Shown here in pieces: positions 1 to 64,000 of a stretch of 64,000 bases of DNA (positions within the stretch are counted from its first letter, which is position 1; each line of letters starts with the position of its first letter). The DNA comes from Planctomycetaceae bacterium. GTDB taxonomy: Bacteria > Planctomycetota > Planctomycetia > Pirellulales > UBA7805. Location of the stretch: assembly GCA_902630355.1 (NCBI GenBank), contig CACOUL010000005.1, positions 1-64,000 of the forward strand, read 5' to 3'. The translations under genes were made by a program, and so were the position numbers. The notes under the pieces were generated by a model that saw nothing but the letters and a program-made list of their open reading frames with translations, did not search any database and had not been told where the DNA came from.

Positions 1-1550
1 TCGGTCGCTGAGTTGACCGCCGACTCGGGAATTTCGGCGACATCGGGACCTTGCTCGTCGAGGATGGTGAACATCGAAGCCGCCACCTTCTCATCAGTTG
101 GTGGCTCCTTTTCGACAATCTGATATGCCTCGTGGATCGTATCCTCCATGCTCAGGACAATCAGTTTCCCCTCCACCGTCATGACAAAAAGCTTGTTGTC
201 TGCCCCAGCGAGCGAAATGGGTACCGCATCAATCACGGTACTCCAAGAAACCTCAGGGGTTTCGCCTTCCGGTGGAATGTTGGCGGCAAAGAGGGCGTTC
301 CCCAAGCGACCGAAGACGCGACCGCCGACCACGATGTCGGCCCGCAAAGGCCCACTGACCCAACGTTCCAGATCAACTTCAGAAAACGTTTCGATGATCG
401 CTTGTTGATTCAATTGCCATATGACATTTCGGGCAGAGGCGGCACTGCTGAGCATCCCAGTGTAGCGGGCACCCCCGAAGAGCTTGGACCCGATAATCCG
501 CCGGCCGCTGGCAAAATAGAGATCCGTACTAAGTTCACTTTCCCGAAGGATGCCGCGACCGATTCCGATCTTTTCCGTGGATGAGGTCCCGATATCGATC
601 AGGTGATCGCCGTGGATCAGCCAATTTCCTAGCGTCGCAAGTTCGGTCCCGGTGATCCCGACCGAATCGTAATCGAGCGACTCGACTTCACCGCTCGTGG
701 CGCTGAAGAGCATTGCGGGTGCGTTCCCTTGAGGCACCAAGATGCGGTCGCCGCTCGCCACCAGGTAACCCCGATGACGCCGATCCACCAGTTCCGTGAA
801 GCGGTGAGTCGGGGTACCACCCGGCTCCACATCGTCGATATCGACATCGAATAAAAACACGCCATCAAAGGGCCAGCCCCCGATGGCAAAATACAGTTTT
901 GTGTCGAGGATTACCGGGCCCTTACAGATCGGCATCGTCGCCGAATCGGCGACTTTCGCGTTCTTGCGCCTCAGGGCGGCGACTGCATCGAACTCCCAAA
1001 GCACTGCCCCATCGGCGAGGGCCAAGCAGTAGATCGATCCGTTGTCGCAGGCGACGATCACCGATCCGTTTTCAGTCGCCACCGGCATAAAGCGGATCGT
1101 CGTATCGAGCGATTGTTCCCACTTCAGTTCGCCATCGTCAGCATGAAGCCCCGTGACCCTCCCGGTGTCCGGATGCACCAGGACGACGGTCTCTCCTTGA
1201 ATGATCGGTTCATAGATTTCCTCACCCGTATCGGTACGCGGCAGTGTTCGCTCGCCCTCCTCAAAAAATAAATTCGACTCGGTGATTGCCGCCTCAAGTT
1301 CTTGGGGCGTCGGCTTCGGGGGAGGCTCTTCGGAGTCGGATGGTGCTTCTTCATCCAACGCAAGATAAAAATCGTACTCCCAGATGCGTACGAGATTTTC
1401 TGGCAAAATGTCGGGGCTCACCCCGGCGCGTCCGGCATCGTAGCCGGCGGTTGCCCAGTTTTCGGCCTCGGCAGGCTGAGGCGCAACCCAACAGGCCAGG
1501 GCAAAGGCCAGAAAAATTCCAATCGGGGTTCGCAGGTACGAAGCTTGCAT
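1..1550 (-). CDS. PQQ-like beta-propeller repeat protein (secreted; partial, runs off left edge)
   Basis: Reverse-strand reading from ATG at 1550 stays open to position 1: MQASYLRTPIGIFLAFALACWVAPQPAEAENWATAGYDAGRAGVSP... with signal peptide and repeated propeller-like 'GxxxALxxADGxVLWEFD' segments. Missing from the ORF track because it has no stop inside the window. Confidence 0.75.
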   Translation of the reverse strand, partial: MQASYLRTPIGIFLAFALACWVAPQPAEAENWATAGYDAGRAGVSPDILPENLVRIWEYDFYLALDEEAPSDSEEPPPKPTPQELEAAITESNLFFEEGERTLPRTDTGEEIYEPIIQGETVVLVHPDTGRVTGLHADDGELKWEQSLDTTIRFMPVATENGSVIVACDNGSIYCLALADGAVLWEFDAVAALRRKNAKVADSATMPICKGPVILDTKLYFAIGGWPFDGVFLFDVDIDDVEPGGTPTHRFTELVDRRHRGYLVASGDRILVPQGNAPAMLFSATSGEVESLDYDSVGITGTELATLGNWLIHGDHLIDIGTSSTEKIGIGRGILRESELSTDLYFASGRRIIGSKLFGGARYTGMLSSAASARNVIWQLNQQAIIETFSEVDLERWVSGPLRADIVVGGRVFGRLGNALFAANIPPEGETPEVSWSTVIDAVPISLAGADNKLFVMTVEGKLIVLSMEDTIHEAYQIVEKEPPTDEKVAASMFTILDEQGPDVAEIPESAVNSAT

Positions 1551-1848
1551 CAAGCTTCTCGTCAATCGGGTTTACGCGGGTTTATGGCAGGAGCGGACTC
1601 TTCTCTGTTGACACTAAAAACATGCCCGGTAATGACTTGAATCATCAGGCTGGTTTGCTTCATACTACCCGAATACGGCGGTCGATCCAACGCAAAATCT
1701 TACTTGTTCAACGTGAAAATCCCGGTCGCCGCACGCACGGTCCTTTTTCGGACAATCGGTCGGAAAATGACCGCCGGGAATGTAGACGCTCAGGGCACCC
1801 TTATCCCTTTTGGGCACTCCTCCTGACCATTCCGATCGGGAAGGGCTA

Positions 1849-2622
1849 CTAAGAATTACGCCGCCGCCTCGTGGCACTTAGCGCGGCGAGTCCCAACAGC
1901 AGCAGCACAGAAGCGGACGGTTCCGGGACGGTGGTACCGGTGCCGGCGGGTGCCAATTGAAAATTCATGCTGTAGCTGGCCGTTGCATCGACGAACTGTT
2001 CGTCATAAGTGGACCACACATCAACCGCACCGCTAATGGCGACCTGATAGCGTGACGGCGCGAGCGTTCCGGTGAAATTGAACCCATAGGTTCCATCGGT
2101 GCCGGCCCAAAAATTGTGCAAGTAGGTCGAATTATTGACATCGTAAAGTTTAGCGTAGATATCAGCATACACCTCAGCTTCCAGTGAGTTCGAGACATTA
2201 CGGACGGCCGACCCATTTCCGCTAAAGAGGTAGTCTGAGGGACTCAGCACGTCAAAGGTGTACTGAAAACCTGAATACGAGTTGACGGAAGCTCCACCGG
2301 TGAATCCGCTCCACGCTGCATCGCCATACGCGGTACCGCTCGCGTGGATCGTGTCGCTCGCCATGTTGAACCAGGAATTCTGGTCCGCCGAACCATTAGA
2401 AGAGGGAATCCCGCCATTGGTTGCCGAAACGCTGTTATTGTAGGGCAGATAGCCGGCCACATTGTCGCTATCGACGACGTCGGCATATCCGTATTCGCTG
2501 ATGGTCGTCTCGATACCACGCAACACACTGACCGATGACATCTGCGTGGCCTCGGCAATCACCGCAGAAAAACCGATGGCAAAGAAAAACAGACCCACAA
2601 TAATCCCGTACAACTTACGCAT
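1849..2622 (-). CDS. PEP-CTERM sorting domain-containing protein
   Basis: N-terminal signal MRKLYGIIVGLFFFAIGFSAVIAEA; C-terminus VPEPSASVLLLLGLAALSATRRRRNS (PEP motif, TM helix, Arg cluster). Confidence 0.85.
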   Translation of the reverse strand: MRKLYGIIVGLFFFAIGFSAVIAEATQMSSVSVLRGIETTISEYGYADVVDSDNVAGYLPYNNSVSATNGGIPSSNGSADQNSWFNMASDTIHASGTAYGDAAWSGFTGGASVNSYSGFQYTFDVLSPSDYLFSGNGSAVRNVSNSLEAEVYADIYAKLYDVNNSTYLHNFWAGTDGTYGFNFTGTLAPSRYQVAISGAVDVWSTYDEQFVDATASYSMNFQLAPAGTGTTVPEPSASVLLLLGLAALSATRRRRNS

Positions 2623-2843
2623 GGCTCCCCCTGTGACTGCCCGAGATTGTGAAATTGCGGTTCGTGAGCAATCCCTCATGAATTCTGGATGGATGCAAAT
2701 CACATCGCATGAAGGCACCGTTATACTGCGGTTCTACGGGACCTGCAACCAATTTATCCACACGACCCTATCTCGCCGGGCCCTATTCCCAAGGGAGCAG
2801 TCAGATGGAAAAATCTTAAAAACAGAAGCGGACTCCAGAATTT

Positions 2844-4382
2844 TTGAGGACTGCGATGCCTGAGTTCAGCCCCGGGGCAACCAAAGCTTACATTGCCGTC
2901 GACCTGGGCGCTGAGTCGGGCCGCGTGATCGTCGGACATCATGACGGAAAAAGACTTCAACTCGAATCTCTCCATCGCTTTGAGCACGCACCACTCCCGC
3001 TTCCCACGGGACTGCACTGGAATGTAACCGCACTCTGGTCGGGCATCCTTGAGGGACTGCAAAAGGCGGCCCGTTGGTCGCACGAAAACAAGGTGCCTCT
3101 GATTTCTCTCGGCGTAGACGCGTGGGGCGTCGATTTTGGCTTGATCGGATCGGGGGGCGAATTGCTCGGACTACCCCATTGCTATCGCGACCCGGCACAC
3201 GACAAGGCCTTCAACCGTTTGATGCAAAATCCTGGGGGTGAGGCAATCTACGAAGCAACCGGCATCCAGCTTTTAGGCCTCAACACACTTTTTCAAGTCG
3301 CGGCACGCCACGCAGCGGCACCGCAACTCATCGAAAGGGCTGAAACCCTGTTGTTCATGCCGGACCTTTTCCACTACTTTTTTACAGGTCAACGAACCGT
3401 CGAGGAAACCATCGCATCGACGAGCCAAATGACCGATGCCCGTACCGGAGATTGGGCGACGGGCCTACTTCAGCAGGTGGGCCTGCCGACACACATGCTG
3501 CCACCGCAAATCGCTTCCGGGAGTGTCGTCGGCCAGTTGTTGCCAGCGGTGGCCGAGTTTACGGGACTGCCCTCATCACTGCGCGTCGTGGCTCCGGCGG
3601 CGCACGATACCGCCTCAGCCGTGGCAGCCGTTCCGGCCACCGGAGACGCCCCTTGGTGCTATCTCTCGAGTGGAACCTGGTCGCTGATGGGCGCCGAACT
3701 CGACGCGCCGATCATCAGCGATGCGGCCCGCGACGCGCCGCTAACAAACGAACGGGGGGTGGAAGGCAAGGTCCGCTTCCTCAAGAACATCATCGGTCTC
3801 TGGTTGGTGCAGCAGTGCCGGGCCGATCTAGCCCGCAGCGACCGGGAGTACTCCTACAGCGAACTAACCGACCTTGCGGCTGCGGCACCGCCGCTTATCA
3901 CGCTGCTCGATCCCGACCACCCGCCCTTCATGTTGCCTGGGGACATGCTCGGCAAGATTGCCGCTTATGCGCAAAAGACCGGCCAACCGGTGCCGGCGGG
4001 AATCGGCGAATCGGTGCGGGCGTGCCTCGAGACCCTTGCACTCACCTACCGCCGTACTCTTGATTCGCTTGAGAACGTCACAAAAGACCGCTACAACGTC
4101 TTGCATATCGTGGGAGGCGGCAGCAAAAACGGCCTCCTTTGCCAGATGACCGCCGATGCGCTGGATCGGACCGTGATCGCAGGCCCCGACGAGGCGACCG
4201 CCGCCGGCAACGTTCTCACGCAGGCGTTGGGCTGTGGCGACGTCGACAATCTCGCTCAAATTCGCCAGATGGTTGCTGCCTCGTGGGAACCGAAGGAGTA
4301 TCATTCGAACCACACACCCGCCTGGGACGATGCCTACCAGAAATTCCTCGCTTTACGCGGCGAAACCCCAAAGGCCGACTGA
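2844..4382 (+). CDS. rhaB: Rhamnulokinase (FGGY family)
   Basis: YIAVDLGAESGRVIVG N-terminus, HDTASAVAAVP, YLSSGTWSLMGAE, HIVGGGSKNGLLCQMTADAL motifs. Confidence 0.88.
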   Translation: MRTAMPEFSPGATKAYIAVDLGAESGRVIVGHHDGKRLQLESLHRFEHAPLPLPTGLHWNVTALWSGILEGLQKAARWSHENKVPLISLGVDAWGVDFGLIGSGGELLGLPHCYRDPAHDKAFNRLMQNPGGEAIYEATGIQLLGLNTLFQVAARHAAAPQLIERAETLLFMPDLFHYFFTGQRTVEETIASTSQMTDARTGDWATGLLQQVGLPTHMLPPQIASGSVVGQLLPAVAEFTGLPSSLRVVAPAAHDTASAVAAVPATGDAPWCYLSSGTWSLMGAELDAPIISDAARDAPLTNERGVEGKVRFLKNIIGLWLVQQCRADLARSDREYSYSELTDLAAAAPPLITLLDPDHPPFMLPGDMLGKIAAYAQKTGQPVPAGIGESVRACLETLALTYRRTLDSLENVTKDRYNVLHIVGGGSKNGLLCQMTADALDRTVIAGPDEATAAGNVLTQALGCGDVDNLAQIRQMVAASWEPKEYHSNHTPAWDDAYQKFLALRGETPKAD

Positions 4383-5545
4383 TGGAATCCGACTTTAACT
4401 CCGAATACCCATCGATCGACCACCTCCGCGAAAAGGCCCGTAAGCGAATGCCGGGCTTTGCCTTCGACTACCTGGAAGGGGGCTGCAATTCGAATATCAA
4501 TCGCCAGCGCAATACCGATGAGATCCGTGCCGTCCAATTGCGGCCCTACTACATCGGCGACTATGCGGGGGCGGATCAGCGGACGGAACTCTTCGGCGAA
4601 ATTTATGCCGCGCCCTTCGGGATTGCCCCCATCGGACTGCAGGGACTCATGTGGCCCCGCTCGTGCGAAATACTGGCCGAGGCTGCCGCAGCAAACAATA
4701 TTCCCTTTTGCCTCTCAACGGTGGGCACGGCAAGCATTGAGCAAATCGCCCAGATCACCGGCGGTCGGGCCTGGTTCCAACTCTACCATCCGGTCGAGGA
4801 TACGCTCCGCGACAAACTGATCGCCCGCGCAGCCGATGCCGGCCTCCCGGTGCTGGTCATCCTGGCCGACACACCCACCTTCGGCTATCGGCCGAAGGAG
4901 ATTCGCAATGGACTTTCGATCCCGCCGCGGATGACACTGAGAAACATCGGCCAGATGCTCACTCATCCGGCATGGTGCGCCGGTCAACTCGCGGCCGGAA
5001 AACCGGAATTTGCCACGATGAAGCCCTACATCCCAAAGGGCCTCGACATGAAACATCTTGGGCTGTTCATGAACAAAACGTTCTCGGGCCGCCTGAACGA
5101 AGACCGGATCAAAGCGCTGCGCGACCTTTGGAAGGGCAAGCTGGTGGTCAAGGGGATCGTCACCGAGGAGGACGCGGAAAAGGTCATTGCCCTCGGGGCC
5201 GACGGCCTGATCGCTTCGAATCACGGGGGCCGCCAGCTCGATGCGGGCCAATCGACCATCCGGCCGATGACGCACTTGGCCAAAAAGTACGGCGATCGCA
5301 TCACCGTGATGCTCGATTCGGGAATTCGCACCGGGCCCGATATCGCCTGCGGTCTGGCGAGCGGGGCCCAGTTCACGTTTCTCGGACGCTCCTTCATGTA
5401 TGGCGTTGCCGCGCTGGGAAAAAAGGGCGGCCTCCACACGATCTTCATGCTCAAACGGCAACTGCAGCAGGTCATGGAACAATTGGCCTGTGCCCGCGTT
5501 ACCGATTTCCCGAATCATCTCATCCAAGAAGAAACATCCCGGTGA
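4382..5545 (+). CDS. FMN-dependent alpha-hydroxy-acid oxidising protein (lactate dehydrogenase/oxidase-like)
   Basis: DYLEGGCNSNINRQRN, APFGIAPIGLQGLMWP, IASNHGGRQLDAGQS, VMLDSGIRTGPDI signatures; start overlaps the rhaB stop (TGATG). Confidence 0.85.
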   Translation: MESDFNSEYPSIDHLREKARKRMPGFAFDYLEGGCNSNINRQRNTDEIRAVQLRPYYIGDYAGADQRTELFGEIYAAPFGIAPIGLQGLMWPRSCEILAEAAAANNIPFCLSTVGTASIEQIAQITGGRAWFQLYHPVEDTLRDKLIARAADAGLPVLVILADTPTFGYRPKEIRNGLSIPPRMTLRNIGQMLTHPAWCAGQLAAGKPEFATMKPYIPKGLDMKHLGLFMNKTFSGRLNEDRIKALRDLWKGKLVVKGIVTEEDAEKVIALGADGLIASNHGGRQLDAGQSTIRPMTHLAKKYGDRITVMLDSGIRTGPDIACGLASGAQFTFLGRSFMYGVAALGKKGGLHTIFMLKRQLQQVMEQLACARVTDFPNHLIQEETSR

Positions 5546-5610
5546 GGTGGGTGCCACAGCAGTAGGCTGCTGAGTAGACTACGCGTTTTGGACCGGGCGG
5601 AGAGCTTTTT

Positions 5611-7218
5611 ATGGACATGGATAAACTCGTCTCGCTCTGCAAGCGAAGGGGCTTCCTCTTTCAGTCGAGCGACATCTATGGCGGGCTGCAAGGCTTTTGG
5701 GACTACGGTCCGCTCGGCGTCGAGCTGAAGCGCAATATCAAAGAAGCCTGGTGGCGCGATATGGTCACCAGCCACGACGAACTCGAACCGCTCCCCGGTG
5801 CCCCGACCGCCTATGAGATGACCGGGCTCGACTGCACGATCATCATGCACCCCCAGGTCTGGAAATGCTCGGGACACTACGACCTTTTCCACGATTTCAT
5901 GGTCGATTGCCGCGAATCGAAAAAAAGATACCGTCACGATCAACTCCGCGGCCGCTGGGCTGAGTACGACGGACGCCGGGTTTTTATTGCCTGCGAAGGG
6001 GGAGGCGAGGAGGGACTGGAGCAGACGCGGGCCCATGCACTCAAATTCTTCAATCTACGATCCAAGCAGGCAGATCGCGTCGCGTGGGACGAATCGCTTA
6101 TCCCGCTGACCGAGGTCGAAGACTTTGCGAAGGTCCTGGCGCCCGATGCCAAAACGCTCGGCACCCTGACCGCACCGCGGGAATTCAATCTGATGTTCAA
6201 AACGATCGTCGGCGCGTTGGGCGGGGAGGAAGACGCCGCATTCCTTCGTCCTGAAACGGCCCAGGGAATCTTTGTTAATTTTAAAAATGTCGTCGACAGC
6301 ACGCGGGTCAAAATCCCGTTTGGCATCGCCCAGATCGGCAAAAGCTTTCGCAACGAAATTACGCCTCGCAATTTCACCTTCCGTTCGCGCGAATTCGAAC
6401 AGATGGAAATTGAATTCTTTTGCCATCCCGATTCGTCGGCAGACTGGTATCGCTATTGGCGCGATCGTCGTTTGCGGTGGTATCGCGAACTGGGTCTCGC
6501 CGAAGAACGATTGATTTTGCGGGAACACGAGGAAAGTGAACTGAGCCACTACTCCAATGGTACGGCCGACATCGAATATGCCTTTCCCTTCTTACCTCCT
6601 GGTGAGTTCGGTGAACTGGAGGGGATTGCCCACCGCGGCGATTTTGACCTACGAAGCCACATGGAGGGCAAACTGGACGAAAAGCGGCGACCGCTCGAGG
6701 TCCAACTCGATGAACATGGAAAGCCGGTGCATCGCGGGAGTGGTAAGGATCTTACTTATCGAGACGAGGTGGCAGGCGATCGCTTCATTCCTCACGTGAT
6801 CGAGCCCTCGGCCGGTGCGGACCGCGCGGCGCTCGCGTTTCTGTGTGAAGCGTTCAGCGAAGATGAAGCACCGGACGATAAAGGTAAAATGCAGACGCGG
6901 ACTGTGCTGAAATTGCATCCCCGCATCGCCCCGATCAAGGCGGCCGTGTTTCCGCTAGTGAAAAAGGACGGAATGCCGGAAAAAGCCCGCCAGTTGTATC
7001 GCACGCTCAAAAAGCGGTGGAATGTATTCTACGATGAGAAAGGGGCCGTCGGTCGACGCTACCGCCGCCAGGACGAAGCGGGAACGCCGTTTTGTCTCAC
7101 TATCGATGGCCAAACGCTCGAGGACGACACCGTGACAATCCGCGACCGCGACTCACTCGAGCAGTGGCGATGCCCGCTGGCCGACTGCGAGGCGGAACTG
7201 GCCGCGAAACTCAGCTAA
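5611..7218 (+). CDS. glyS: Glycyl-tRNA synthetase (class II, single-chain type)
   Basis: MDMDKLVSLCKRRGFLFQSSDIYGGLQGFWDYGPLGVELKRNIK; LRPETAQGIFVNFKNV; FRNEITPRNFTFRSREFEQMEIEFF; C-terminal anticodon-binding domain. Confidence 0.95.
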   Translation: MDMDKLVSLCKRRGFLFQSSDIYGGLQGFWDYGPLGVELKRNIKEAWWRDMVTSHDELEPLPGAPTAYEMTGLDCTIIMHPQVWKCSGHYDLFHDFMVDCRESKKRYRHDQLRGRWAEYDGRRVFIACEGGGEEGLEQTRAHALKFFNLRSKQADRVAWDESLIPLTEVEDFAKVLAPDAKTLGTLTAPREFNLMFKTIVGALGGEEDAAFLRPETAQGIFVNFKNVVDSTRVKIPFGIAQIGKSFRNEITPRNFTFRSREFEQMEIEFFCHPDSSADWYRYWRDRRLRWYRELGLAEERLILREHEESELSHYSNGTADIEYAFPFLPPGEFGELEGIAHRGDFDLRSHMEGKLDEKRRPLEVQLDEHGKPVHRGSGKDLTYRDEVAGDRFIPHVIEPSAGADRAALAFLCEAFSEDEAPDDKGKMQTRTVLKLHPRIAPIKAAVFPLVKKDGMPEKARQLYRTLKKRWNVFYDEKGAVGRRYRRQDEAGTPFCLTIDGQTLEDDTVTIRDRDSLEQWRCPLADCEAELAAKLS

Positions 7219-7413
7219 CGGTCGCCGGAATATTCGCTACAGCACGTTGCTCGCGGTCAGGTTGTACCGGCTCGCGCGGCTGCGATGCCCGACCAGCTTC
7301 ACTGATCGGTATATTTTCTCGATTTCGCCTCTCTTGCCATCGCTTTATCGGGAAGGATTGATTGCCGCCCGATCGTGGCGAGCAAATACAACTTCCCCAG
7401 GAGGAAACCGCTG

Positions 7414-7692
7414 ATGACTACCGCAACGCTGAATAACCTGACGGCTGACGAGACGATGAGTGAAGCGATGATCGATGCCGAAGTGCAAAATGATAAAAAA
7501 ACCGAGGGACGACGACGGAACATCGACCCGACCACCTGCGAGCGGGATTATTCGTACGATGAAATCGAATTTATGCAGGCCCTCGATGAGTACAAGCGGG
7601 ACGCGAAGCGGATGTTTCCGACCTGCAGTGAAATTCTCGAAGTGCTACGAAAACTCGGTTACACCAAGGATGTATCCCTCCCGGAAAGCTAG
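7414..7692 (+). CDS. Small conserved-type hypothetical protein
   Basis: ATG at 7414 preceded by [93 protein letters not shown]. Confidence 0.7.
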
Positions 7693-7879
7693 TAGCCAGC
7701 AGTGCCATCGGCGATGAGGAAAAGGGCGCAATTCAAAAAGTTTAGCGGAGAGATGTGCGGGACAAAAAATTCTCTCCGTCTCGTGTGACAACCATCCGAT
7801 AGTTCACGTAACGAATCGGATTCTGATCCAAATGGTCACGGACGACCCTCGGTTTTCAACACGGCAAAGGATTGCAACC

Positions 7880-9103
7880 ATGCGGATTGTCAATCGATTT
7901 CTGCTTGTGCTCTGTTTGGGTATGCTGATGCGATGCCCCGCACTGGCCCAACCCTACGGCGTATCGGGTGGAAATAATCTGATGCCTGCATCCGGAGGCA
8001 TGGGGGGCACGAGCGTTGCCCGCCCGCAGGATTTCCTCTCCGCCATCAACTTCAATCCCTCGGCACTCACGCAATATGAGGGAACCCAGTTCACGTTGGC
8101 CGGCACTTGGGCCGAACCGACATTCAACCTGGATCAAAACGCGGCCATCCCATCGCTCGGAGTGACGCCGTTTAACGCCAAATCGAGTGCGCCCGGGATC
8201 CTCGCACCGAATATCGGCGTATTCCAACAAATGGAAGTCAACGGTCACGATATGCATGTGGGATTGGCACTAATCTCCGCCTCGGGACTCGGAACCAACT
8301 TCCTGCATATGCCACAGTCGGGAAGTGCCTCTTCCTACTTACTTGTTCTGGAGGTCGCACCGAGTGTCGGCTTTCAGCTGACCGACGATTTGGCCGTTGG
8401 TGCCGGCGTCTTCCTTGGCACTGCCTTTTTAGAGGGGCCCTACGTTGCCCGCTCGGCGATGACCAACGATTATGCGCTCCGCGCGAACGTGGGGCTCGAC
8501 TACGATATGTCGGACGAGACCAACCTGGGATTCTTCTGGAAAACGCGTCAGAACTTTACGTTCCACAACCAGGAAGTCCTTGTACCGGGCACGGCCGGCA
8601 ACGACATTCATCTCGGCCTTCCCGAACAGTTCGGTATCGGTATTGCCAACACCAGTCTCGTCGATGGCCGCCTTTTACTCGCCGCCGATGTCCTGTACTT
8701 CATGTGGGATACGGCCGATTTCTGGAAAAACCAGTACCGCAACCAGTGGATCCTTCAACTTGGAATGCAATACGAACTCAACGACCATATAAAGATCCGC
8801 GCAGGCTACGACTTTGCCGAAAACCCGATCGACGACAATGTGGGCACGACTGGAACCCCCGACCAAAACGCTGCGGCGAAATATACGCAGGCCCAGTTCG
8901 GCGTGATCAACGAAAATCGCTTCACTTTCGGCGTAGGAGCGGCGGATGTTTTGCCGGGGCTCGACTTCGACTTTTTTGCGGGCGGCATGCCACGTGTCTC
9001 CCATAATTTCGGGCCCGATACCCTCGTCAATCTCGAGAGCTACTGGATCGGAGCCGGTTTGACCTGGCGGTTCAGCGACATGTACTACATCGAGCGCCGC
9101 TGA
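7880..9103 (+). CDS. OmpP1/FadL-like outer membrane transport protein
   Basis: Signal peptide MRIVNRFLLVLCLGMLMRCPALAQ, then GVSGGNNLMPASGGMGGTSVARPQDFLSAINFNPSALTQYEGTQ; beta-barrel-like C-terminus ending in GAGLTWRFSDMYYIERR. Confidence 0.75.
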   Translation: MRIVNRFLLVLCLGMLMRCPALAQPYGVSGGNNLMPASGGMGGTSVARPQDFLSAINFNPSALTQYEGTQFTLAGTWAEPTFNLDQNAAIPSLGVTPFNAKSSAPGILAPNIGVFQQMEVNGHDMHVGLALISASGLGTNFLHMPQSGSASSYLLVLEVAPSVGFQLTDDLAVGAGVFLGTAFLEGPYVARSAMTNDYALRANVGLDYDMSDETNLGFFWKTRQNFTFHNQEVLVPGTAGNDIHLGLPEQFGIGIANTSLVDGRLLLAADVLYFMWDTADFWKNQYRNQWILQLGMQYELNDHIKIRAGYDFAENPIDDNVGTTGTPDQNAAAKYTQAQFGVINENRFTFGVGAADVLPGLDFDFFAGGMPRVSHNFGPDTLVNLESYWIGAGLTWRFSDMYYIERR

Positions 9104-9183
9104 GCATCGGGTCGCTTGCCCAATCGCAGCAGGCCTCCGATAATGGCCGCTCCTCCATCCCTTCGATCTCTGCGGCCACCGCC

Positions 9184-10116
9184 TTGGAAATTTATCGCCA
9201 ACTTGACTCGCTTCCCCCGAACCTGCGTGGCGGGGCCCTGGCCATCGGCAATTTTGATGGGGTACACCTGGGACATGCGGCCATTGTCCGCTCGCTAAAA
9301 AAACAGGCCGCAGCATTTGGCGGTGGGGCAACCATCTTCACCTTCGACCCGCATCCGGTGCGTCTACTGCGACCCGAACAAGTACCACCGCCCCTGACCT
9401 GGACCGATCGCAAGGCAGAACTTTTGGCCGAGCAGGGCATCGATGCGGTGATCGCCTACCCGACCGACCGCGCGCTGCTCGAACTTTCGGCAGAATCTTT
9501 CTTCGACCACATCGTGTGTCAGGCGCTTGCGGCCCGCGGAATGGTAGAGGGTGAAAACTTTTATTTTGGCCGCGATCGACAGGGTGATATCCCGCTGCTC
9601 CGTACGCTGTGTGATCGGCAGGGCATGGCACTCGAGGTGGTGCCACCGGTGCTGGTCGGTGAGGAGCCGGTCAGCAGTTCACGAATTCGCGCGCTGCTTG
9701 CCGAGGGAGACGTGACCGAAGCAGCGAGCATGCTCACCCGTCCCTATCGACTCCGGGGGATGGTGACCCATGGCGCGGGCCGTGGGGGGAAACTCGGGTT
9801 TCCCACCGCGAACCTCGAAGCGATCGATACCATCATTCCCGCCGATGGTGTGTATGCCGGAACAGCACGGTATGACGCGTTTTCCGGGCCCGCCGCGATT
9901 CACATCGGACCGAATCCTACCTTTGGAGAAACGCGGAAAAAAGTAGAAATCCACCTACTTGACCGGACCGATTCGCTTTACGGACGGGCCCTCGAGGTGG
10001 ACTTTGGACTTCGCCTACGTGATACTGGGAGGTTCGGGAGCGCCGAATCGCTCCAGGAGCAAGTGGCCCACGACATCGGCGAGGTACGCCGCTGGTGGGC
10101 AGGCCAGATCACTTGA
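9184..10116 (+). CDS. ribF: Bifunctional riboflavin kinase/FMN adenylyltransferase
   Basis: ALAIGNFDGVHLGHAAIV, FTFDPHPVRLLRPE, SSSRIRALLAEGDV, GRGGKLGFPTANL motifs. Confidence 0.92.
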   Translation: MEIYRQLDSLPPNLRGGALAIGNFDGVHLGHAAIVRSLKKQAAAFGGGATIFTFDPHPVRLLRPEQVPPPLTWTDRKAELLAEQGIDAVIAYPTDRALLELSAESFFDHIVCQALAARGMVEGENFYFGRDRQGDIPLLRTLCDRQGMALEVVPPVLVGEEPVSSSRIRALLAEGDVTEAASMLTRPYRLRGMVTHGAGRGGKLGFPTANLEAIDTIIPADGVYAGTARYDAFSGPAAIHIGPNPTFGETRKKVEIHLLDRTDSLYGRALEVDFGLRLRDTGRFGSAESLQEQVAHDIGEVRRWWAGQIT

Positions 10117-10124
10117 GGGAAACC

Positions 10125-11117
10125 ATGACGATCGACTGGAAACGTTTCTCAGATATCACTGCGTCTTACAACACGTTTTTGATCACCAGCCACATCCGTC
10201 CCGATTGCGATGCGCTCGGCAGCGCACTCGGCATGGCAATGGTACTCGAATCGCTCGGCAAGGAGGTACGGATCGTGACCGGCGACCCGGTGCCGCCGAA
10301 CCTGACCTTTATTGACCCTGACAAGCGGATCGAAACGCTAGGCGAGGGGGTCACGCTTGAGGATCTTGCGCAGCTAGAGGTGATGATGGTCCTCGATACG
10401 AGCGCGTGGGCACAACTGGGCCCGATGGGCGATGTGCTGCGGGCCGAGCGGATGGTCAAAATGGTGCTGGATCACCACGTGAGCGAAGATGACCTGGGCG
10501 CCGAATATTTCAAAGACACCACGGCAGAAGCAACCGGCCGCTTGGTGGCTGAAGCGGCCGACCAATTAGGGGTGCCGCTGACGGCCGAGATGGCCACCCC
10601 GCTGTTTGCGGCGCAAGCGACCGATACCGGATGGTACCGGTTCAAATCGACCAGTGGCGATGCCCTCCGGATTGCCGCATCACTCGTCGATGCGGGTGCA
10701 GTCCCGCAGGAGATTTACTCCGATATTTATGAGCAGGACACCGTAGGCCGCTTGCGGTTGCGGGGTATTGTCCTGGCTCGCACGGAGACCGACCTCGACG
10801 GGCGGTTGGCCCACACCTACATCCGCCTGGCCGACTTCGAAAAATCCGGCGCGGTGCCGAGCGATACAGAAGACCTGATCAACCTCACGCTGGGAATTAA
10901 AGGCGTTGAGTTTGCGGTAATCCTGGTCGAACAGGCGGCCGGGAATTTCAAGCTCAGTTTCCGCAGTCGCTGCGGTGTGGATTGCTCGCAGTTGGCGCAA
11001 CAGTTCAGTGGCGGTGGCCACAGGGCCGCTGCAGGAGCGGGCATCGACGGCCCGTTTGAAGACGCTCAGCCCAAAGTCCTCGATGCAGTGCGCGAAGCGA
11101 TGCAGGCGGCAGTCTGA
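10125..11117 (+). CDS. nrnA: DHH/DHHA1 phosphoesterase, NrnA-like oligoribonuclease/PAP phosphatase
   Basis: TSHIRPDCDALGSALGMAMVLE, VLDTSAWAQLG, VLDHHVSED and C-terminal GGGHRAAAGA. Confidence 0.85.
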   Translation: MTIDWKRFSDITASYNTFLITSHIRPDCDALGSALGMAMVLESLGKEVRIVTGDPVPPNLTFIDPDKRIETLGEGVTLEDLAQLEVMMVLDTSAWAQLGPMGDVLRAERMVKMVLDHHVSEDDLGAEYFKDTTAEATGRLVAEAADQLGVPLTAEMATPLFAAQATDTGWYRFKSTSGDALRIAASLVDAGAVPQEIYSDIYEQDTVGRLRLRGIVLARTETDLDGRLAHTYIRLADFEKSGAVPSDTEDLINLTLGIKGVEFAVILVEQAAGNFKLSFRSRCGVDCSQLAQQFSGGGHRAAAGAGIDGPFEDAQPKVLDAVREAMQAAV

Positions 11118-11255
11118 CGGCCCACGAGGTGCGCCGACACGGAAGTTCGTGGCCCGAGATGCGTTATTTTTCGCTAGGGACACTGGCCGGCATCCTTCGC
11201 TATAATGAAGTGGCCCTCCTGCGAAATATACAATTCCCTGCCTGACGCAATTCTC

Positions 11256-11825
11256 ATGGAAACGCAATCCCCTTCGTCCGACGTCCCCACTCCGTGCTGC
11301 GGGACAAAGCGTCGCGGAATCCTCAAGGGAGTTTTGGCAGCCGCAATCGGCCTGTTCGTATCGGTTGTTCCGTTGATCCCGGGCCTGGCCGTGCTCTTCA
11401 GCCCACTACGAAGAAAAGGGAACGTGGGCGGCCGGATGATCCGCATCACTACACTCGGCGCGCTGGCCGGGAGTACGCGGCCCCAACGCTTCCAGGTCAT
11501 TGCCTCTCGCCGCGATGCTTGGAACCTCTACCCTCCCGAACCGATCGCTGGAGTGTATCTGGCGCCGCAAGGCGACGGAAAACCACCGAAGGCATTTGCT
11601 GTCACATGCCCTCATTTGGGCTGTGCAGTCGATTTCAACGGTGAGACCGAAGAATATCAGTGTCCCTGTCACACGAGTGCCTTCGCGCTCGATGGCCAAA
11701 CGCTCTACGGACCGAGCCCCCGGGGACTCGACGAGTTGGCGGTGGAAATTCGAGGCGATGAAGTGTGGATCGACTATAAGCGATTTGAAGTAGGGAAAAG
11801 CCAGCAAATTGAGATCCCGTCCTGA
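11256..11825 (+). CDS. Ubiquinol/menaquinol-cytochrome c reductase Rieske iron-sulfur subunit
   Basis: Rieske pair CPHLGCAVDF...YQCPCHTSAF, N-terminal TM helix; directly upstream of cytochrome b. Confidence 0.87.
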   Translation: METQSPSSDVPTPCCGTKRRGILKGVLAAAIGLFVSVVPLIPGLAVLFSPLRRKGNVGGRMIRITTLGALAGSTRPQRFQVIASRRDAWNLYPPEPIAGVYLAPQGDGKPPKAFAVTCPHLGCAVDFNGETEEYQCPCHTSAFALDGQTLYGPSPRGLDELAVEIRGDEVWIDYKRFEVGKSQQIEIPS

Positions 11826-11849
11826 GCATTCCGTAAGAGTGGTATTGCG

Positions 11850-13961
11850 ATGAAACAGATTCTCGATTGGATCGATCACCGAACCGGCTACCGCGGTGTC
11901 GTGAAGGAAACGCTTTACGAAAATATCCCAGGCGGTTCCCGCTGGCGGTACGTCTGGGGCAGTACGCTGGTCTTTGTCTTTTTCGTCCAGGTCGTGACTG
12001 GCATCTTCCTTTGGATGGCATACAGCCCGAGCACGCAGACTGCTTGGGAAAGTGTCTATTACCTGCAGTATCACCTCGACGGCGGATGGCTACTGCGCGG
12101 TATTCATCATTATGCCGCACAGATCATGATGATCCTGATGCTGCTGCATGTACTGCAGGTCGTGATCGATGGTGCCTACAAGGCGCCGCGCGAGGTCAAT
12201 TTCTGGTTCGGCTTGCTGCTCATGTTGATCGTGTTCGGCCTGGGGCTCACCGGCTACCTGCTGCCGTGGGATCAAAAGGGATATTGGGCGACGAAAGTGG
12301 CGACCGAAATTGCCGGGAGCGTAGGCCGCGAGGTCCCGGAGATTGCCGTCGGGGGCGCCGACTATGGAACGCAAACCCTCACGCGGTTCTTTGCAATCCA
12401 TGCGGGCGTGCTGCCGGCTTTGCTGGTGGGACTGCTGGTGGTTCACATCGCGCTGTTCCGCCGTCACGGAATCACCGCCAAGTTGAGCGGGCGCCGCGAG
12501 GGATACCAGGAAGATTTCTGGCCCGATCAAGTGCTCAAGGATGCGGTCGCCTGTCTGGCTGTGCTGCTGGTGATTGTGCTTCTTGCCTGGCTGGCACGCG
12601 CGGAACTCGGCGCACCTGCCGATGCGGCGGAAAACTACGCTGCGGCCCGGCCCGAATGGTACTTTTTATTTCTTTTCCAATTTCTCAAATACTTTCCGGG
12701 TGAGTACGGAAAGTTGATCGGAGCCGTGGTGCTGCCGGGGCTACTGGTCGGCTTCATGTTTTTGATGCCGTTTGTCGGTCGCTCGCGGACCGGCCACCGC
12801 TTGAATGTCGCCTTTATCGCCCTGGTACTGATCGGCTCCGCTGTGCTGACGCTCCTGGCACTCGATGAAGACTATTACGCCAAGCGAATCGATAAATCGC
12901 AGATTGCCGAGGCCGAGAAGGCTTTTGAGCAGATTGCCATCGATCTACGGAAGGCAGGGGAGGGCAGCCCGTATCACGGCAAAGAACAAGCGGAACAACT
13001 TGCCATTTTTTCGGGAGATGATCAGGAAGAAGAAAACCTCCTGCAGGAGCAATACGCCCGGTACCAACGCTACCAGACCTCCAAAAATTTTATCGAGGCA
13101 GTCCACGCCGCGGATGTGGAAGCGGAACGCATCAAAGAACTGGCTGTCGAGTGGGACCCGCAGGCGGAGGCCTATCTGCCGAGCATCCCTCCCACCGGCG
13201 CGCTCGCGCTGCTGCGGGCCGATCCCAAAACGCAGGGCCCTAAACTTTTCGGTCGCTACTGCGCGTCCTGCCACGATTATTCGGGGCCGGAGGCGGATAC
13301 CGAGTTTGTCACCGTACACCCGCTCGCCCCGCAGACCGGCGATCATGTTCCCAATGGCGCACCGAACCTCTACCGCTTTGCCAGTCGGCAGTGGATCGCT
13401 GGAATGCTTGACCCGGAGGAGGTTGCCAAAGTCCACCTCGACCGTGAAACGTGGACCGTGACCGACGCGCCCTACTACGGCAACACCAATATTGCAACCG
13501 AAGACGGTGGCATGGTCGAGTTTGTGCAAAACGATCTGGCCGACCTGGATGATGAGGGCAGGGAGAAAATCGAGGCGATCGTCGTTGCCCTCTCCGCCGA
13601 TGCCCGTCTCCCGTACCAGCAAACGCTCGATCAAGAGGCAGAGACGGCAGGGCAGATCGCGGCCGGACGCGAGGCTTTTACCGATGCGTTCGATTCCTAC
13701 GCCTGCTCCGACTGCCACCGCTGGGGCGAAATTGAAGATGCGGAAGATGCCCCCGATCTGACCGGCTACGGCTCAAGGGACTGGATGATCAAGATGATTG
13801 CCGATCCGGCGCACATCTATGGCGAGCACAATGACCGGATGCCCGCCTTCAACCCGCCAGGAAAACCGGAGTCGCAGCAGCTGAGCGACGAAAAAATCGG
13901 CCTCATTGTCGACTGGATCCGCCAGGATTGGCGACCCGGGCCTGCCAAGCCGCAACCGTAG
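11850..13961 (+). CDS. Cytochrome b (N+C domains) fused to two c-type haem domains
   Basis: HHYAAQIMMILMLLH and HAGVLPALLVGLLVVH haem-b ligand helices, PEWYFLFLFQFLKYFPG, then two CxxCH motifs: YCASCHDYSG and YACSDCHRWGE. Confidence 0.9.
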   Translation: MKQILDWIDHRTGYRGVVKETLYENIPGGSRWRYVWGSTLVFVFFVQVVTGIFLWMAYSPSTQTAWESVYYLQYHLDGGWLLRGIHHYAAQIMMILMLLHVLQVVIDGAYKAPREVNFWFGLLLMLIVFGLGLTGYLLPWDQKGYWATKVATEIAGSVGREVPEIAVGGADYGTQTLTRFFAIHAGVLPALLVGLLVVHIALFRRHGITAKLSGRREGYQEDFWPDQVLKDAVACLAVLLVIVLLAWLARAELGAPADAAENYAAARPEWYFLFLFQFLKYFPGEYGKLIGAVVLPGLLVGFMFLMPFVGRSRTGHRLNVAFIALVLIGSAVLTLLALDEDYYAKRIDKSQIAEAEKAFEQIAIDLRKAGEGSPYHGKEQAEQLAIFSGDDQEEENLLQEQYARYQRYQTSKNFIEAVHAADVEAERIKELAVEWDPQAEAYLPSIPPTGALALLRADPKTQGPKLFGRYCASCHDYSGPEADTEFVTVHPLAPQTGDHVPNGAPNLYRFASRQWIAGMLDPEEVAKVHLDRETWTVTDAPYYGNTNIATEDGGMVEFVQNDLADLDDEGREKIEAIVVALSADARLPYQQTLDQEAETAGQIAAGREAFTDAFDSYACSDCHRWGEIEDAEDAPDLTGYGSRDWMIKMIADPAHIYGEHNDRMPAFNPPGKPESQQLSDEKIGLIVDWIRQDWRPGPAKPQP

Positions 13962-14079
13962 CGGTAGCCAGAGGGGCGGAATGCTAGCATTTCCCTCACG
14001 GCGGCCCGTCCAAATGGCCGAAATTAAACGATGAAGGGCGATTTTCTCAATCTATCAATATCCCCAGTCATCGTGTGCG

Positions 14080-14784
14080 ATGTGGTGCGAACAGTGCGAT
14101 AAAACGATTATTCTTCCTCCTCAACACGAGGTCGAAACGCTTCGCGGTCAGGTCCCACTTGTCGACCCGGCCGGCGGGATGTTCTGCCCCGATTGCGGGA
14201 ACCGACTCCGCTACTCCGCCTCTGCGGGCGATGCAAATCTCGATCCCTGGGAGGAGCGACTCGAGGAGGAGCTTGAGGAGGTTCGGGAACTTCTTGCAGA
14301 GAGCCGCGACCTGCGGGAATCGTTCACACGGGTCGATACGCCTGCGGCCTGCCGGCAGCCCGAGGCTGCGCGCGTCGAACCGGTTTCGCCTGCTCCGGAG
14401 CCGGAACGAGTCGGTGCAACAATCCGCCGCTCAAGCAGGGGAGGCCTGCCGCGCACTCCCGCCGTGATTCTCTTTATGCTCGGCGTAGGACTGCTGAGTC
14501 GATCGTGGATTATCGGATTTGAAGCGATCGGTACGGACGGGCTCTCGCTCGATTGGATCGGTCAGATGACGCTTCTCTGCGGAGGGCTTCTCTGGCTTCG
14601 GGACGCGATGCGTAGCGAGCAGGAAATGTCCGGAAAGCTGGACGCAACGATCGCCGGCCTGCACGTACTCCGCAAAGATCTGGCCACGCCAACCGCACCG
14701 CACGACGCCCATCGACAACTTGCCGATCTGAAACGGCGACTCGGGGCCATCGCACAAACGGCCAGCCTCGGCGGTCAATCCTAA
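14080..14784 (+). CDS. Hypothetical membrane protein with N-terminal zinc ribbon
   Basis: CEQC...CPDC pair, charged linker, two hydrophobic segments (TPAVILFMLGVGLLSRSWIIGFEAIG; LDWIGQMTLLCGGLLWL). Confidence 0.65.
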   Translation: MWCEQCDKTIILPPQHEVETLRGQVPLVDPAGGMFCPDCGNRLRYSASAGDANLDPWEERLEEELEEVRELLAESRDLRESFTRVDTPAACRQPEAARVEPVSPAPEPERVGATIRRSSRGGLPRTPAVILFMLGVGLLSRSWIIGFEAIGTDGLSLDWIGQMTLLCGGLLWLRDAMRSEQEMSGKLDATIAGLHVLRKDLATPTAPHDAHRQLADLKRRLGAIAQTASLGGQS

Positions 14785-16028
14785 CGGATGCCGCCCATGT
14801 CCACCGCTTCGCGGACGCGATCGATACCGAGCATGTACGCGGCCATCCGTAGGGAGATGCTCCGATCACTGGCCAACTGCCACACCGCCTCAAACGCACC
14901 GGAAAGGGCCCGGTCGAGTTCCTGACGCACGCGCGCCAGGCCCCACTTATAGTGCTGTCGATTTTGCACCCACTCGAAATAGCTCACCGTCACTCCGCCC
15001 GCATTGGCCAGAATATCGGGCAGGATCACTACCCCCGACTCGATCAGTTGATCGTCGGCATTCGGCCAGATCGGTCCATTGGCAGCCTCGACAATCACCG
15101 GCGCGCGAATCTGACCGACGTTCTCCGCCGTGATCACCCCGCCGATCGCCGCCGGAATCAAAAGCTCGACGTCGAGCCCCAGAAGTTCGTCTCCCCCGAG
15201 CGCGTCCGCCTCCGTGTATCCCCGCAGCGTTCCATCCCCCTGATGCGTGTACTGGATGAGCGATTGGATATCGAGTCCCTGCGGGTTGTAGTAAGCGCCG
15301 GAAAGGTCGCTGACCGCGACCACTTGGCACTCAGCCAACTGCAAAAATCGTGCGGTATGAAGGCCCACATTCCCAAAGCCTTGAATCGCGACGCGGGTCT
15401 GCTGAGGTTGCCGACCCAACCGATCCAGCAATTTGAGCGAAAGAATCCCCACGCCACGACCTGTCGCCTCCTCGCGACCGGGGATACCGAAGAGTTCCGC
15501 AGGCTTGCCTGTCACACACGCGGGATTGAAGCCCTCAAACTTATTGTATTCGTTCATGATCCAGGCCATCGCCCGCCAATCGGTTCCCATATCGGGCGCT
15601 GGGATATCGGTATCGGGACCGATCACTTCATGCAACCGGGAAACAAACTTGCGGGTGAGCCGCTCAAGTTCACGATCGCTGAGGCGGTGGGGATCGACGG
15701 CGATCCCTCCTTTGGCGCCGCCATAGGGGATGTCGACGACCGCCGTCTTCCAGGTCATCAACGAAGCGAGTGCCCGGACCTCATCGAGATTCACCTCCTC
15801 GTGATAGCGCAGCCCCCCCTTCATCGGCCCGCGGGCATTATTGTGCTGGACGCGATACCCGCTGAAAGTCGCAAGGTGCCCATCGTCCATTTCGATCGGC
15901 AACTGCACCCGGACCTCGCGATGGGCCCCGGCAAGCAGTGCGGTGACTCGATCCGAGAGTTCGAGCATGGAGGCTGCCCGGGAAAAGTATAATTGAGCCG
16001 AATCAAGTGCCTGCATCGACGACTCCAA
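14781..16028 (-). CDS. gdhA: Glu/Leu/Phe/Val dehydrogenase (glutamate dehydrogenase)
   Basis: HNNARGPMKGGLRYHEEVNLDEVRALASLMTWKTAVVDIPYGGAKGGI; QGFGNVGLHTARFL; EAANGPIWPNAD. Confidence 0.93.
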   Translation of the reverse strand: MESSMQALDSAQLYFSRAASMLELSDRVTALLAGAHREVRVQLPIEMDDGHLATFSGYRVQHNNARGPMKGGLRYHEEVNLDEVRALASLMTWKTAVVDIPYGGAKGGIAVDPHRLSDRELERLTRKFVSRLHEVIGPDTDIPAPDMGTDWRAMAWIMNEYNKFEGFNPACVTGKPAELFGIPGREEATGRGVGILSLKLLDRLGRQPQQTRVAIQGFGNVGLHTARFLQLAECQVVAVSDLSGAYYNPQGLDIQSLIQYTHQGDGTLRGYTEADALGGDELLGLDVELLIPAAIGGVITAENVGQIRAPVIVEAANGPIWPNADDQLIESGVVILPDILANAGGVTVSYFEWVQNRQHYKWGLARVRQELDRALSGAFEAVWQLASDRSISLRMAAYMLGIDRVREAVDMGGIR

Positions 16029-16171
16029 ATGATAAAATAATTTGTTCTTGCGGCCGGCCGAAACGAGCGGTTCGGTGTTTCATACTACGGCATATCATGG
16101 CGAGGTGTTCCATCTCATATCATCCGGCGGGTTGTCCCGCTGCTCAAACCTTATCGTGATCCTGGGCATTT

Positions 16172-19138
16172 ATGCAATCGGTATCTGACTTCTGGAATCG
16201 GCTCGACACGAGCGGCGTGGTCGCGGCCGGGCAACTCGAAGGGCTGAAAACCACTGCGCAAGAGGCGCAGGTGACGCAGGATGCGGAACAACTCGCTGCC
16301 TGGCTCGTCACTCAAAATATTCTGACGTCGTACCAGGCCGAAGGGCTGAGAACCGGTGCCCTGACTTTCTTTCACTGGCATGAGTTTCTTATTCTCGAAC
16401 CGGTCGCCCGGGGACCATTTGAGTATCAGATGAGGGCCCGGCATGTCCCGACGCAGCACCCGGTCATCTTGCTGGAACTCAACGAGAGGTCCTTGCGGGA
16501 TTCGGGCGGGTTGCCGGGATTGTTCGAGGCGTGCGAGGTATTTTTTTCCGACTCGTCGTTCTCTTCTGCTCCTCTGCTGATACCGCGCGAGATTCTCTCC
16601 GTCGAAGGGATTTGCCGGGCCGTCTACGATGATCCGGGAGGGACGCCACTTTCGACAGTCCTCTCCGGAGGCAGTCGCTTGAGCGTGTCTGCGGCGGCGG
16701 CATTTATCGCTTCCTGCGCAGAGGCTCTGGCGATACTCCACTCGCATGGCCTGCTGCACGGCGGCGTGAGCCCACAAACTGTCTGGCTTCCTCGCAAGGG
16801 CTCAGCCCAACTCCTTCTCGCGCCCCCTTGGCTCTCGGCCAAAAAGATGCGCCCGGCTCTCAGTGTGAATGACCTCGATTATGCCGCCCCCGAACGGTAC
16901 GGCGCACGCCCGGAGGCAACCGCGGCAGCAGACCTCTATGCCTTGGGCTGTACGCTTTTTGAAATACTGAGCGGACGCCCTCCATTTGCCTGCGGCCAGG
17001 GTGTCTCAGGCAAAATGGAGCGGCATCGATCCGAGCCGATCACATCGCTTCAATCCTACGGCGTCCCGGCCAAGGTGGAACAAATCGTCTGCTACATGAT
17101 GGCCAAAGACCCCAAAATTCGCTACCAAAGTGCCTCGACAATCGCCGAAGCACTGCGGACCTTCATCCTCCAGGAAGACGCACCAAAAATGCGGGCGCCG
17201 ACTGCGGCCTTGCAGGGCTACCTGGCCGTATGCACCTCGCGACGCAAACAGCAACTATCCGAACTCAAACCGCCAACCGAATCGGTCGCCACGGTGGAAC
17301 CTCCTGAGGAATTAAGCGGCGAGGAGGCCGCCCCGGCCACCAGCGATGGCGATCCCTCGGCAAACCGCCCCGATAAGACCGGGAGCGATCATCCCGCACC
17401 TCACGCAGCACCGCCGAGCAGTGATGCTTCGCAAGCAGCACGCATCTTTGAGCAGGTGAGTCAAAATGATCCGTCACCACGGAGTTCGCGGCATAAACGC
17501 GATCACCGCACACGTTCGCTTCTCTGGGCAACGCTCGGGGTCATTTGCGGGATTGGGCTCTGGCTAGCGGTCGAAATGGGCCGACCCTCCGGCACGGAAA
17601 AATCGCTTGATCCTCCGGTTCAGATCGCTGCAACAAACAGCCAAACACCACGTCCCACTGCAGAACCGATGCCGGAAACTGCGCCTCCACCAAATGCCCT
17701 CGACCGAGCGCTACCAGAAGACGATGGGAAAACACTCTGGGCAGCACCCACGCAGGGCACAAATCACCGGCTGAGATACTTACCACCGGGTCCGCAGATG
17801 ATCCTCATGCTCAATGGCCAAAGTCTGGCACGCGAATCGTGGGCGGGCGTACGGTCGGTCGCCGGGGAACCGGCCAATGCAGCGGTCAATGTGCTGATCG
17901 CCATGTCCGGGTTTGAGATCGGCGATATCGAGCGGATTGACCTCGGGGTCTACTCACGTGGAGGGAACATCGAAACGGCAGCCGTTTACTATCTCACCAC
18001 AGGCTACCCTATCGACCAACTGAAGCAGCGATGGAAAACAACCGATCGCGAAAGCTATAACGGCGAGTCAATCCACTTAAGCGGCTCGCAATGCTATTAC
18101 CAACCCCCGGGCAAGCGAGACATTTTCACCGTTGGAAGGCGCGAGGATATTCATCAAGTCATTGACTGGCTCGGGGAAGAAACTCAACTCGATGGGACCA
18201 CGCCGGGTGATGCGCGGGCGGCGGCGACGCCACTGGCCTCACTCGTCGAGTCGTCCGACGATGGCCTCGACCTTCAACTCTTCTTCAACGCAAACTTTAT
18301 TCGCAGTCAACGCAGCGCCCTCTTTTCCGGTATCTGGGCACCACTACATGCGGCTACCACCTGGCTTGTTGGCCCGGGCGAGGCAATCCAGGCCGGAGCG
18401 GTAAGCCTGAACCTTGATCGAACTTTTTTTTGCGAGTTGCGATTCTACTGCTCCCGCGATAAACGACCTGCCTCAGTCGCCGAGACAATTTACAATCGCC
18501 TCTCAGACGCCCCGACGATGCTCAACACCTATCTCCTCGGCCTCCGTCCGAGCGATTACGGTCGGCAAACGTTAGCCCTAATGCCCGACATGCTAAGGTC
18601 GCTCACCCGATACACCCGGCACGATCAAGATCGTCCGCGAGGCCGCCAAGCGATTCTTCGCGCGCATCTCCCGCCCGACGCCGCAGCGCATCTGGCGCTG
18701 GCGGTGGAGTTGTTACTCTATGAGTCCCACGTACCGACAACAATTCCACAATCAGAAGAAACACCCGTCAGTTTGAATCAAAAGCTCAAGCTACAGACCA
18801 CGCTCTCTTTTGATCGGGAAAACCTGCTTCAGGCGGTAACGCAACTTGCGGAAAGTGTCGGCATCGAGATCCAAATCCTTGGTAGCGATCTGGAACAAGA
18901 GGGAATCACTCAGAATCAATCCTTTGGGATCGATCTGCAGAATCGCCCTGCAGTCGAAATTCTTGAGGAGATTCTCCGTCGGGCGAATCCCACCCAGGGT
19001 GTGGCCCTTTCGGACGCCGCACAAGAATTGATTTATGTCATCGACCGTGGAGATATCGGCAGCGATAGTGTGCTCTGGATCACGACCCGAGAGGCCGCCA
19101 AACAGCGAGGCGATAAAATCCCCACACAATTTAAGTGA
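16172..19138 (+). CDS. Transmembrane pseudokinase with C-terminal STN/secretin-like domain
   Basis: Kinase-fold remnant with AAPERYGARPEATAAADLYALGCTLFEILSGRPPF, but HGGVSPQTVW in place of HRDxKPxN and no DFG; TM helix LLWATLGVICGIGLWLAVEMG; C-terminal LQTTLSFDRENLLQAVTQLAESVGIEIQILGSDL. Confidence 0.7.
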   Translation: MQSVSDFWNRLDTSGVVAAGQLEGLKTTAQEAQVTQDAEQLAAWLVTQNILTSYQAEGLRTGALTFFHWHEFLILEPVARGPFEYQMRARHVPTQHPVILLELNERSLRDSGGLPGLFEACEVFFSDSSFSSAPLLIPREILSVEGICRAVYDDPGGTPLSTVLSGGSRLSVSAAAAFIASCAEALAILHSHGLLHGGVSPQTVWLPRKGSAQLLLAPPWLSAKKMRPALSVNDLDYAAPERYGARPEATAAADLYALGCTLFEILSGRPPFACGQGVSGKMERHRSEPITSLQSYGVPAKVEQIVCYMMAKDPKIRYQSASTIAEALRTFILQEDAPKMRAPTAALQGYLAVCTSRRKQQLSELKPPTESVATVEPPEELSGEEAAPATSDGDPSANRPDKTGSDHPAPHAAPPSSDASQAARIFEQVSQNDPSPRSSRHKRDHRTRSLLWATLGVICGIGLWLAVEMGRPSGTEKSLDPPVQIAATNSQTPRPTAEPMPETAPPPNALDRALPEDDGKTLWAAPTQGTNHRLRYLPPGPQMILMLNGQSLARESWAGVRSVAGEPANAAVNVLIAMSGFEIGDIERIDLGVYSRGGNIETAAVYYLTTGYPIDQLKQRWKTTDRESYNGESIHLSGSQCYYQPPGKRDIFTVGRREDIHQVIDWLGEETQLDGTTPGDARAAATPLASLVESSDDGLDLQLFFNANFIRSQRSALFSGIWAPLHAATTWLVGPGEAIQAGAVSLNLDRTFFCELRFYCSRDKRPASVAETIYNRLSDAPTMLNTYLLGLRPSDYGRQTLALMPDMLRSLTRYTRHDQDRPRGRQAILRAHLPPDAAAHLALAVELLLYESHVPTTIPQSEETPVSLNQKLKLQTTLSFDRENLLQAVTQLAESVGIEIQILGSDLEQEGITQNQSFGIDLQNRPAVEILEEILRRANPTQGVALSDAAQELIYVIDRGDIGSDSVLWITTREAAKQRGDKIPTQFK

Positions 19139-19388
19139 GCGGGAGCGGATCCCAACGGTACATCGAACTGTGCAAATCGCAAAAGATCGGTACCGTAGCC
19201 ACACGAAAACAGACTCGGGTAGCCTGCGGCATTTGCACGTAATTACCAAATTTTCTGCTGCGAATCGAAGGCGACTGCCGAAGCATTGGGGCGTTACGTT
19301 ACGGTGACGGAAATTAATATTCGCCGGCTTGGGGCTTTTTCGATAAACTATCGTGAGGGGCAGAAGGACGAGAAGAGGTTCTTAGCGC

Positions 19389-21155
19389 ATGTTTCAAGCC
19401 TTTACCATGCAGTGCGTCACGTGCGGCGCGCAACTTCGCGTCGAACGTGAAGAGGCGATCGGGCAAATCCTCAACTGCCCTAAATGCAAGAGTATGGTGC
19501 AGATTGAAATGCCCGCCCTCGCAGGGGCAGTAATTCACGAGGCCGCGACTGAACCTCCAACTGAGGAAGGCCTCTCAGCCGATTTGACGGGGAATGCCGG
19601 CCAACCTGAGACCGCAGCACATCAGACACAGACAACGGTCCCCACGCTTCCTCGCAGCCCCGCGATGAAGCTGCCCCAGTGGGCCCTACTGCCGGTCGCC
19701 GCAACGGTGGGGGTGCTGTTCGCCATCGGTGTATGGTCGGCATTTCAACTACCAACTGATCACAACGCAGCTGATAACGACCCGGCCTCACAGAAAATAC
19801 AGTTTAACGAATCGTCACTCACGCCCACCGTAAACTCACCTCAATCTCCGCCAACGCCTGTGGCACCACCAGCGGATCTCGAGTCCGCAGACCGCGATCA
19901 AACGGTTCCTCAAGAGCAGAACGATCGCAGCGCAGCGGCGCCGGAACTACAACACACAGAGCACACAGAGCCTCCCACACGAAACGATGCCGCCCATGGG
20001 GTTGAGGAGGACAACCCCGAGCCAGACTCACCAGCAGAATCGCAACTGCCCACGGACACACCGCACCGGGACGGGGACGTGCAGCAGCACCACAGCGATA
20101 CGGCACAAAAACATTTACCCCCGGCAAGCGACCAGCTCAAAAATCAGATGCTTCGAGAAGTACTTGGGATCACTTTCGAACCAACCTCCTTAAAACGTGC
20201 TGCCGCAACGCTCGCCCAATTATTAGCAGTGCCCATACAAATCGATCTCGCGGCACTCGGCCGGGCCGGCATCGCGCCGGATACACCGGTCGAATATCAA
20301 GGAGATGCCCGACAGTTGCGAGACGTGTTGGCCGAAATGCTCACACCGCTCGGTTTGGTCGCTACCGAAACGGGAGATCGCATTTTCATTACTCTGCCGG
20401 ATGCGGATGATCGGTCATACAGCGAGATGACATACGATGTACCGCTCTCGAGCGATGCAGTGGAGTCGCGCAATTTAATTAAGTCATTTGTTAATCCCGA
20501 TACATGGAAAGGGCAGGGGGGCGCGGGAACGATCACCATCAACGGCAACGCACTGCTGGTTTCGCAGACGCCAGCCGTCCACGGTAACCTCCACCGCTTT
20601 TTCAGTGATTTCCGTGGTGGCACTCAGAGGCTGTCTCCCTCAGTTGACGCAAACATCGTTAAGCACGCCCTCTCTCAAGCGATCAACTGCACGACAGATC
20701 AACCGGTTCCGCTCAGTGACTACCTGCGACAACTCAGCTCTAGAACGGACGTGGAATTCATACTCGACGAACTCCAACTCCTCCGCAATGGTATTTCTCC
20801 GTCGCACCCGATCTCGGTCAGCACACCTGAGCCGACTCTACAGACTCTACTCGAAGAGTTGCTGGCACCTTTGGGACTTGCCTTCCGCCCCCTCTCCGCC
20901 AACACGTTCCTCATCACGCTTCCGGCCGATTGCGAGCCGCAGTTGCGGGTTTATTTTCTCCCGGTTCCTCCTGAAGCCGTCAGGCGTGGAGAAGCGTTAC
21001 TCACTTCGATCCGACAGGAAATTGCCCCCGACTCGTGGCAGACGGCGGGCGGGGAGGGGAAGCTCGCCTTGCACCCGGCATCTCGTCGCTTGATCCTCTT
21101 GCAGCGACCCGAAACACAGCAGAAGGTCACCCACTACCTAAATTCTTTACCCTAG
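19389..21155 (+). CDS. Zinc-ribbon, single-TM protein with duplicated STN-like domains
   Basis: CVTCGAQLRV...CPKCKSMVQI zinc ribbon, TM LLPVAATVGVLFAIGVWSAF, Pro/Thr/His-rich linker, two copies of a 'xLxxxLxxL...VxxxxDxxxL...GIxPxxPV...LxxxLxxxLxPLGL...FxITLP' module. Confidence 0.65.
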   Translation: MFQAFTMQCVTCGAQLRVEREEAIGQILNCPKCKSMVQIEMPALAGAVIHEAATEPPTEEGLSADLTGNAGQPETAAHQTQTTVPTLPRSPAMKLPQWALLPVAATVGVLFAIGVWSAFQLPTDHNAADNDPASQKIQFNESSLTPTVNSPQSPPTPVAPPADLESADRDQTVPQEQNDRSAAAPELQHTEHTEPPTRNDAAHGVEEDNPEPDSPAESQLPTDTPHRDGDVQQHHSDTAQKHLPPASDQLKNQMLREVLGITFEPTSLKRAAATLAQLLAVPIQIDLAALGRAGIAPDTPVEYQGDARQLRDVLAEMLTPLGLVATETGDRIFITLPDADDRSYSEMTYDVPLSSDAVESRNLIKSFVNPDTWKGQGGAGTITINGNALLVSQTPAVHGNLHRFFSDFRGGTQRLSPSVDANIVKHALSQAINCTTDQPVPLSDYLRQLSSRTDVEFILDELQLLRNGISPSHPISVSTPEPTLQTLLEELLAPLGLAFRPLSANTFLITLPADCEPQLRVYFLPVPPEAVRRGEALLTSIRQEIAPDSWQTAGGEGKLALHPASRRLILLQRPETQQKVTHYLNSLP

Positions 21156-21260
21156 TGGTGCGGCGCAATGGTCCTATCGATCTGTGAGTCTCTCACTTAA
21201 AATTGCTTTTATCACGTCTGCCACGTGAAGGGCCCCGCGAGCTTAGTCGAGGAGAAAAAG

Positions 21261-22301
21261 ATGATCGTGGTTATGAAAGCCGACGCCTCGAAGGATCAGA
21301 TTGCGCATATGACTGCGCAAGTGGAAAGCCTGGGGCTTCGAGCACACGTGATTGTCGGTACCGAACGCACCGTGATTGCCGCAATCGGAGTGAAACGCGA
21401 CGGCACCAAGGAATCGCTTGCCATCGGCGAGGGGGTTGCAGAAGTCGTCCCTATTTCGGCGCCGTATAAGGTTGCCAGCCTGGAGGTGAAATCCGAAAAA
21501 ACTTTGGTTCAGGCGGGCAGCCTCAGAGTAGGCGGTCGTCAAATCGGCATCATTGCCGGCCCCTGCAGCGTGGAGAGCGAAAGCCAAATCCTTGAAACTG
21601 CCAAAGCGGTGAAAGAGGCTGGTGCCCATGCTCTCCGCGGAGGAGCTTTCAAACCGCGCACCAGTCCCTACAGCTTCCAGGGCATGAAAGAGGAGGGGCT
21701 GAAACTGCTCGACGCGGCACGGCAAATGACCGGTTTAGCAGTCGCTACAGAGGTTGTGGCCACCGAAGATGTAGAACTCGTAGCCCGTTACGCCGATGTG
21801 CTTCAAGTCGGTGCTCGCAACATGCAAAACTATCGCCTCCTCGAAGCGGTCGGCTCGGTGGATCGGGCGGTGCTGCTAAAACGCGGCCCGAGTGCGACAG
21901 TGGACGAGTTGTTGCTTGCTGCGGAATATATCCTCGATCGTGGCAATGGACGTGTGATTCTTTGCGAACGTGGGATACGTACCTACGAATCCCACACGCG
22001 ATTCACACTGCCGTTGGCAACTGTCTCATACCTCCATCACAAAACACACCTTCCAGTAGTCGTTGACCCGAGTCATGGTACCGGGCATGCCTACATGGTT
22101 CCCGATATGGCGGCAGCGGCAATTGCCGCAGGCGCCGATGGCCTGATCGTGGAGGTACACCCGACTCCGGAAACGGCACTTTCCGACGGGTATCAATCTC
22201 TCACGCCTGCAGCGTTCGCCGATATGATGGACCGATGCCGGAAGATTGCCAATGCGGTCGACCGCTGCCTTGAAGAGTCGCACAACGCCACCGGAGGGTG
22301 A
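21261..22301 (+). CDS. aroF: 3-deoxy-7-phosphoheptulonate synthase (AroA/DAHP type with N-terminal ferredoxin-like domain)
   Basis: IGIIAGPCSVESESQILETA, LRGGAFKPRTSPYSFQG, QVGARNMQNYRLLEAVG, VVDPSHGTGHAYMVPDMA. RBS GGAGAA upstream of ATG. Confidence 0.93.
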   Translation: MIVVMKADASKDQIAHMTAQVESLGLRAHVIVGTERTVIAAIGVKRDGTKESLAIGEGVAEVVPISAPYKVASLEVKSEKTLVQAGSLRVGGRQIGIIAGPCSVESESQILETAKAVKEAGAHALRGGAFKPRTSPYSFQGMKEEGLKLLDAARQMTGLAVATEVVATEDVELVARYADVLQVGARNMQNYRLLEAVGSVDRAVLLKRGPSATVDELLLAAEYILDRGNGRVILCERGIRTYESHTRFTLPLATVSYLHHKTHLPVVVDPSHGTGHAYMVPDMAAAAIAAGADGLIVEVHPTPETALSDGYQSLTPAAFADMMDRCRKIANAVDRCLEESHNATGG

Positions 22302-22305
22302 ATCT

Positions 22306-22512
22306 ATGGATGACGCACGTTTCGTAAAGATAGAAACCAAGCTCGCCTTCCAGGAAGCCACTGTCGATAAACTCGGCGAGGTCATCCGAGATCAGCAGGA
22401 ACAACTCGATACGCTCAGCCGTGCACTCCGGGATTGTGCTGCTCGCCTTGAAGGGTTTGAAAGGACGGCCGCACCGGGGGAAATTCCGGATGAGAAACCG
22501 CCTCATTATTGA
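22306..22512 (+). CDS. slyX: SlyX family protein
   Basis: 68 aa; LAFQEATVDKLGEVIRDQQEQLDTLSRALRDCAARLEGFE plus the typical C-terminal PPHY. Confidence 0.8.
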   Translation: MDDARFVKIETKLAFQEATVDKLGEVIRDQQEQLDTLSRALRDCAARLEGFERTAAPGEIPDEKPPHY

Positions 22513-22653
22513 GGTGACTCCGCCCCCCGCTACCCTGCGGATCGAATCGAAAAAATTGTTAAAACAGGCGGAAATTCGCCTGGATCGGCGATCCCTCCCG
22601 GGTCAGAATGGCGATTTTCGGAACTTTCCCTGTACGGCAGGGTTAAACCCCTA

Positions 22654-23907
22654 GTGACCATGAGCGCCCAACCACCTTACCGATGCCCGAAATGTCGCCT
22701 CCGCCGGACCCGGTCCGCGCTGAGTCCCTCAATGACCGCTTCGCGCCTGCCTTCTCGCCGCGGACTAGCGCCGCTCGAAATGGTGATGGGACTACCGCTG
22801 ATCCTGCTGCTTTTTGCCCTAATTATTAACGCGGGCTTTACAGGCATGTGGAAACTTCGACTTCTCGGTGCCGCGCGGGAAGTTGCCTGGCGATCCCGGG
22901 ACCCGCGCACAAGCAATCTACCGAATCCCGACTATCAATCAAATTTCTGGAGGCAGCCGAACCATTCGGAAGACAAGCCGCTCACCGTGAACGCCTCGGC
23001 GGGGCACCCTTTGAGTATTCCCGACCTTGCTTCTGCCTCTGCCGTTCGCTCGGACTATGGATCGTTGCGAGTCGATACGCAATTACTCGATCCTAAACGC
23101 GGGGTCCTGGAAGGGCAATCCGACGTTGCGAGGAAATTACCTCTGCTTCCCAATGGATTGAAGACGATGCACTCCAATCCGAAACATTACATAACGGACA
23201 ATAGTTTTCCCTTCTGGAATACCAGGCTCTCAAACAACGTCGGCAGACGGACACAGGTGCTTTATGGCGAAGACAATGGCATCGCATCGAGTGAATTTGG
23301 AAACGATTGGGCGGGGTACACAGACTCGGTGGTAAATACCAATGTTGCTCTAATGGCAGACAATCTTCTGCCCCTCGGTGGCTTTCACGTGGAACATAGC
23401 CTATGGCCGAAATACAACGAAGGCCGATACCATGACCCGGAAGTATACACTTGGCAGTATCGTGGCCTTTTGCCGCATCCACCGGGATTCATGCCCCAAA
23501 TCAGTAGTTTCATCAGTTCAGATGCAGACGCCATCCGGCAGAGTCACGTCGACCCTCACGTGCTAAAAATCGAGGACGACGATGACCTGCGTGTCGAAAC
23601 GGGAGCAATTAAGGAGACAGAGAAAAACCTACCGCATTCGCTCGCGGGAAGTTACGTCAGCTTTTTCAGAGATGCGATCGGTTTGGTCCAAGACCATATC
23701 GACCAAGTCAACGAGCAGATACAAATGTCTCAGATGAACTTACAGGCCGCGACGCAAGCCGGAGACACCAATACCATCGCGAGCCTCAAGCAAACAATCA
23801 GTGAACTCCAAAATGAACTTTCGATGGCCACAACGGAGTTTCAACGACGAGAGCAAATCCTCAACCCGGTCATTCAGCAATTAGAAGCCTACCAGTCGGG
23901 TTTCTAG
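22654..23907 (+). CDS. TadE-like pilus assembly/pseudopilin protein
   Basis: RRGLAPLEMVMGLPLILLLFALIINAGFTGMWKLRLLGAAREVAWR matches the TadE-like N-terminal TM segment (xxGxxxxExxxxLPxLLLLF); first gene of the putative tad cluster. Confidence 0.7.
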   Translation: MTMSAQPPYRCPKCRLRRTRSALSPSMTASRLPSRRGLAPLEMVMGLPLILLLFALIINAGFTGMWKLRLLGAAREVAWRSRDPRTSNLPNPDYQSNFWRQPNHSEDKPLTVNASAGHPLSIPDLASASAVRSDYGSLRVDTQLLDPKRGVLEGQSDVARKLPLLPNGLKTMHSNPKHYITDNSFPFWNTRLSNNVGRRTQVLYGEDNGIASSEFGNDWAGYTDSVVNTNVALMADNLLPLGGFHVEHSLWPKYNEGRYHDPEVYTWQYRGLLPHPPGFMPQISSFISSDADAIRQSHVDPHVLKIEDDDDLRVETGAIKETEKNLPHSLAGSYVSFFRDAIGLVQDHIDQVNEQIQMSQMNLQAATQAGDTNTIASLKQTISELQNELSMATTEFQRREQILNPVIQQLEAYQSGF

Positions 23908-23981
23908 CGAGGTTGCCCCCAAGATACCCACAGGCATTCTGGCCGCGCCTGCTCCGCTGCTGCACGTTATAATAGGAAGTC

Positions 23982-24962
23982 ATGGACACCCGTCATATCC
24001 AATCCAAAGCAGTGACTCCTAGCGATGAGACGTCATCCCCGGGCAACCCCAATCGATCGTGGTCGGTTTCCGGGGTTGTGGACGCGCTCCAGGGTGCGAT
24101 CAAAACCATACTGACCCTGGCGATCCTTGCACTGTTTTTATATATCGGGCAATACCTTGTGCAGTTCTCCGGCCTCGATTCTCAAGCCGTAACCACGAGG
24201 CCCGCCGACGCTGCCATATTGAACTCGGACAAACCGATGACAATTCGCTTTGCCGATGCACCGTTTGCATTTTACCAAGAACACTATGCGGGCAGTGATG
24301 AGATGCTCCAACAGCGGGTCCAAGAGGCGTGTTATCGAATGGCGGTCGCGAGTCCCTCTCCCGTCACCGCGCCTAGTGCCGAAGAATCCCGTTTGCTCAA
24401 TACGCTCTCCGCGTCCGCTTGCAGTGCGCCGGGGGAGGGCATTCTTGTTTGTCAGGCGAGTCCCACCCTTCCTCTCTTCGTCGGCCTGCGATGCCCTGCG
24501 ACTGACTTCTCTGCCGCCGTGACCCCTGAAATGGTACGCACCGCACGCGTTGTCTCCTGGGGTTTTGCGCTACCGTCAGCAGTCAACGAGTGGAAGATAC
24601 GTGCGATCGGGAAAGGGACAGAGAGCGGAAATATCTCATCGATCTCCTTGCCCCCCGAAGTTCTCAAGATACTGCAACTTAATACACGCGGCGGCGATTC
24701 GATTGTTGCTTTCTCAAGCCAAAGCAAACTTTCTGAACAGATTGCAAGCTTCGACCGTTATTTTGCCGAGCAGCAATGGCAAAAGGGCACTCCATGGAAT
24801 GTATCGAGCGATCATGGTCGCGGCATCTACACCCGCAGAATGGGAGATCGCGTTGAAGAGGCGACCGTTCACATTCAACGGGACGGTTCCTCATCCCCCA
24901 GCGAACGAATCCCTCGCTGGCATGGCATCATCAATATGGAACAATACGATCAAACAGATTAG
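23982..24962 (+). CDS. Hypothetical single-TM protein of the tad-like cluster
   Basis: ORF with N-terminal TM TILTLAILALFLYIGQYLVQF; located between TadE-like and CpaB-like genes. Confidence 0.6.
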   Translation: MDTRHIQSKAVTPSDETSSPGNPNRSWSVSGVVDALQGAIKTILTLAILALFLYIGQYLVQFSGLDSQAVTTRPADAAILNSDKPMTIRFADAPFAFYQEHYAGSDEMLQQRVQEACYRMAVASPSPVTAPSAEESRLLNTLSASACSAPGEGILVCQASPTLPLFVGLRCPATDFSAAVTPEMVRTARVVSWGFALPSAVNEWKIRAIGKGTESGNISSISLPPEVLKILQLNTRGGDSIVAFSSQSKLSEQIASFDRYFAEQQWQKGTPWNVSSDHGRGIYTRRMGDRVEEATVHIQRDGSSSPSERIPRWHGIINMEQYDQTD

Positions 24963-25000
24963 TTTAATTCGACTGACAATCCACACGACGGGATAAAGAC

Positions 25001-25708
25001 ATGAAGGGCATTCAGGGACTGATTATCGCAATTGTCTTGGGACTCGTAGGTTTTGCATTCAACATGTATTACCTCACAAAGAGTCGCGATTTTGCGCACG
25101 ATTCGTTCATCGGAGTCAAAAGAAACGCGAACATCAAGCGCGGTACACCGCTAAGCAAAAATCACTTTGAAAAAATCTCGATCCCTAAAGAATATGTCGG
25201 TAACTTGAAACGATATGCCCTCGTCTGGTCAGACATCGATGCGATTGAGGGCCGCAAGGCGATTCGCGACTATGAAGAGGGGGGCTTGCTGCTGCGTAAC
25301 GATTTCCGAACTGCTCCAAACGAACTTCGCCTAATCGGCGGAGAAACGGCCATATCGGTACCCATCGATACCCGCACCACGAACACCTCGCAAATCATAC
25401 CGGGGGAAACGCGAATATCATTCTATATCCCGAGCGTACGAGGCCAGAGTTCGGATACCGCACTCGAAGGCAATCGTCAATGGATCGGCCCCTTCGATGT
25501 CCTCGCAGTGGGCAACCGCATGGGGTCTACCGACATCGTCGACCAGCAGGGCGGCAGAGGAAACAGTGAAAATCGGGTGACCCTCAAGGCGACCAGCGAA
25601 TCTGGAAGAGACATTAAAGGCATGCCGCAGTTAATGAATTATCTTACGACCAGCAAATTCAAACCGCTCCGATTAAAAATACACGCGGCAAACCCCGATA
25701 GTCGCTAA
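25001..25708 (+). CDS. CpaB/RcpC-like (SAF domain) pilus assembly protein
   Basis: N-terminal TM, ANIKRGTPLSKNHFEKISIP, GRKAIRDYEEGGLLLRNDF, ISVPIDTRTTNTSQIIPGETRISFYIP. Confidence 0.65.
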   Translation: MKGIQGLIIAIVLGLVGFAFNMYYLTKSRDFAHDSFIGVKRNANIKRGTPLSKNHFEKISIPKEYVGNLKRYALVWSDIDAIEGRKAIRDYEEGGLLLRNDFRTAPNELRLIGGETAISVPIDTRTTNTSQIIPGETRISFYIPSVRGQSSDTALEGNRQWIGPFDVLAVGNRMGSTDIVDQQGGRGNSENRVTLKATSESGRDIKGMPQLMNYLTTSKFKPLRLKIHAANPDSR

Positions 25709-25731
25709 CCAATCGTGCCGAGGGAATTTTG

Positions 25732-27687
25732 ATGAAAGTCTGGTTCAATCGCATCAGTGAAAGCCGCCGCTCAATGCTCGAACTCGAGGGAACTGAGTTC
25801 CGAATTGGCCGCGACCAGTCCAACGACATTGTCCTCACAAGTCCACTTGTGTCGCGCGAGCATGCGGTCGTGCGCCTGGTCGGCGAACAACTCGAGCTTG
25901 AAAATCTGGGCATCAACAGCTGCCTCGTCGGAGAAACGGAAATCCTTGGTGGTCAGTCGGCCTCATTTACGCCGGGCGCTAAAATTCGAATCTGGCCTTA
26001 TACGATTTCATTTCAACGCGAAACAGAATCGAGCTATAGCCAGACAGAAATCGAGTCGCATTTGCGTCGTCAAATGGCAAAACTTGAACTCGATATTCAT
26101 CAAAAGCTTCTGGAACGACTCGATCTTTACGAATTCGAGGGTGAGCGGGGCGCAACGCAAGACAGCATCATTCTCCTGGAAAACAATATTGAGGATGTCT
26201 GCCGGGACCTCAACCTTTTTGGCGATCAAAACGAAGCGTTGCTCGAAGAAATTACAGGCATCACACTTCGCGACCAACTTGTCAATCAGTTGATCCTGGA
26301 AACGGGTGAGGACGACGTCGTTTTTGACCTTGCGGTCTTAACCAGCAACGAGTTTGATATTCCCGCTACACTCGTACCGGAACGAGAAACGGAGCTTCAT
26401 AGCCTGCTGACCTTTATCCGGGAGAAGTTGGCGTTAAACGAATTGCCGGATGTGAGCAGTCGTGTTCGCACTTTAGAACAAAAGTTTGCCGAAACATTTC
26501 ATCTCGTGCGACCCCACCTTCATGGCGAATTACGCAAATATCTTATCCTTCGTGCAATAAAGAAAGATCTCAAAGATACCGTATTCGGGTTCGGGCCTTT
26601 ACAGGATCTACTGCGGGCACCGACGATCACCGAGATCATGGTGGTCCAGAGCGATCAGATTTTTGTCGAGCGCGACGGCATTATCGAAAACTCCGGAAGG
26701 CGTTTTCTCTCCGAAAAGGTAACCGAAGCGATCATCGAAAGGATCGTAGCCCAAGTTGGCAGACGAATCGACAAAAGCCAACCGCTTGTTGACGCTCGGC
26801 TTCCTGACGGGTCCCGCGTCAATGCCATCATTCCGCCGCTGGCAATTAAGGGGCCGTGCCTGACGATACGAAAATTCCCCATTCAGCGTCTGGCAATGGA
26901 TGACCTTATTGAATTTGGAAGCATCTCCAGGTCAGCGGCAACATTTCTTCGCTCGGCGGTGATTGACGGTCGGAATATCTTAGTCAGTGGGGGTACTGGC
27001 ACGGGAAAAACCACCTTCCTTAATATTCTTTCCAGTTTCATTCCATACAAGCAACGGATTGTCACGATCGAAGACACCACGGAACTGCGACTGCATCAAG
27101 AACATGTGGTAACCCTTGAATCAAAGCCCGCCAATGTCGAGGGGGTAGGGGAATATACCATCCGGGACTTGGTCACCAATGCGCTTCGAATGAGACCCGA
27201 TAGAATTCTGGTCGGTGAGTGTCGCGGTGGTGAAGCGCTCGACATGGTTCAGGCGATGAACACCGGCCACGACGGATCGATGACCACCCTCCATGCAAAC
27301 AGCGCAGATGAGGTTTTGGAGCGACTTGAGGTCCTCATTCTGATGGCTGCCGATCTCCCCGTAATCTCTATCCACCGACAGGTAACGTCCGCAATCGACC
27401 TGATTGTCCACATTGACCGCTGGCCCGGAGGGCAGAGAAAAGTAACCCAGATTGCCGAGATCACAGGGATCGATCCGGATACCAAGCGTGCGAACACGAC
27501 CGATATCTACAACATCCGACAAACTTCCAGTTCGCTGCGGCCCACAGGATATCTTCCGAGTTTCATTGATAGCCTGGTTGATAAAAACCTGATCGATTTA
27601 GATTTCCTGTACGAAAACTACAATGAATCCGCAAATCAACCATCGACTAACGGGGAAACACTCTCCTCAAACGAGCCCTTCGGGTAA
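25732..27687 (+). CDS. cpaF: FHA domain fused to CpaF/TadA-type secretion ATPase
   Basis: FHA: FRIGRDQSNDIVLTSPLVSREHAVV...LENLGINSCLVG. ATPase: Walker A SGGTGTGKTTFLNIL; Walker B/His region RPDRILVGECRGGEALDMVQAMNTGHDGSMTTLHANSADEVLERLE. Confidence 0.9.
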   Translation: MKVWFNRISESRRSMLELEGTEFRIGRDQSNDIVLTSPLVSREHAVVRLVGEQLELENLGINSCLVGETEILGGQSASFTPGAKIRIWPYTISFQRETESSYSQTEIESHLRRQMAKLELDIHQKLLERLDLYEFEGERGATQDSIILLENNIEDVCRDLNLFGDQNEALLEEITGITLRDQLVNQLILETGEDDVVFDLAVLTSNEFDIPATLVPERETELHSLLTFIREKLALNELPDVSSRVRTLEQKFAETFHLVRPHLHGELRKYLILRAIKKDLKDTVFGFGPLQDLLRAPTITEIMVVQSDQIFVERDGIIENSGRRFLSEKVTEAIIERIVAQVGRRIDKSQPLVDARLPDGSRVNAIIPPLAIKGPCLTIRKFPIQRLAMDDLIEFGSISRSAATFLRSAVIDGRNILVSGGTGTGKTTFLNILSSFIPYKQRIVTIEDTTELRLHQEHVVTLESKPANVEGVGEYTIRDLVTNALRMRPDRILVGECRGGEALDMVQAMNTGHDGSMTTLHANSADEVLERLEVLILMAADLPVISIHRQVTSAIDLIVHIDRWPGGQRKVTQIAEITGIDPDTKRANTTDIYNIRQTSSSLRPTGYLPSFIDSLVDKNLIDLDFLYENYNESANQPSTNGETLSSNEPFG

Positions 27688-27717
27688 CATAACCTGCATT
27701 TTTTGGCGTAGTCGTCC

Positions 27718-28587
27718 ATGCTCCTGGCCAATTCATCACCCAATGAAATTGTCATTCTCGCCTCCTCGCTCTTTGTGGGCGCAGGTGTGGGACTTTTTTC
27801 ATATGCGTCAAAACCGTACTACTTGCGCGGCATCGATTATCTCGAAGCTGATTTTTCTGATAAGTTCCGCCGTCTTCAGATAAGCACGAGCAAACTACGG
27901 CTCGGACTTATTCTCTGGTCGATTGGCCTGCTTGTCATTTTCCTCGTGTTCACCCTCTTGCTGGGGAGTCTCATCTTCGGATTCCTAAGCACCCTGTTGC
28001 TCTTTTCAGGCCCATGGTGGTATCTGAGACGGAAAGCGCAGATACGACGCGACCAAATTGAAGACCAGCTTGCCGACGCAATGGTTTCTCTTTCAAGCGC
28101 CATCCGAGCCGGCGTTTCATTGCCCCAGGCAGTCGAGATGCTGGCAGACAACTCCCCCCAACCGATCAAGAGTGAATTTGGGTACATCATGACCGACTAC
28201 GAAATGGGCAAGCCGCTCGATCGTGCCCTTCAGGAAGCCAAAGAACGTCTCCGCAGCGAGAATTTTGCTCTGTTTGCTGCCGCAATTCTTGCAAGTCGTG
28301 ATAGTGGCGGCCGACTCAACGAGACCGTGGACCGCATCGCACATTCGGTACGCGAACTGCAGCGCCTGGAGCGGAAGGTACAATCCGATACGGCAATGGC
28401 CCGAAAAAGTGCCATCTACATGGCCATTGCCCCGTTCATTATCCTGGCAGCCTATTACTTCCTCGATAGTGGAGCGGTTTCCAATTTATTCAGCACCACG
28501 ATCGGACAAATGCTCCTTGCGGCTTCGATTGTATTGAACATCATTGCCTATTTGTGGGCGCGACACATCTTGAACCCCGATATCTAG
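27718..28587 (+). CDS. tadB: TadB-like type II/IV secretion F domain membrane protein
   Basis: LADAMVSLSSAIRAGVSLPQAVEMLADNSPQPIKSEFGYIMTDYEMGKPLDRALQEAKERLRSENFALFAAAI; multiple TM helices. Confidence 0.85.
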   Translation: MLLANSSPNEIVILASSLFVGAGVGLFSYASKPYYLRGIDYLEADFSDKFRRLQISTSKLRLGLILWSIGLLVIFLVFTLLLGSLIFGFLSTLLLFSGPWWYLRRKAQIRRDQIEDQLADAMVSLSSAIRAGVSLPQAVEMLADNSPQPIKSEFGYIMTDYEMGKPLDRALQEAKERLRSENFALFAAAILASRDSGGRLNETVDRIAHSVRELQRLERKVQSDTAMARKSAIYMAIAPFIILAAYYFLDSGAVSNLFSTTIGQMLLAASIVLNIIAYLWARHILNPDI

Positions 28588-28608
28588 CTTTTCCAAGAGA
28601 AAATCCGC

Positions 28609-29550
28609 ATGTCTCCCGAAATGCAACTTCATTCTGCAGCACCCGACTTGCTTATCGTCCGCCTGATAGCGAGCGGGGCGATCGCCACCGGTCTGGCAAT
28701 TCTAGGGTGGTGGATCATCTGCTCCCTCGCCTCGGAAGACCTGGAACAGAAAAACGAGTGGCGATTCGATATTAACCGTGTGAATGAACTCCGCCGGCTT
28801 GATCAGGTTTTCCGCACCTTTCAACCCGCGATCCAGCTTTTTGCCCGCATCAACCGCAACATGTTCGCCGAGTCTCTCCCTTCAATCGCACGGGAAATCA
28901 ATGCGGCGGGGCTTCCTCGTTTTTGGCTACCCGAAGAGTATTTGGGGAAACTCCAGTTTTTTGCTGCGGTGCTCACACCCGTTTATCTCTGGTTTTTTGT
29001 CAGCTCATTCGGTGAGATTGGGATTGCGCTGGCTTTCATGGGGTTTATCGCAACCGCATGGATTCTTCGACTCCACCTAAGAAATCGCGCACTTTATCGT
29101 GTCGTACTGATCAAGCGTCGCCTCCCGTTTTTGCTCGACCTTATGACGCTCCTGATGGAGGCGGGCTCGACCTTCCTTCACGCACTTCGCCAGGGCGTCC
29201 AGGAATTCGAGGGACATCCCGTGGCTTTTGAGTTTGGCCGCGTGCTGGCGGACATGCAAATGGGAAAGACTCGCACCGATGCATTCCAGGCCATGCAGTC
29301 ACGTCTGGCCGACGATGAAATTTCGAGTATTATTTCGTCGATTATCCAGGGGGAGCAACTCGGTTCGCCCCTCGCCCAGGTATTTCGCATTCAATCAGAT
29401 GTGCTTCGGATCAAGCGGACACAACGCGGCGAAAAGATTGCAGCCGAGGCGGGAGTCAACATGCTGTTACCCGGAATTCTCATCATGCTTTCAACTGTTT
29501 TAATTATCCTGGGACCATTTTTGATAAACGCGGTTGGATTTTTAAATTAA
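28609..29550 (+). CDS. tadC: TadC-like type II/IV secretion F domain membrane protein
   Basis: LPFLLDLMTLLMEAGSTFLHALRQGVQEFEGHPVAFEFGRVLADMQMGKTRTDAFQAMQSRL...; C-terminal TM. Confidence 0.85.
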   Translation: MSPEMQLHSAAPDLLIVRLIASGAIATGLAILGWWIICSLASEDLEQKNEWRFDINRVNELRRLDQVFRTFQPAIQLFARINRNMFAESLPSIAREINAAGLPRFWLPEEYLGKLQFFAAVLTPVYLWFFVSSFGEIGIALAFMGFIATAWILRLHLRNRALYRVVLIKRRLPFLLDLMTLLMEAGSTFLHALRQGVQEFEGHPVAFEFGRVLADMQMGKTRTDAFQAMQSRLADDEISSIISSIIQGEQLGSPLAQVFRIQSDVLRIKRTQRGEKIAAEAGVNMLLPGILIMLSTVLIILGPFLINAVGFLN

Positions 29551-29568
29551 CCCACAGCGAAACGCACT

Positions 29569-30504
29569 ATGGCAATTGAGCTTGATTGTCCCCGTTGCAA
29601 CCGGAGCCTTTCTCTGGCCGACGAGTTAGCCGGGCAGTATGCGCAGTGCAAACATTGCGAGGGGCGAATCTGGGTATCGGCACCTCAAGCGCCGAAGTCC
29701 GGTCAACCCTCTTCTCGCAGTCAACCACCACCTGTGCCGTCCGTCACTGGGCCAACACCGGGGGGAGACTCCGGGCATGATGAAGTCAGTCCCACCCCAC
29801 TCCCGACAGCCAGCCATGTCGCGGCGCCACCCCTGACCAACACGACGGACATGCCGACACAGCCTCCACCAACTGCGTCCACTGACACCAACTCGAGTGA
29901 CATGGCGACAGAAAGGTCGGTTTCACCGCCACCGATAACCGCTTCACCTGCCAATCCCCCGCCGCCACCAAAAAAAAATAAACGGGTCGCTGAATTAATA
30001 GCGGCCGAACCGGCACAGTCACGACTTGAAGTCGGGCCCGGCGGAGACCTCCCCGAACTAAGCCTTTCGGCCGGTGAAGATCAAGACAGCGATCAGAAGC
30101 AGAAGAAAAAATCAAATGACTGGCTGGTTTTTGCTGTAATCATCATGAGTCTCGTTGTCTCCACCGCGATGCTCATGATAGATAGCGAAACAAACCAAAG
30201 CGTTCAAGGTGAGACAAAGCAACATATTCGTGATAAAATCAAAGCCAAATATTTCGGGCCTCCGGAAGGCCCGTGGCGGAAGTATCAACAGCTACTGCGT
30301 GATGCAGCGCTTGCGAGGAGTCAAGGCGATTTTGAAAAGGAAGAACAAAACTACCGGTTGGTTTTGTATCAACTCAATGCGGCTGATCTCGACAAAACTG
30401 ACCAGGGGGTAACCGGACTCCGCAGAGCGACGAGGAACGACGCGTCCCTTCCGAGCGACGAGGAACTCAAAACGCTTCTGCACGCACTGCTATATAACAA
30501 TTAA
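29569..30504 (+). CDS. Zinc-ribbon, Pro/Thr-rich, single-TM hypothetical protein
   Basis: CPRCNRSLSLADELAGQYAQCKHCEGRIWV, long Pro/Ser/Thr-rich linker, TM WLVFAVIIMSLVVSTAMLMI. Confidence 0.65.
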   Translation: MAIELDCPRCNRSLSLADELAGQYAQCKHCEGRIWVSAPQAPKSGQPSSRSQPPPVPSVTGPTPGGDSGHDEVSPTPLPTASHVAAPPLTNTTDMPTQPPPTASTDTNSSDMATERSVSPPPITASPANPPPPPKKNKRVAELIAAEPAQSRLEVGPGGDLPELSLSAGEDQDSDQKQKKKSNDWLVFAVIIMSLVVSTAMLMIDSETNQSVQGETKQHIRDKIKAKYFGPPEGPWRKYQQLLRDAALARSQGDFEKEEQNYRLVLYQLNAADLDKTDQGVTGLRRATRNDASLPSDEELKTLLHALLYNN

Positions 30505-30524
30505 ATACTATTACTGTATTCAGC

Positions 30525-33500
30525 ATGCAGCCACACGCGCGTTACAACATTATCGCCCAGATTGCATCGGGAGACTTTGCCTCTGTTTTCCGTGCGCGCG
30601 ACAAAGAACTCGCTCGCGATGTGGCGATCAAGCAAATCCATCCGCATTTTCTTGCTGATCCAAGGCAACTCAATCTGTATTGGGATGAGGCTCAGACACT
30701 CGCATCACTGGAACATCCCAACGTATTAACGATTTACGATATTGATCGTGAACGCGGCTGGCTGATTCTGGAACTCATGAAAGACACCATGCAAACGCGC
30801 GCGGCAGGCAAGCCGCTCGACTTGGATTTGGTGCGCATGGGACTGATCTGCGGACTCAAGGCACTCGATTTTTTACATAAGAGCAACATTATTCACGGTG
30901 ACGTTAAACCGAGCAATTTGCTCATTGACCGTCGCAATTGGATAAAACTGGCAGATTTCGGATTCGCGCAACGAGCAACCAACGATCAGGGGAGTCTGTT
31001 TAAAGGAACCACTCGCTATATTGCCCCCGAACGCGTTGACCCCGAACGATTCGGCCCGGTGGGCCCGGCCAGCGACCTCTATTCGCTCGGCTTTGCCATG
31101 TACGAATTGTTGTGTGGCAATGCCTTTGAATCGCTGTTTCCGGGATTCGCGGCATTTGGATCGGATAAACAAATCGCCTGGATGATGTGGCATGCCGGCC
31201 CAGACCGGCACATTCCAAAAATCAGTCGCGTTCTGAAGGGTGTACCCGAGGACTTGGCACATGTCATCGAGCGCCTCGTGATAAAAAACCCCGAAGAACG
31301 CTATCGGGATGCCGAGGAGGCGATTCGCGATCTCAAACTCGGCATGGGGCAGCAGGCGGGAATGACTGCAGCCGAAAAAGCCGAAGAGGAAGCAGCGGCT
31401 CTCGAAGCCGAATCAAAAAAGAGGCGGAAAAAAATTCTCATCGTGGCAGTGTGCAGCTTAGTCCTTAGCTTGCTACTAGTCGTCTGCCTTCCGTTCCTTG
31501 AACCGCCGCCACCACCCGAGGTAAAGCGATTACCGGAAATTCACGGTGAGATTGTGCAAATCTACGAATCTCCGGCATCGGATGACTCCACACCGGACAT
31601 GACGCTCGGAAAGTTTGTGATTGACGCTGACCGAATCATCATTAAAGGTCCGAACGCTACGGACAAAAAGCATGAAATGGTCGGCGACCAGATCAACGCC
31701 CCGCAAACATTGAACATCCGCTCGATCGATCAGATCACTATCAATGACGAGCGATTAAATCTCAAAACTCCTGAATTCGGCATGCACCTCTTTAAAGTCG
31801 GGGATAGCGTTCGCTCCGAAGTCGATCTCGATCGCACGACGGGGCAACAAATCCAGATCATTCATATTTCCCGACCCATCGAAGACACTGGAGAAATTGT
31901 CGATGTCCAACCGGACAACAATGCGTTCGTCATCAAGAGTAGATCGTTCGATAACGATTTGATTAAGATTTTCCTACCGGAAGCTATTGTGATCGAAATC
32001 AATGACAGAAAGCGACGGTCGCAAAACAACAATACTGCAGGCCTACTTAAAAACGGCGATCAGGTTCAACTCAGCCACAACGTCTTTTTTGAGAATGGGA
32101 AGCAAACCGATGATCGTCAAGCTCAACATGATTCCGTGATCCGGGTCACCCGTCAACTCACAACGAGAGGAGAAATCCAAGACATCGATGTTGCAAATCG
32201 AACGATCATTGTTCGCACAAGTAATGGCGAAAAACGCTCCATTCGACTGGGAGATACATGCGAAATAATCGTCAACGGCCGAAGAAATATCCGCGATCGG
32301 AAACTTTCAATGGCCGACCTCAAATATCGCGATCAAGTAACAGTAGACCACGATAATCTTGCGCAAACAATCGATGCGAGGCGAACAAGCAAAGGAGAAG
32401 GGTCGATTCTTAAAATTACTCCGGCTACACGACGCCTCCGAATCCAACTTCAGGGAAGCGATTCCCGTATTGCATCTTTTCATCTTCCAGAATCCGTAGC
32501 CGTCACGCTCGGGCCCGAGCAGGTGACGCTTGAAGACCTTCAACCGACCGATATGGTGACCCTCACTTACGATGACACCGACTCGGATAACCCGGTTATC
32601 AGCCAACTCACGGCAGAGAGGCGAGCTGATCGCAAGCGCTGGGCGATCGTACTGGGATTCAATAAATACGATGATCGCACACTTAGCCCGGTCGCGCATC
32701 TTGGCCCCGCTTCAGACAACGTTGTGGACACCCTGATTCGGCGCTACCGGATACCCGAAGACCAGGCCCTCAGGCTAAAGAACGTGTCTCGCACGGAACT
32801 CAAATCAAATATCAAGAGCTTTCTTCGGCAAATACGGCAGGGCGATCAGCTTCTCGTCTACTACGCAGGACACGCATATATTGATCGCAACAATCAACCG
32901 CAGCTGGCAACAACCGATTTCGAACTTCTCGATGCAGCCAACACAGGGCTTCCCCTCGCTTGGCTCATCGAAAACATTGAGACATGTTCGGCGGATGATA
33001 CGGTTTTATTCCTCGACACCTGTCACGAGGGGAGCGGCGCCGATTTACGCCAACAACCGTCGAGCGAGGAGCAGATCCTGTTACTTGAAAAGGATCGGTC
33101 TCGGCCCGCTCTCAAATCACTCCGGGTGATCACCAGTTGTGGCGCCAACGAGAGAGGGCAAGTGGATCGCGGGGAGGGTATTTTTGCAAATGCAATTGGG
33201 GCAGCCTATCGAGGTGATGCAGATACAGACGCTGACCGAAACGTCACACTTGCAGAAGTAAGCGATTTCGTTCGCAAGTACCTTGCAAACGAAACCAATG
33301 GCGCCCAAACGTCGCGCGTCATTATGCCCGGAAAGGTCGTCCCCCCGAGACTCAGTCCGGATGCCATCGAACAAATGAAGGCACTGGCTGACCAACTACG
33401 GAAAACGACAATTAATTCACTGGAAATCATTCAACTGGTAGATGAACTCGATGGGGACTCAGCGGAGGAACCTGAACCAAAACTCTTATGTGGCCTTGCC

Positions 33501-34019
33501 GAAGTCCGCCTTAAAAACTACCGCGACGCGATCATGCGTTTTGAAGACTGCGGAGAAAGTCCCATTGCCATTCAAGGAATTATCTGGAGCAACTATCGCT
33601 CCCGCGACTACTCTGACGCAGTCGGCCAACTTATCACACTTACCGACATTGCAATACAAATGCGGGGTGGCGATGAGCGGCAGAGGCGCGAAGCAAAAAG
33701 AATTTTAGAGTGGGCAGGAAGACTTCGGGAATATGCGGCCGCCGAAGCCCCTAAAAGAGACCAAATATCGACCCTCGATGCGGAACAGATCGATGACGCC
33801 GTAAAGAGCGGAGGCCGAGATGCCGAAACATTTTACAATGAAGGACGAGAATCGGTACAGAAGGTAGCGGCACGGTTTGACCGTGCGATCGACGAGGCGC
33901 CGAGCAATGGAGCACGGTCGGTCGCGCGAAACAAAAAAATGAAACTGAGCAACTATGCCGATTTCAATCTGTCGCTCCTCATCCAGCAGATCATGCGATC
34001 GGCACAGGAAGACGGCTAA
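30525..34019 (+). CDS. Transmembrane Ser/Thr protein kinase - caspase (peptidase C14) fusion
   Basis: Kinase: VAIKQIHPHF, IIHGDVKPSNLLID, LADFGFAQ, YIAPERVD. TM: KKILIVAVCSLVLSLLLVVCLPFL. Caspase: RWAIVLGFNKYDD...QLLVYYAGHAYID (His), TVLFLDTCHEGSGADL (Cys). TPR-like C-terminus. Confidence 0.88.
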   Translation: MQPHARYNIIAQIASGDFASVFRARDKELARDVAIKQIHPHFLADPRQLNLYWDEAQTLASLEHPNVLTIYDIDRERGWLILELMKDTMQTRAAGKPLDLDLVRMGLICGLKALDFLHKSNIIHGDVKPSNLLIDRRNWIKLADFGFAQRATNDQGSLFKGTTRYIAPERVDPERFGPVGPASDLYSLGFAMYELLCGNAFESLFPGFAAFGSDKQIAWMMWHAGPDRHIPKISRVLKGVPEDLAHVIERLVIKNPEERYRDAEEAIRDLKLGMGQQAGMTAAEKAEEEAAALEAESKKRRKKILIVAVCSLVLSLLLVVCLPFLEPPPPPEVKRLPEIHGEIVQIYESPASDDSTPDMTLGKFVIDADRIIIKGPNATDKKHEMVGDQINAPQTLNIRSIDQITINDERLNLKTPEFGMHLFKVGDSVRSEVDLDRTTGQQIQIIHISRPIEDTGEIVDVQPDNNAFVIKSRSFDNDLIKIFLPEAIVIEINDRKRRSQNNNTAGLLKNGDQVQLSHNVFFENGKQTDDRQAQHDSVIRVTRQLTTRGEIQDIDVANRTIIVRTSNGEKRSIRLGDTCEIIVNGRRNIRDRKLSMADLKYRDQVTVDHDNLAQTIDARRTSKGEGSILKITPATRRLRIQLQGSDSRIASFHLPESVAVTLGPEQVTLEDLQPTDMVTLTYDDTDSDNPVISQLTAERRADRKRWAIVLGFNKYDDRTLSPVAHLGPASDNVVDTLIRRYRIPEDQALRLKNVSRTELKSNIKSFLRQIRQGDQLLVYYAGHAYIDRNNQPQLATTDFELLDAANTGLPLAWLIENIETCSADDTVLFLDTCHEGSGADLRQQPSSEEQILLLEKDRSRPALKSLRVITSCGANERGQVDRGEGIFANAIGAAYRGDADTDADRNVTLAEVSDFVRKYLANETNGAQTSRVIMPGKVVPPRLSPDAIEQMKALADQLRKTTINSLEIIQLVDELDGDSAEEPEPKLLCGLAEVRLKNYRDAIMRFEDCGESPIAIQGIIWSNYRSRDYSDAVGQLITLTDIAIQMRGGDERQRREAKRILEWAGRLREYAAAEAPKRDQISTLDAEQIDDAVKSGGRDAETFYNEGRESVQKVAARFDRAIDEAPSNGARSVARNKKMKLSNYADFNLSLLIQQIMRSAQEDG

Positions 34020-34684
34020 ACCTTACCTGCTCTCATAAGCTGCCCCACCGTTTTCTCATGTCGCTGTCCGCGCCGTACGAAGTACCACCACGGTATCCGC
34101 ATAGGCCAAAGTGCGAGCGAACGGATAAATTCCGACTGCCGCTCGAGAGCGTCCGCGAAATCATTCTCGAATTCTTCTTCACCGGCGAGAGGAGTCATGC
34201 CCGCAAGACGCGCCAACGCCTGCAACCCCTCCTGATGACGGCGATAGAGCACAGCGAGCGTGGCCGTAAAACTCTGGAGATAACTGCCCGGCGGGGTCGG
34301 TAGCAACTGACTATCTTTTGATTTTCCGGTGGTGAGCATTCCCTGCTCACAAATCGTTACAATATCGATAAGAACGTTTCCATTGGCCAACAGATAGGCA
34401 CACACGTAGGTTCGCTCGCCCCTCTTTTGCCAAGCAACCAGACCCGCAATACCGGCCATACGCTCTACTTGATAGGCTGCGACCGGATCGAATGCGTTGA
34501 GCGACAGCCACGGGGTATCGACTGCACCTGTCGCGACGACCCTCTCAAGCAGTACCTCTGCGGCGCGACCCGCAGTTGCTTGTAACTGGACATTGCGCAT
34601 CGCAAGCACCGGACCACTGCCCGCACAGGCGACCAGTACCCAAACCGCTCCCAACGCAATGAGGCCCCAAACCACGACGGTCAT
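34016..34684 (-). CDS. Hypothetical membrane-anchored protein
   Basis: N-terminal TM MTVVVWGLIALGAVWVLVACAGSGPVLA; convergent with and overlapping the kinase-caspase stop codon by 4 bp. Confidence 0.6.
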   Translation of the reverse strand: MTVVVWGLIALGAVWVLVACAGSGPVLAMRNVQLQATAGRAAEVLLERVVATGAVDTPWLSLNAFDPVAAYQVERMAGIAGLVAWQKRGERTYVCAYLLANGNVLIDIVTICEQGMLTTGKSKDSQLLPTPPGSYLQSFTATLAVLYRRHQEGLQALARLAGMTPLAGEEEFENDFADALERQSEFIRSLALWPMRIPWWYFVRRGQRHEKTVGQLMRAGKV

Positions 34685-34711
34685 ATCATCTTACTCCGAC
34701 CAAATGCGGAA

Positions 34712-35587
34712 TTAACGATTGCGGTCAGATAAAAAATGCTCCAACTCGCGGCGGTCGATCATACCGTCTTGATTGCGATCCGCCTGCCGCACATGTCCAC
34801 GTAGTTTGGGAGGAATTTCATCAACTGAGAGGAGTCCATCTCCATCTGCATCGTTTCGAAACAACCGATCCACCAACCGATCAACGTTCGAACGATCGCG
34901 CCCTTCGCCACGTGGCGGGCCTTCGTCGTCGTCGGACCGGGATCTCGCCCGCTCCGGAGGTCGCCGTCGATTTGAAAAATCCGCGTCTTCTTCCCGCGAG
35001 TCGAAATCATCTTCATCCTCAAATCGGCGGTCATTATCGAAGTCGTCTTCAAACCCCTCATCGTCGAATTGACCCGGAGGCGGTCGCCGCCTGCGATCGG
35101 AGCGATCAAACCGGCCATCACTCTCATCGCGGTCGTCAAAATCCTCCTCAAATCGATTCGGAGGTGGTCGTCGTCCGCGAGGCGGGCCCCCAAATCGGTC
35201 ATCATCGTCGCGGGGGACCGGACGCCGAAATTCCCCATCGCTCGGGTTCCGATTTCGACCATTATCGGGGCGATCGAAATCGTTATCTCGCGGGCGGCGC
35301 GGCGACCGGAACAACGCTGCTAATTCGCGCGGATCGACGTATCCGTCACCGTCGCGATCAAGCCCCTTGAGCTTCTCTGCGATCGCCTGAATTTCTTCGT
35401 GCGAAAGCATCCCGTCACCATCTTTATCGAATCCCTCGAGCGGTGGCGGCAAATGGGGCCCGCGACGGTGAGCAGGTCGTGGCGGATCCTCTCGATCAAA
35501 CTCATCGAAATTATCGTTTTCGTCCGCCGACAGCGGCAGAGCGACCAACAATAACAACAAACATAAGACCCGGCAGAGTTGAATCAT
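34712..35587 (-). CDS. Secreted EF-hand protein with Asp/Arg/Pro-rich low-complexity linker
   Basis: Signal peptide MIQLCRVLCLLLLLVALPLSADE; four EF-hand loops: DKDGDGMLSHEE, DRDGDGYVDPRE, DADGDGLLSVDE, DRNQDGMIDRRE. Confidence 0.82.
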   Translation of the reverse strand: MIQLCRVLCLLLLLVALPLSADENDNFDEFDREDPPRPAHRRGPHLPPPLEGFDKDGDGMLSHEEIQAIAEKLKGLDRDGDGYVDPRELAALFRSPRRPRDNDFDRPDNGRNRNPSDGEFRRPVPRDDDDRFGGPPRGRRPPPNRFEEDFDDRDESDGRFDRSDRRRRPPPGQFDDEGFEDDFDNDRRFEDEDDFDSREEDADFSNRRRPPERARSRSDDDEGPPRGEGRDRSNVDRLVDRLFRNDADGDGLLSVDEIPPKLRGHVRQADRNQDGMIDRRELEHFLSDRNR

Positions 35588-35724
35588 TCCGGCATTCCTC
35601 TCGATTGAGGTTCAAACAAACAGAAACTTATCCGTACCCTTCCTTAAACCCACAAAGCAGACCGAAGTTTCGCGGGCCGCCCCTGATCGGCCAGTTCCGG
35701 CGAATCTCCTTGATTCTCATCCCA

Positions 35725-37203
35725 TCAAAGGCTCACCACCACCAATATCGTGACAGCGATGACGGCCACGAGAAGGACCACCCCCATCGTAATGGCCATT
35801 CTATTGGGCTTTTTCTCCGCTGCACTACGCTCGCGTGGACGCAGTTCCGCACTGGCGGACAGGTCGGCGGGTGATTCTTGCCAGAGCACATCCTCCTCGC
35901 GATCCTCGAGGGGCGCCAATTCTGGAACGACAGCCGTATCGTCCGATACTTCTTCGCTTGCGGCGGCCACTGACCGGACCCGCGGCAACTCACGAGCAGC
36001 CCATTCGGCATACTTCGCAGTCCCTACGCCTCGGGTTTCGGCAATCCGCTTTAATAAATCAATGGCCTGCTGGAACTCTCTTCGCTGGAGGTATAACCGT
36101 ACTTTCCTGCAGTCTTCCCGCATGCCGTCGACTACCGAAACAGACTTTACAGGATTATCTTGCTCGCCATCCAAGGCAATTTCAATTTCCTCGTGCGCTG
36201 AGCCCACTTCGCCGAGCCTCGTGCCACTGACCGTAGGTTCGGCACGAAACTCTTTGAGAAATTGGTCCAATGCCGCGACCAACTCCTGCATTGTCGCAAA
36301 ACGATCTTCCGGATTTCTTGCCATTGCCCGCATGCAAATAGCGCAAATTCGAGGATCCAGTTCCTGTCGATGCGCATCTGGCGACTTCGGGTCCTTTGAG
36401 ATCACTTCCGTGATCAATGCCACAATCGACCCGCCCCCCTCAAACGGAAGTTCACCCGTAAGGGCTTCGTAAAAAAGAACTCCCAGGCTATAGATATCCG
36501 ATCTGGGATCGACATCCGAGACTTTGCCTCCGAGCTGCTCGGGTGACATGTAGGCCGGCGAGCCGGAAATAGCGCCTTCGCGGGTGATTTTTACATCCTC
36601 ATTGCCACTCCGTCGCGCTAGACCAAAGTCCATAACCACCGGCTCTCCGCGGTGGTCGATCATGACGTTGTCCGGCTTCAGATCCCGGTGCACCAAATCG
36701 TATCCGTGCGCTTCGTGCATCGCTTGGGCGATTTTACGGACCACACGGGCCACCTCATCTTGTGGTTGTCGGCGGGAACCGACGTAATCGGCCAGCGAGT
36801 GACCTTCGACGTACTGCATGGCGATATAATGCGTTCCCTCATCCTCACCCACATCATAAATCGCACAGATATTCGGGTGTGAAATCGCCGCTGCGGAACG
36901 GGCCTCGCGATAGAATCGCTTGATCACTTCCTCCCCGGAGCCCTCGGGAAATTTCGGAACTTTCACCGCCACCGGTCGGTCGAGCATCTCATCCCGGGCA
37001 AGATAGACCGCCCCCATCGATCCCGTTCCGAGAACCCGTTCAATTTGGTAGCGCCCGATTCGCTTTTTTTGCTCCGGCACGCTTCCCTCCCGATCGGGTG
37101 CCGTATCCTGATCCGAGTTGATCATCATGGTCTCCTGCAGGTCGCGATCTTTACGCGCAGAACCTGCCGAAGACTGACTTTGTGACGAACCCTCATCGTA
37201 CAT
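35725..37203 (-). CDS. Serine/threonine protein kinase (canonical, C-terminal TM)
   Basis: LGTGSMGAVYLARD, VAVKVPKF, LVHRDLKPDNVMID, MDFGLARR, SPAYMSPEQL; C-terminal TM MAITMGVVLLVAVIAVTILVVVSL. Confidence 0.92.
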   Translation of the reverse strand: MYDEGSSQSQSSAGSARKDRDLQETMMINSDQDTAPDREGSVPEQKKRIGRYQIERVLGTGSMGAVYLARDEMLDRPVAVKVPKFPEGSGEEVIKRFYREARSAAAISHPNICAIYDVGEDEGTHYIAMQYVEGHSLADYVGSRRQPQDEVARVVRKIAQAMHEAHGYDLVHRDLKPDNVMIDHRGEPVVMDFGLARRSGNEDVKITREGAISGSPAYMSPEQLGGKVSDVDPRSDIYSLGVLFYEALTGELPFEGGGSIVALITEVISKDPKSPDAHRQELDPRICAICMRAMARNPEDRFATMQELVAALDQFLKEFRAEPTVSGTRLGEVGSAHEEIEIALDGEQDNPVKSVSVVDGMREDCRKVRLYLQRREFQQAIDLLKRIAETRGVGTAKYAEWAARELPRVRSVAAASEEVSDDTAVVPELAPLEDREEDVLWQESPADLSASAELRPRERSAAEKKPNRMAITMGVVLLVAVIAVTILVVVSL

Positions 37204-37370
37204 GTTTGACCGTAGCCCCCCTGAAAAAGCCCTTGGTCAGACCAGGGACCCGAGGACGACGCACCCGAACGGCGGTCCGCACCGCCACGGGCCCTGAGGC
37301 CCATTGTACTCGCAAGCAACCGGCCGGCAAAGAGAGACGCTTTACATTTTGTTATGGGCCATCAACCGCA

Positions 37371-37640
37371 CTAAATTTTTTGCGTCACACGACGGATGCT
37401 GCCACGGGGAACCATTTGCCAACCGCGCTCGTGGAGGTAGTAGAGCAGCATCTTAAGAAAAAAATCAAAAACGCCAACGACGCTGGCAGCGGTCATGTCG
37501 CCGGTTACAAAATATGTAACTGTCATGGTCGTTGCTGTTGCAATTATTCGCCAAGTAAACGCCTTGAGGATACTGCGGAGCCTGGACTCTTTATCTTTTT
37601 CTATATTTTCTTCAGAGATCTCACCCGTACTCTCGTTCAT
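37371..37640 (-). CDS. DUF2061 domain-containing membrane protein
   Basis: RSILKAFTWRIIATATTMTVTYFVTGDMTAASVVGVFDFFLKMLLYYLHERGW matches the DUF2061 pattern. Confidence 0.8.
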   Translation of the reverse strand: MNESTGEISEENIEKDKESRLRSILKAFTWRIIATATTMTVTYFVTGDMTAASVVGVFDFFLKMLLYYLHERGWQMVPRGSIRRVTQKI

Positions 37641-37734
37641 AACCCTTTTCCTCGCTGAATGCCTTTGCCATCATTCCGCAAGCAATGTCTCCCGACCGCC
37701 ACGCAGGCCAACAAGACAGAACAGAATGGAAGAT

Positions 37735-38316
37735 TTAAACGCTCACGGTCGGCTCCACGAGTCCTACCGCTTTGTAACTGGTGCGACTGCACCTGAATCC
37801 TAAACGCTCGTAGAGGCGGATGGCAATCTCGTTATCTGCAGTGACTTCGAGAAAGACCTGTGACAGACCTGCTTCCTGAAAACCGAGCAGGGCTCTTCGC
37901 AGCAGTAATTCTCCGAGACCGATGCCACGAAACTCGGGAACGATTCCAAGATTTTGAACTGCACCCCATCCATGGTGATCGCAAATCCCCTGAATCGTCC
38001 CGCACGCCTCGAACCCTTCATCGGTGGTACGTCCGAGAAGCCAGGTTGCAGAGGGTAGAAATCCTTCTTTTCTTGAAATTTCACGCATCAGACGAATACA
38101 GCCGTCGGCGTGACCGAGACAGGGAAAGACCTCTGCATCGATCTCCCGGCAAAAGCTTCGGTACTTGGCCCGTCCATGAGCTTCTACCAACCCGGAATTC
38201 CAACCGTAAAACCGATACCCGGTCGGCAAATCGGTGGACCCGAAATCGCGCCCGCGTAGATTCAGATCCATGCGAAAGCGTTTGAAATACCGAACATCCA
38301 TCCACCCATCCCTCAT
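37735..38316 (-). CDS. GNAT family N-acetyltransferase
   Basis: VQNLGIVPEFRGIGLGELLLRRALLGFQEAGLSQVFLEVTADNEIAIRLYERLGFR (acetyl-CoA binding motif). Confidence 0.85.
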   Translation of the reverse strand: MRDGWMDVRYFKRFRMDLNLRGRDFGSTDLPTGYRFYGWNSGLVEAHGRAKYRSFCREIDAEVFPCLGHADGCIRLMREISRKEGFLPSATWLLGRTTDEGFEACGTIQGICDHHGWGAVQNLGIVPEFRGIGLGELLLRRALLGFQEAGLSQVFLEVTADNEIAIRLYERLGFRCSRTSYKAVGLVEPTVSV

Positions 38317-38597
38317 GGGGTACGCACCACCCGGCGGCCCGATCAGCCGCGCCGCGACTCCGCAACCTAACTCTACCGCCAGAATTGAGAAGGGTCAACT
38401 TTTCGCCCCATAAGTCGACAGAAGAGCCGAAAAAAGACGCTTCGCTTTTCAATGGCTCATCACCGGAAGTGCGGTGCGGAATTTTTTGATTAGTCAAAAT
38501 TTAGTTTTTCATCTCTTGAATCTTCTCCTTGCCCGTTTTTAGAATGGGACGTGGGTCCTCTGGCCCATCCGGTCCACGCCGCCAAAACGAGGCCCCC

Positions 38598-39578
38598 ATG
38601 CGTCCCTCATCTGCCTGCATCAGCCCGCTCCTCGCCGTCGTCATGTTGACCCCCCACGCCGGGTGTAACCGCAGCGTTTCCCCCGAGTCGGACATGCGGA
38701 AGGACAAAAATCGCATCCGCATCGTTTGCACCACCACGATGATCGAAGACCTCGCACGGCGGTTGGTCGGTGATACGGCCGAGGTCTACGGCGTGATGCG
38801 GGCCGGTGAAGATCCACATACCTACAACGTACGTCCTCGCGACGGTGAAAAAATCGCAACCGCGGACCTCGTACTCACTAATGGCTACCATCTTGAGGCG
38901 ACACTCGACAAGGTAATCCAAAATAACGCATCCGGACGCGTTGTCGCCCTTGCGGAATTAGCAGTAACGCAACCCCTCGGTAGTCTCGACGAAGATGAAG
39001 CGACAGCACCCGATCCACACTGCTGGATGAGCGTTAATCACTTTCGCGGCTATGTGCAACACGCCCGCGATGCTCTCACCGCCGTCGACCCGGCAAACGC
39101 AGCACTCTACCGGGAGCGGGCAGGGGAGTACGACAGAGAACTACAGGCACTCGATGCATGGATTCGGACCGAACTATCCTCCATACCCGAAAACCAACGT
39201 GTAATCGTCACAAGCCACGACGCTTTCCAATATCTTGCTCAAGCGTATGGACTCGACGTGCGGGCCATGATTGGGATCAGTACCGCCGAAGCGCCCCGAC
39301 CCCGAGAAATTGAAAAAATCGAAGCCCTCATCAATGACCGGGGCGTCAAGGCTCTGTTTATTGAGACCTCCACCAGTGCGACCCTAAACACGCTTGTCAA
39401 AAAAAGCGCCGCTGCGACCGGCGCTCGCATCGGAGGAACGCTCTATAGTGATTCGCTCGACGAACCCGGAAAGCCGGCGGGCAGTTACATCGGGATGATG
39501 CGACACAATGTTTCGACGATCGCCGATTCGCTCAAGCATACACCCCCCGCAAATCAGGAGGGAGCAACCGCGCCTTGA
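38598..39578 (+). CDS. Metal (Zn/Mn) ABC transporter substrate-binding lipoprotein
   Basis: IRIVCTTTMIEDLARRLVGDTAEVYGVMRAGEDPHTYNVRPRD; DPHCWMSV; VTSHDAFQYLAQAYGL; lipobox-like HAGC. Confidence 0.88.
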   Translation: MRPSSACISPLLAVVMLTPHAGCNRSVSPESDMRKDKNRIRIVCTTTMIEDLARRLVGDTAEVYGVMRAGEDPHTYNVRPRDGEKIATADLVLTNGYHLEATLDKVIQNNASGRVVALAELAVTQPLGSLDEDEATAPDPHCWMSVNHFRGYVQHARDALTAVDPANAALYRERAGEYDRELQALDAWIRTELSSIPENQRVIVTSHDAFQYLAQAYGLDVRAMIGISTAEAPRPREIEKIEALINDRGVKALFIETSTSATLNTLVKKSAAATGARIGGTLYSDSLDEPGKPAGSYIGMMRHNVSTIADSLKHTPPANQEGATAP

Positions 39579-40357
39579 CCTCTCCCGCCAGCCCATCCGG
39601 CCCACTCCGTACCAGAAATCTCACCGTCTCTTTCGCAGGACGCTCGGTCTTGCGGTCCATTTCTTTTCAACTCCGCGCCGGTACCCTGACCGGAATCGTC
39701 GGCCCCAATGGCGCCGGAAAGAGCACACTGCTTCGATCCATACTGGGATTAATTCCGATCGATACCGGAGAGATCGACTTTTTCGGCGAGAACATCCATC
39801 AGATGCGTTCACGCATCGGCTATGTACCTCAAAAACAGTCGGTCGACTGGGATTTCCCGGTAACGGTCCTCGACGTGGTGAGCATGGGGCGGATGGCTCG
39901 CTATGCCGGTTTACGTCGCCTCTTCGGTCGCCCCGATGCGGCGGACCGGGAAGCCGCGTGGCATGCGATCGAGAAACTGGGGCTCACTGAACTTGCGGAC
40001 CGACACATCCGCCAACTCTCCGGAGGTCAGCAGCAGCGGGCATTCCTTGCCAGGGCTCTTTGCCAGCAAGCCGATCTCTATCTGCTGGACGAACCTCTTA
40101 CCGGTGTCGATGTAGCAACCGAGCAAACCATCTTTGCGCTGATCGAAGAACTGAATGCGAACGGAAAAACGATCTTGTTGGTTAGTCACGACCTCTCGAT
40201 CCTCGATCGCCTCGACCAGGTCATGCTGCTCGACCGGCGGATCGTGGCAATGGGCCCTCCAAAGCAAACTGCAACCGAAGAAAATCTAAGAAAAACGTAC
40301 GGCGGAAGACTTTCCCTGCTCGACGAAGCAGAGGCAGAACTCATGCGGATGAAATAA
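39575..40357 (+). CDS. Metal ABC transporter ATP-binding protein
   Basis: GIVGPNGAGKSTLLRSILGL Walker A; QLSGGQQQRAFLARAL signature; LYLLDEPLTGVD Walker B. Confidence 0.93.
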   Translation: MTSPASPSGPLRTRNLTVSFAGRSVLRSISFQLRAGTLTGIVGPNGAGKSTLLRSILGLIPIDTGEIDFFGENIHQMRSRIGYVPQKQSVDWDFPVTVLDVVSMGRMARYAGLRRLFGRPDAADREAAWHAIEKLGLTELADRHIRQLSGGQQQRAFLARALCQQADLYLLDEPLTGVDVATEQTIFALIEELNANGKTILLVSHDLSILDRLDQVMLLDRRIVAMGPPKQTATEENLRKTYGGRLSLLDEAEAELMRMK

Positions 40358-40362
40358 AACCA

Positions 40363-41676
40363 GTGGATTACCTGCTTGCAAATATCGACTTCACCGACTG
40401 GTGGCTACGCCCGTTCAGCGAACGCTGGTGGCAGGAAACCGTATGCAGCATGCTGGTGGGCATCACCTGCGGTGTGCTCGGCTGCTATGTCGTTCTGCGT
40501 CAAATGGCACTCATCGGCGATGCGCTGAGCCACGCTGTACTCCCGGGAGTGGTGATTGCCTTTTTAGTGACACATGATACGGGTGTTCTGGGATTGCTCT
40601 CGGGCGCTCTGCTCGCTGGCGTACTCACGGCAGTTCTGATCGCAGTGATCAGTCGACTAAGTCGCACCAAGGAGGATTCATCGATCGGGATTGTGTTTAC
40701 CACACTCTTTGCCATCGGCATCATTCTCATCAGCACTATGCCAAAAGGAGTGCATTTCGACTTGAACTGTTTTTTATTCGGTACCCCATTGGGTGTCGAT
40801 TCTTCAGATCTGCTTTTAATGGCCATCGTCTGCCCCACCGTCCTCGGCACGATCGTTCTGCTTTACCATCCGCTGAGGGCATCGAGTTTCGATCCCACCG
40901 TAGCAGCGGCGATGGGAATTCCGGTCGTTCTCCTCCATTACCTGCTGATGGGCATGCTCTCGGCTACCGTCGTCGCCGGCCTGAAGACGACCGGCGTCAT
41001 TCTGGTGGTCTCGCTGATGATTACTCCCGCCTCGGCCGCCTATCTGCTCACCAACCGTCTTGGAACGATGATGTTGCTGGCTGGCATTTTTGGTGGCTTT
41101 TGCGCCGTGGCCGGAATGACACTCTCCTTCGCAACCAACTGGCCCTCTGGTGCAACGATGGTTGTCTTTGCGGCTGCCATCTTTTGCGTAGTGCTGCTGG
41201 TGAGTCCCTCACAGGGCCTGCTGACACGCTATCTACAGCGACGGAGAATGCGTCGCCACATTCAAGAAGAGGATATCCTCAAAGCGATTTATCGCCTGGT
41301 GGGTAAACATGAAGCCCCGGGGCAACACCTGGTCTCTTCGGAACAAATATACCCCCTGGCTCGTGTATCGCGGCGTCCGGCGGAGCGGATCATCCATACT
41401 TTAAGCAAGGAAGGACTCCTCTACCAGAAAGCTGAGCATGTGGGATTGACCGACCAGGGAATTGATCGCGCGATCCAGATGGTCCGCGCCCACCGGCTTT
41501 GGGAATCCTACCTGACCGAGCATGCAGGAGTCACAGCCGAGGAGGTTCACGACCAGGCAGAAGAACTCGAACATGTCCACGACCTGGCCGACCGAATCGA
41601 TCGGGATTTAGGGCATCCGGAAACCGATCCTCACGGAGAGGTCATCCCCCGGCCAGCCGATGAGCAGGCCGAATAA
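40363..41676 (+). CDS. Metal ABC transporter permease fused to C-terminal DtxR/MntR-like metalloregulator domain
   Basis: GTG start. Permease core CYVVLRQMALIGDALSHAVLPGVVIAFL; C-terminus EEDILKAIYRLVGKHEAPGQHLVSSEQIYPLARVSRRPAERIIHTLSKEGLLYQKAEHVGLTDQGIDRAIQMVRAHRLWESYLTEHAGVTAEEVHDQAEELEH. Confidence 0.88.
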   Translation: MDYLLANIDFTDWWLRPFSERWWQETVCSMLVGITCGVLGCYVVLRQMALIGDALSHAVLPGVVIAFLVTHDTGVLGLLSGALLAGVLTAVLIAVISRLSRTKEDSSIGIVFTTLFAIGIILISTMPKGVHFDLNCFLFGTPLGVDSSDLLLMAIVCPTVLGTIVLLYHPLRASSFDPTVAAAMGIPVVLLHYLLMGMLSATVVAGLKTTGVILVVSLMITPASAAYLLTNRLGTMMLLAGIFGGFCAVAGMTLSFATNWPSGATMVVFAAAIFCVVLLVSPSQGLLTRYLQRRRMRRHIQEEDILKAIYRLVGKHEAPGQHLVSSEQIYPLARVSRRPAERIIHTLSKEGLLYQKAEHVGLTDQGIDRAIQMVRAHRLWESYLTEHAGVTAEEVHDQAEELEHVHDLADRIDRDLGHPETDPHGEVIPRPADEQAE

Positions 41677-41681
41677 GTACA

Positions 41682-44600
41682 TTATGCCGGGTCGTATCCA
41701 AGATTCGGCGCCAGCCACCGCTCGGCTGTCTCGAGCGACCAACCCTTCCGCTCGGCATAGGCTTCGACTTGATCTCGCGTGATGCGATCGACGGCAAAGT
41801 ACCGCGAATTAGGATGCGCGAAATAGAGTCCGCTCACGCTTGCCGCAGGCATCATCGCAAAACTTTCGGTCAATTGCACTCCGGTCGCTTCGGTTGCTCT
41901 CAGCAGTTCAAACAGCTTTTGCTTTTCCGTATGATCGGGGCATGCCGGGTATCCGGCCGCCGGCCGAATACCCCGGTATTTCTCTTCGATCAATTCCTCG
42001 TAGCTCAAACTCTCCTTCGCGCCAAATCCCCAATCGGCACGAACTTGCCGATGCATCTTTTCTGCCAGCGCCTCGGCAAGCCGATCCGCAAGTGCCTTGG
42101 TCATAATCGAATTGTAATCATCGTGCGCCGCATCGAACTCCGCACACAGGCTGTCGCATCCGATTCCCGCCGTCACGACAAACCCTCCGAGGTAGTCCCC
42201 GAACGCTGAATCGACCGGGGCAACGTAGTCGGCGAGGGAACGGAAATGCGTTTGCCCCTTACGCTCCCACTGCTGCCTGAGCATGGAGAAACGCGCCAGC
42301 TCCTCCGACCGGTTTTCATTGGTAAAGAGCACAATATCATCGCCGTCGCTGCCGGCGGGCCAGAACCCGAAACAAGCACTTGCCTCAAGAAGCTGTTCCT
42401 CGATGATCCGATCGAGCAATTCTTCAGCATCTGCAAAGAGTTTTTTGGCCTCGCTGCCGACGTGGTCGTCATCAAAAATACCCGGATACTTTCCCTTGAG
42501 TTCCCAACTCATAAAGAAGGGTGACCAATCGATAAAGGGACGGATTTCGGCAAGTGGCACTCGTTCGATTACGCGGGTTCCCGTGAAAGCTGGCTTGGCA
42601 ATCTGCCCCGAGGACCAATCGAACAGCAACCGACGCGCCAACGCCTCTTCGTAAGGCACAAGTTTCACCTGGCGTTGTTCGAACTGCTCTGCCGTCGTCA
42701 CCTGCGCTGCGCGGTACTCTTTGAGATAATGATCTCGCGTCTCGTCATTCATCAGCTGCTCAACAACCCCGACGCTTCGGGACGCATCCAACACGTGGAC
42801 GACACCGTGCTCATAATGCGGAACAATCCTGACCGCGGTATGCTTGTCACTCGTCGTCGCGCCCCCGATCAACAGGGGAACCTGAAGGTCGAGTCGCTTC
42901 ATTTCTTTGGCAACGTGCACCATCTCATCCAAGCTAGGGGTAATGAGCCCTGAAAGCCCAATCACATCGACACCCTGCTTTTGAGCTTCTTGAAGAATCT
43001 GGTCGCAGGGCACCATCACCCCTAAATCAATGATCTCATAATTGTTGCAGGCCAGTACAACACCAACAATATTCTTTCCGATGTCGTGCACATCACCTTT
43101 CACTGTCGCGAGCAGAATTTTTCCTCGCGACTGGCTTCGCTCCAATCCAGCCGCCTTCTTTTCCTCCTCCATAAAGGGAGTAAGGTAGCCGACTGCCTTC
43201 TTCATCACACGAGCAGATTTGACGACCTGCGGCAGAAACATTTTCCCGGAACCGAACAAATCGCCCACGATCCCCATGCCATCCATCATCGGACCTTCGA
43301 TCACCTGCAGGCAGCGTTCGTATTTCTGTCGCGCTTCCTCCGTATCCTCCACCACATATTTGTCGATCCCCTTAATCAGCGCGTGAACGAGCCGCTGCTC
43401 CACACTCTCTTCCCGCCAGGCGAGATCTTCAACCGGGCCTTTTTTCTTATCGGACTTCACCGTTTCGGAAAACTCCAGCAACCGATCGGTAGCGTCGGGA
43501 CGACGGTTGAGCAGCACATCCTCCACATACTCCAGCAGATCCTTGGGGATTTCCTCGTAAATCTCGAGTTGCCCCGCATTCACAATCCCCATATCAAGAC
43601 CGGCCTGCACCGCGTGATACAGAAATGCAGCGTTGATCGCCTCGCGGACAACCGTGTTGCCGCGAAAGCTGAAACTGACATTACTCACGCCACCAGAGAC
43701 CTTCACGCCGGGACAGAGTTGCTTGATCTGCCGCGTTGCCTCGAAGAAATTAACGGCGTAGTTATTGTGTTCCTCCATGCCCGTAGCAATGGTGAGAATA
43801 TTGGGATCGAAAATAATATCCTCGGGGGGAAACTCAGCCTGACGAGTGAGAATCTCGTATGCCCGCTGGCATATCCGCACTTTGTCATCGACCTCGACTG
43901 CCTGACCCTCTTCGTCGAACGCCATAACGACAACCGCTGCGCCATAACGACGGATCAACTTCGCCCGGGCGACGAATTCCTCTTCACCCTCTTTCAGACT
44001 GATCGAGTTCACAATCGCCTTCCCTTGTACCGCTTGAAGCCCAGCCTCGATCACAGACCACTTGGAGCTATCGATCATCACCGGCACCGCGCTGATATCC
44101 GATTCACCCGCAATCAACCGCAAAAACCTTGTCATGGCCGCTTCGCCATCGAGTAGCGCGTCATCCATATTCACATCGATGACAACGGCTCCTCCCTCCA
44201 CCTGCTCGCGGGCAACTTCCACCGCCTCATCGAATTGATCTTCGCGAATCAAACGGGCGAACTTACGCGAACCGGTCACATTGGTACGTTCGCCGATCAT
44301 CAGAAAATTGGCGTCCTCCCGCAGCACCAGCGGCTTGGAACCCGCAAGCCGCGTCAGCGGGGCGACTCGATTCTTCTTGTGCGGGGTGCGATATGCCACC
44401 ACATCTGCCATTGCGGCAATATGCTCGGGGGTCGTACCACAGCAGCCGCCCACGATATTCAGCCATCCGGCTTCCACCCAGTCTCCGATCGTCTTGGCCA
44501 TCGCCATTGGGGTAAGATCAAACTGCCCCATTTCATTCGGCGTGCCGGCGTTGGGATGGCAACTGATAAACGGGGTCGCGAGCGAAGCGAGTTCCTCAAT

Positions 44601-45392
44601 ATGCGGGCGCATCACATCGGGACCCAACGCACAATTCATCCCGACGCTCAGCAAGGGGAAATGCGAAACGGAATTCCAGAATGCCTCGATCACCTGTCCC
44701 GAAACAAACGTCGCACCTGAGGGATCGAAAGTGCCGGAGACCATCACCGGCACCCGTTGCCCCGATTCCTCGAAGTATCGGCTGATCGCAAAGAGACAGG
44801 CCTTCAGATTGAGTGTGTCGATGACCGTTTCGGGAAACAGCAGATCAACGCCACTCTCGACGAGCGATTTGACCTGCACATAGTAAGACGCCTCCATCTC
44901 ACTGAAGGTGATACCCCGGTATGCCGGATCTTCTACCTTGGTTGATATCGCCGTTTGTTGGGCGGTCGGACCGATCGACCCTGCGACAAATCGTGGCTTA
45001 CCGGGCGTTTTCTCGGAGAACTCATCGGCCGCCCTCCGGGCATTCGCCACCGCCGCACGGTTGATCTCTTGCACTACCTCGACCGGGAAGTCGAAATCGG
45101 CGAGCCCTACGGGACTGGCATTAAATGTGTTGGTCTCGATGATATCCGCCCCGGCCGCCAGGTACTGCCGGTGAATGTCGACTATATCCTCGGACCGCGT
45201 CAAACTGAAAACATCGGTACAGTTTTTTAGCTCTTTAGAATGCTCGGCAAATCGCTCGCCACGGACCTCGTGCTCCTCAAGGCCCAGGCCATAGATCAGC
45301 GAGCCCATCGCGCCATCGAGCAATAGGACGCGCTCGGCGAGGATCTCGCTCAACTGCTCAGCAGTCGCTGCTGTCATGGGTGTGCTAGCCAA
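41682..45392 (-). CDS. metH: Cobalamin-dependent methionine synthase
   Basis: 1236 aa; [79 protein letters not shown], activation domain [40 protein letters not shown]. Confidence 0.97.
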
Positions 45393-45579
45393 CTCAACAT
45401 CCTATCGGTGTTCATTGATGTCACTCGATCCGCAGCGAGAGACCGGTCACGACGGCAGTCTCACCGAGGCTGTGTCTCTAAAATACCCGTATTCGCACGG
45501 GGCACCACCCTATTGTTTTTATTTCTCCACTCCGTTGCAAGGCTCAAGATCATCTCTAAATCCTCCCGATAACGAGGGC

Positions 45580-45957
45580 ATGACCCTATCTCTCTCACGC
45601 CACAAAGATCGTCAACCAGCGCCTGCCCCTGCGGTGCTAGCAGTCCTGCCCGATCTCTCCGACTACGACCGGCCCCAGGAAGCGAGCAGCGAGACGAAGG
45701 GCCTGCGATCAGCGTCCACCTCCGAACCGGGACCGCCCATCCTCCGATTGCGCAACGCCCCAAAAAGGGGTGCCTGGCGGCTTCGCTGGCTTTTGTTACT
45801 GGCAGCGTGCATCGGAGGAATGTTGATCGCCCAACGCTATGTCGGCCGACCTCCGACCCCGCCGCATTCCGCCTCGGGGGACACGTTCGCGACACGCCAC
45901 GCGCCGCCGCCCGCTCGCACCGCAAGTGCAACCCGAGAGGTGGCGGCACCGCGATAA
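45580..45957 (+). CDS. Hypothetical single-TM protein
   Basis: TM segment LRWLLLLAACIGGMLIAQRYV; precedes the BY-kinase-like gene. Confidence 0.55.
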   Translation: MTLSLSRHKDRQPAPAPAVLAVLPDLSDYDRPQEASSETKGLRSASTSEPGPPILRLRNAPKRGAWRLRWLLLLAACIGGMLIAQRYVGRPPTPPHSASGDTFATRHAPPPARTASATREVAAPR

Positions 45958-45981
45958 ACGAATTTTTACCGCAAAAATCCA

Positions 45982-46755
45982 ATGACTATACCCCATCAAA
46001 CAAAACTTCAACTCTTTAGCGGTACCGAACGCTTCGGGAACAACGGCGAAAAGGCGTCGTCGGCACCGCGGTCCATTGCACCACCGCATGCCACATTTCG
46101 ACCGGCACTCGAAGTGGATCACTTCTCTATACCGCCCGTCTGCCAAGCGCTGTGCCAGCGGAGCGAGGCCTTTGCGGGGCCACTGCTCGATAGGATTGAC
46201 GATTCGTCGCGCCAAGCAACGCGAATCCTGCTCCTCGCCAGCGGTGAGCGGGGCACCGGAAAAACGACCGTCGGTATCTGGTTGGCAGCAATGTTGGCGA
46301 AGACGTCTCAAAAAATATGCCTGGTGGATGCCAATATCGAGAATCCCGACATCGCAAGACAGCTCGGAATTGATCCGGACGGCGGCTGGCGAAACTATGC
46401 GGAGAACAAACAATGTGTCTCCGAACTTCTCATCGAATCGATCGCCGATCGCTTTGTAATCCTCCCCTGCAGCGGTCTGCCGGAAGCTTCACGCTGGCAA
46501 GCCGATTGGGATTTAGCTTCCATTCTGGAAAGTTTGCGCGATCATTTTGAATTGGTGTTGATCGATTCCATGCCGATGCTGCCGGAAGGCCTCGGACACG
46601 AGATGCTGCAGAACTGCGGTCCTTTCATCGATGCCGCTCTCTGGATCGATTCGGCTGCGACTGATACGATGTGGGCTCAACGCCAGTTTCAGGATGCTGG
46701 TGTCCGGCTACTGGGTCGCGTTCAGCGGGCACGGGAGATTGCCCAAGCCGCCTGA
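45982..46755 (+). CDS. CpsD/CapB-like P-loop (tyrosine kinase-type) ATPase
   Basis: RILLLASGERGTGKTTVGIWLAAMLAKTSQKICLVDANIENPDIARQLGI; ELVLIDSMPML. Confidence 0.7.
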   Translation: MTIPHQTKLQLFSGTERFGNNGEKASSAPRSIAPPHATFRPALEVDHFSIPPVCQALCQRSEAFAGPLLDRIDDSSRQATRILLLASGERGTGKTTVGIWLAAMLAKTSQKICLVDANIENPDIARQLGIDPDGGWRNYAENKQCVSELLIESIADRFVILPCSGLPEASRWQADWDLASILESLRDHFELVLIDSMPMLPEGLGHEMLQNCGPFIDAALWIDSAATDTMWAQRQFQDAGVRLLGRVQRAREIAQAA

Positions 46756-46787
46756 CGGGCCCCTATTGCTGCTGCGAAGAACACCGG

Positions 46788-47228
46788 ATGCACAAGAGCT
46801 ACGATCGCAACAATCTTTTCTTCTCGTTTCCCGAAACGTGGATTCTCGACGACGAAAATGCGCCAGACTCGGTCACCGTACTCGGTCCAGATGGGAGTTT
46901 TTGGTGTGTCCGTCGCGAATCGTCCGATACGCCTCTGGAGAGCGTCTTCTCGCAGGCAACCGATGCGATGCGGCAAGAGTACACCGAACTCGAGGTCGAA
47001 TCGACTCGTGATACGATCGAAGGGATTACACTCGCTGGAATTGACTTGCACTTCTTCTGTCTCGATCTGACAGGTACCGCATCAATCCGCGTGTGGGATG
47101 CGGAAGATGCCAAGTTGGTAATCTTCACGCAGGCTGAGGATCAGCAACTACAGCAAATCGAATCCGCTTTTAACGCTATCACTGCCAGCTTGATCCGTGG
47201 GCGTGACGATCGACCGATCGCCAACTGA
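46788..47228 (+). CDS. Hypothetical protein
   Basis: MHKSYDRNNLFFSFPETWILDDENAPDSVTVLGPDGSFWCVRRESSDTPLESVFSQ...; resembles the 'FSFxxPxxW' PsbP/DUF1795-like organisation. Confidence 0.6.
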   Translation: MHKSYDRNNLFFSFPETWILDDENAPDSVTVLGPDGSFWCVRRESSDTPLESVFSQATDAMRQEYTELEVESTRDTIEGITLAGIDLHFFCLDLTGTASIRVWDAEDAKLVIFTQAEDQQLQQIESAFNAITASLIRGRDDRPIAN

Positions 47229-47307
47229 TTTTGAAATATTTGCAAGGCCGATGCGTTCCTTGTCCACGTCTGCTCGTTCTTTGGTGTTCGTTGGTAAAGT
47301 CCGACAC

Positions 47308-47596
47308 ATGACCTAAGATAAAGCACGACAATGCGTTGAGTGGAAACGCTTTTCCATGCATAGAGAAACTGCATCAATTGGCATGCAAGATGCAGTCTGA
47401 TTTCTGCAACTATGTCCCAGAAATAGGCCGGTGTAGCATGCATCCCATCTCGCCGGTCACACCTTCGAGCAGTCTCAAATCTTAGGTCATACCACTTGGA
47501 GAGGTGGAGAGCGCGGTCACGACAGACCAAAACCGTCTTTTTGAGGCTTACCTCAGGTACCCGCCGGGCAGTCCCGCACTGCCCGGCGGTTTTTTT
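47308..47596 (+). ncRNA. Candidate structured non-coding RNA or 5' leader of unknown family
   Basis: 12-bp perfect inverted repeat ATGACCTAAGAT (47308-47319)/ATCTTAGGTCAT (47479-47490) enclosing several further perfect hairpins, followed by a TGAGG-CTTA-CCTCA hairpin and an intrinsic terminator. No convincing ORF. Confidence 0.4.
47561..47596 (+). terminator. Rho-independent terminator
   Basis: CCGCCGGGCAGT-CCCGC-ACTGCCCGGCGG followed by TTTTTTT: perfect 12-bp stem plus U tract. Confidence 0.88.
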
Positions 47597-47679
47597 ATCT
47601 TCGAGCCACCGGTTTTTTGGCTATGGCAGATCGGTTAGACTCCCGCGTATCTTTCGAAAACGCGAGAAGGGGAGCAACC

Positions 47680-47898
47680 ATGTCCACTTTAGAGACGTTT
47701 GCCATCACGGTGGGAGAAACCGCAGGGGCAATTTGGAAATTGCTCGATGAACGAGGATCGCTCGCAACGACGCAGATCATCAAGGAGATTGACGCGCCGC
47801 GAGATCAAATCATGCAGTCGATCGGTTGGCTGGCAAGGGAGGGAAAGCTGACCATCCGGGAACAGGGGCGCCGAAAGATTGCAACGCTGATCGATTGA
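47680..47898 (+). CDS. Winged helix-turn-helix protein (DUF2582-like)
   Basis: VGETAGAIWKLLDERGSLATTQIIKEIDAPRDQIMQSIGWLAREGKLTIREQGRRKIATL; RBS-like GAAGGGGAG upstream. Confidence 0.75.
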   Translation: MSTLETFAITVGETAGAIWKLLDERGSLATTQIIKEIDAPRDQIMQSIGWLAREGKLTIREQGRRKIATLID

Positions 47899-47928
47899 TC
47901 GCAATCGATCAACACCTCGCTGCGGGAG

Positions 47929-49797
47929 TCACTCGAAAAGGGGAGTGGCTTTGGATCGCTTTGGTGGATGATTCTGATAAACCGGGAGACGATCCACGGC
48001 GTTTTGGATGGCATCGACCTCTTTCTGAAAGTACTTCCCATCGGTGCCACCGAAATCTTCCTCCAGCTGCGCTGAGGTCCAAAATTTCCGGAAATCCGCA
48101 ACGGACGGCACAAACTCCTGCACCTTAAAAGTTTCGGCAAGCTGTTGGAGCGTGATTTCCCCTTCGACCAGCGCCTGGTTCAAGCGGATTCCCGCCCGAT
48201 TGGCCACCAGGGCGGCAAAACTGAATCCGACTGTTTCACGTGCCCGATCAATTTCATCTTGAGTCGTCATCTCAATCGCTTGGTCGTTCCCTATCAACTG
48301 AGCGAGCAAGCCGGCAGAAATAAAGTCTTGCAAGAGGGACGTCCGGCGGTGGATCGTGGCATTCCCCACGAACAGTTCCCGCGAGACCGATGAGACGAGC
48401 CCCTGGTTGGTATTAAGCTCTACCGATATCGGTTCGTATCGCTGACTCAGATATCCGCGATCGAGCGCAATGGCCAGGGCAAAATAGAACGCCTTGATGG
48501 CATACTCTTTGTCTACTTTTGCGGCCGCGGCGGCGGCCGCGCGAACATACGCATTGGTGAGCCGATCCAAATTCAACGACTCCTCACTCCGAGAGCCTGC
48601 CACTCTCCCGAGCGAACGCAAAACCACCATCACAGCGCGTCGAAACTCGGTCCGCCTTCGTATTTCTTCCGCCGACGGGCCCGTCGAGGGTCGCTGCGGA
48701 TTGGATCGGGGCACGCTCGCAAGTGCCTTGCGACAGAGAACTCGCGACATGTCGCGAGCCGAACGATCCGCCGGTTGTGCTTTGGCGAGCCAGTTATAGG
48801 CATCGAGTAATCGCTGTTGAACGCGTAGCGGAATTTGCCCAACCGAATAAAAGTCAGGGCGACGAAGCTGATCAGCCACAAGATTCATTACCAAAAGGTT
48901 CATCGGATCGTAGGCCAATTGAAACGACCGTGCATTCGATTGATCGTCACCCAATATAGGACGCATCAGGCTCTTGCGATTCGGACTGTGGGCTGCACCG
49001 AAATAGTGCCCTAATTCATGCAACAAAACTTCGAGCCGCTCCGATTCCCCAATCCGGGGTCCGTGCTCGCGAATGAGAATGTGAGACCGAAGCGGACCGC
49101 GGGTTGCGCCCAACCGCTGCCTCCCTGAGCGTACGTCGTACTGGCTTGTAAAACCAATCACAAGTTCGGCAGGCCGCGCGGGAACTTTGGCCGTAAATTC
49201 ACTCAAACTCAGATTAAAATCCCGAATGCTGTCCTTCGATTCCCATCGCGCGATTGCAACCACCTCAAGTCGCACACCGCAGTAGTACTCCAGCAGCCTC
49301 GAAGCCGCTTCAATTCTCGCCCTGATTTTTTTCTCCCACGTTTCTCTCTTCGTGCGCTCATCGTCGTCCACCGCTATTTTTATTCTCAGCGTCATCGGCG
49401 TCCGCCGGTTCAACTCTCCCTTCGGATAGGCCGAGGTGGTTTGCGGTTTCCCGAGCGGCACCCGATTCAGCCCCACGCGACCGGCAGCGTCGGTAGAAAA
49501 ACGGTAAATGTTATCCGGCCACAGATTACTGCGACCCGATGATTTCGGTGTGTTGAACCAAACGTCGACTGCCCCGGTCACCGAAACTGGCACCGACGCA
49601 CCGACCGGCAGCGTAAGCGGCTTAAAAGCCGTTACATCCTCACCAAAGCGGATCGCAACCGGTTGATCGGCCTGGTTGTGCAAAATGACGGTCTCAGCAG
49701 CAACCTGATGGCGGGGAAGCACCGGAGCCATCACAAGAAACAGGAAGATTGCGACCGGCGGCAAAGTTCCTCCAGCACTGAGGCGAGAGCAATTCAA
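47929..49797 (-). CDS. Secreted metzincin-type zinc metalloprotease
   Basis: Signal peptide; LLHELGHYFGAAHSPNRKSLMRPILG = HExxHxxGxxH plus Met-turn-like SLMRP. Confidence 0.75.
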   Translation of the reverse strand: MNCSRLSAGGTLPPVAIFLFLVMAPVLPRHQVAAETVILHNQADQPVAIRFGEDVTAFKPLTLPVGASVPVSVTGAVDVWFNTPKSSGRSNLWPDNIYRFSTDAAGRVGLNRVPLGKPQTTSAYPKGELNRRTPMTLRIKIAVDDDERTKRETWEKKIRARIEAASRLLEYYCGVRLEVVAIARWESKDSIRDFNLSLSEFTAKVPARPAELVIGFTSQYDVRSGRQRLGATRGPLRSHILIREHGPRIGESERLEVLLHELGHYFGAAHSPNRKSLMRPILGDDQSNARSFQLAYDPMNLLVMNLVADQLRRPDFYSVGQIPLRVQQRLLDAYNWLAKAQPADRSARDMSRVLCRKALASVPRSNPQRPSTGPSAEEIRRRTEFRRAVMVVLRSLGRVAGSRSEESLNLDRLTNAYVRAAAAAAAKVDKEYAIKAFYFALAIALDRGYLSQRYEPISVELNTNQGLVSSVSRELFVGNATIHRRTSLLQDFISAGLLAQLIGNDQAIEMTTQDEIDRARETVGFSFAALVANRAGIRLNQALVEGEITLQQLAETFKVQEFVPSVADFRKFWTSAQLEEDFGGTDGKYFQKEVDAIQNAVDRLPVYQNHPPKRSKATPLFE

Positions 49798-49860
49798 TCG
49801 AACTCCTCCACAAAAATAAGGGCGTCATCCCCAACCTCAACAGGCGGGGACGCATCGCGA

Positions 49861-50493
49861 CTAAACCAAACCTTGTCGAACGGCCCAGACCGCCGCTTGC
49901 GTCCTGTCGGACACCCCTATTTTACGCAGAATGTGCTGAACGTGCTCCTTGACCGTCTCATAACTGATGCTGAGGGCCTCGGCGATTTGCTTATTCGTCA
50001 AGCCGTGAGCGAGTTGGTGCAACACTTCACTTTCCCTTTGAGTAAGGGTCACCTCCACATCGATCGGCATGCGGGGAGTCGACAACGCACCGGTCACGCG
50101 TCGCAAATCCTCGCGTCGCCACACCATTTCACCTGTGGCCGCTTTCCGGACCGCCGAGAGCAGCGTTTCCTTGTCCACGTCCTTGAGCACAAATCCATTG
50201 GCACCCAACGCGACACTGCGGGCCATATAGGTTGCATTATCAAAGGTTGAGATCATCAACACCGGCAGATCGGGCTTTTCGTCCTTCAATCGACTCAACA
50301 CGTTCAACCCATCCCCGTCGGGCATCCGCACGTCGAGGAGCACCAGGTCGATCTCGTGCCGGGCCACCTGTGCCATAGTCTCGGCCCCGGAGGCGGCTTC
50401 TGCCACAATTTCCACATCGGTCCCGGCAAACATTGCGTTCAGACCGACGCGGACAACGTGGTGGTCGTCAGAAACAAGAACTTTCACTGCCAT
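49861..50493 (-). CDS. NarL/FixJ (LuxR-type) response regulator
   Basis: VLVSDDHHVVRVGLNAMF, LVLLDVRMPDGDGL, receiver K site; HTH LTQRESEVLHQLAHGLTNKQIAEALSISYETVKEHVQHILRKIGVSDRTQAAVWAV. Confidence 0.92.
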   Translation of the reverse strand: MAVKVLVSDDHHVVRVGLNAMFAGTDVEIVAEAASGAETMAQVARHEIDLVLLDVRMPDGDGLNVLSRLKDEKPDLPVLMISTFDNATYMARSVALGANGFVLKDVDKETLLSAVRKAATGEMVWRREDLRRVTGALSTPRMPIDVEVTLTQRESEVLHQLAHGLTNKQIAEALSISYETVKEHVQHILRKIGVSDRTQAAVWAVRQGLV

Positions 50494-50831
50494 TGGAACC
50501 TCGGAACCGCGCGATGTCATTCGCTGTAAGAAGTTATGCTGGAAGGTATTAGGGGATTTTCGGGCGGGAGACCCCCAAGGCCCCCCGTGGGACCCGCAAA
50601 AGGGGTACTTGTACATTTTAGTTTACTCGCCAGAAAACAGCCACCATTTAATCCAAAATTTTATTGCTCTGTCGGTACGCTAGGCCGATCTTCTGGAACA
50701 ATGGATAAAATAGAGCACAAGCATTGCCAAAAAACACTGTAAACGAGTAGGAAATATCCATTCCTTGAACCAATACATCTAAAATGGTCTATATTTAAAA
50801 GATTCCCCCTCTCCTGCTACGAGCAAACCCG

Positions 50832-51440
50832 ATGCCTGAACGGCAAGCCCACACTCATCGCAAAACCGGCGAAACCGACATCGAGGTGCATCTCGATCTC
50901 GATGGCACCGGCGAAGCTGAAGTCTATTCGGGGATCGGATTTTTCGATCACATGCTGCAGTTGCTCGCCCGCCACAGTTGCATCGATATGAAAGTCGCTG
51001 CCAAGGGAGACCTGCATGTCGACCAGCACCATACGGTCGAGGACGTCGGCATCTGCCTGGGAAAAGCCGTACAGAAGGCCCTGGGTGACAAAGCGGGCAT
51101 TCGCCGCTACGGCAACTGCACATTACCGATGGACGAATGCCTTTGCACTGTGGCGCTCGACCTCAGTGGGCGGTACGCCTTTCGCTTCAGTGCCGATTTT
51201 TCTGCCGCAAAGATTGGTGACTTCGACACCGAACTCGTAGAAGAGTTCTGCCGTGCATTTGCATCCAATGCACAATGCAACCTCCATGTCCTTCTCCATT
51301 ACGGACAAAACAACCACCACATCAGCGAAGTCATCTTTAAAGGCATCGCACGAGCCCTCCGCATGGCGGTGGAACTCGACGGACGAACGAGCGGAATTCC
51401 GAGCACCAAAGGCATCCTGAGCGAAGAGCAGATGCCTTAA
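50832..51440 (+). CDS. hisB: Imidazoleglycerol-phosphate dehydratase
   Basis: [55 protein letters not shown]. Confidence 0.96.
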
Positions 51441-52759
51441 CGCTCATTCACGTAGGTTTCCAGGAATCGGGCGAGCATCTGGAAATCGGCTCCCGACGGA
51501 ATGAACCTTACGGTAGTGATCAAGGTTTCGGGGTTGACCAGGTCCTCAAACGGAACATAGGTAAGCTCGAGTTGCCCTTTGATCGAAACCATCACGCCGT
51601 TGCGACCATCTTCCACCAACGCACGATAGGCACCCACTCCCAACTGACTGCCGAGCATCACATCGTATGCATGAGGCTTGGCACAACGGGATTCGTACCC
51701 TAACTGCAGTGGCGTGATTTTTTTCGCGCGTCCAGTTTGCCGCGTGTATTCCTCGGCAACCATCCTCGCCATCTGCCGCCCGAGATCGATCTGGGCAATC
51801 GAAATATGCCCGTGGTCATCCCGAGGCACGCCTTCCAGATACTCCTGGGGCAGATACTCCGCTAAACCTTCCGCGATCACAATCACCCCAAATTGCTTGC
51901 CGTCCTGATCCTCGCGGACCCGCATCGTATCGACGATGCGATTGATCACGTTGCGCATGTGCATAATCGGACGCATCGTCATCTCGCCCGTCTCGGTATC
52001 GACCACCTCCTCCTCGCTTCGATACTGCCCCACAATATCTTCGACACTGATCACCAAGCTTGCCTCCCCGGCAATCGCAGCGCCGTAGGCGAGCCACCCC
52101 GCACTTCGGCCCATGGTCTCGGCCAGGAAATAGGCCTTATTCGCCTCGGCGTCCATCACGACGTTCCGCAATTCTTCGGCTAGCGTCTCCACCGCCGTAA
52201 AATAACCGAAAGTGAAATCGATTCCCGTATAGTCGTTGTCGATCGTCTTGGGAAGGTGAACGACCGGCACTCGCTTTGCATCGTCCGGCAGACGGTCTTG
52301 ATACATTTTAAGCTTATTGGCTGTCTTGAGCGTGTCGTCGCCACCGATGGAAATCAACGCATCGACACCAATGCTGCAGAGCCCGTCATAGACCGCCTTG
52401 AGCGGGGCAACCCGCTCGGGATCATCGAAGTGCTTTGGTGATGAAATCAATTTCCCCGGATTATCCCTCGCCGTACCTATCAGGATCCCCTGCGAGTTTC
52501 GCGTTCTTCGGAGCGTCGCCTGGTCGACTAGCAGATAATCGCGATTTTCCTCGAGCGGGCGATCGGGACCGAATTGAATCAATCCCGAATAACCGTATTT
52601 CACCCCCACCACCTCAATGCCGTTGCGCAAAAAGGAGATTGCAGCAGCCGAAATCACCGCATTTGCTGCCGGTGCGGGGCCACCCGCAAATAAGATTGCC
52701 ACTCGACGAAAATTGGTATTCGCCGCCGGCGGCGGCGAAAGAGAAGACTGATCAGACAT
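51437..52759 (-). CDS. 6-phosphofructokinase, probably PPi-dependent
   Basis: [27 protein letters not shown] (GGDD rather than GGDG); [43 protein letters not shown]. Confidence 0.88.
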
Positions 52760-52857
52760 TCATACTCTCCGGATCACAAATCGGATCGAACTTTTTTTGC
52801 ACAGAAGAAGCCCCATTGTAACTCTGCTTTTCAAATCGAAAACGGGGCCAAAGGGCG

Positions 52858-54198
52858 TCAATCCCAGGTCCGCTCGACGAACGTCGTGTCGATTCGCGAT
52901 TCGGCAAAGGCAGCATGCCGAAGAATTTCCTCGTGCCGCGAACAGGTCGTCGCAATTCCCTCGATCTGAAGTTCACCGAGTGCCCTCAACATGCAAGCGA
53001 TGGCCTCATCTCGAGTGGGTTGATGCACGATGAGCTTTCCCACCATGGAATCGTAGAAGGGCGATACGGTATATCCCGCATGCGCGTGAGAATCAAAACG
53101 GACGCCAAGGCCGCCCGGCACAAACATCTGTTCGATGTGGCCCGGGCACGGCTGAAAATTACGCGAAGGATCTTCCGCGTTAATCCGGCACTCCAGGCTT
53201 GCACCCTCACACTTGATGTCTTCTTGGCGGAACGGTAGTTCTTCGCCACTCGCAATACGCAACTGCGTTTTGATCAGGTCGATCCCCGTCACCATTTCCG
53301 TCACGGGATGCTCTACCTGAATCCGCGCATTGACTTCGATAAAGTAGAACGACCCTTCCTTGTCCACGATAAATTCCACGGTGCCGACATTCGTATAGTT
53401 GGCCGCCCGAATCATCCGTACAGCCGCAGCACAAATTTCCTCTCGGGTTTCTTGCTCCAGATGTGCGGCAGGACTTTCTTCAATTAACTTTTGGTGCCGC
53501 CGCTGGACGCTGCAATCCCGCTCCCAGAGGTGTACGACATTGCCGTGCTGATCGGCCGCCACCTGCACCTCGACGTGACGCGGGTGCTCCACATATTTTT
53601 CGAGATAAACACTTCCGTCACCGAAAGCCGCCTCCGCTTCCCGACGCGCCTGCTGAAGCGATTGTTTGAGCGAGGCTTCATTCTCAGCAACCCGCATACC
53701 CTTTCCTCCGCCACCGGCCGATGCCTTGACCAGTACCGGGTAACCGATCTCCTTCGCTACTTCGGTCGCCGTATCTTCGTCTTCAATCAACCCGTCACTG
53801 CCGGGAACCACCGGGACCTCAGCCTGCCGGGCGAGCTTGCGCGCCTCGTTCTTATCCCCCAACATCGTCATCGCTTCGGGTGAGGGCCCAATAAAATCGA
53901 TCTCACAACTGCGGCAGATTTCATTGAAGTGGGCGTTCTCTGCAAGAAACCCGTAACCGGGGTGAATCGCCTGTGCATTGCCAACTTCCGCCGCGCTGAT
54001 TACACGATCGATCTTCAGATAGCTCTCGCTGCTCTTGGCCGGCCCCACGCAGAAAGCCTCATCGGCCAAATCGAGATAGTGAGACCCCCGATCGGCTTCG
54101 CTGTAGATCGCGACCGACTCAACCCCCAACTCGCGACAGGCCCGGATAATCCGGAGGGCAATCTCACCGCGATTCGCTATCAGAATGCGTTTATACAT
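52858..54198 (-). CDS. accC: Acetyl-CoA carboxylase biotin carboxylase subunit
   Basis: [62 protein letters not shown]. Confidence 0.96.
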
Positions 54199-54204
54199 GC
54201 GTCG

Positions 54205-54699
54205 CTATGCCGAGACATCCACTTTGAAAAGCGGTTGCCCAAATTCCACTGCATCGCCGTTGGCAACCAAGACCGCAACCACCTTCCCAGAAACCTCCGC
54301 AGCAATCTCATTGAAGACTTTCATTGCTTCAACGATGCAAACAGTCGACTCGGGCCCCACATGGTCTCCGACCTTCACGAAGGGCTCCGCATCGGGTCCC
54401 GAGGAAGTGTAAAAGGTACCCACAATCGGACTCTTGATCACCGAATGATTGGGATCTTCCGTGGTAGCCGCCGCGGCATCCTCTGCCTTCGTTTCGGCAA
54501 CCGCCGGTGCCGCCGGCGCTTGAGCGGCGGGCGTCTGGTAAACAACTTCACCGCCACGTCGCAGGCGAATCCGCTGTTCGCCCTGCTCAAGATCGATCTC
54601 CGCCAGGTCGTGGTCTTTCATCAACTGGACTAGACGGCGGATCTTCTTCACATCGAAAACGTCGCCGGACGCGGAAGTTGTCATCGTCACTCTCCCCAT
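54205..54699 (-). CDS. accB: Acetyl-CoA carboxylase biotin carboxyl carrier protein
   Basis: SPIVGTFYTSSGPDAEPFVKVGDHVGPESTVCIVEAMKVFNEIAAEVSGKV (biotinylation EAMKV). Confidence 0.95.
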   Translation of the reverse strand: MGRVTMTTSASGDVFDVKKIRRLVQLMKDHDLAEIDLEQGEQRIRLRRGGEVVYQTPAAQAPAAPAVAETKAEDAAAATTEDPNHSVIKSPIVGTFYTSSGPDAEPFVKVGDHVGPESTVCIVEAMKVFNEIAAEVSGKVVAVLVANGDAVEFGQPLFKVDVSA

Positions 54700-54777
54700 C
54701 TACGATAATACGGTCGGCGAGGATGAAACCATTTTCAGCCGCTCGCCATCCGTTTGTACGTACTCTGTCTCTCGCGG

Positions 54778-55878
54778 TTACCCCAACTCGGCATGTACGT
54801 CGTCCCACTCTTTCGGGACGTCCGATAGTACCGTATGCCCGTCGCGGGTCACTAACACATCATCCTCGATCCGCACTCCGCCAACGCCGGGCAAATAGAC
54901 GCCCGGCTCCACCGTCACGACCATCCCCGCTCGCAGCGGACGATCACATCCACCCGCCAAACGAGGTCCTTCGTGAATATCGAGTCCGATTCCGTGACCC
55001 AATCCGTGGCCAAAATATTTCCCGAATCCGGCTGCAGCAATCACTTTCCTCGCCGCTGCGTCCACCGCACTGCAAAGCACCCCGGGTCGAATCGCACGGA
55101 TTGCCCGCTCTTGCGCCTTGAGCACAAGTCGGTACACTCGCTCGAGTTTCGGCGAGATTTTACCGGTCACCAAAACCCTCGTCAAGTCGCTCTTGTACCC
55201 ATCCGGACCGTCAGCCCCCCAATCGATCAGCAGTAATCCATGCGATTCGATCGGAATGGACTCCGGCGTTGCGTGGGGCAGGGCGGCTCGCGGGCCGGTT
55301 GCCACGATCGGCGGAAAACTGCAGCCGCGGCCACCGAAGAGACGGATTTGATTTTCCAATCCATGCGCTACGGCTCGCTCGGTTTCCGCTCCCCGCAACC
55401 CGGCACGCGCCACGGAAAAAGCCCGCTGCGCCATGGCGACCGCGTCGCGTATCGATTGCACTTCTTCTCGATCCTTCACCATGCGCAAGATTTCAATCAA
55501 TCCGTTGCACGGCACCCACTCGACCCCCGGCACCTCATCACCGAGGTGCCCATGCATGTGCACGCTCATCGAACCCGATTCAAAGCCGATTCCACGCGAC
55601 TTGACTCCCCGAAGAACCTTTTGAATCGACTTGAACATGGCAGTCCCCGGCGAACGAATCTCCAACTCGAGATCGGGGCACTCCTGCTGAAGTTGGGTCG
55701 TATAGCGCGGATCCGAAAGCACCAGTTCGCGGTCGGGAAGAAAAAGCAGGAAACTATCATCTCCGGTGAATCCACTCAGATAGGTCACGTTCGTAAAATT
55801 GGTAACCAAAAAACAATCGGCACCCTCTTTCTTGAAATGCCGTCTGAATTTATCCCGCCGAACCTGATAGCGACTCAT
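54778..55878 (-). CDS. M24 family Xaa-Pro aminopeptidase/dipeptidase
   Basis: LLIDWGADGPDGYKSDLTRVLVTGK, FGHGLGHGIGLDIHEGPRLA, VVTVEPGVYLPGVGGVRIEDDVLVT. Confidence 0.92.
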   Translation of the reverse strand: MSRYQVRRDKFRRHFKKEGADCFLVTNFTNVTYLSGFTGDDSFLLFLPDRELVLSDPRYTTQLQQECPDLELEIRSPGTAMFKSIQKVLRGVKSRGIGFESGSMSVHMHGHLGDEVPGVEWVPCNGLIEILRMVKDREEVQSIRDAVAMAQRAFSVARAGLRGAETERAVAHGLENQIRLFGGRGCSFPPIVATGPRAALPHATPESIPIESHGLLLIDWGADGPDGYKSDLTRVLVTGKISPKLERVYRLVLKAQERAIRAIRPGVLCSAVDAAARKVIAAAGFGKYFGHGLGHGIGLDIHEGPRLAGGCDRPLRAGMVVTVEPGVYLPGVGGVRIEDDVLVTRDGHTVLSDVPKEWDDVHAELG

Positions 55879-56065
55879 ACTGATTTCCCCGACCACCTTT
55901 TGCCTTCTACACTTCAAACCTCTGTTCCCGACCGGAGGAGCCCAGCCGACGCTGCAATTCGAACGCACCCGCGGCCCCCATGTCAAGGCGACGAAAAATT
56001 GATCGGTGCCGTCACGAAAAACCCGCATGTTGGCAACGTACGCCGGACTTTCGTATGATTGTGGC

Positions 56066-56881
56066 ATGGATACACATCAGAGCGAAGCATTGGCGAAGGG
56101 GCTGCTCGCGGGAGAAATCTCCATCGAGCAGTTCGTCAAGCGACTCGCGGCACCTGCCACTGTCCCCCTCGCCGAAGCGAGCGTTGACCTCGACCGCATC
56201 GACCGCTGCGGGGTCGGAGAGGTCGTCTACGGCGAAGGCAAAACGATTGACGCACTGCGATCGATCACCCGGGCCATGCGCGATCGAGGACAAGGGGTAC
56301 TCATCACACGTCTCGACGAGAAATCGGCCGACGCCTTGCTCGAAGAATTCACCGAAGCCGACTACCAACCGGTCGCTCGCGTGCTTCGACTCGGATGCTC
56401 GAGCGATCTCGTGAAACCAGGTTGGTCCGAATACGGAAAGGTCTGCATCGTTTCAGCCGGCACGAGTGACCTCCCGGTCGCTGAGGAGGCCCGCATTACG
56501 GCCGAATGGATCGGCACCTCGGTCGACGCGGTTTACGATGTGGGGGTCGCCGGGCCTCAACGCCTGATCGAAAGACTCGACCAATTACGGCAGGCCGATG
56601 CGGTGGTTGTCGTGGCGGGAATGGAAGCGGCACTGGCCAGCGTCGTCGGCGGCCACCTGGCTTGCCCGATCATCGCCGTACCGACCAGTGTGGGTTACGG
56701 TGCGAGCCTGGGGGGCATTGCCGCGCTGCTCTCGGTGCTCAACAGTTGTGCCGCAAGCGTCACTGCGGTAAACATCGACGCAGGTTTCAAGGGCGGCTAT
56801 ATCGCGGGACTCATTGCCAAACGTTTGGCAGTAGTGCGCTACGAGGCGCAGCGACAACACGAAGTGGAAATCGCGCCATGA
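56066..56881 (+). CDS. larB: Nickel-pincer cofactor biosynthesis protein LarB
   Basis: GVGEVVYGEGKTIDAL; CIVSAGTSDLPVAEEARITAEWIG; VVVAGMEAALASVVGGHLACPIIAVPTSVGYGASLGGIAALLSVLNSCAASVTAVNIDAGFKGGYIA. Confidence 0.93.
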   Translation: MDTHQSEALAKGLLAGEISIEQFVKRLAAPATVPLAEASVDLDRIDRCGVGEVVYGEGKTIDALRSITRAMRDRGQGVLITRLDEKSADALLEEFTEADYQPVARVLRLGCSSDLVKPGWSEYGKVCIVSAGTSDLPVAEEARITAEWIGTSVDAVYDVGVAGPQRLIERLDQLRQADAVVVVAGMEAALASVVGGHLACPIIAVPTSVGYGASLGGIAALLSVLNSCAASVTAVNIDAGFKGGYIAGLIAKRLAVVRYEAQRQHEVEIAP

Positions 56882-57732
56882 GTGGTCAGGCACTGCCCTC
56901 ACTCGTGACTCGCGATCCGGAGAGCCACAAGGGACATTTCGGTTCGGCCATGCTCATCGGCGGCGCGCGGGGGATGGCCGGAGCAATCGGGCTCTCCGCA
57001 ATCGCCGCTCTCCGCAGCGGGGCGGGGCGATCTACGGCACTTATTCCCCGAGGAATCCAAAGCACCGTCGCCTCGCTTGAGCCCTCCATCATGACCCGGG
57101 GACTCGAGGAAACTGAGACAGGGACTCTTGCCTCCGAAGCGACTTCAGCGATCCTCGCCTCAAGCGACGCGATGTCGGCCGGCGCCTGCGGCCCGGGACT
57201 CGGACGCGATGCGGAGTTGCGTGAACTGGTAATCACCCTGTATGCGGAGTTGCCAATCCCCTGCGTCTTCGATGCCGACGCACTCTTTGCGCTCTCGGGT
57301 GCGGAGTTATCGACCGCCGCAGCACCACGTATTCTCACGCCGCACGCAGGTGAGTGGGCGCGACTGCGGGGCACGACTGTAGCCCCGAGGGCCCAGGCCG
57401 AAGCCGATGTGCGGCAGTGGGCAGCCGAACACCGCGAGATCGTCGTCCTGAAAGGGCACCGGACGCTCGTCACCGATGGCCGGCAGGAATTTTACAACCA
57501 CACCGGAAACGCCGGCATGGCAACAGCCGGGAGCGGAGATGTGCTCACCGGCATGATCACCGGACTGCTCGCCCAGGGCATGTCTCCTTGGGACGCTGCC
57601 CGACTGGGGGTCCACCTGCATGGTGCGGCTGGAGACCTCGCGTGCGAGAGGCTCGGCGAGGTGGGGATGATCGCTTCCGACCTGCTCCATTCGGTTACGA
57701 TTGCCTTCAAGAATTATGGTGGCGAGCGTTAG
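56878..57732 (+). CDS. nnrD: ADP-dependent NAD(P)H-hydrate dehydratase
   Basis: ESHKGHFGSAMLIGGARGMAGAIGLSAIAALRSGAG; ILTPHAGEWARL; NHTGNAGMATAGSGDVLTGMITGLLAQGMSPWDAARLGVHLHGAAGDLA. Confidence 0.92.
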   Translation: MSGQALPSLVTRDPESHKGHFGSAMLIGGARGMAGAIGLSAIAALRSGAGRSTALIPRGIQSTVASLEPSIMTRGLEETETGTLASEATSAILASSDAMSAGACGPGLGRDAELRELVITLYAELPIPCVFDADALFALSGAELSTAAAPRILTPHAGEWARLRGTTVAPRAQAEADVRQWAAEHREIVVLKGHRTLVTDGRQEFYNHTGNAGMATAGSGDVLTGMITGLLAQGMSPWDAARLGVHLHGAAGDLACERLGEVGMIASDLLHSVTIAFKNYGGER

Positions 57733-58865
57733 GAGGCGAGAATCGCCTCTCCGACCTGCCAATCCGTACCCTCACGCTGTACTCGTCGGTAGAGCGTGTC
57801 GCGTTCCACCGGCTCGCGACCGGTTTCACTGATCACCCGCGCGATCTCTTCGACCGAGAGCACCTCGGGGGTTTGAGCGCCCGCATCGTGATAAATCAAT
57901 TCGTGCCGCACCGTCCCATCGAGATCGTCCGCTCCGTAGTGCAGCGCCGCTTGCGCCGTCTCGATCCCCAGCATAATCCAGTAGGCCTTGATGTGATCGA
58001 TATTATCGAGCATCAGTCGCGAAACGGCCATGGTCCGCAAATCCATCGCTGCGCTCGGCTTGCGAATCTCAGAAAGCCCCGTGTTGTCGGGATGGAAGGC
58101 AAGCGGAATGAATGTCTGAAATCCCCCCGTCTCATCCTGCAGTTCCCGCAGACGGATCAGATGGTCGATCCGATGGAAATGATTCTCGATGTGCCCGTAG
58201 AGCATCGTGCAGTTTGTCCGCAGGCCGAGTCGATGTGCCGTGCGGTGAATCTCGATCCAGTTGTGCGCATCGGCCTTGTGCTCGCATAGCCGGTCACGCA
58301 CTTCCGGATGAAATATTTCTGCGCCACCACCCGGCATGCTGCCCAAACCGGCGTCGACCAACTCTTCGAGAATCTCCGCGTAGGTTTTCTTTGTCAGGTG
58401 GGCAAACCAATTAATCTCCACCGCCGTCCAACCTTTGAGATGCAACCGCGGATACGCATCGTGCAAGATGCGAATCATATTGACATACCAGTCGTACTTC
58501 ATCTTGTGATGCAAACCGCCCACGATATGCATCTCGGTGCATCCCGCGTCGACCGCCTCTTGACCGCGGGCGAGAATTGCTTCATCGCTCATCAAATACG
58601 CTTTTTCTTCGCGCAAATCGGAACGAAATGCACAGAACACACACCGATACACGCAAACGTTTGTCGGATTGAGATGCGTGTTGATATTGTAGTAGGCAAA
58701 ATTCCCGTTTTTTCGCTCGCGCACCTCATTCGCTAAAACGGCCAGTTCGCCAAGCGGTACGTCATCGCGATACAGAAATTCTCCGTCGGCTGCGGAAAGT
58801 CGCTCTCCGGCCCTGACCTTATCGCGAATGGAGGCAAGTTGGGTTTCGTAAACCATCAGTTTCAA
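57729..58865 (-). CDS. mqnE: Aminofutalosine synthase MqnE (radical SAM)
   Basis: NINTHLNPTNVCVYRCVFCAFRS (CxxxCxxC), MHIVGGLHHKMKYDWYVNMIRILHDAYPRLHLKGWTAVEINWFA, GGGAEIFHPEVR. Confidence 0.94.
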   Translation of the reverse strand: MKLMVYETQLASIRDKVRAGERLSAADGEFLYRDDVPLGELAVLANEVRERKNGNFAYYNINTHLNPTNVCVYRCVFCAFRSDLREEKAYLMSDEAILARGQEAVDAGCTEMHIVGGLHHKMKYDWYVNMIRILHDAYPRLHLKGWTAVEINWFAHLTKKTYAEILEELVDAGLGSMPGGGAEIFHPEVRDRLCEHKADAHNWIEIHRTAHRLGLRTNCTMLYGHIENHFHRIDHLIRLRELQDETGGFQTFIPLAFHPDNTGLSEIRKPSAAMDLRTMAVSRLMLDNIDHIKAYWIMLGIETAQAALHYGADDLDGTVRHELIYHDAGAQTPEVLSVEEIARVISETGREPVERDTLYRRVQREGTDWQVGEAILAS

Positions 58866-58893
58866 TCACGGGAAATGCGTGTCCCGGGGTATT

Positions 58894-59802
58894 TTAGCCA
58901 CCGGCCGCCGCATTGGCGAGAAGGAAAAGATCGAGCAGACCGACAAAAAGCAGGCCCAGGCTAATGATCGTGTTGACCTGAAAAAAGGCCTGATTGATCC
59001 GTGCCACATCGTCGGGCCGCACGATGGCGTGTTCGTAGAAGAGCAAAACTCCGATCCCCAGCACCCCGGAGAGGTAAATTGGACCGAATTCGGGATAGAC
59101 CAGCGGAAGTAGCGCAAAAAACAGAAAAGCAACAAAGTGACTGCATCGCGCACACCAGATGGCCCGAGGCACACCCCAGCGTCCCGGGATACTGAAGATT
59201 CCCGATTCGGTATCGAATGTCACATCGAGCAGCGCATAAATGATATCGAATCCAGCGACCCAGAAGAGAACGCCTAGTCCCAGACAGAGTGCGGGGAGCA
59301 GATCCCACGGGTCTTTAGCGACATCCGGGCCGCGCACGGCAATCCAAGCGGAAACCGGCGCGAGCATCAACGCCGCCCCGAGCCAAAAGTGGGCCAGCGA
59401 CGTGAAGCGTTTCGTATAGCTATAAAGGCAGAGAAACGCGAGGACGGGAATCGACAGCACCAGCGGCCAGGGGTTTTCGGGCAAAAAGAGGAGAGTCGAC
59501 GCGACAAAAATCACGGCGGAGAGCAGGGTCATGCCGACGGCTGACTTCAGCGAAAGCGTACCTGCCGGGAGGTGCCGCAACTGGGTCCGCGGATTCGATG
59601 CATCGATAAAACGATCCGCGATGCGGTTGTATCCCATCGCCACGGTGCGTCCGGCAACCATCGCCAATACGATCCCGGCCCAATAGCGAAGCGGCGGCGG
59701 ATCGAGATATGCCGCCATCGCCGCACTCAATAAGGCGAACGGGAGCGCAAAGACCGTATGACTGAAGCGAACGAATTCAAAATAGCGTTTGAGCGGCATC
59801 AC
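58894..59802 (-). CDS. UbiA-family 4-hydroxybenzoate polyprenyltransferase (MqnP-like)
   Basis: FVRFSHTVFALPFALLSA, AMGYNRIADRFIDASNPRT, LLDVTFDTESGIFSIPGRWG; polytopic. Confidence 0.9.
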   Translation of the reverse strand: MMPLKRYFEFVRFSHTVFALPFALLSAAMAAYLDPPPLRYWAGIVLAMVAGRTVAMGYNRIADRFIDASNPRTQLRHLPAGTLSLKSAVGMTLLSAVIFVASTLLFLPENPWPLVLSIPVLAFLCLYSYTKRFTSLAHFWLGAALMLAPVSAWIAVRGPDVAKDPWDLLPALCLGLGVLFWVAGFDIIYALLDVTFDTESGIFSIPGRWGVPRAIWCARCSHFVAFLFFALLPLVYPEFGPIYLSGVLGIGVLLFYEHAIVRPDDVARINQAFFQVNTIISLGLLFVGLLDLFLLANAAAGG

Positions 59803-59838
59803 TTCTCTTGCGACGACTTCCTGCCGGTTGGCTCGGGG

Positions 59839-60525
59839 TCATTCACCCCAACGGCGAATCAGGCTGTGCTGAATCTCGAATTGATCACAAATCCGCCCCA
59901 CGACAAAATCGACGAGATCCTGAATTGTCTTTACCCCGTGGTAGAACCCGGGAGACGCCGGCAGAACGACCGCGCCGGCATCCGAGATCCGCTTCATGCA
60001 GTCGAGTTGCAGCGACGAAAGAGGCGTTTCCCGCGGCATGACCACCAGCTTACGCCGCTCTTTCAGGTGCACGTGTGCCGCACGGTGGATGAGATTTTCG
60101 GATAGCGAATTGACGATTCCTGCCAGCGAGCCACTCGAACACGGACAAATAATCATACCCGAGGTCAGAAAAGAGCCGCTCGCGATCGGTGCCATGTAAT
60201 CTTCGTAGTGGTGGTAATGAATTTTTCCAGGCCTTCCCGTTCCGTGCGCCAGCACGTTACTATCGTCGCTCGAAATCCCGGCACTCTGCCTGAGCATACT
60301 CAGCTTGCTGTCGCCTGAATCGGCGCCGCCGAGCAACAATTTGTCGGCCTGAAAATTATCGAGATCGACCGAGACATCGAGCTCTTGTTCGATCACCAAT
60401 CGCCCGGCAGAGGAGATGGTCAAATGGACGTCGTAGCCGGCCGCGAGGAGTACCTCCAACAAGCGGACCGCGTAAATCGATCCGCTGGCGCCCGTCATGG
60501 CGAGAATAATCGGTTTCTTATTCAT
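59839..60525 (-). CDS. ubiX: UbiX-family flavin prenyltransferase
   Basis: KPIILAMTGASGSIYAVRLLEVLL; SGSFLTSGMIICPCSSGSLAGIVNSLSENLIHRAAHVHLKERRKLVVMPRETPLSSLQL. Confidence 0.93.
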   Translation of the reverse strand: MNKKPIILAMTGASGSIYAVRLLEVLLAAGYDVHLTISSAGRLVIEQELDVSVDLDNFQADKLLLGGADSGDSKLSMLRQSAGISSDDSNVLAHGTGRPGKIHYHHYEDYMAPIASGSFLTSGMIICPCSSGSLAGIVNSLSENLIHRAAHVHLKERRKLVVMPRETPLSSLQLDCMKRISDAGAVVLPASPGFYHGVKTIQDLVDFVVGRICDQFEIQHSLIRRWGE

Positions 60526-61232
60526 TGTGTTTTTCGCTTTGCGAGGTAGAGCGTCACCACCCCGAAGGTCATTGGAATCCAACGGACTTCACACAGACCG
60601 GCCGCTCGCATTTTCTCGGCGAGCCTTTCGCCTTGAGGAAACTCGCCGACACTCTGTGGCAGATAATTGTAGGCCGACTCACGGTTCCTCGCTAGAAGCT
60701 GGCCGATCCGCGGCAACACGTAGCGGAAATATGCACCGTAGAGCAGGGCAAGCGGTTGGCGCGTCGGCAGAGAGAATTCGAGTATCACGATCTGCCCTCC
60801 GGGGGCGCATACCCGCGCCATCTCGCCCAGACCGCGATCGGTATCGGCAACATTCCGCAGTCCGAAGGCCACCGAGACGAGTTGAAAACTCGCATCTGGA
60901 AAGGGCAACGTCTCTGCATCGGTTTCCACCCACTGCAAGGGCGCTTCGGACGAGTCTTTTTGCGTGCCGTAAACCAGCATCTCGTGGCAAAAGTCAGCAG
61001 CCACCACCGGCACGTCGGCCGCTGCCGCTCGCCGGTAAAGCAAGGCGAGGTCCCCGGTGCCGGTACACACATCAAGTACGGGCAAATCTCCGGTCGGCGG
61101 CGCGCGTCGCACGGCCTGCCGCCTCCAGTAGCGATCGAGCGACAGGGAGAGCAAATGATTGAGCAGATCGTAACGCTTGGCGATCTGTCCAAACATCCTC
61201 CGCACGCGGGCCGACGATTTGTCTACAACCAT
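60522..61232 (-). CDS. ubiE: Demethylmenaquinone methyltransferase (UbiE/MenG)
   Basis: VRRMFGQIAKRYDLLNHLLSLSLDRYWRRQAV; LDVCTGTGDLALLYRR; SVAFGLRNVADTDRGLGEMARVCAPGGQIVILEFSLP. Alternative upstream start at 61322. Confidence 0.92.
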   Translation of the reverse strand: MVVDKSSARVRRMFGQIAKRYDLLNHLLSLSLDRYWRRQAVRRAPPTGDLPVLDVCTGTGDLALLYRRAAAADVPVVAADFCHEMLVYGTQKDSSEAPLQWVETDAETLPFPDASFQLVSVAFGLRNVADTDRGLGEMARVCAPGGQIVILEFSLPTRQPLALLYGAYFRYVLPRIGQLLARNRESAYNYLPQSVGEFPQGERLAEKMRAAGLCEVRWIPMTFGVVTLYLAKRKTQ

Positions 61233-61397
61233 CTTCGCTTCTCCGGTCTTGTCCCTTAGAAGCATACCCCGGCCGGGCCGTTTAGACAGTCCACCCCCCG
61301 GATCATCATCCACCTGCTCCACGCGAGCGATGGCCGTTGACGCGAAAGGTGATGATCAATTCCCCCTTCCGTTCAGGCGGTGTTTCATGGTCGCCAT

Positions 61398-61724
61398 TTA
61401 TTCTTCGTCGGCTGAGGGATTCAGATCCGAATTTTCGCGATTCACCGATTTCTCGACGTGGTGTCCGATGGCACCGGCGATACTCAACAGAACAGCACCC
61501 GAAATAAAAAAGCAGGCGCAAATCGAAAAGCGAACTCCAAAAGAAGCCAAGCCAAGCGCAGCGGCGGTAAGCACCGAACCTAAAATGAGAACGATCACCG
61601 CGTACCGCTGGGCGCGGATGAGGCGGGCTGAGTCGGTGCGGTGCAAAATACCCGCCAGGGCCTGACAGACCGAAAAAAAAGGCCTGAAGATCAAATACGC
61701 GACGGCCAGGCCAATCCACTCCAT
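61398..61724 (-). CDS. Small hypothetical membrane protein
   Basis: Two to three hydrophobic segments (YAVIVLILGSVLTAAALGLASFGV; ICACFFISGAVLLSIAGAIG). Confidence 0.55.
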   Translation of the reverse strand: MEWIGLAVAYLIFRPFFSVCQALAGILHRTDSARLIRAQRYAVIVLILGSVLTAAALGLASFGVRFSICACFFISGAVLLSIAGAIGHHVEKSVNRENSDLNPSADEE

Positions 61725-61755
61725 CGGGCGCTACCCTCGGTACCCGGAACCCCGC

Positions 61756-64000
61756 CTAGCGGGAAAATCGCGCGGCAGGATTCAGCCACACCAGATCGAT
61801 CGATCGCTCCATGCCCTCGAACCACCGTTCGGCAAGCAGTTGCCAATCCAGTTGCGCAGCACTCTGCACCTCGCGGCCCGTGCGTGGGTTATCGAGGGAG
61901 GTGATAAAATCCTGTTCGAGAACTTCCTGGCTCTTGTTCTCAAAGGTCACCTGCATCAAATAAACGTGCGTTTGCGGATGATTGATCGCCACACCCGCTT
62001 GCCCCTTCCGCAAGGAAAAAGCAACTTTCATAAATTCCATTCCCGGCTGATCGATCCCGTCGATCTGGCTCAGGCGAAGGGGAGGGGCCGCAAAGGGGTT
62101 TATCATCGGGGCACTTCCACTCGTCAGCCACGAAAAGGCCTCGGTCGCCATCCGCCGACTGCCGGGTCGTTCGGCGGCAATCGCATCAAACGTTTCCCCC
62201 GCCTCGAGTCGATCACGAAGTGCGTTTGCGGCGGCAAGAGCGCGTTTCCTCGCCGTGTCGTCAGCATCACCGCGGCCCGCGCCTTCCTTCCATGCCAGTA
62301 CGACTCGATCCCGGGCCGCACCATCGAGCGGTGGTGTCTCGCTCAGCGCCTCGCCGGTTTTCCAGGAGATAAACCGATTATTTTCCTCATCGGCCGTTTC
62401 GACCACCTGCCAAAGCGACTGTTCTCCCTCCTGAAATACGAGCTCAGTGTACGGAATCTGATCGCCGAAAGGCCGCTCCTGGCTCCGTGGGATTTGCTGA
62501 ACCGAGCGACCGATTTGCGTATCGCGCTCCAGTCGCCACGCACTCTGGAGCGTGTATGTGCCACCCTCGAGTCCCTCTCCGGCGGTCAGTTGCTTTACGT
62601 CGGGCGGAGTGATCACGATGTCGTCGCGCCCCTCGGCAACCCGCTGGGCGGCAGCGAAAGTCGTTACTTTCTTGCGGATGGCGGCGAACTGGGCATCGAT
62701 CGATTCGCCCGCCTTTTTCTCGGCAATGCGCTGGCGGATGTAATCGCGCACCTCGTCGAGCGGCTTGTAGGTCGGTTCTTTTGGTTCGGCTGGTTCCTCT
62801 TTCGCCGCTTGCTCGCCCTCCGGCTTTCCTTCTGAATCGGCAGCGGCCTGCGACGATTTTTCCGCACGCGGTTCGGTCCCTTCGCCAGGACCGTCATTCA
62901 CACGGTCCTCCGCCGCGTCGTCTTCCGAATTCTGAAGGCCGACAAAGCGAATGGGCCGCTGCAAGCGGCGACCGCTCTCTTGCGGTTCGGGCTTTGCTTT
63001 TTCTTCTGCGGGGTCTTTCGCTGCGCCTTCCTCTGAATCGTTCGCTGGTTTTTGAGGCGATTCTTGCGAAGGGGCCGCCTCGCCTTCAACCGGAGGAAGG
63101 GTCAACTCGTCGGTCGCATGCATTTGCTCATCGATCCGCTTGTTCGCTTCGTAATATTCTTCAATTTCCGCATCCGTGACCGTATCGATTGCCTTGGCGA
63201 TCTGCTCATCCACGTTGACCTTCGCGTAGGCGAGCGAAATACGATGCGGTAATTTGAATCCGGGTTCGGCCGACGCATAGCTCACATTCGCAATCGTATC
63301 GAAGACGGGGGTCTGATACTGGTACTTCTCAAAATATGCGGCAAGCTCGCGCTCGCTCGGTGCAGCCACCTCGTCGGTGAAATCGCTCACCGGAATCTCA
63401 AGCACATCGACTTCGATCTGTCGCTTGCTGCGGGCAAAGTAATCGAACTGTTGTCCGGCGGGCATGGCCAGATTGCCGCGGAAAAACGAGGTGAACAGAC
63501 TCTCGGCAAGCATCTCCTGGCGGATCACCGCAAAGAGACTCTTAATCGATCGCGGATATTTTGTATTTTTTCCTCCGCGAAGGATTTCGCTCATCTCCTC
63601 CCAACTCAACTTCCCTTCACTGATCAATTCGAGATGCTGTTGGATTTGCGTATCCGGGATCACCATCCCCTGGGCCGTGGCCTGCTCGGCTAAAATCCGG
63701 CTACGGACCGAGCCAAGCGGCGTAAGATCGCTGCCCGAGAGGATCATGTGCGGCCGGGACACCGGCATTCCGAGACGCTGTCGCATGGCGGCCTGCTGCC
63801 GGAACTGCGGAAATGCGCCTTTCTGCATCGCCGCATCCTGAACCCGAGAAAGGGCAAAGTTCGTAATTTGCCTCGATTGGACGAGCGACTGTAAGTCGCT
63901 CTCGGTCAATTCCGTACCCTGCCAACGGACGACCACCGGATCTTTTACCTCCGTACCTCGTGAGTCGGAGAGCTTAGATAAAGAGTCTCCGATGGTAAAA
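61756..64000 (-). CDS. SurA/PpiD-like periplasmic folding factor/peptidylprolyl isomerase-like protein (partial at right edge)
   Basis: Reading frame stays open upstream of the listed GTG to the window edge (TIGDSLSKLSDSRGTEVKDPVVVRWQGTELTESDL...). SurA_N-like helical region and rotamase-like C-terminus (LEAGETFDAIAAE, SLRKGQAGVAINHPQTHVYLMQV), with a large acidic/Lys low-complexity insert. Confidence 0.6.
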   Translation of the reverse strand, partial: FTIGDSLSKLSDSRGTEVKDPVVVRWQGTELTESDLQSLVQSRQITNFALSRVQDAAMQKGAFPQFRQQAAMRQRLGMPVSRPHMILSGSDLTPLGSVRSRILAEQATAQGMVIPDTQIQQHLELISEGKLSWEEMSEILRGGKNTKYPRSIKSLFAVIRQEMLAESLFTSFFRGNLAMPAGQQFDYFARSKRQIEVDVLEIPVSDFTDEVAAPSERELAAYFEKYQYQTPVFDTIANVSYASAEPGFKLPHRISLAYAKVNVDEQIAKAIDTVTDAEIEEYYEANKRIDEQMHATDELTLPPVEGEAAPSQESPQKPANDSEEGAAKDPAEEKAKPEPQESGRRLQRPIRFVGLQNSEDDAAEDRVNDGPGEGTEPRAEKSSQAAADSEGKPEGEQAAKEEPAEPKEPTYKPLDEVRDYIRQRIAEKKAGESIDAQFAAIRKKVTTFAAAQRVAEGRDDIVITPPDVKQLTAGEGLEGGTYTLQSAWRLERDTQIGRSVQQIPRSQERPFGDQIPYTELVFQEGEQSLWQVVETADEENNRFISWKTGEALSETPPLDGAARDRVVLAWKEGAGRGDADDTARKRALAAANALRDRLEAGETFDAIAAERPGSRRMATEAFSWLTSGSAPMINPFAAPPLRLSQIDGIDQPGMEFMKVAFSLRKGQAGVAINHPQTHVYLMQVTFENKSQEVLEQDFITSLDNPRTGREVQSAAQLDWQLLAERWFEGMERSIDLVWLNPAARFSR

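Follow-up and report, generated by a model that had tools for sequence, protein, structure and literature searches.

The eight plus-strand genes at 22654-34019 of the 64,000-nucleotide stretch of DNA analysed here (the window) are, on balance, probably the inner-membrane half of a Tad pilus machine that has two motors and its own Ser/Thr-kinase switch. One of these motors, a CpaF-type ATPase carrying an FHA domain (FHA-CpaF), and a transmembrane kinase (kinC) are inherited together even when their genes are distant, which suggests protein phosphorylation as the switch of the pilus. The source genome is a MAG, ∼70% complete. The features are as follows, in window coordinates.

22654-23907, + strand: TadE-like minor pseudopilin, 417 aa, one N-terminal TM (Pfam TadE, E 4e-4, below the curated cut-off).
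23982-24962, + strand: u326, N-terminal TM and extracytoplasmic alpha/beta domain.
25001-25708, + strand: CpaB/RcpC-like protein, SAF + RcpC (Pfam RcpC E 0.003, SAF E 0.015, TIGR03177 E 3.7e-5; all below cut-off).
25729-27687, + strand: FHA-CpaF, putative second Tad motor ATPase (Pfam T2SSE, E 9e-57).
25777-25998, + strand: FHA domain of FHA-CpaF (Pfam FHA, E 2.6e-10; pocket residues GR / SREH / N).
27718-28587, + strand: TadB-like platform protein (T2SSF, E 5e-20).
28609-29550, + strand: TadC-like platform protein (T2SSF, E 1.4e-14).
29569-30504, + strand: znr, cytosolic zinc ribbon, P/T-rich linker, TM (aa 186-204) and extracytoplasmic helical tail.
30525-34019, + strand: kinC, membrane Ser/Thr kinase of 1164 aa (Pkinase, E 9e-40), with an ectodomain of beta-repeat, caspase-fold and helical parts.
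30540-31334, + strand: kinase domain of kinC (K36, D126, DFG144-146, activation loop T162/T163).
31434-31490, + strand: single TM helix of kinC, aa 304-322, from hydropathy; it follows KKRRKK.
31527-32609, + strand: beta-repeat region of the kinC ectodomain, from the predicted structure; conserved core, and the part of the ectodomain that is kept in the relatives G012, G030 and G233.
32622-33359, + strand: caspase-fold domain of kinC; His783 (32871-32873) and Cys833 (33021-33023) are present in the window copy.

A preliminary description of this DNA had placed these genes on one strand, spaced by about 18-38 nt between 23982 and 34019. The open reading frames were confirmed: the gaps are 38, 20, 30, 21, 18 and 20 nt, and 74 nt separate the TadE-like gene from 23982. 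Its assignment of an FHA domain to the secretion ATPase and of a Ser/Thr kinase to the last gene is borne out by the Pfam FHA, T2SSE and Pkinase matches. Promoter-like and terminator-like matches within the gene block showed no excess over shuffled sequences, so that one transcript for the block is plausible. The TadE-like gene and u326 are syntenic in relatives. The latter has neither a Pfam nor an NCBIfam match, and its predicted structure (pLDDT 85) found no solved homologue at E<=0.001, with a weak DcrB/MTC28-like resemblance only.

The window does not hold the whole machine, as the other half lies on contig C33 of the same genome, which encodes CpaF1 (370 aa), two pilin-like proteins, a prepilin peptidase, a TadE-like and a TadG-like protein. 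Matches in this partner locus (L072) were Peptidase_A24 at E 4.8e-13, TadE at E 1.4e-6 and Tad at E 0.0065, the last below its cut-off. The two small proteins adjoining CpaF1 are of the GA(A/V)(T/S) type, with a weak Flp_Fap match (E 0.046). In many relatives, this CpaF1/pilin/TadE/TadG half directly precedes the gene set of the window. An RcpA/CpaC-type secretin (Secretin + T2SS-T3SS_pil_N + BON) is encoded, unlinked, on contig C27, with a gene for a Ser/Thr kinase after it (L079). For TadZ/CpaE, PF16968 gave zero matches here and likewise in control genomes.

We found no CpaF-type ATPase in this genome beyond CpaF1 and FHA-CpaF, the remaining related ATPases being of the PilB/PilT/GspE type as judged by size and neighbourhood, and no Tad-type platform pair besides the TadB/TadC of the window. 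By gene content, then, two CpaF motors have one common TadB/TadC platform. Both keep Walker A and the Walker B region; FHA-CpaF also has an intact TLHA box and matches TIGR03819 at E 5e-96, below its cut-off. CpaF1 of the FHA-linked clade was present in 13 FHA genomes checked, and absent from five controls without FHA-CpaF as well as from G109.

In a tree of the ATPase domains (short search, midpoint root, KilF not included), CpaF1 (support 100), canonical CpaF (98) and planctomycete FHA-CpaF (99) formed separate clades. FHA-CpaF of Myxococcota adjoins the planctomycete FHA-CpaF (83), and the CpaF1 partners from the same Myxococcota loci fall inside the CpaF1 clade. From the placement of both Myxococcota motors, the pairing of two motors seems to predate the divergence of Planctomycetota and Myxococcota, or else both were transferred together. 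In two Thermoguttaceae/Planctomycetales bins (L161, L162), FHA-CpaF and then CpaF1 stand adjacent to each other, ahead of TadB/TadC.

We searched 147 genomes of the same order. A full-length FHA-CpaF was observed in 24 of them at 67-98% identity, the source genome included (tier 1), and further FHA-CpaF proteins at 42-49% identity in nine or so genomes (tier 2). With 392 genomes sampled across the phylum, a second order of the same class and members of other classes also came into the comparison. The named relatives are mostly metagenome bins, and genes in them were called as profile-guided ORFs. Loci taken from the tier-1 and tier-2 genomes show the gene order tadE - u326 - cpaB - FHA/cpaF - tadB - tadC - znr - kinC. 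The preliminary description had proposed a check of the neighbourhood in related genomes, and there the linkage is kept. A same-strand kinase lies within 9 kb at 29 of the 44 FHA-CpaF loci that have at least 4.5 kb downstream (tier 1, 13/17; tier 2, 5/9; second order, 2/8; other classes, 9/10), compared to 0/20 canonical Tad loci of the same order, whose CpaF is without FHA (Fisher p 2e-7, for loci that are related by descent and hence not independent).

Co-inheritance is a stronger signal than linkage, since kinC is retained even where it has moved away from FHA-CpaF. When the 147 genomes of the order were searched with a profile of the kinC ectodomain, 20, all of tier 1, matched over the full length, and two more tier-1 genomes (G012 and G030) matched in the beta-repeat part only, so that 22 of the 24 tier-1 FHA-CpaF genomes have the ectodomain in one of these forms. 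In the remaining two the contigs are cut short, in G002 within kinC (L053) and in G003 within cpaF, and no kinC was detected in G003. Among the 123 other genomes of the order, none has the ectodomain; they gave at most a separate caspase-domain match. In two genomes kinC is on another contig than FHA-CpaF, alone in G109 and together with znr in G056. Of the second-order genomes, all eight with FHA-CpaF have the kinC ectodomain, only two of them in the locus, and the 12 without FHA-CpaF have none, save two weak caspase-only matches. Judged from this distribution, kinC is an obligate partner of FHA-CpaF, more than a neighbour. In three genomes of the second order (L117, L118, L119), FHA-CpaF stands without TadB/TadC nearby, and CpaF1 and the kinC ectodomain are encoded elsewhere.

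The residues of the FHA pocket (GR, SRxH, N) were compared in an alignment of 53 sequences. They are intact in the window copy and in all of tier 1, and read SKRQ in most of the second order. The tier-2 pocket is degenerate: its Ser and Arg are lost, yet a kinase is often still adjacent, and a phosphothreonine reading is therefore not universal. At six loci of another class (L121-L126), the kinase gene lies upstream of FHA-CpaF, mostly with a TadE-like gene on one side and a TadG-like gene on the other, and most of the FHA domains there have Ala in place of the pocket Ser. Conserved phosphosites of the FHA type were sought in TadB, TadC, CpaB, znr and u326, none being convincing; candidates in cytosolic parts are confined to the kinase loop and the ATPase itself. 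The znr slot is conserved in relatives. Its product begins with a zinc ribbon in the window (29569-30504) and with an FHA-like N-terminus in the second order and tier 2 (for example L112:12625-13593 and L044:12696-13484), and the TM and helical tail are common to both types. By sequence comparison, this is a swap of the N-terminal domain, zinc ribbon for FHA.

By its conserved residues, kinC is catalytically complete. Every one of the 22 orthologues has Lys36, Asp126, DFG144-146 and the activation-loop Thr163; Thr162 is replaced by Ala in one. It matches NF033483 (PknB/Stk1 family) at E 2.4e-51, below the cut-off. The positive-inside rule would place the kinase inside and the caspase domain outside the membrane. 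Pfam calls no caspase domain in the window copy, which matches the NCBIfam model caspase_w_EACC1 at E 3.6e-20, below cut-off. Pfam Peptidase_C14 matches were obtained in 11 of 15 ectodomains (window and orthologues), and the ectodomain model (pLDDT 84.7) matched MALT1 paracaspase in Foldseek with probability 1.00. NCBIfam, Pfam on the relatives and the predicted structure thus agree that the ectodomain includes a caspase fold. Outside the clade of the window, the kinase ectodomain at L044 consists of Ig-like repeats and TPR, and at L049 the caspase is encoded as a separate gene. The ectodomain is variable while the attached kinase is constant, which fits a sensor role better than an enzyme; the caspase fold is likelier to be mostly a binding or sensor module than a protease.

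Taking these observations together, we infer phosphorylation, reading of the mark and choice of motor in the following manner. The kinC ectodomain, with its beta repeats, caspase-like fold and helical tail, would sense the state of the pilus or the envelope, and kinC would then phosphorylate threonines on itself, on znr or on parts of the platform. The FHA domain of the second motor would read this phospho-mark and recruit or gate FHA-CpaF. The kinase would thereby set which of the two motors drives the common TadB/TadC platform. Such phospho-gating of the second motor is plausible. A wider proposal, which we put forward tentatively as a possibility, is that of an ancient two-motor Tad family of Planctomycetota and Myxococcota whose second motor is switched by threonine phosphorylation; in its planctomycete members, the motor would be picked on contact, for example for extension versus retraction, by a dedicated kinase that spans the membrane and has a sensor domain derived from a caspase. 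A Tad family with two separate motors, of which one has a phosphothreonine reader and is strictly co-inherited with a membrane kinase, would allow direct tests of how Tad pili switch between extension and retraction. A bacterial caspase-fold domain mostly used without its catalytic dyad would also gain a role, and the control of secretion machines by kinase and FHA would extend from type VI secretion to Tad pili.

Other explanations of the same locus were weighed. The kinase may serve the same organelle by a route other than the FHA domain, e.g. through expression or envelope stress, with the FHA domain being a phospho-independent scaffold. This is rather unlikely but deserves serious consideration, as tier-2 loci retain the kinase beside a degenerate pocket, and in the other class, where the kinase gene is flanked by tadE and tadG, the pocket Ser has mostly become Ala; however, tier 1 keeps the pocket without exception and the co-occurrence of kinC with FHA-CpaF is strict. 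That the kinase is an accidental neighbour of an ordinary Tad locus might be thought of because planctomycetes have many kinases. The 20-84 Pkinase genes per genome are, however, too few for chance to account for the linkage, and the absence of kinases from the 20 canonical loci together with the co-occurrence of unlinked genes led us to reject this explanation, which we regard as extremely improbable. An anti-phage defence system was likewise rejected, the PADLOC matches being to generic kinase and caspase only.

The preliminary description had also suggested that the caspase processes pilus or envelope substrates, and as a general function this did not hold. The window copy does have His783 and Cys833, in a fold of the paracaspase/metacaspase type, as an active protease maturing or shedding pilus or envelope proteins would need. 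The dyad is nevertheless intact in only 4/22 orthologues (the window, L058, L238 and L241); its loss in the other 18 rules out an active caspase as the conserved function. Even the kinC copy from the same genus at L052 has Cys changed to Ser. G012 and G030 lack the entire domain, and the profile detected none in G233. We consider an active protease very unlikely. A contact-dependent killing or adhesion apparatus like Kil of Myxococcus xanthus, in place of a dynamic pilus, is also unlikely, though less remote. KilF is an FHA-fused CpaF and Kil has further FHA proteins (PMC8460266), and the FHA-CpaF of Myxococcota adjoins the planctomycete clade in our tree. Kil, on the other hand, has a single ATPase and no TadG, whereas two CpaF proteins and a TadG-like protein are encoded here, and a kinase is nowhere mentioned in the text of PMC8460266.

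The proposed kinase-switched machine with two motors shares parts with several known systems. With the Tad/Flp pilus (Caulobacter CpaF/TadA) it has in common a CpaF-type ATPase, TadB/TadC, CpaB-like and TadE/TadG-like proteins, a prepilin peptidase and an RcpA-type secretin in the genome. Tad pili have, however, been described with one bifunctional CpaF (PMC12019362, PMC11300603), whereas two CpaF clades, one of them with FHA, are combined here with one platform and a dedicated kinase, and the secretin is outside the locus. Fusion of FHA to CpaF is already known, both from KilF, likewise part of a Tad-like machine, and from class III CpaF, which consists of FHA, a disordered region and the ATPase and is reported mostly from betaproteobacteria (PMC12019362). 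FHA-CpaF has the same domain order as class III but belongs to an ancient planctomycete/myxococcal clade that is paired with CpaF1 and, in planctomycetes, with a kinase. A precedent for the proposed switch is type VI secretion, where Fha binds a phosphothreonine that PpkA places on TssL (PMC3953482), so that a kinase and an FHA reader gate a secretion machine. That machine is unrelated, and here the FHA domain is on the motor itself and the kinase ectodomain is made of beta repeats and a caspase fold. Receptor kinases of the PknB/Stk1 family share with kinC a cytosolic Hanks kinase, one TM and an extracytoplasmic sensor; kinC differs in having no PASTA match, in its caspase-like ectodomain and in being encoded or co-inherited with Tad genes. 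In open-access full text we found no Tad system with two CpaF proteins, no kinase tied to one and no caspase-fold ectodomain on such a kinase.

The surroundings of the locus were also inspected. At 21225-22301 and 22302-22653, DAHP synthase occupies the site at which relatives carry the first Tad half. The same arrangement is seen in G003 and G004, and the split of the Tad locus is thus shared within the genus. Further upstream, 19389-21155 encodes a zinc ribbon with repeated STN/secretin-N-like regions, and it adjoins the gene of a large protein with an incomplete kinase domain (16172-19138; C-lobe match only) that is upstream in G003 and G004 too. Downstream, a convergent ORF (34016-34684, - strand) shares 4 nt with the 3' end of kinC; beyond it lie the gene of an EF-hand-rich protein (34712-35587, - strand) and then that of another Ser/Thr kinase (35725-37203, - strand).

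Follow-up and report, generated by a model that had tools for sequence, protein, structure and literature searches.

The terminal gene of a Tad-type operon in a planctomycete encodes a transmembrane (TM) protein that we read, with a probability of roughly 0.6, as a receptor-type Ser/Thr kinase that controls a dedicated Tad machine via phosphothreonine signalling and whose caspase fold has become a binding module. The DNA analysed (the window) is a stretch of 64,000 nucleotides, corresponding to positions 1-64,000 of the forward strand of contig CACOUL010000005.1 from Planctomycetaceae bacterium (GCA_902630355.1). The operon genes and the domains of the kinase protein are listed in Table 1.

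Table 1. Genes of the Tad operon and features of the kinase encoded by its last gene, in window positions
Feature	Position	Strand	Evidence or remark
TadE-like protein	22654..23907	+	Weak match, 4.2e-4
Conserved operon protein, no family match	23982..24962	+	Pfam, operon comparison
RcpC/CpaB-like protein	25001..25708	+	Weak: Pfam 0.003, NCBIfam 3.7e-5
TadA/CpaF ATPase with N-terminal FHA	25729..27687	+	T2SSE 9.1e-57 (Pfam)
FHA (phosphothreonine-binding) domain of TadA	25801..25992	+	Pfam 2.6e-10
TadB-like inner-membrane platform protein	27718..28587	+	T2SSF 5.4e-20 (Pfam)
TadC-like inner-membrane platform protein	28609..29550	+	T2SSF 1.4e-14 (Pfam)
Zn-ribbon + Pro-rich linker + TM protein	29569..30504	+	Between tadC and kinase; weak Pfam
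Kinase-TM-OB repeats-caspase fold-helical tail protein, 1164 aa	30525..34019	+	Last operon gene
Hanks-type Ser/Thr kinase domain, residues 1-270	30525..31334	+	Pfam, PDB match, motifs
Single TM helix, residues about 302-325	31428..31499	+	Hydropathy, positive-inside count
Predicted extracytoplasmic tandem OB/cold-shock-like beta barrels, residues 326-700	31500..32624	+	AlphaFold2, CusF_Ec/DUF5666 matches
Predicted extracytoplasmic caspase-fold domain, residues 704-930	32634..33314	+	Profiles, AlphaFold2, fold search
Catalytic-position His783	32871..32873	+	His in 47/68 relatives
Catalytic-position Cys833	33021..33023	+	Cys in 14/68; else mostly Ser, Gly, Thr
EF-hand-like acidic loop D900-x-D902-x-D904-x6-E911	33222..33257	+	Kept in 47/57 broken-dyad relatives
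Helical TPR-like tail, residues 940-1164	33342..34016	+	Many members of one clade lack it

Matches to Pfam T2SSE and, twice, to T2SSF identify the TadA-TadB-TadC core of a Tad (type IVc) machine among these genes, with the TadA frame probably starting at the ATG at 25732. From RcpC to the kinase, gaps of 18-30 bp lie between adjacent genes, and the gene that follows lies on the opposite strand, so that the kinase closes the operon. No pilin, secretin or prepilin peptidase was found among the operon genes scanned, nor any cognate phosphatase among the scanned neighbouring genes; a second TadA of the same genome, which lacks an FHA domain, is encoded beside a prepilin peptidase on contig C33. 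The Zn-ribbon/TM gene keeps its place between tadC and the kinase gene across the operons of relatives. The linker of its product contains 16 % Pro, and the idea that this protein is a Thr-rich substrate was unsupported, because Thr is just slightly raised across the family (6.7 %, compared with 4-6 %).

A search of the order yielded 14 full-length orthologues besides the window protein, and a scan of genome contigs gave 80 named loci, nearly all of them labelled as planctomycetes. In a sample of the phylum the kinase subfamily (E <= 1e-60) was present in five of 248 genomes, all five from the class of the window, and the RcpC-TadA-TadB-TadC-(Zn-ribbon/TM)-kinase operon was found in the class Planctomycetia. 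The order RcpC-TadA(FHA)-TadB-TadC-Zn ribbon-kinase is kept across many families, with the kinase gene last. The position at the end of a Tad operon and the conserved linkage to Tad genes, both put forward in the original prediction, were thus upheld by the neighbourhood survey. In one clade the kinase gene often does not adjoin the Tad genes; in this clade and in locus L061 it lies away from most of them. Where a caspase-bearing kinase is encoded away from TadA, an FHA-TadA was found elsewhere in all 12 of the 12 genomes examined. In three divergent operons (G020, G057 and G080), whose TadA is 46-49 % identical, the final gene encodes a TM kinase that has Ig-like and TPR domains as its ectodomains, and at least one divergent operon (L145) encodes an FHA/YscD-like domain, not a Zn ribbon, between TadC and the kinase.

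The kinase domain of the window protein matches Pfam Pkinase over residues 7-264 (8.8e-40), its best PDB relatives are PknB chains (a PknB-like match of 7e-27), and the VAIK (K36), HGDVKPSN (D126/K128/N131), DFG (D144) and APE (E169) motifs are all present. Across the family these catalytic residues are essentially invariant (K36 in 77/80, K128 in 80/81, and D126, N131, D144 and E169 in 81/81 each), from which kinase activity is predicted. With this motif set and one TM helix, the protein belongs to the Hanks-type TM Ser/Thr kinases. The helix is preceded by seven Lys/Arg in 20 residues and followed by two, the signature of an N-in orientation, and hydropathy analysis of 83 proteins (the family members plus four divergent kinases) gave a single helix in 77 and a positive-inside bias, which would place the kinase inside, in 77.

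The phosphothreonine-binding FHA domain is a constant feature of the motor ATPase encoded with this kinase: of its binding residues G27, R28, S42, H45 and N63, each is found in 37-38 of the 38 TadA orthologues. This domain had gone unmentioned in the original prediction. Among 98 genomes of the order, 26 encode an FHA-TadA and 24 the kinase subfamily (E <= 1e-40), an FHA-TadA being called where the match starts at residue 1-2 and, where TadA is split over contigs, from the piece bearing the N terminus. All 24 kinase-bearing genomes, which cover eight family codes, have an FHA-TadA, and none of the 72 genomes without FHA-TadA has the kinase (Fisher 7e-21, with the 98 genomes counted as independent); within the 82 genomes that contain any TadA the association gave Fisher 1e-18, genomes again being counted as independent. 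As for the two FHA-TadA genomes without a kinase call, the contig ends within TadA in one (G003), and a weaker-scoring kinase is present in the operon of the other (G049). The FHA domain on the neighbouring TadA suggests that the conserved function of this family lies in the axis from the kinase to the Tad motor.

Beyond the helix, the region of OB/cold-shock-like barrels was modelled by AlphaFold2 with a pLDDT of 89.5, and of 75 relatives, 34 gave CusF_Ec matches and 22 gave DUF5666 matches for this region. For the domain that follows, Pfam gave no caspase match on the window protein alone; NCBIfam caspase_w_EACC1 matched residues 706-922 (3.6e-20, below the model's own cut-off), a PADLOC caspase model matched at 1.1e-12, and Pfam Peptidase_C14 matched 49 of 68 relatives (best 6.6e-19). 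The AlphaFold2 model of the domain (pLDDT 95.7) retrieved MALT1 (3v4o, TMt 0.67) and caspase-9 (0.68) in a Foldseek search, and as modelled the domain has a MALT1-like caspase fold. Alignment of the family profile with MALT1 places YYAGHAY on GHGY and DTCHEG on LLDMC, such that H783 and C833 of the window protein coincide with the catalytic His and Cys. A role as a defence effector was considered and set aside, the PADLOC matches being mainly to generic kinase models. The original prediction was therefore correct as regards the architecture: the 1164-aa ORF exists exactly as described, with an intact kinase, a single helix, a beta-rich middle that structure prediction resolves into tandem barrels, a caspase domain with both catalytic residues, a helical, TPR-like tail, and, as judged from the positive-inside signature, the kinase inside and the caspase outside.

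Whilst the window protein keeps both dyad residues, its relatives mostly do not. Among 68 caspase-bearing relatives, 14 have the Cys, 47 the His and 11 both residues, whilst other caspase domains of the same order, aligned identically and counted wherever both residues were alignable, have an intact dyad in 18/18 cases (20 rows less two duplicates; having been collected through their similarity to the window caspase, the controls may be biased towards intact copies). Conservation of the dyad was thus not a property of the orthologous family (Fisher p 2e-11), and its rate of 16 % compares with 84 % overall and 64 % of planctomycete homologues in a survey of prokaryotic caspases (PMC3501461; binomial p 6e-16), although the members share ancestry and both p values overstate independence. 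Consistent with this, the catalytic Cys is the best conserved of 201 columns in the controls but comes 135th of 235 in the family, and no fewer than 11 changes at this position are required on the family tree. The same-genus orthologue has Ser in place of this Cys, and in the L014/L043 copy Ile and Ser replace the two dyad residues. Other positions persist in the 57 broken-dyad copies: Q928 is kept in 57/57, D831 is kept in 53/57 and replaced by Glu in the other four, and 19/57 have a Cys one residue earlier. Furthermore, the caspase is absent from seven members of about 650 aa, which fall inside the tail-less clade on the tree and are also the last operon gene wherever upstream sequence exists, and the kinase frames of G012 and G030 (572-616 aa) have no caspase fusion. 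Taken at the level of sequence, the caspase fold no longer looks like a protease in most lineages, and because most relatives have lost the cutting residues, the caspase part looks to have been turned from a protease into a sensor. Nevertheless, as the window protein keeps its dyad, some members may still cleave; local protease activity of the window protein may exist, and the shifted Cys in 19/57 copies together with the intact window dyad may reflect residual or altered proteolysis.

From these observations we infer a mechanism in which the ectodomain (OB barrels, caspase fold and helical tail), outside the inner membrane, would sense or dock an envelope or Tad component and would thereby alter the kinase inside. 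The kinase would then phosphorylate Thr in its own chain or in a Tad protein, and this pThr mark would be read by the FHA domain of the cognate TadA motor ATPase, so that recruitment or activity of the motor is switched. The caspase fold would have been co-opted to bind a ligand or partner; because the receptor kinase pairs with a phosphothreonine-reading motor, this fold may be read as one interchangeable kinase ectodomain. A more tentative proposal, to which we give a little under an even chance, is that these operons represent a new Tad class gated by a receptor kinase/FHA-motor pair with interchangeable ectodomains, including a pseudocaspase that possibly serves as a Ca2+-dependent sensor or dock.

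The intact dyad of the window protein, aligned on the His and Cys of MALT1 within a caspase fold that AlphaFold2 and the fold search identify with high confidence, would also suit an active envelope caspase that cuts Tad or envelope proteins in the periplasm, with the kinase gating proteolysis or the reverse. The 11 relatives with an intact dyad are in keeping with such a protease, as is the divergent operon of L149, in which the kinase gene is followed by a separate caspase with an intact dyad that is probably exported. Were proteolysis the output, however, the Cys should rank among the most conserved columns, as it does in the controls, and it does not; moreover, one or both residues are lost in most relatives, down to the same-genus orthologue, by repeated changes of the Cys on the tree, and the domain is dispensable, caspase-less members occupying the same operon position. 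We regard an active caspase as unlikely, and the suggestion in the original prediction that the system is an envelope protease did not withstand the comparison with relatives and controls.

If the kinase instead controlled a process other than Tad, such as envelope stress or cell division, its place in the operon would reflect co-regulation only. Unlinked copies in one clade, and the tens of kinases held by planctomycete genomes (candidate counts), could be accommodated in this way, but the strict co-occurrence with FHA-TadA, its persistence even where the kinase is unlinked, and a phosphothreonine reader on the motor itself all argue against it, and we consider this quite improbable. Less probable still is a module for prey killing or regulated death, that is, a contact-dependent killing pilus like Kil with the kinase/caspase protein as contact sensor or effector. 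The Kil system of Myxococcus is Tad-like, its ATPase KilF has an N-terminal FHA domain, and contact-induced Kil assembly is thought to need a signalling cascade (PMC8460266); yet no effector, toxin or immunity gene was present among the scanned operon genes, and FHA-CpaF is also widespread in betaproteobacteria (class III CpaF, PMC12019362).

Control of the Tad motor by the receptor kinase, the reading that we prefer, would make this family a concrete candidate partner for FHA-Tad motors, present as it is in 24/26 FHA-TadA genomes of the order. Literature searches for a Tad-linked kinase in planctomycetes returned no paper, and none was found that names a kinase partner for the FHA domains of Tad ATPases. 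With a candidate kinase in hand, phospho-control of Tad pili becomes directly testable. If this reading is true, a bacterial caspase fold has been kept for its structure whilst catalysis was lost many times, and such caspase-fold genes should not too readily be taken for cell-death proteases.

Several known systems share parts of this arrangement. With prokaryotic caspase homologues and metacaspases (Peptidase_C14) the protein has in common the fold and the position of the dyad; in the main-text passages of the survey cited above (PMC3501461), TM helices are reported for 15 % of homologues and no kinase fusion appears. The PASTA receptor kinases PknB/Stk1 (NF033483) likewise combine a kinase, a single TM helix and a repeated ectodomain, and NF033483 is the best NCBIfam relative of our kinase (175 bits against a family cut-off of 450), but PASTA domains are absent here. 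The TadA of the window carries an N-terminal FHA domain and so has, at the domain level, the motor architecture of class III CpaF (FHA + IDR + CpaF), which is mostly betaproteobacterial with no kinase partner reported (PMC12019362), whereas the present motor occurs in Planctomycetia together with a kinase. KilF of Myxococcus xanthus is similarly a CpaF-type ATPase with FHA at its N terminus (PMC8460266, PMC12075869). The first of these Kil papers suggests a signalling cascade without using the word kinase (PMC8460266) and the later one does not mention phosphorylation (PMC12075869), whilst in the genomes surveyed here the FHA-ATPase is accompanied by a particular kinase subfamily.

The closest parallel comes from the H1 type VI secretion system (T6SS) of Pseudomonas aeruginosa and its PpkA-Fha1(-PppA) pathway of threonine phosphorylation: the TM kinase PpkA, whose VWA domain is extracytoplasmic, phosphorylates Fha1, an FHA protein, and the T6SS machine is recruited (PMC3224232). 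Here too, a TM Hanks-type kinase with a predicted extracytoplasmic sensor domain is encoded with a secretion machine that includes an FHA component, in PpkA-Fha1 the one that joins the phosphorylation signal. No T6SS genes, PppA phosphatase or Tag genes were present among the scanned neighbours, which are Tad genes. As encoded, the kinase/FHA-motor pair is formally like PpkA-Fha1, but the machine is Tad rather than T6SS, the motor ATPase itself carries the FHA domain, and the ectodomain consists of OB barrels and a caspase fold where PpkA has VWA. As such, control of a secretion machine by a kinase and an FHA domain is already known in kind, and it is the ectodomain that is unusual here.

Upstream of the kinase-caspase gene, two ORFs of the window are retained in L031, a locus from the same genus (Table). 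The larger of these shares the orientation of the kinase-caspase gene and is 41% identical to its L031 counterpart; as motif inspection of its kinase domain revealed HGGVSPQ where HxDxKxxN would be expected, it is probably a pseudokinase. The 588-aa protein likewise has a conserved counterpart in this locus. Just 3' of the Tad/kinase operon lie two further genes, one coding for an EF-hand protein, the other for a second Ser/Thr kinase. The ABC-3 permease gene adjoins those for ZnuA and an ABC ATPase and, judging from its domain matches, its product would unite transporter and metal sensor in a single protein.

Table. Further features of the window and of L149, a locus of genome G049
Feature	Location	Strand	Remarks
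Kinase-like ORF, 988 aa	16172-19138	+	Pkinase 7e-11; domain degenerate
Zn-ribbon/STN-like protein, 588 aa	19389-21155	+	N-terminal LysW-like Zn ribbon; weak STN (secretin N-terminal)-like segment
EF-hand protein	34712-35587	-	Strand opposite to operon
Second Ser/Thr kinase	35725-37203	-	Strand opposite to operon
ABC-3 metal permease fused to DtxR-type Fe_dep_repr_C domain	40363-41676	+	Domain matches
TM kinase, then TPR protein, then separate caspase	L149:6147-11130		Divergent FHA-TadA operon

Among the relatives, the cluster at each of four loci (L144, L145, L146 and L153) holds two Tad motors: the FHA-TadA operon is preceded by a short TadA gene that lacks FHA and lies a few kb upstream. At L072, L075, L077-L079, L122 and L127, some of which bear the label Mariniblastus, the kinase-caspase gene is followed after ~2 kb by a second large ORF, which is 806-1354 aa long and shows weak similarity to the kinase family. 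One further family member, L057, is labelled 'Candidatus Nealsonbacteria'; its contig (JABMRB010000439.1) is probably a mis-binned planctomycete contig. In the L149 operon the caspase is a neighbouring gene, not a domain fused to the kinase. This separate caspase retains an intact His-Cys dyad (motifs FSGHG/DACRND) and is probably exported.
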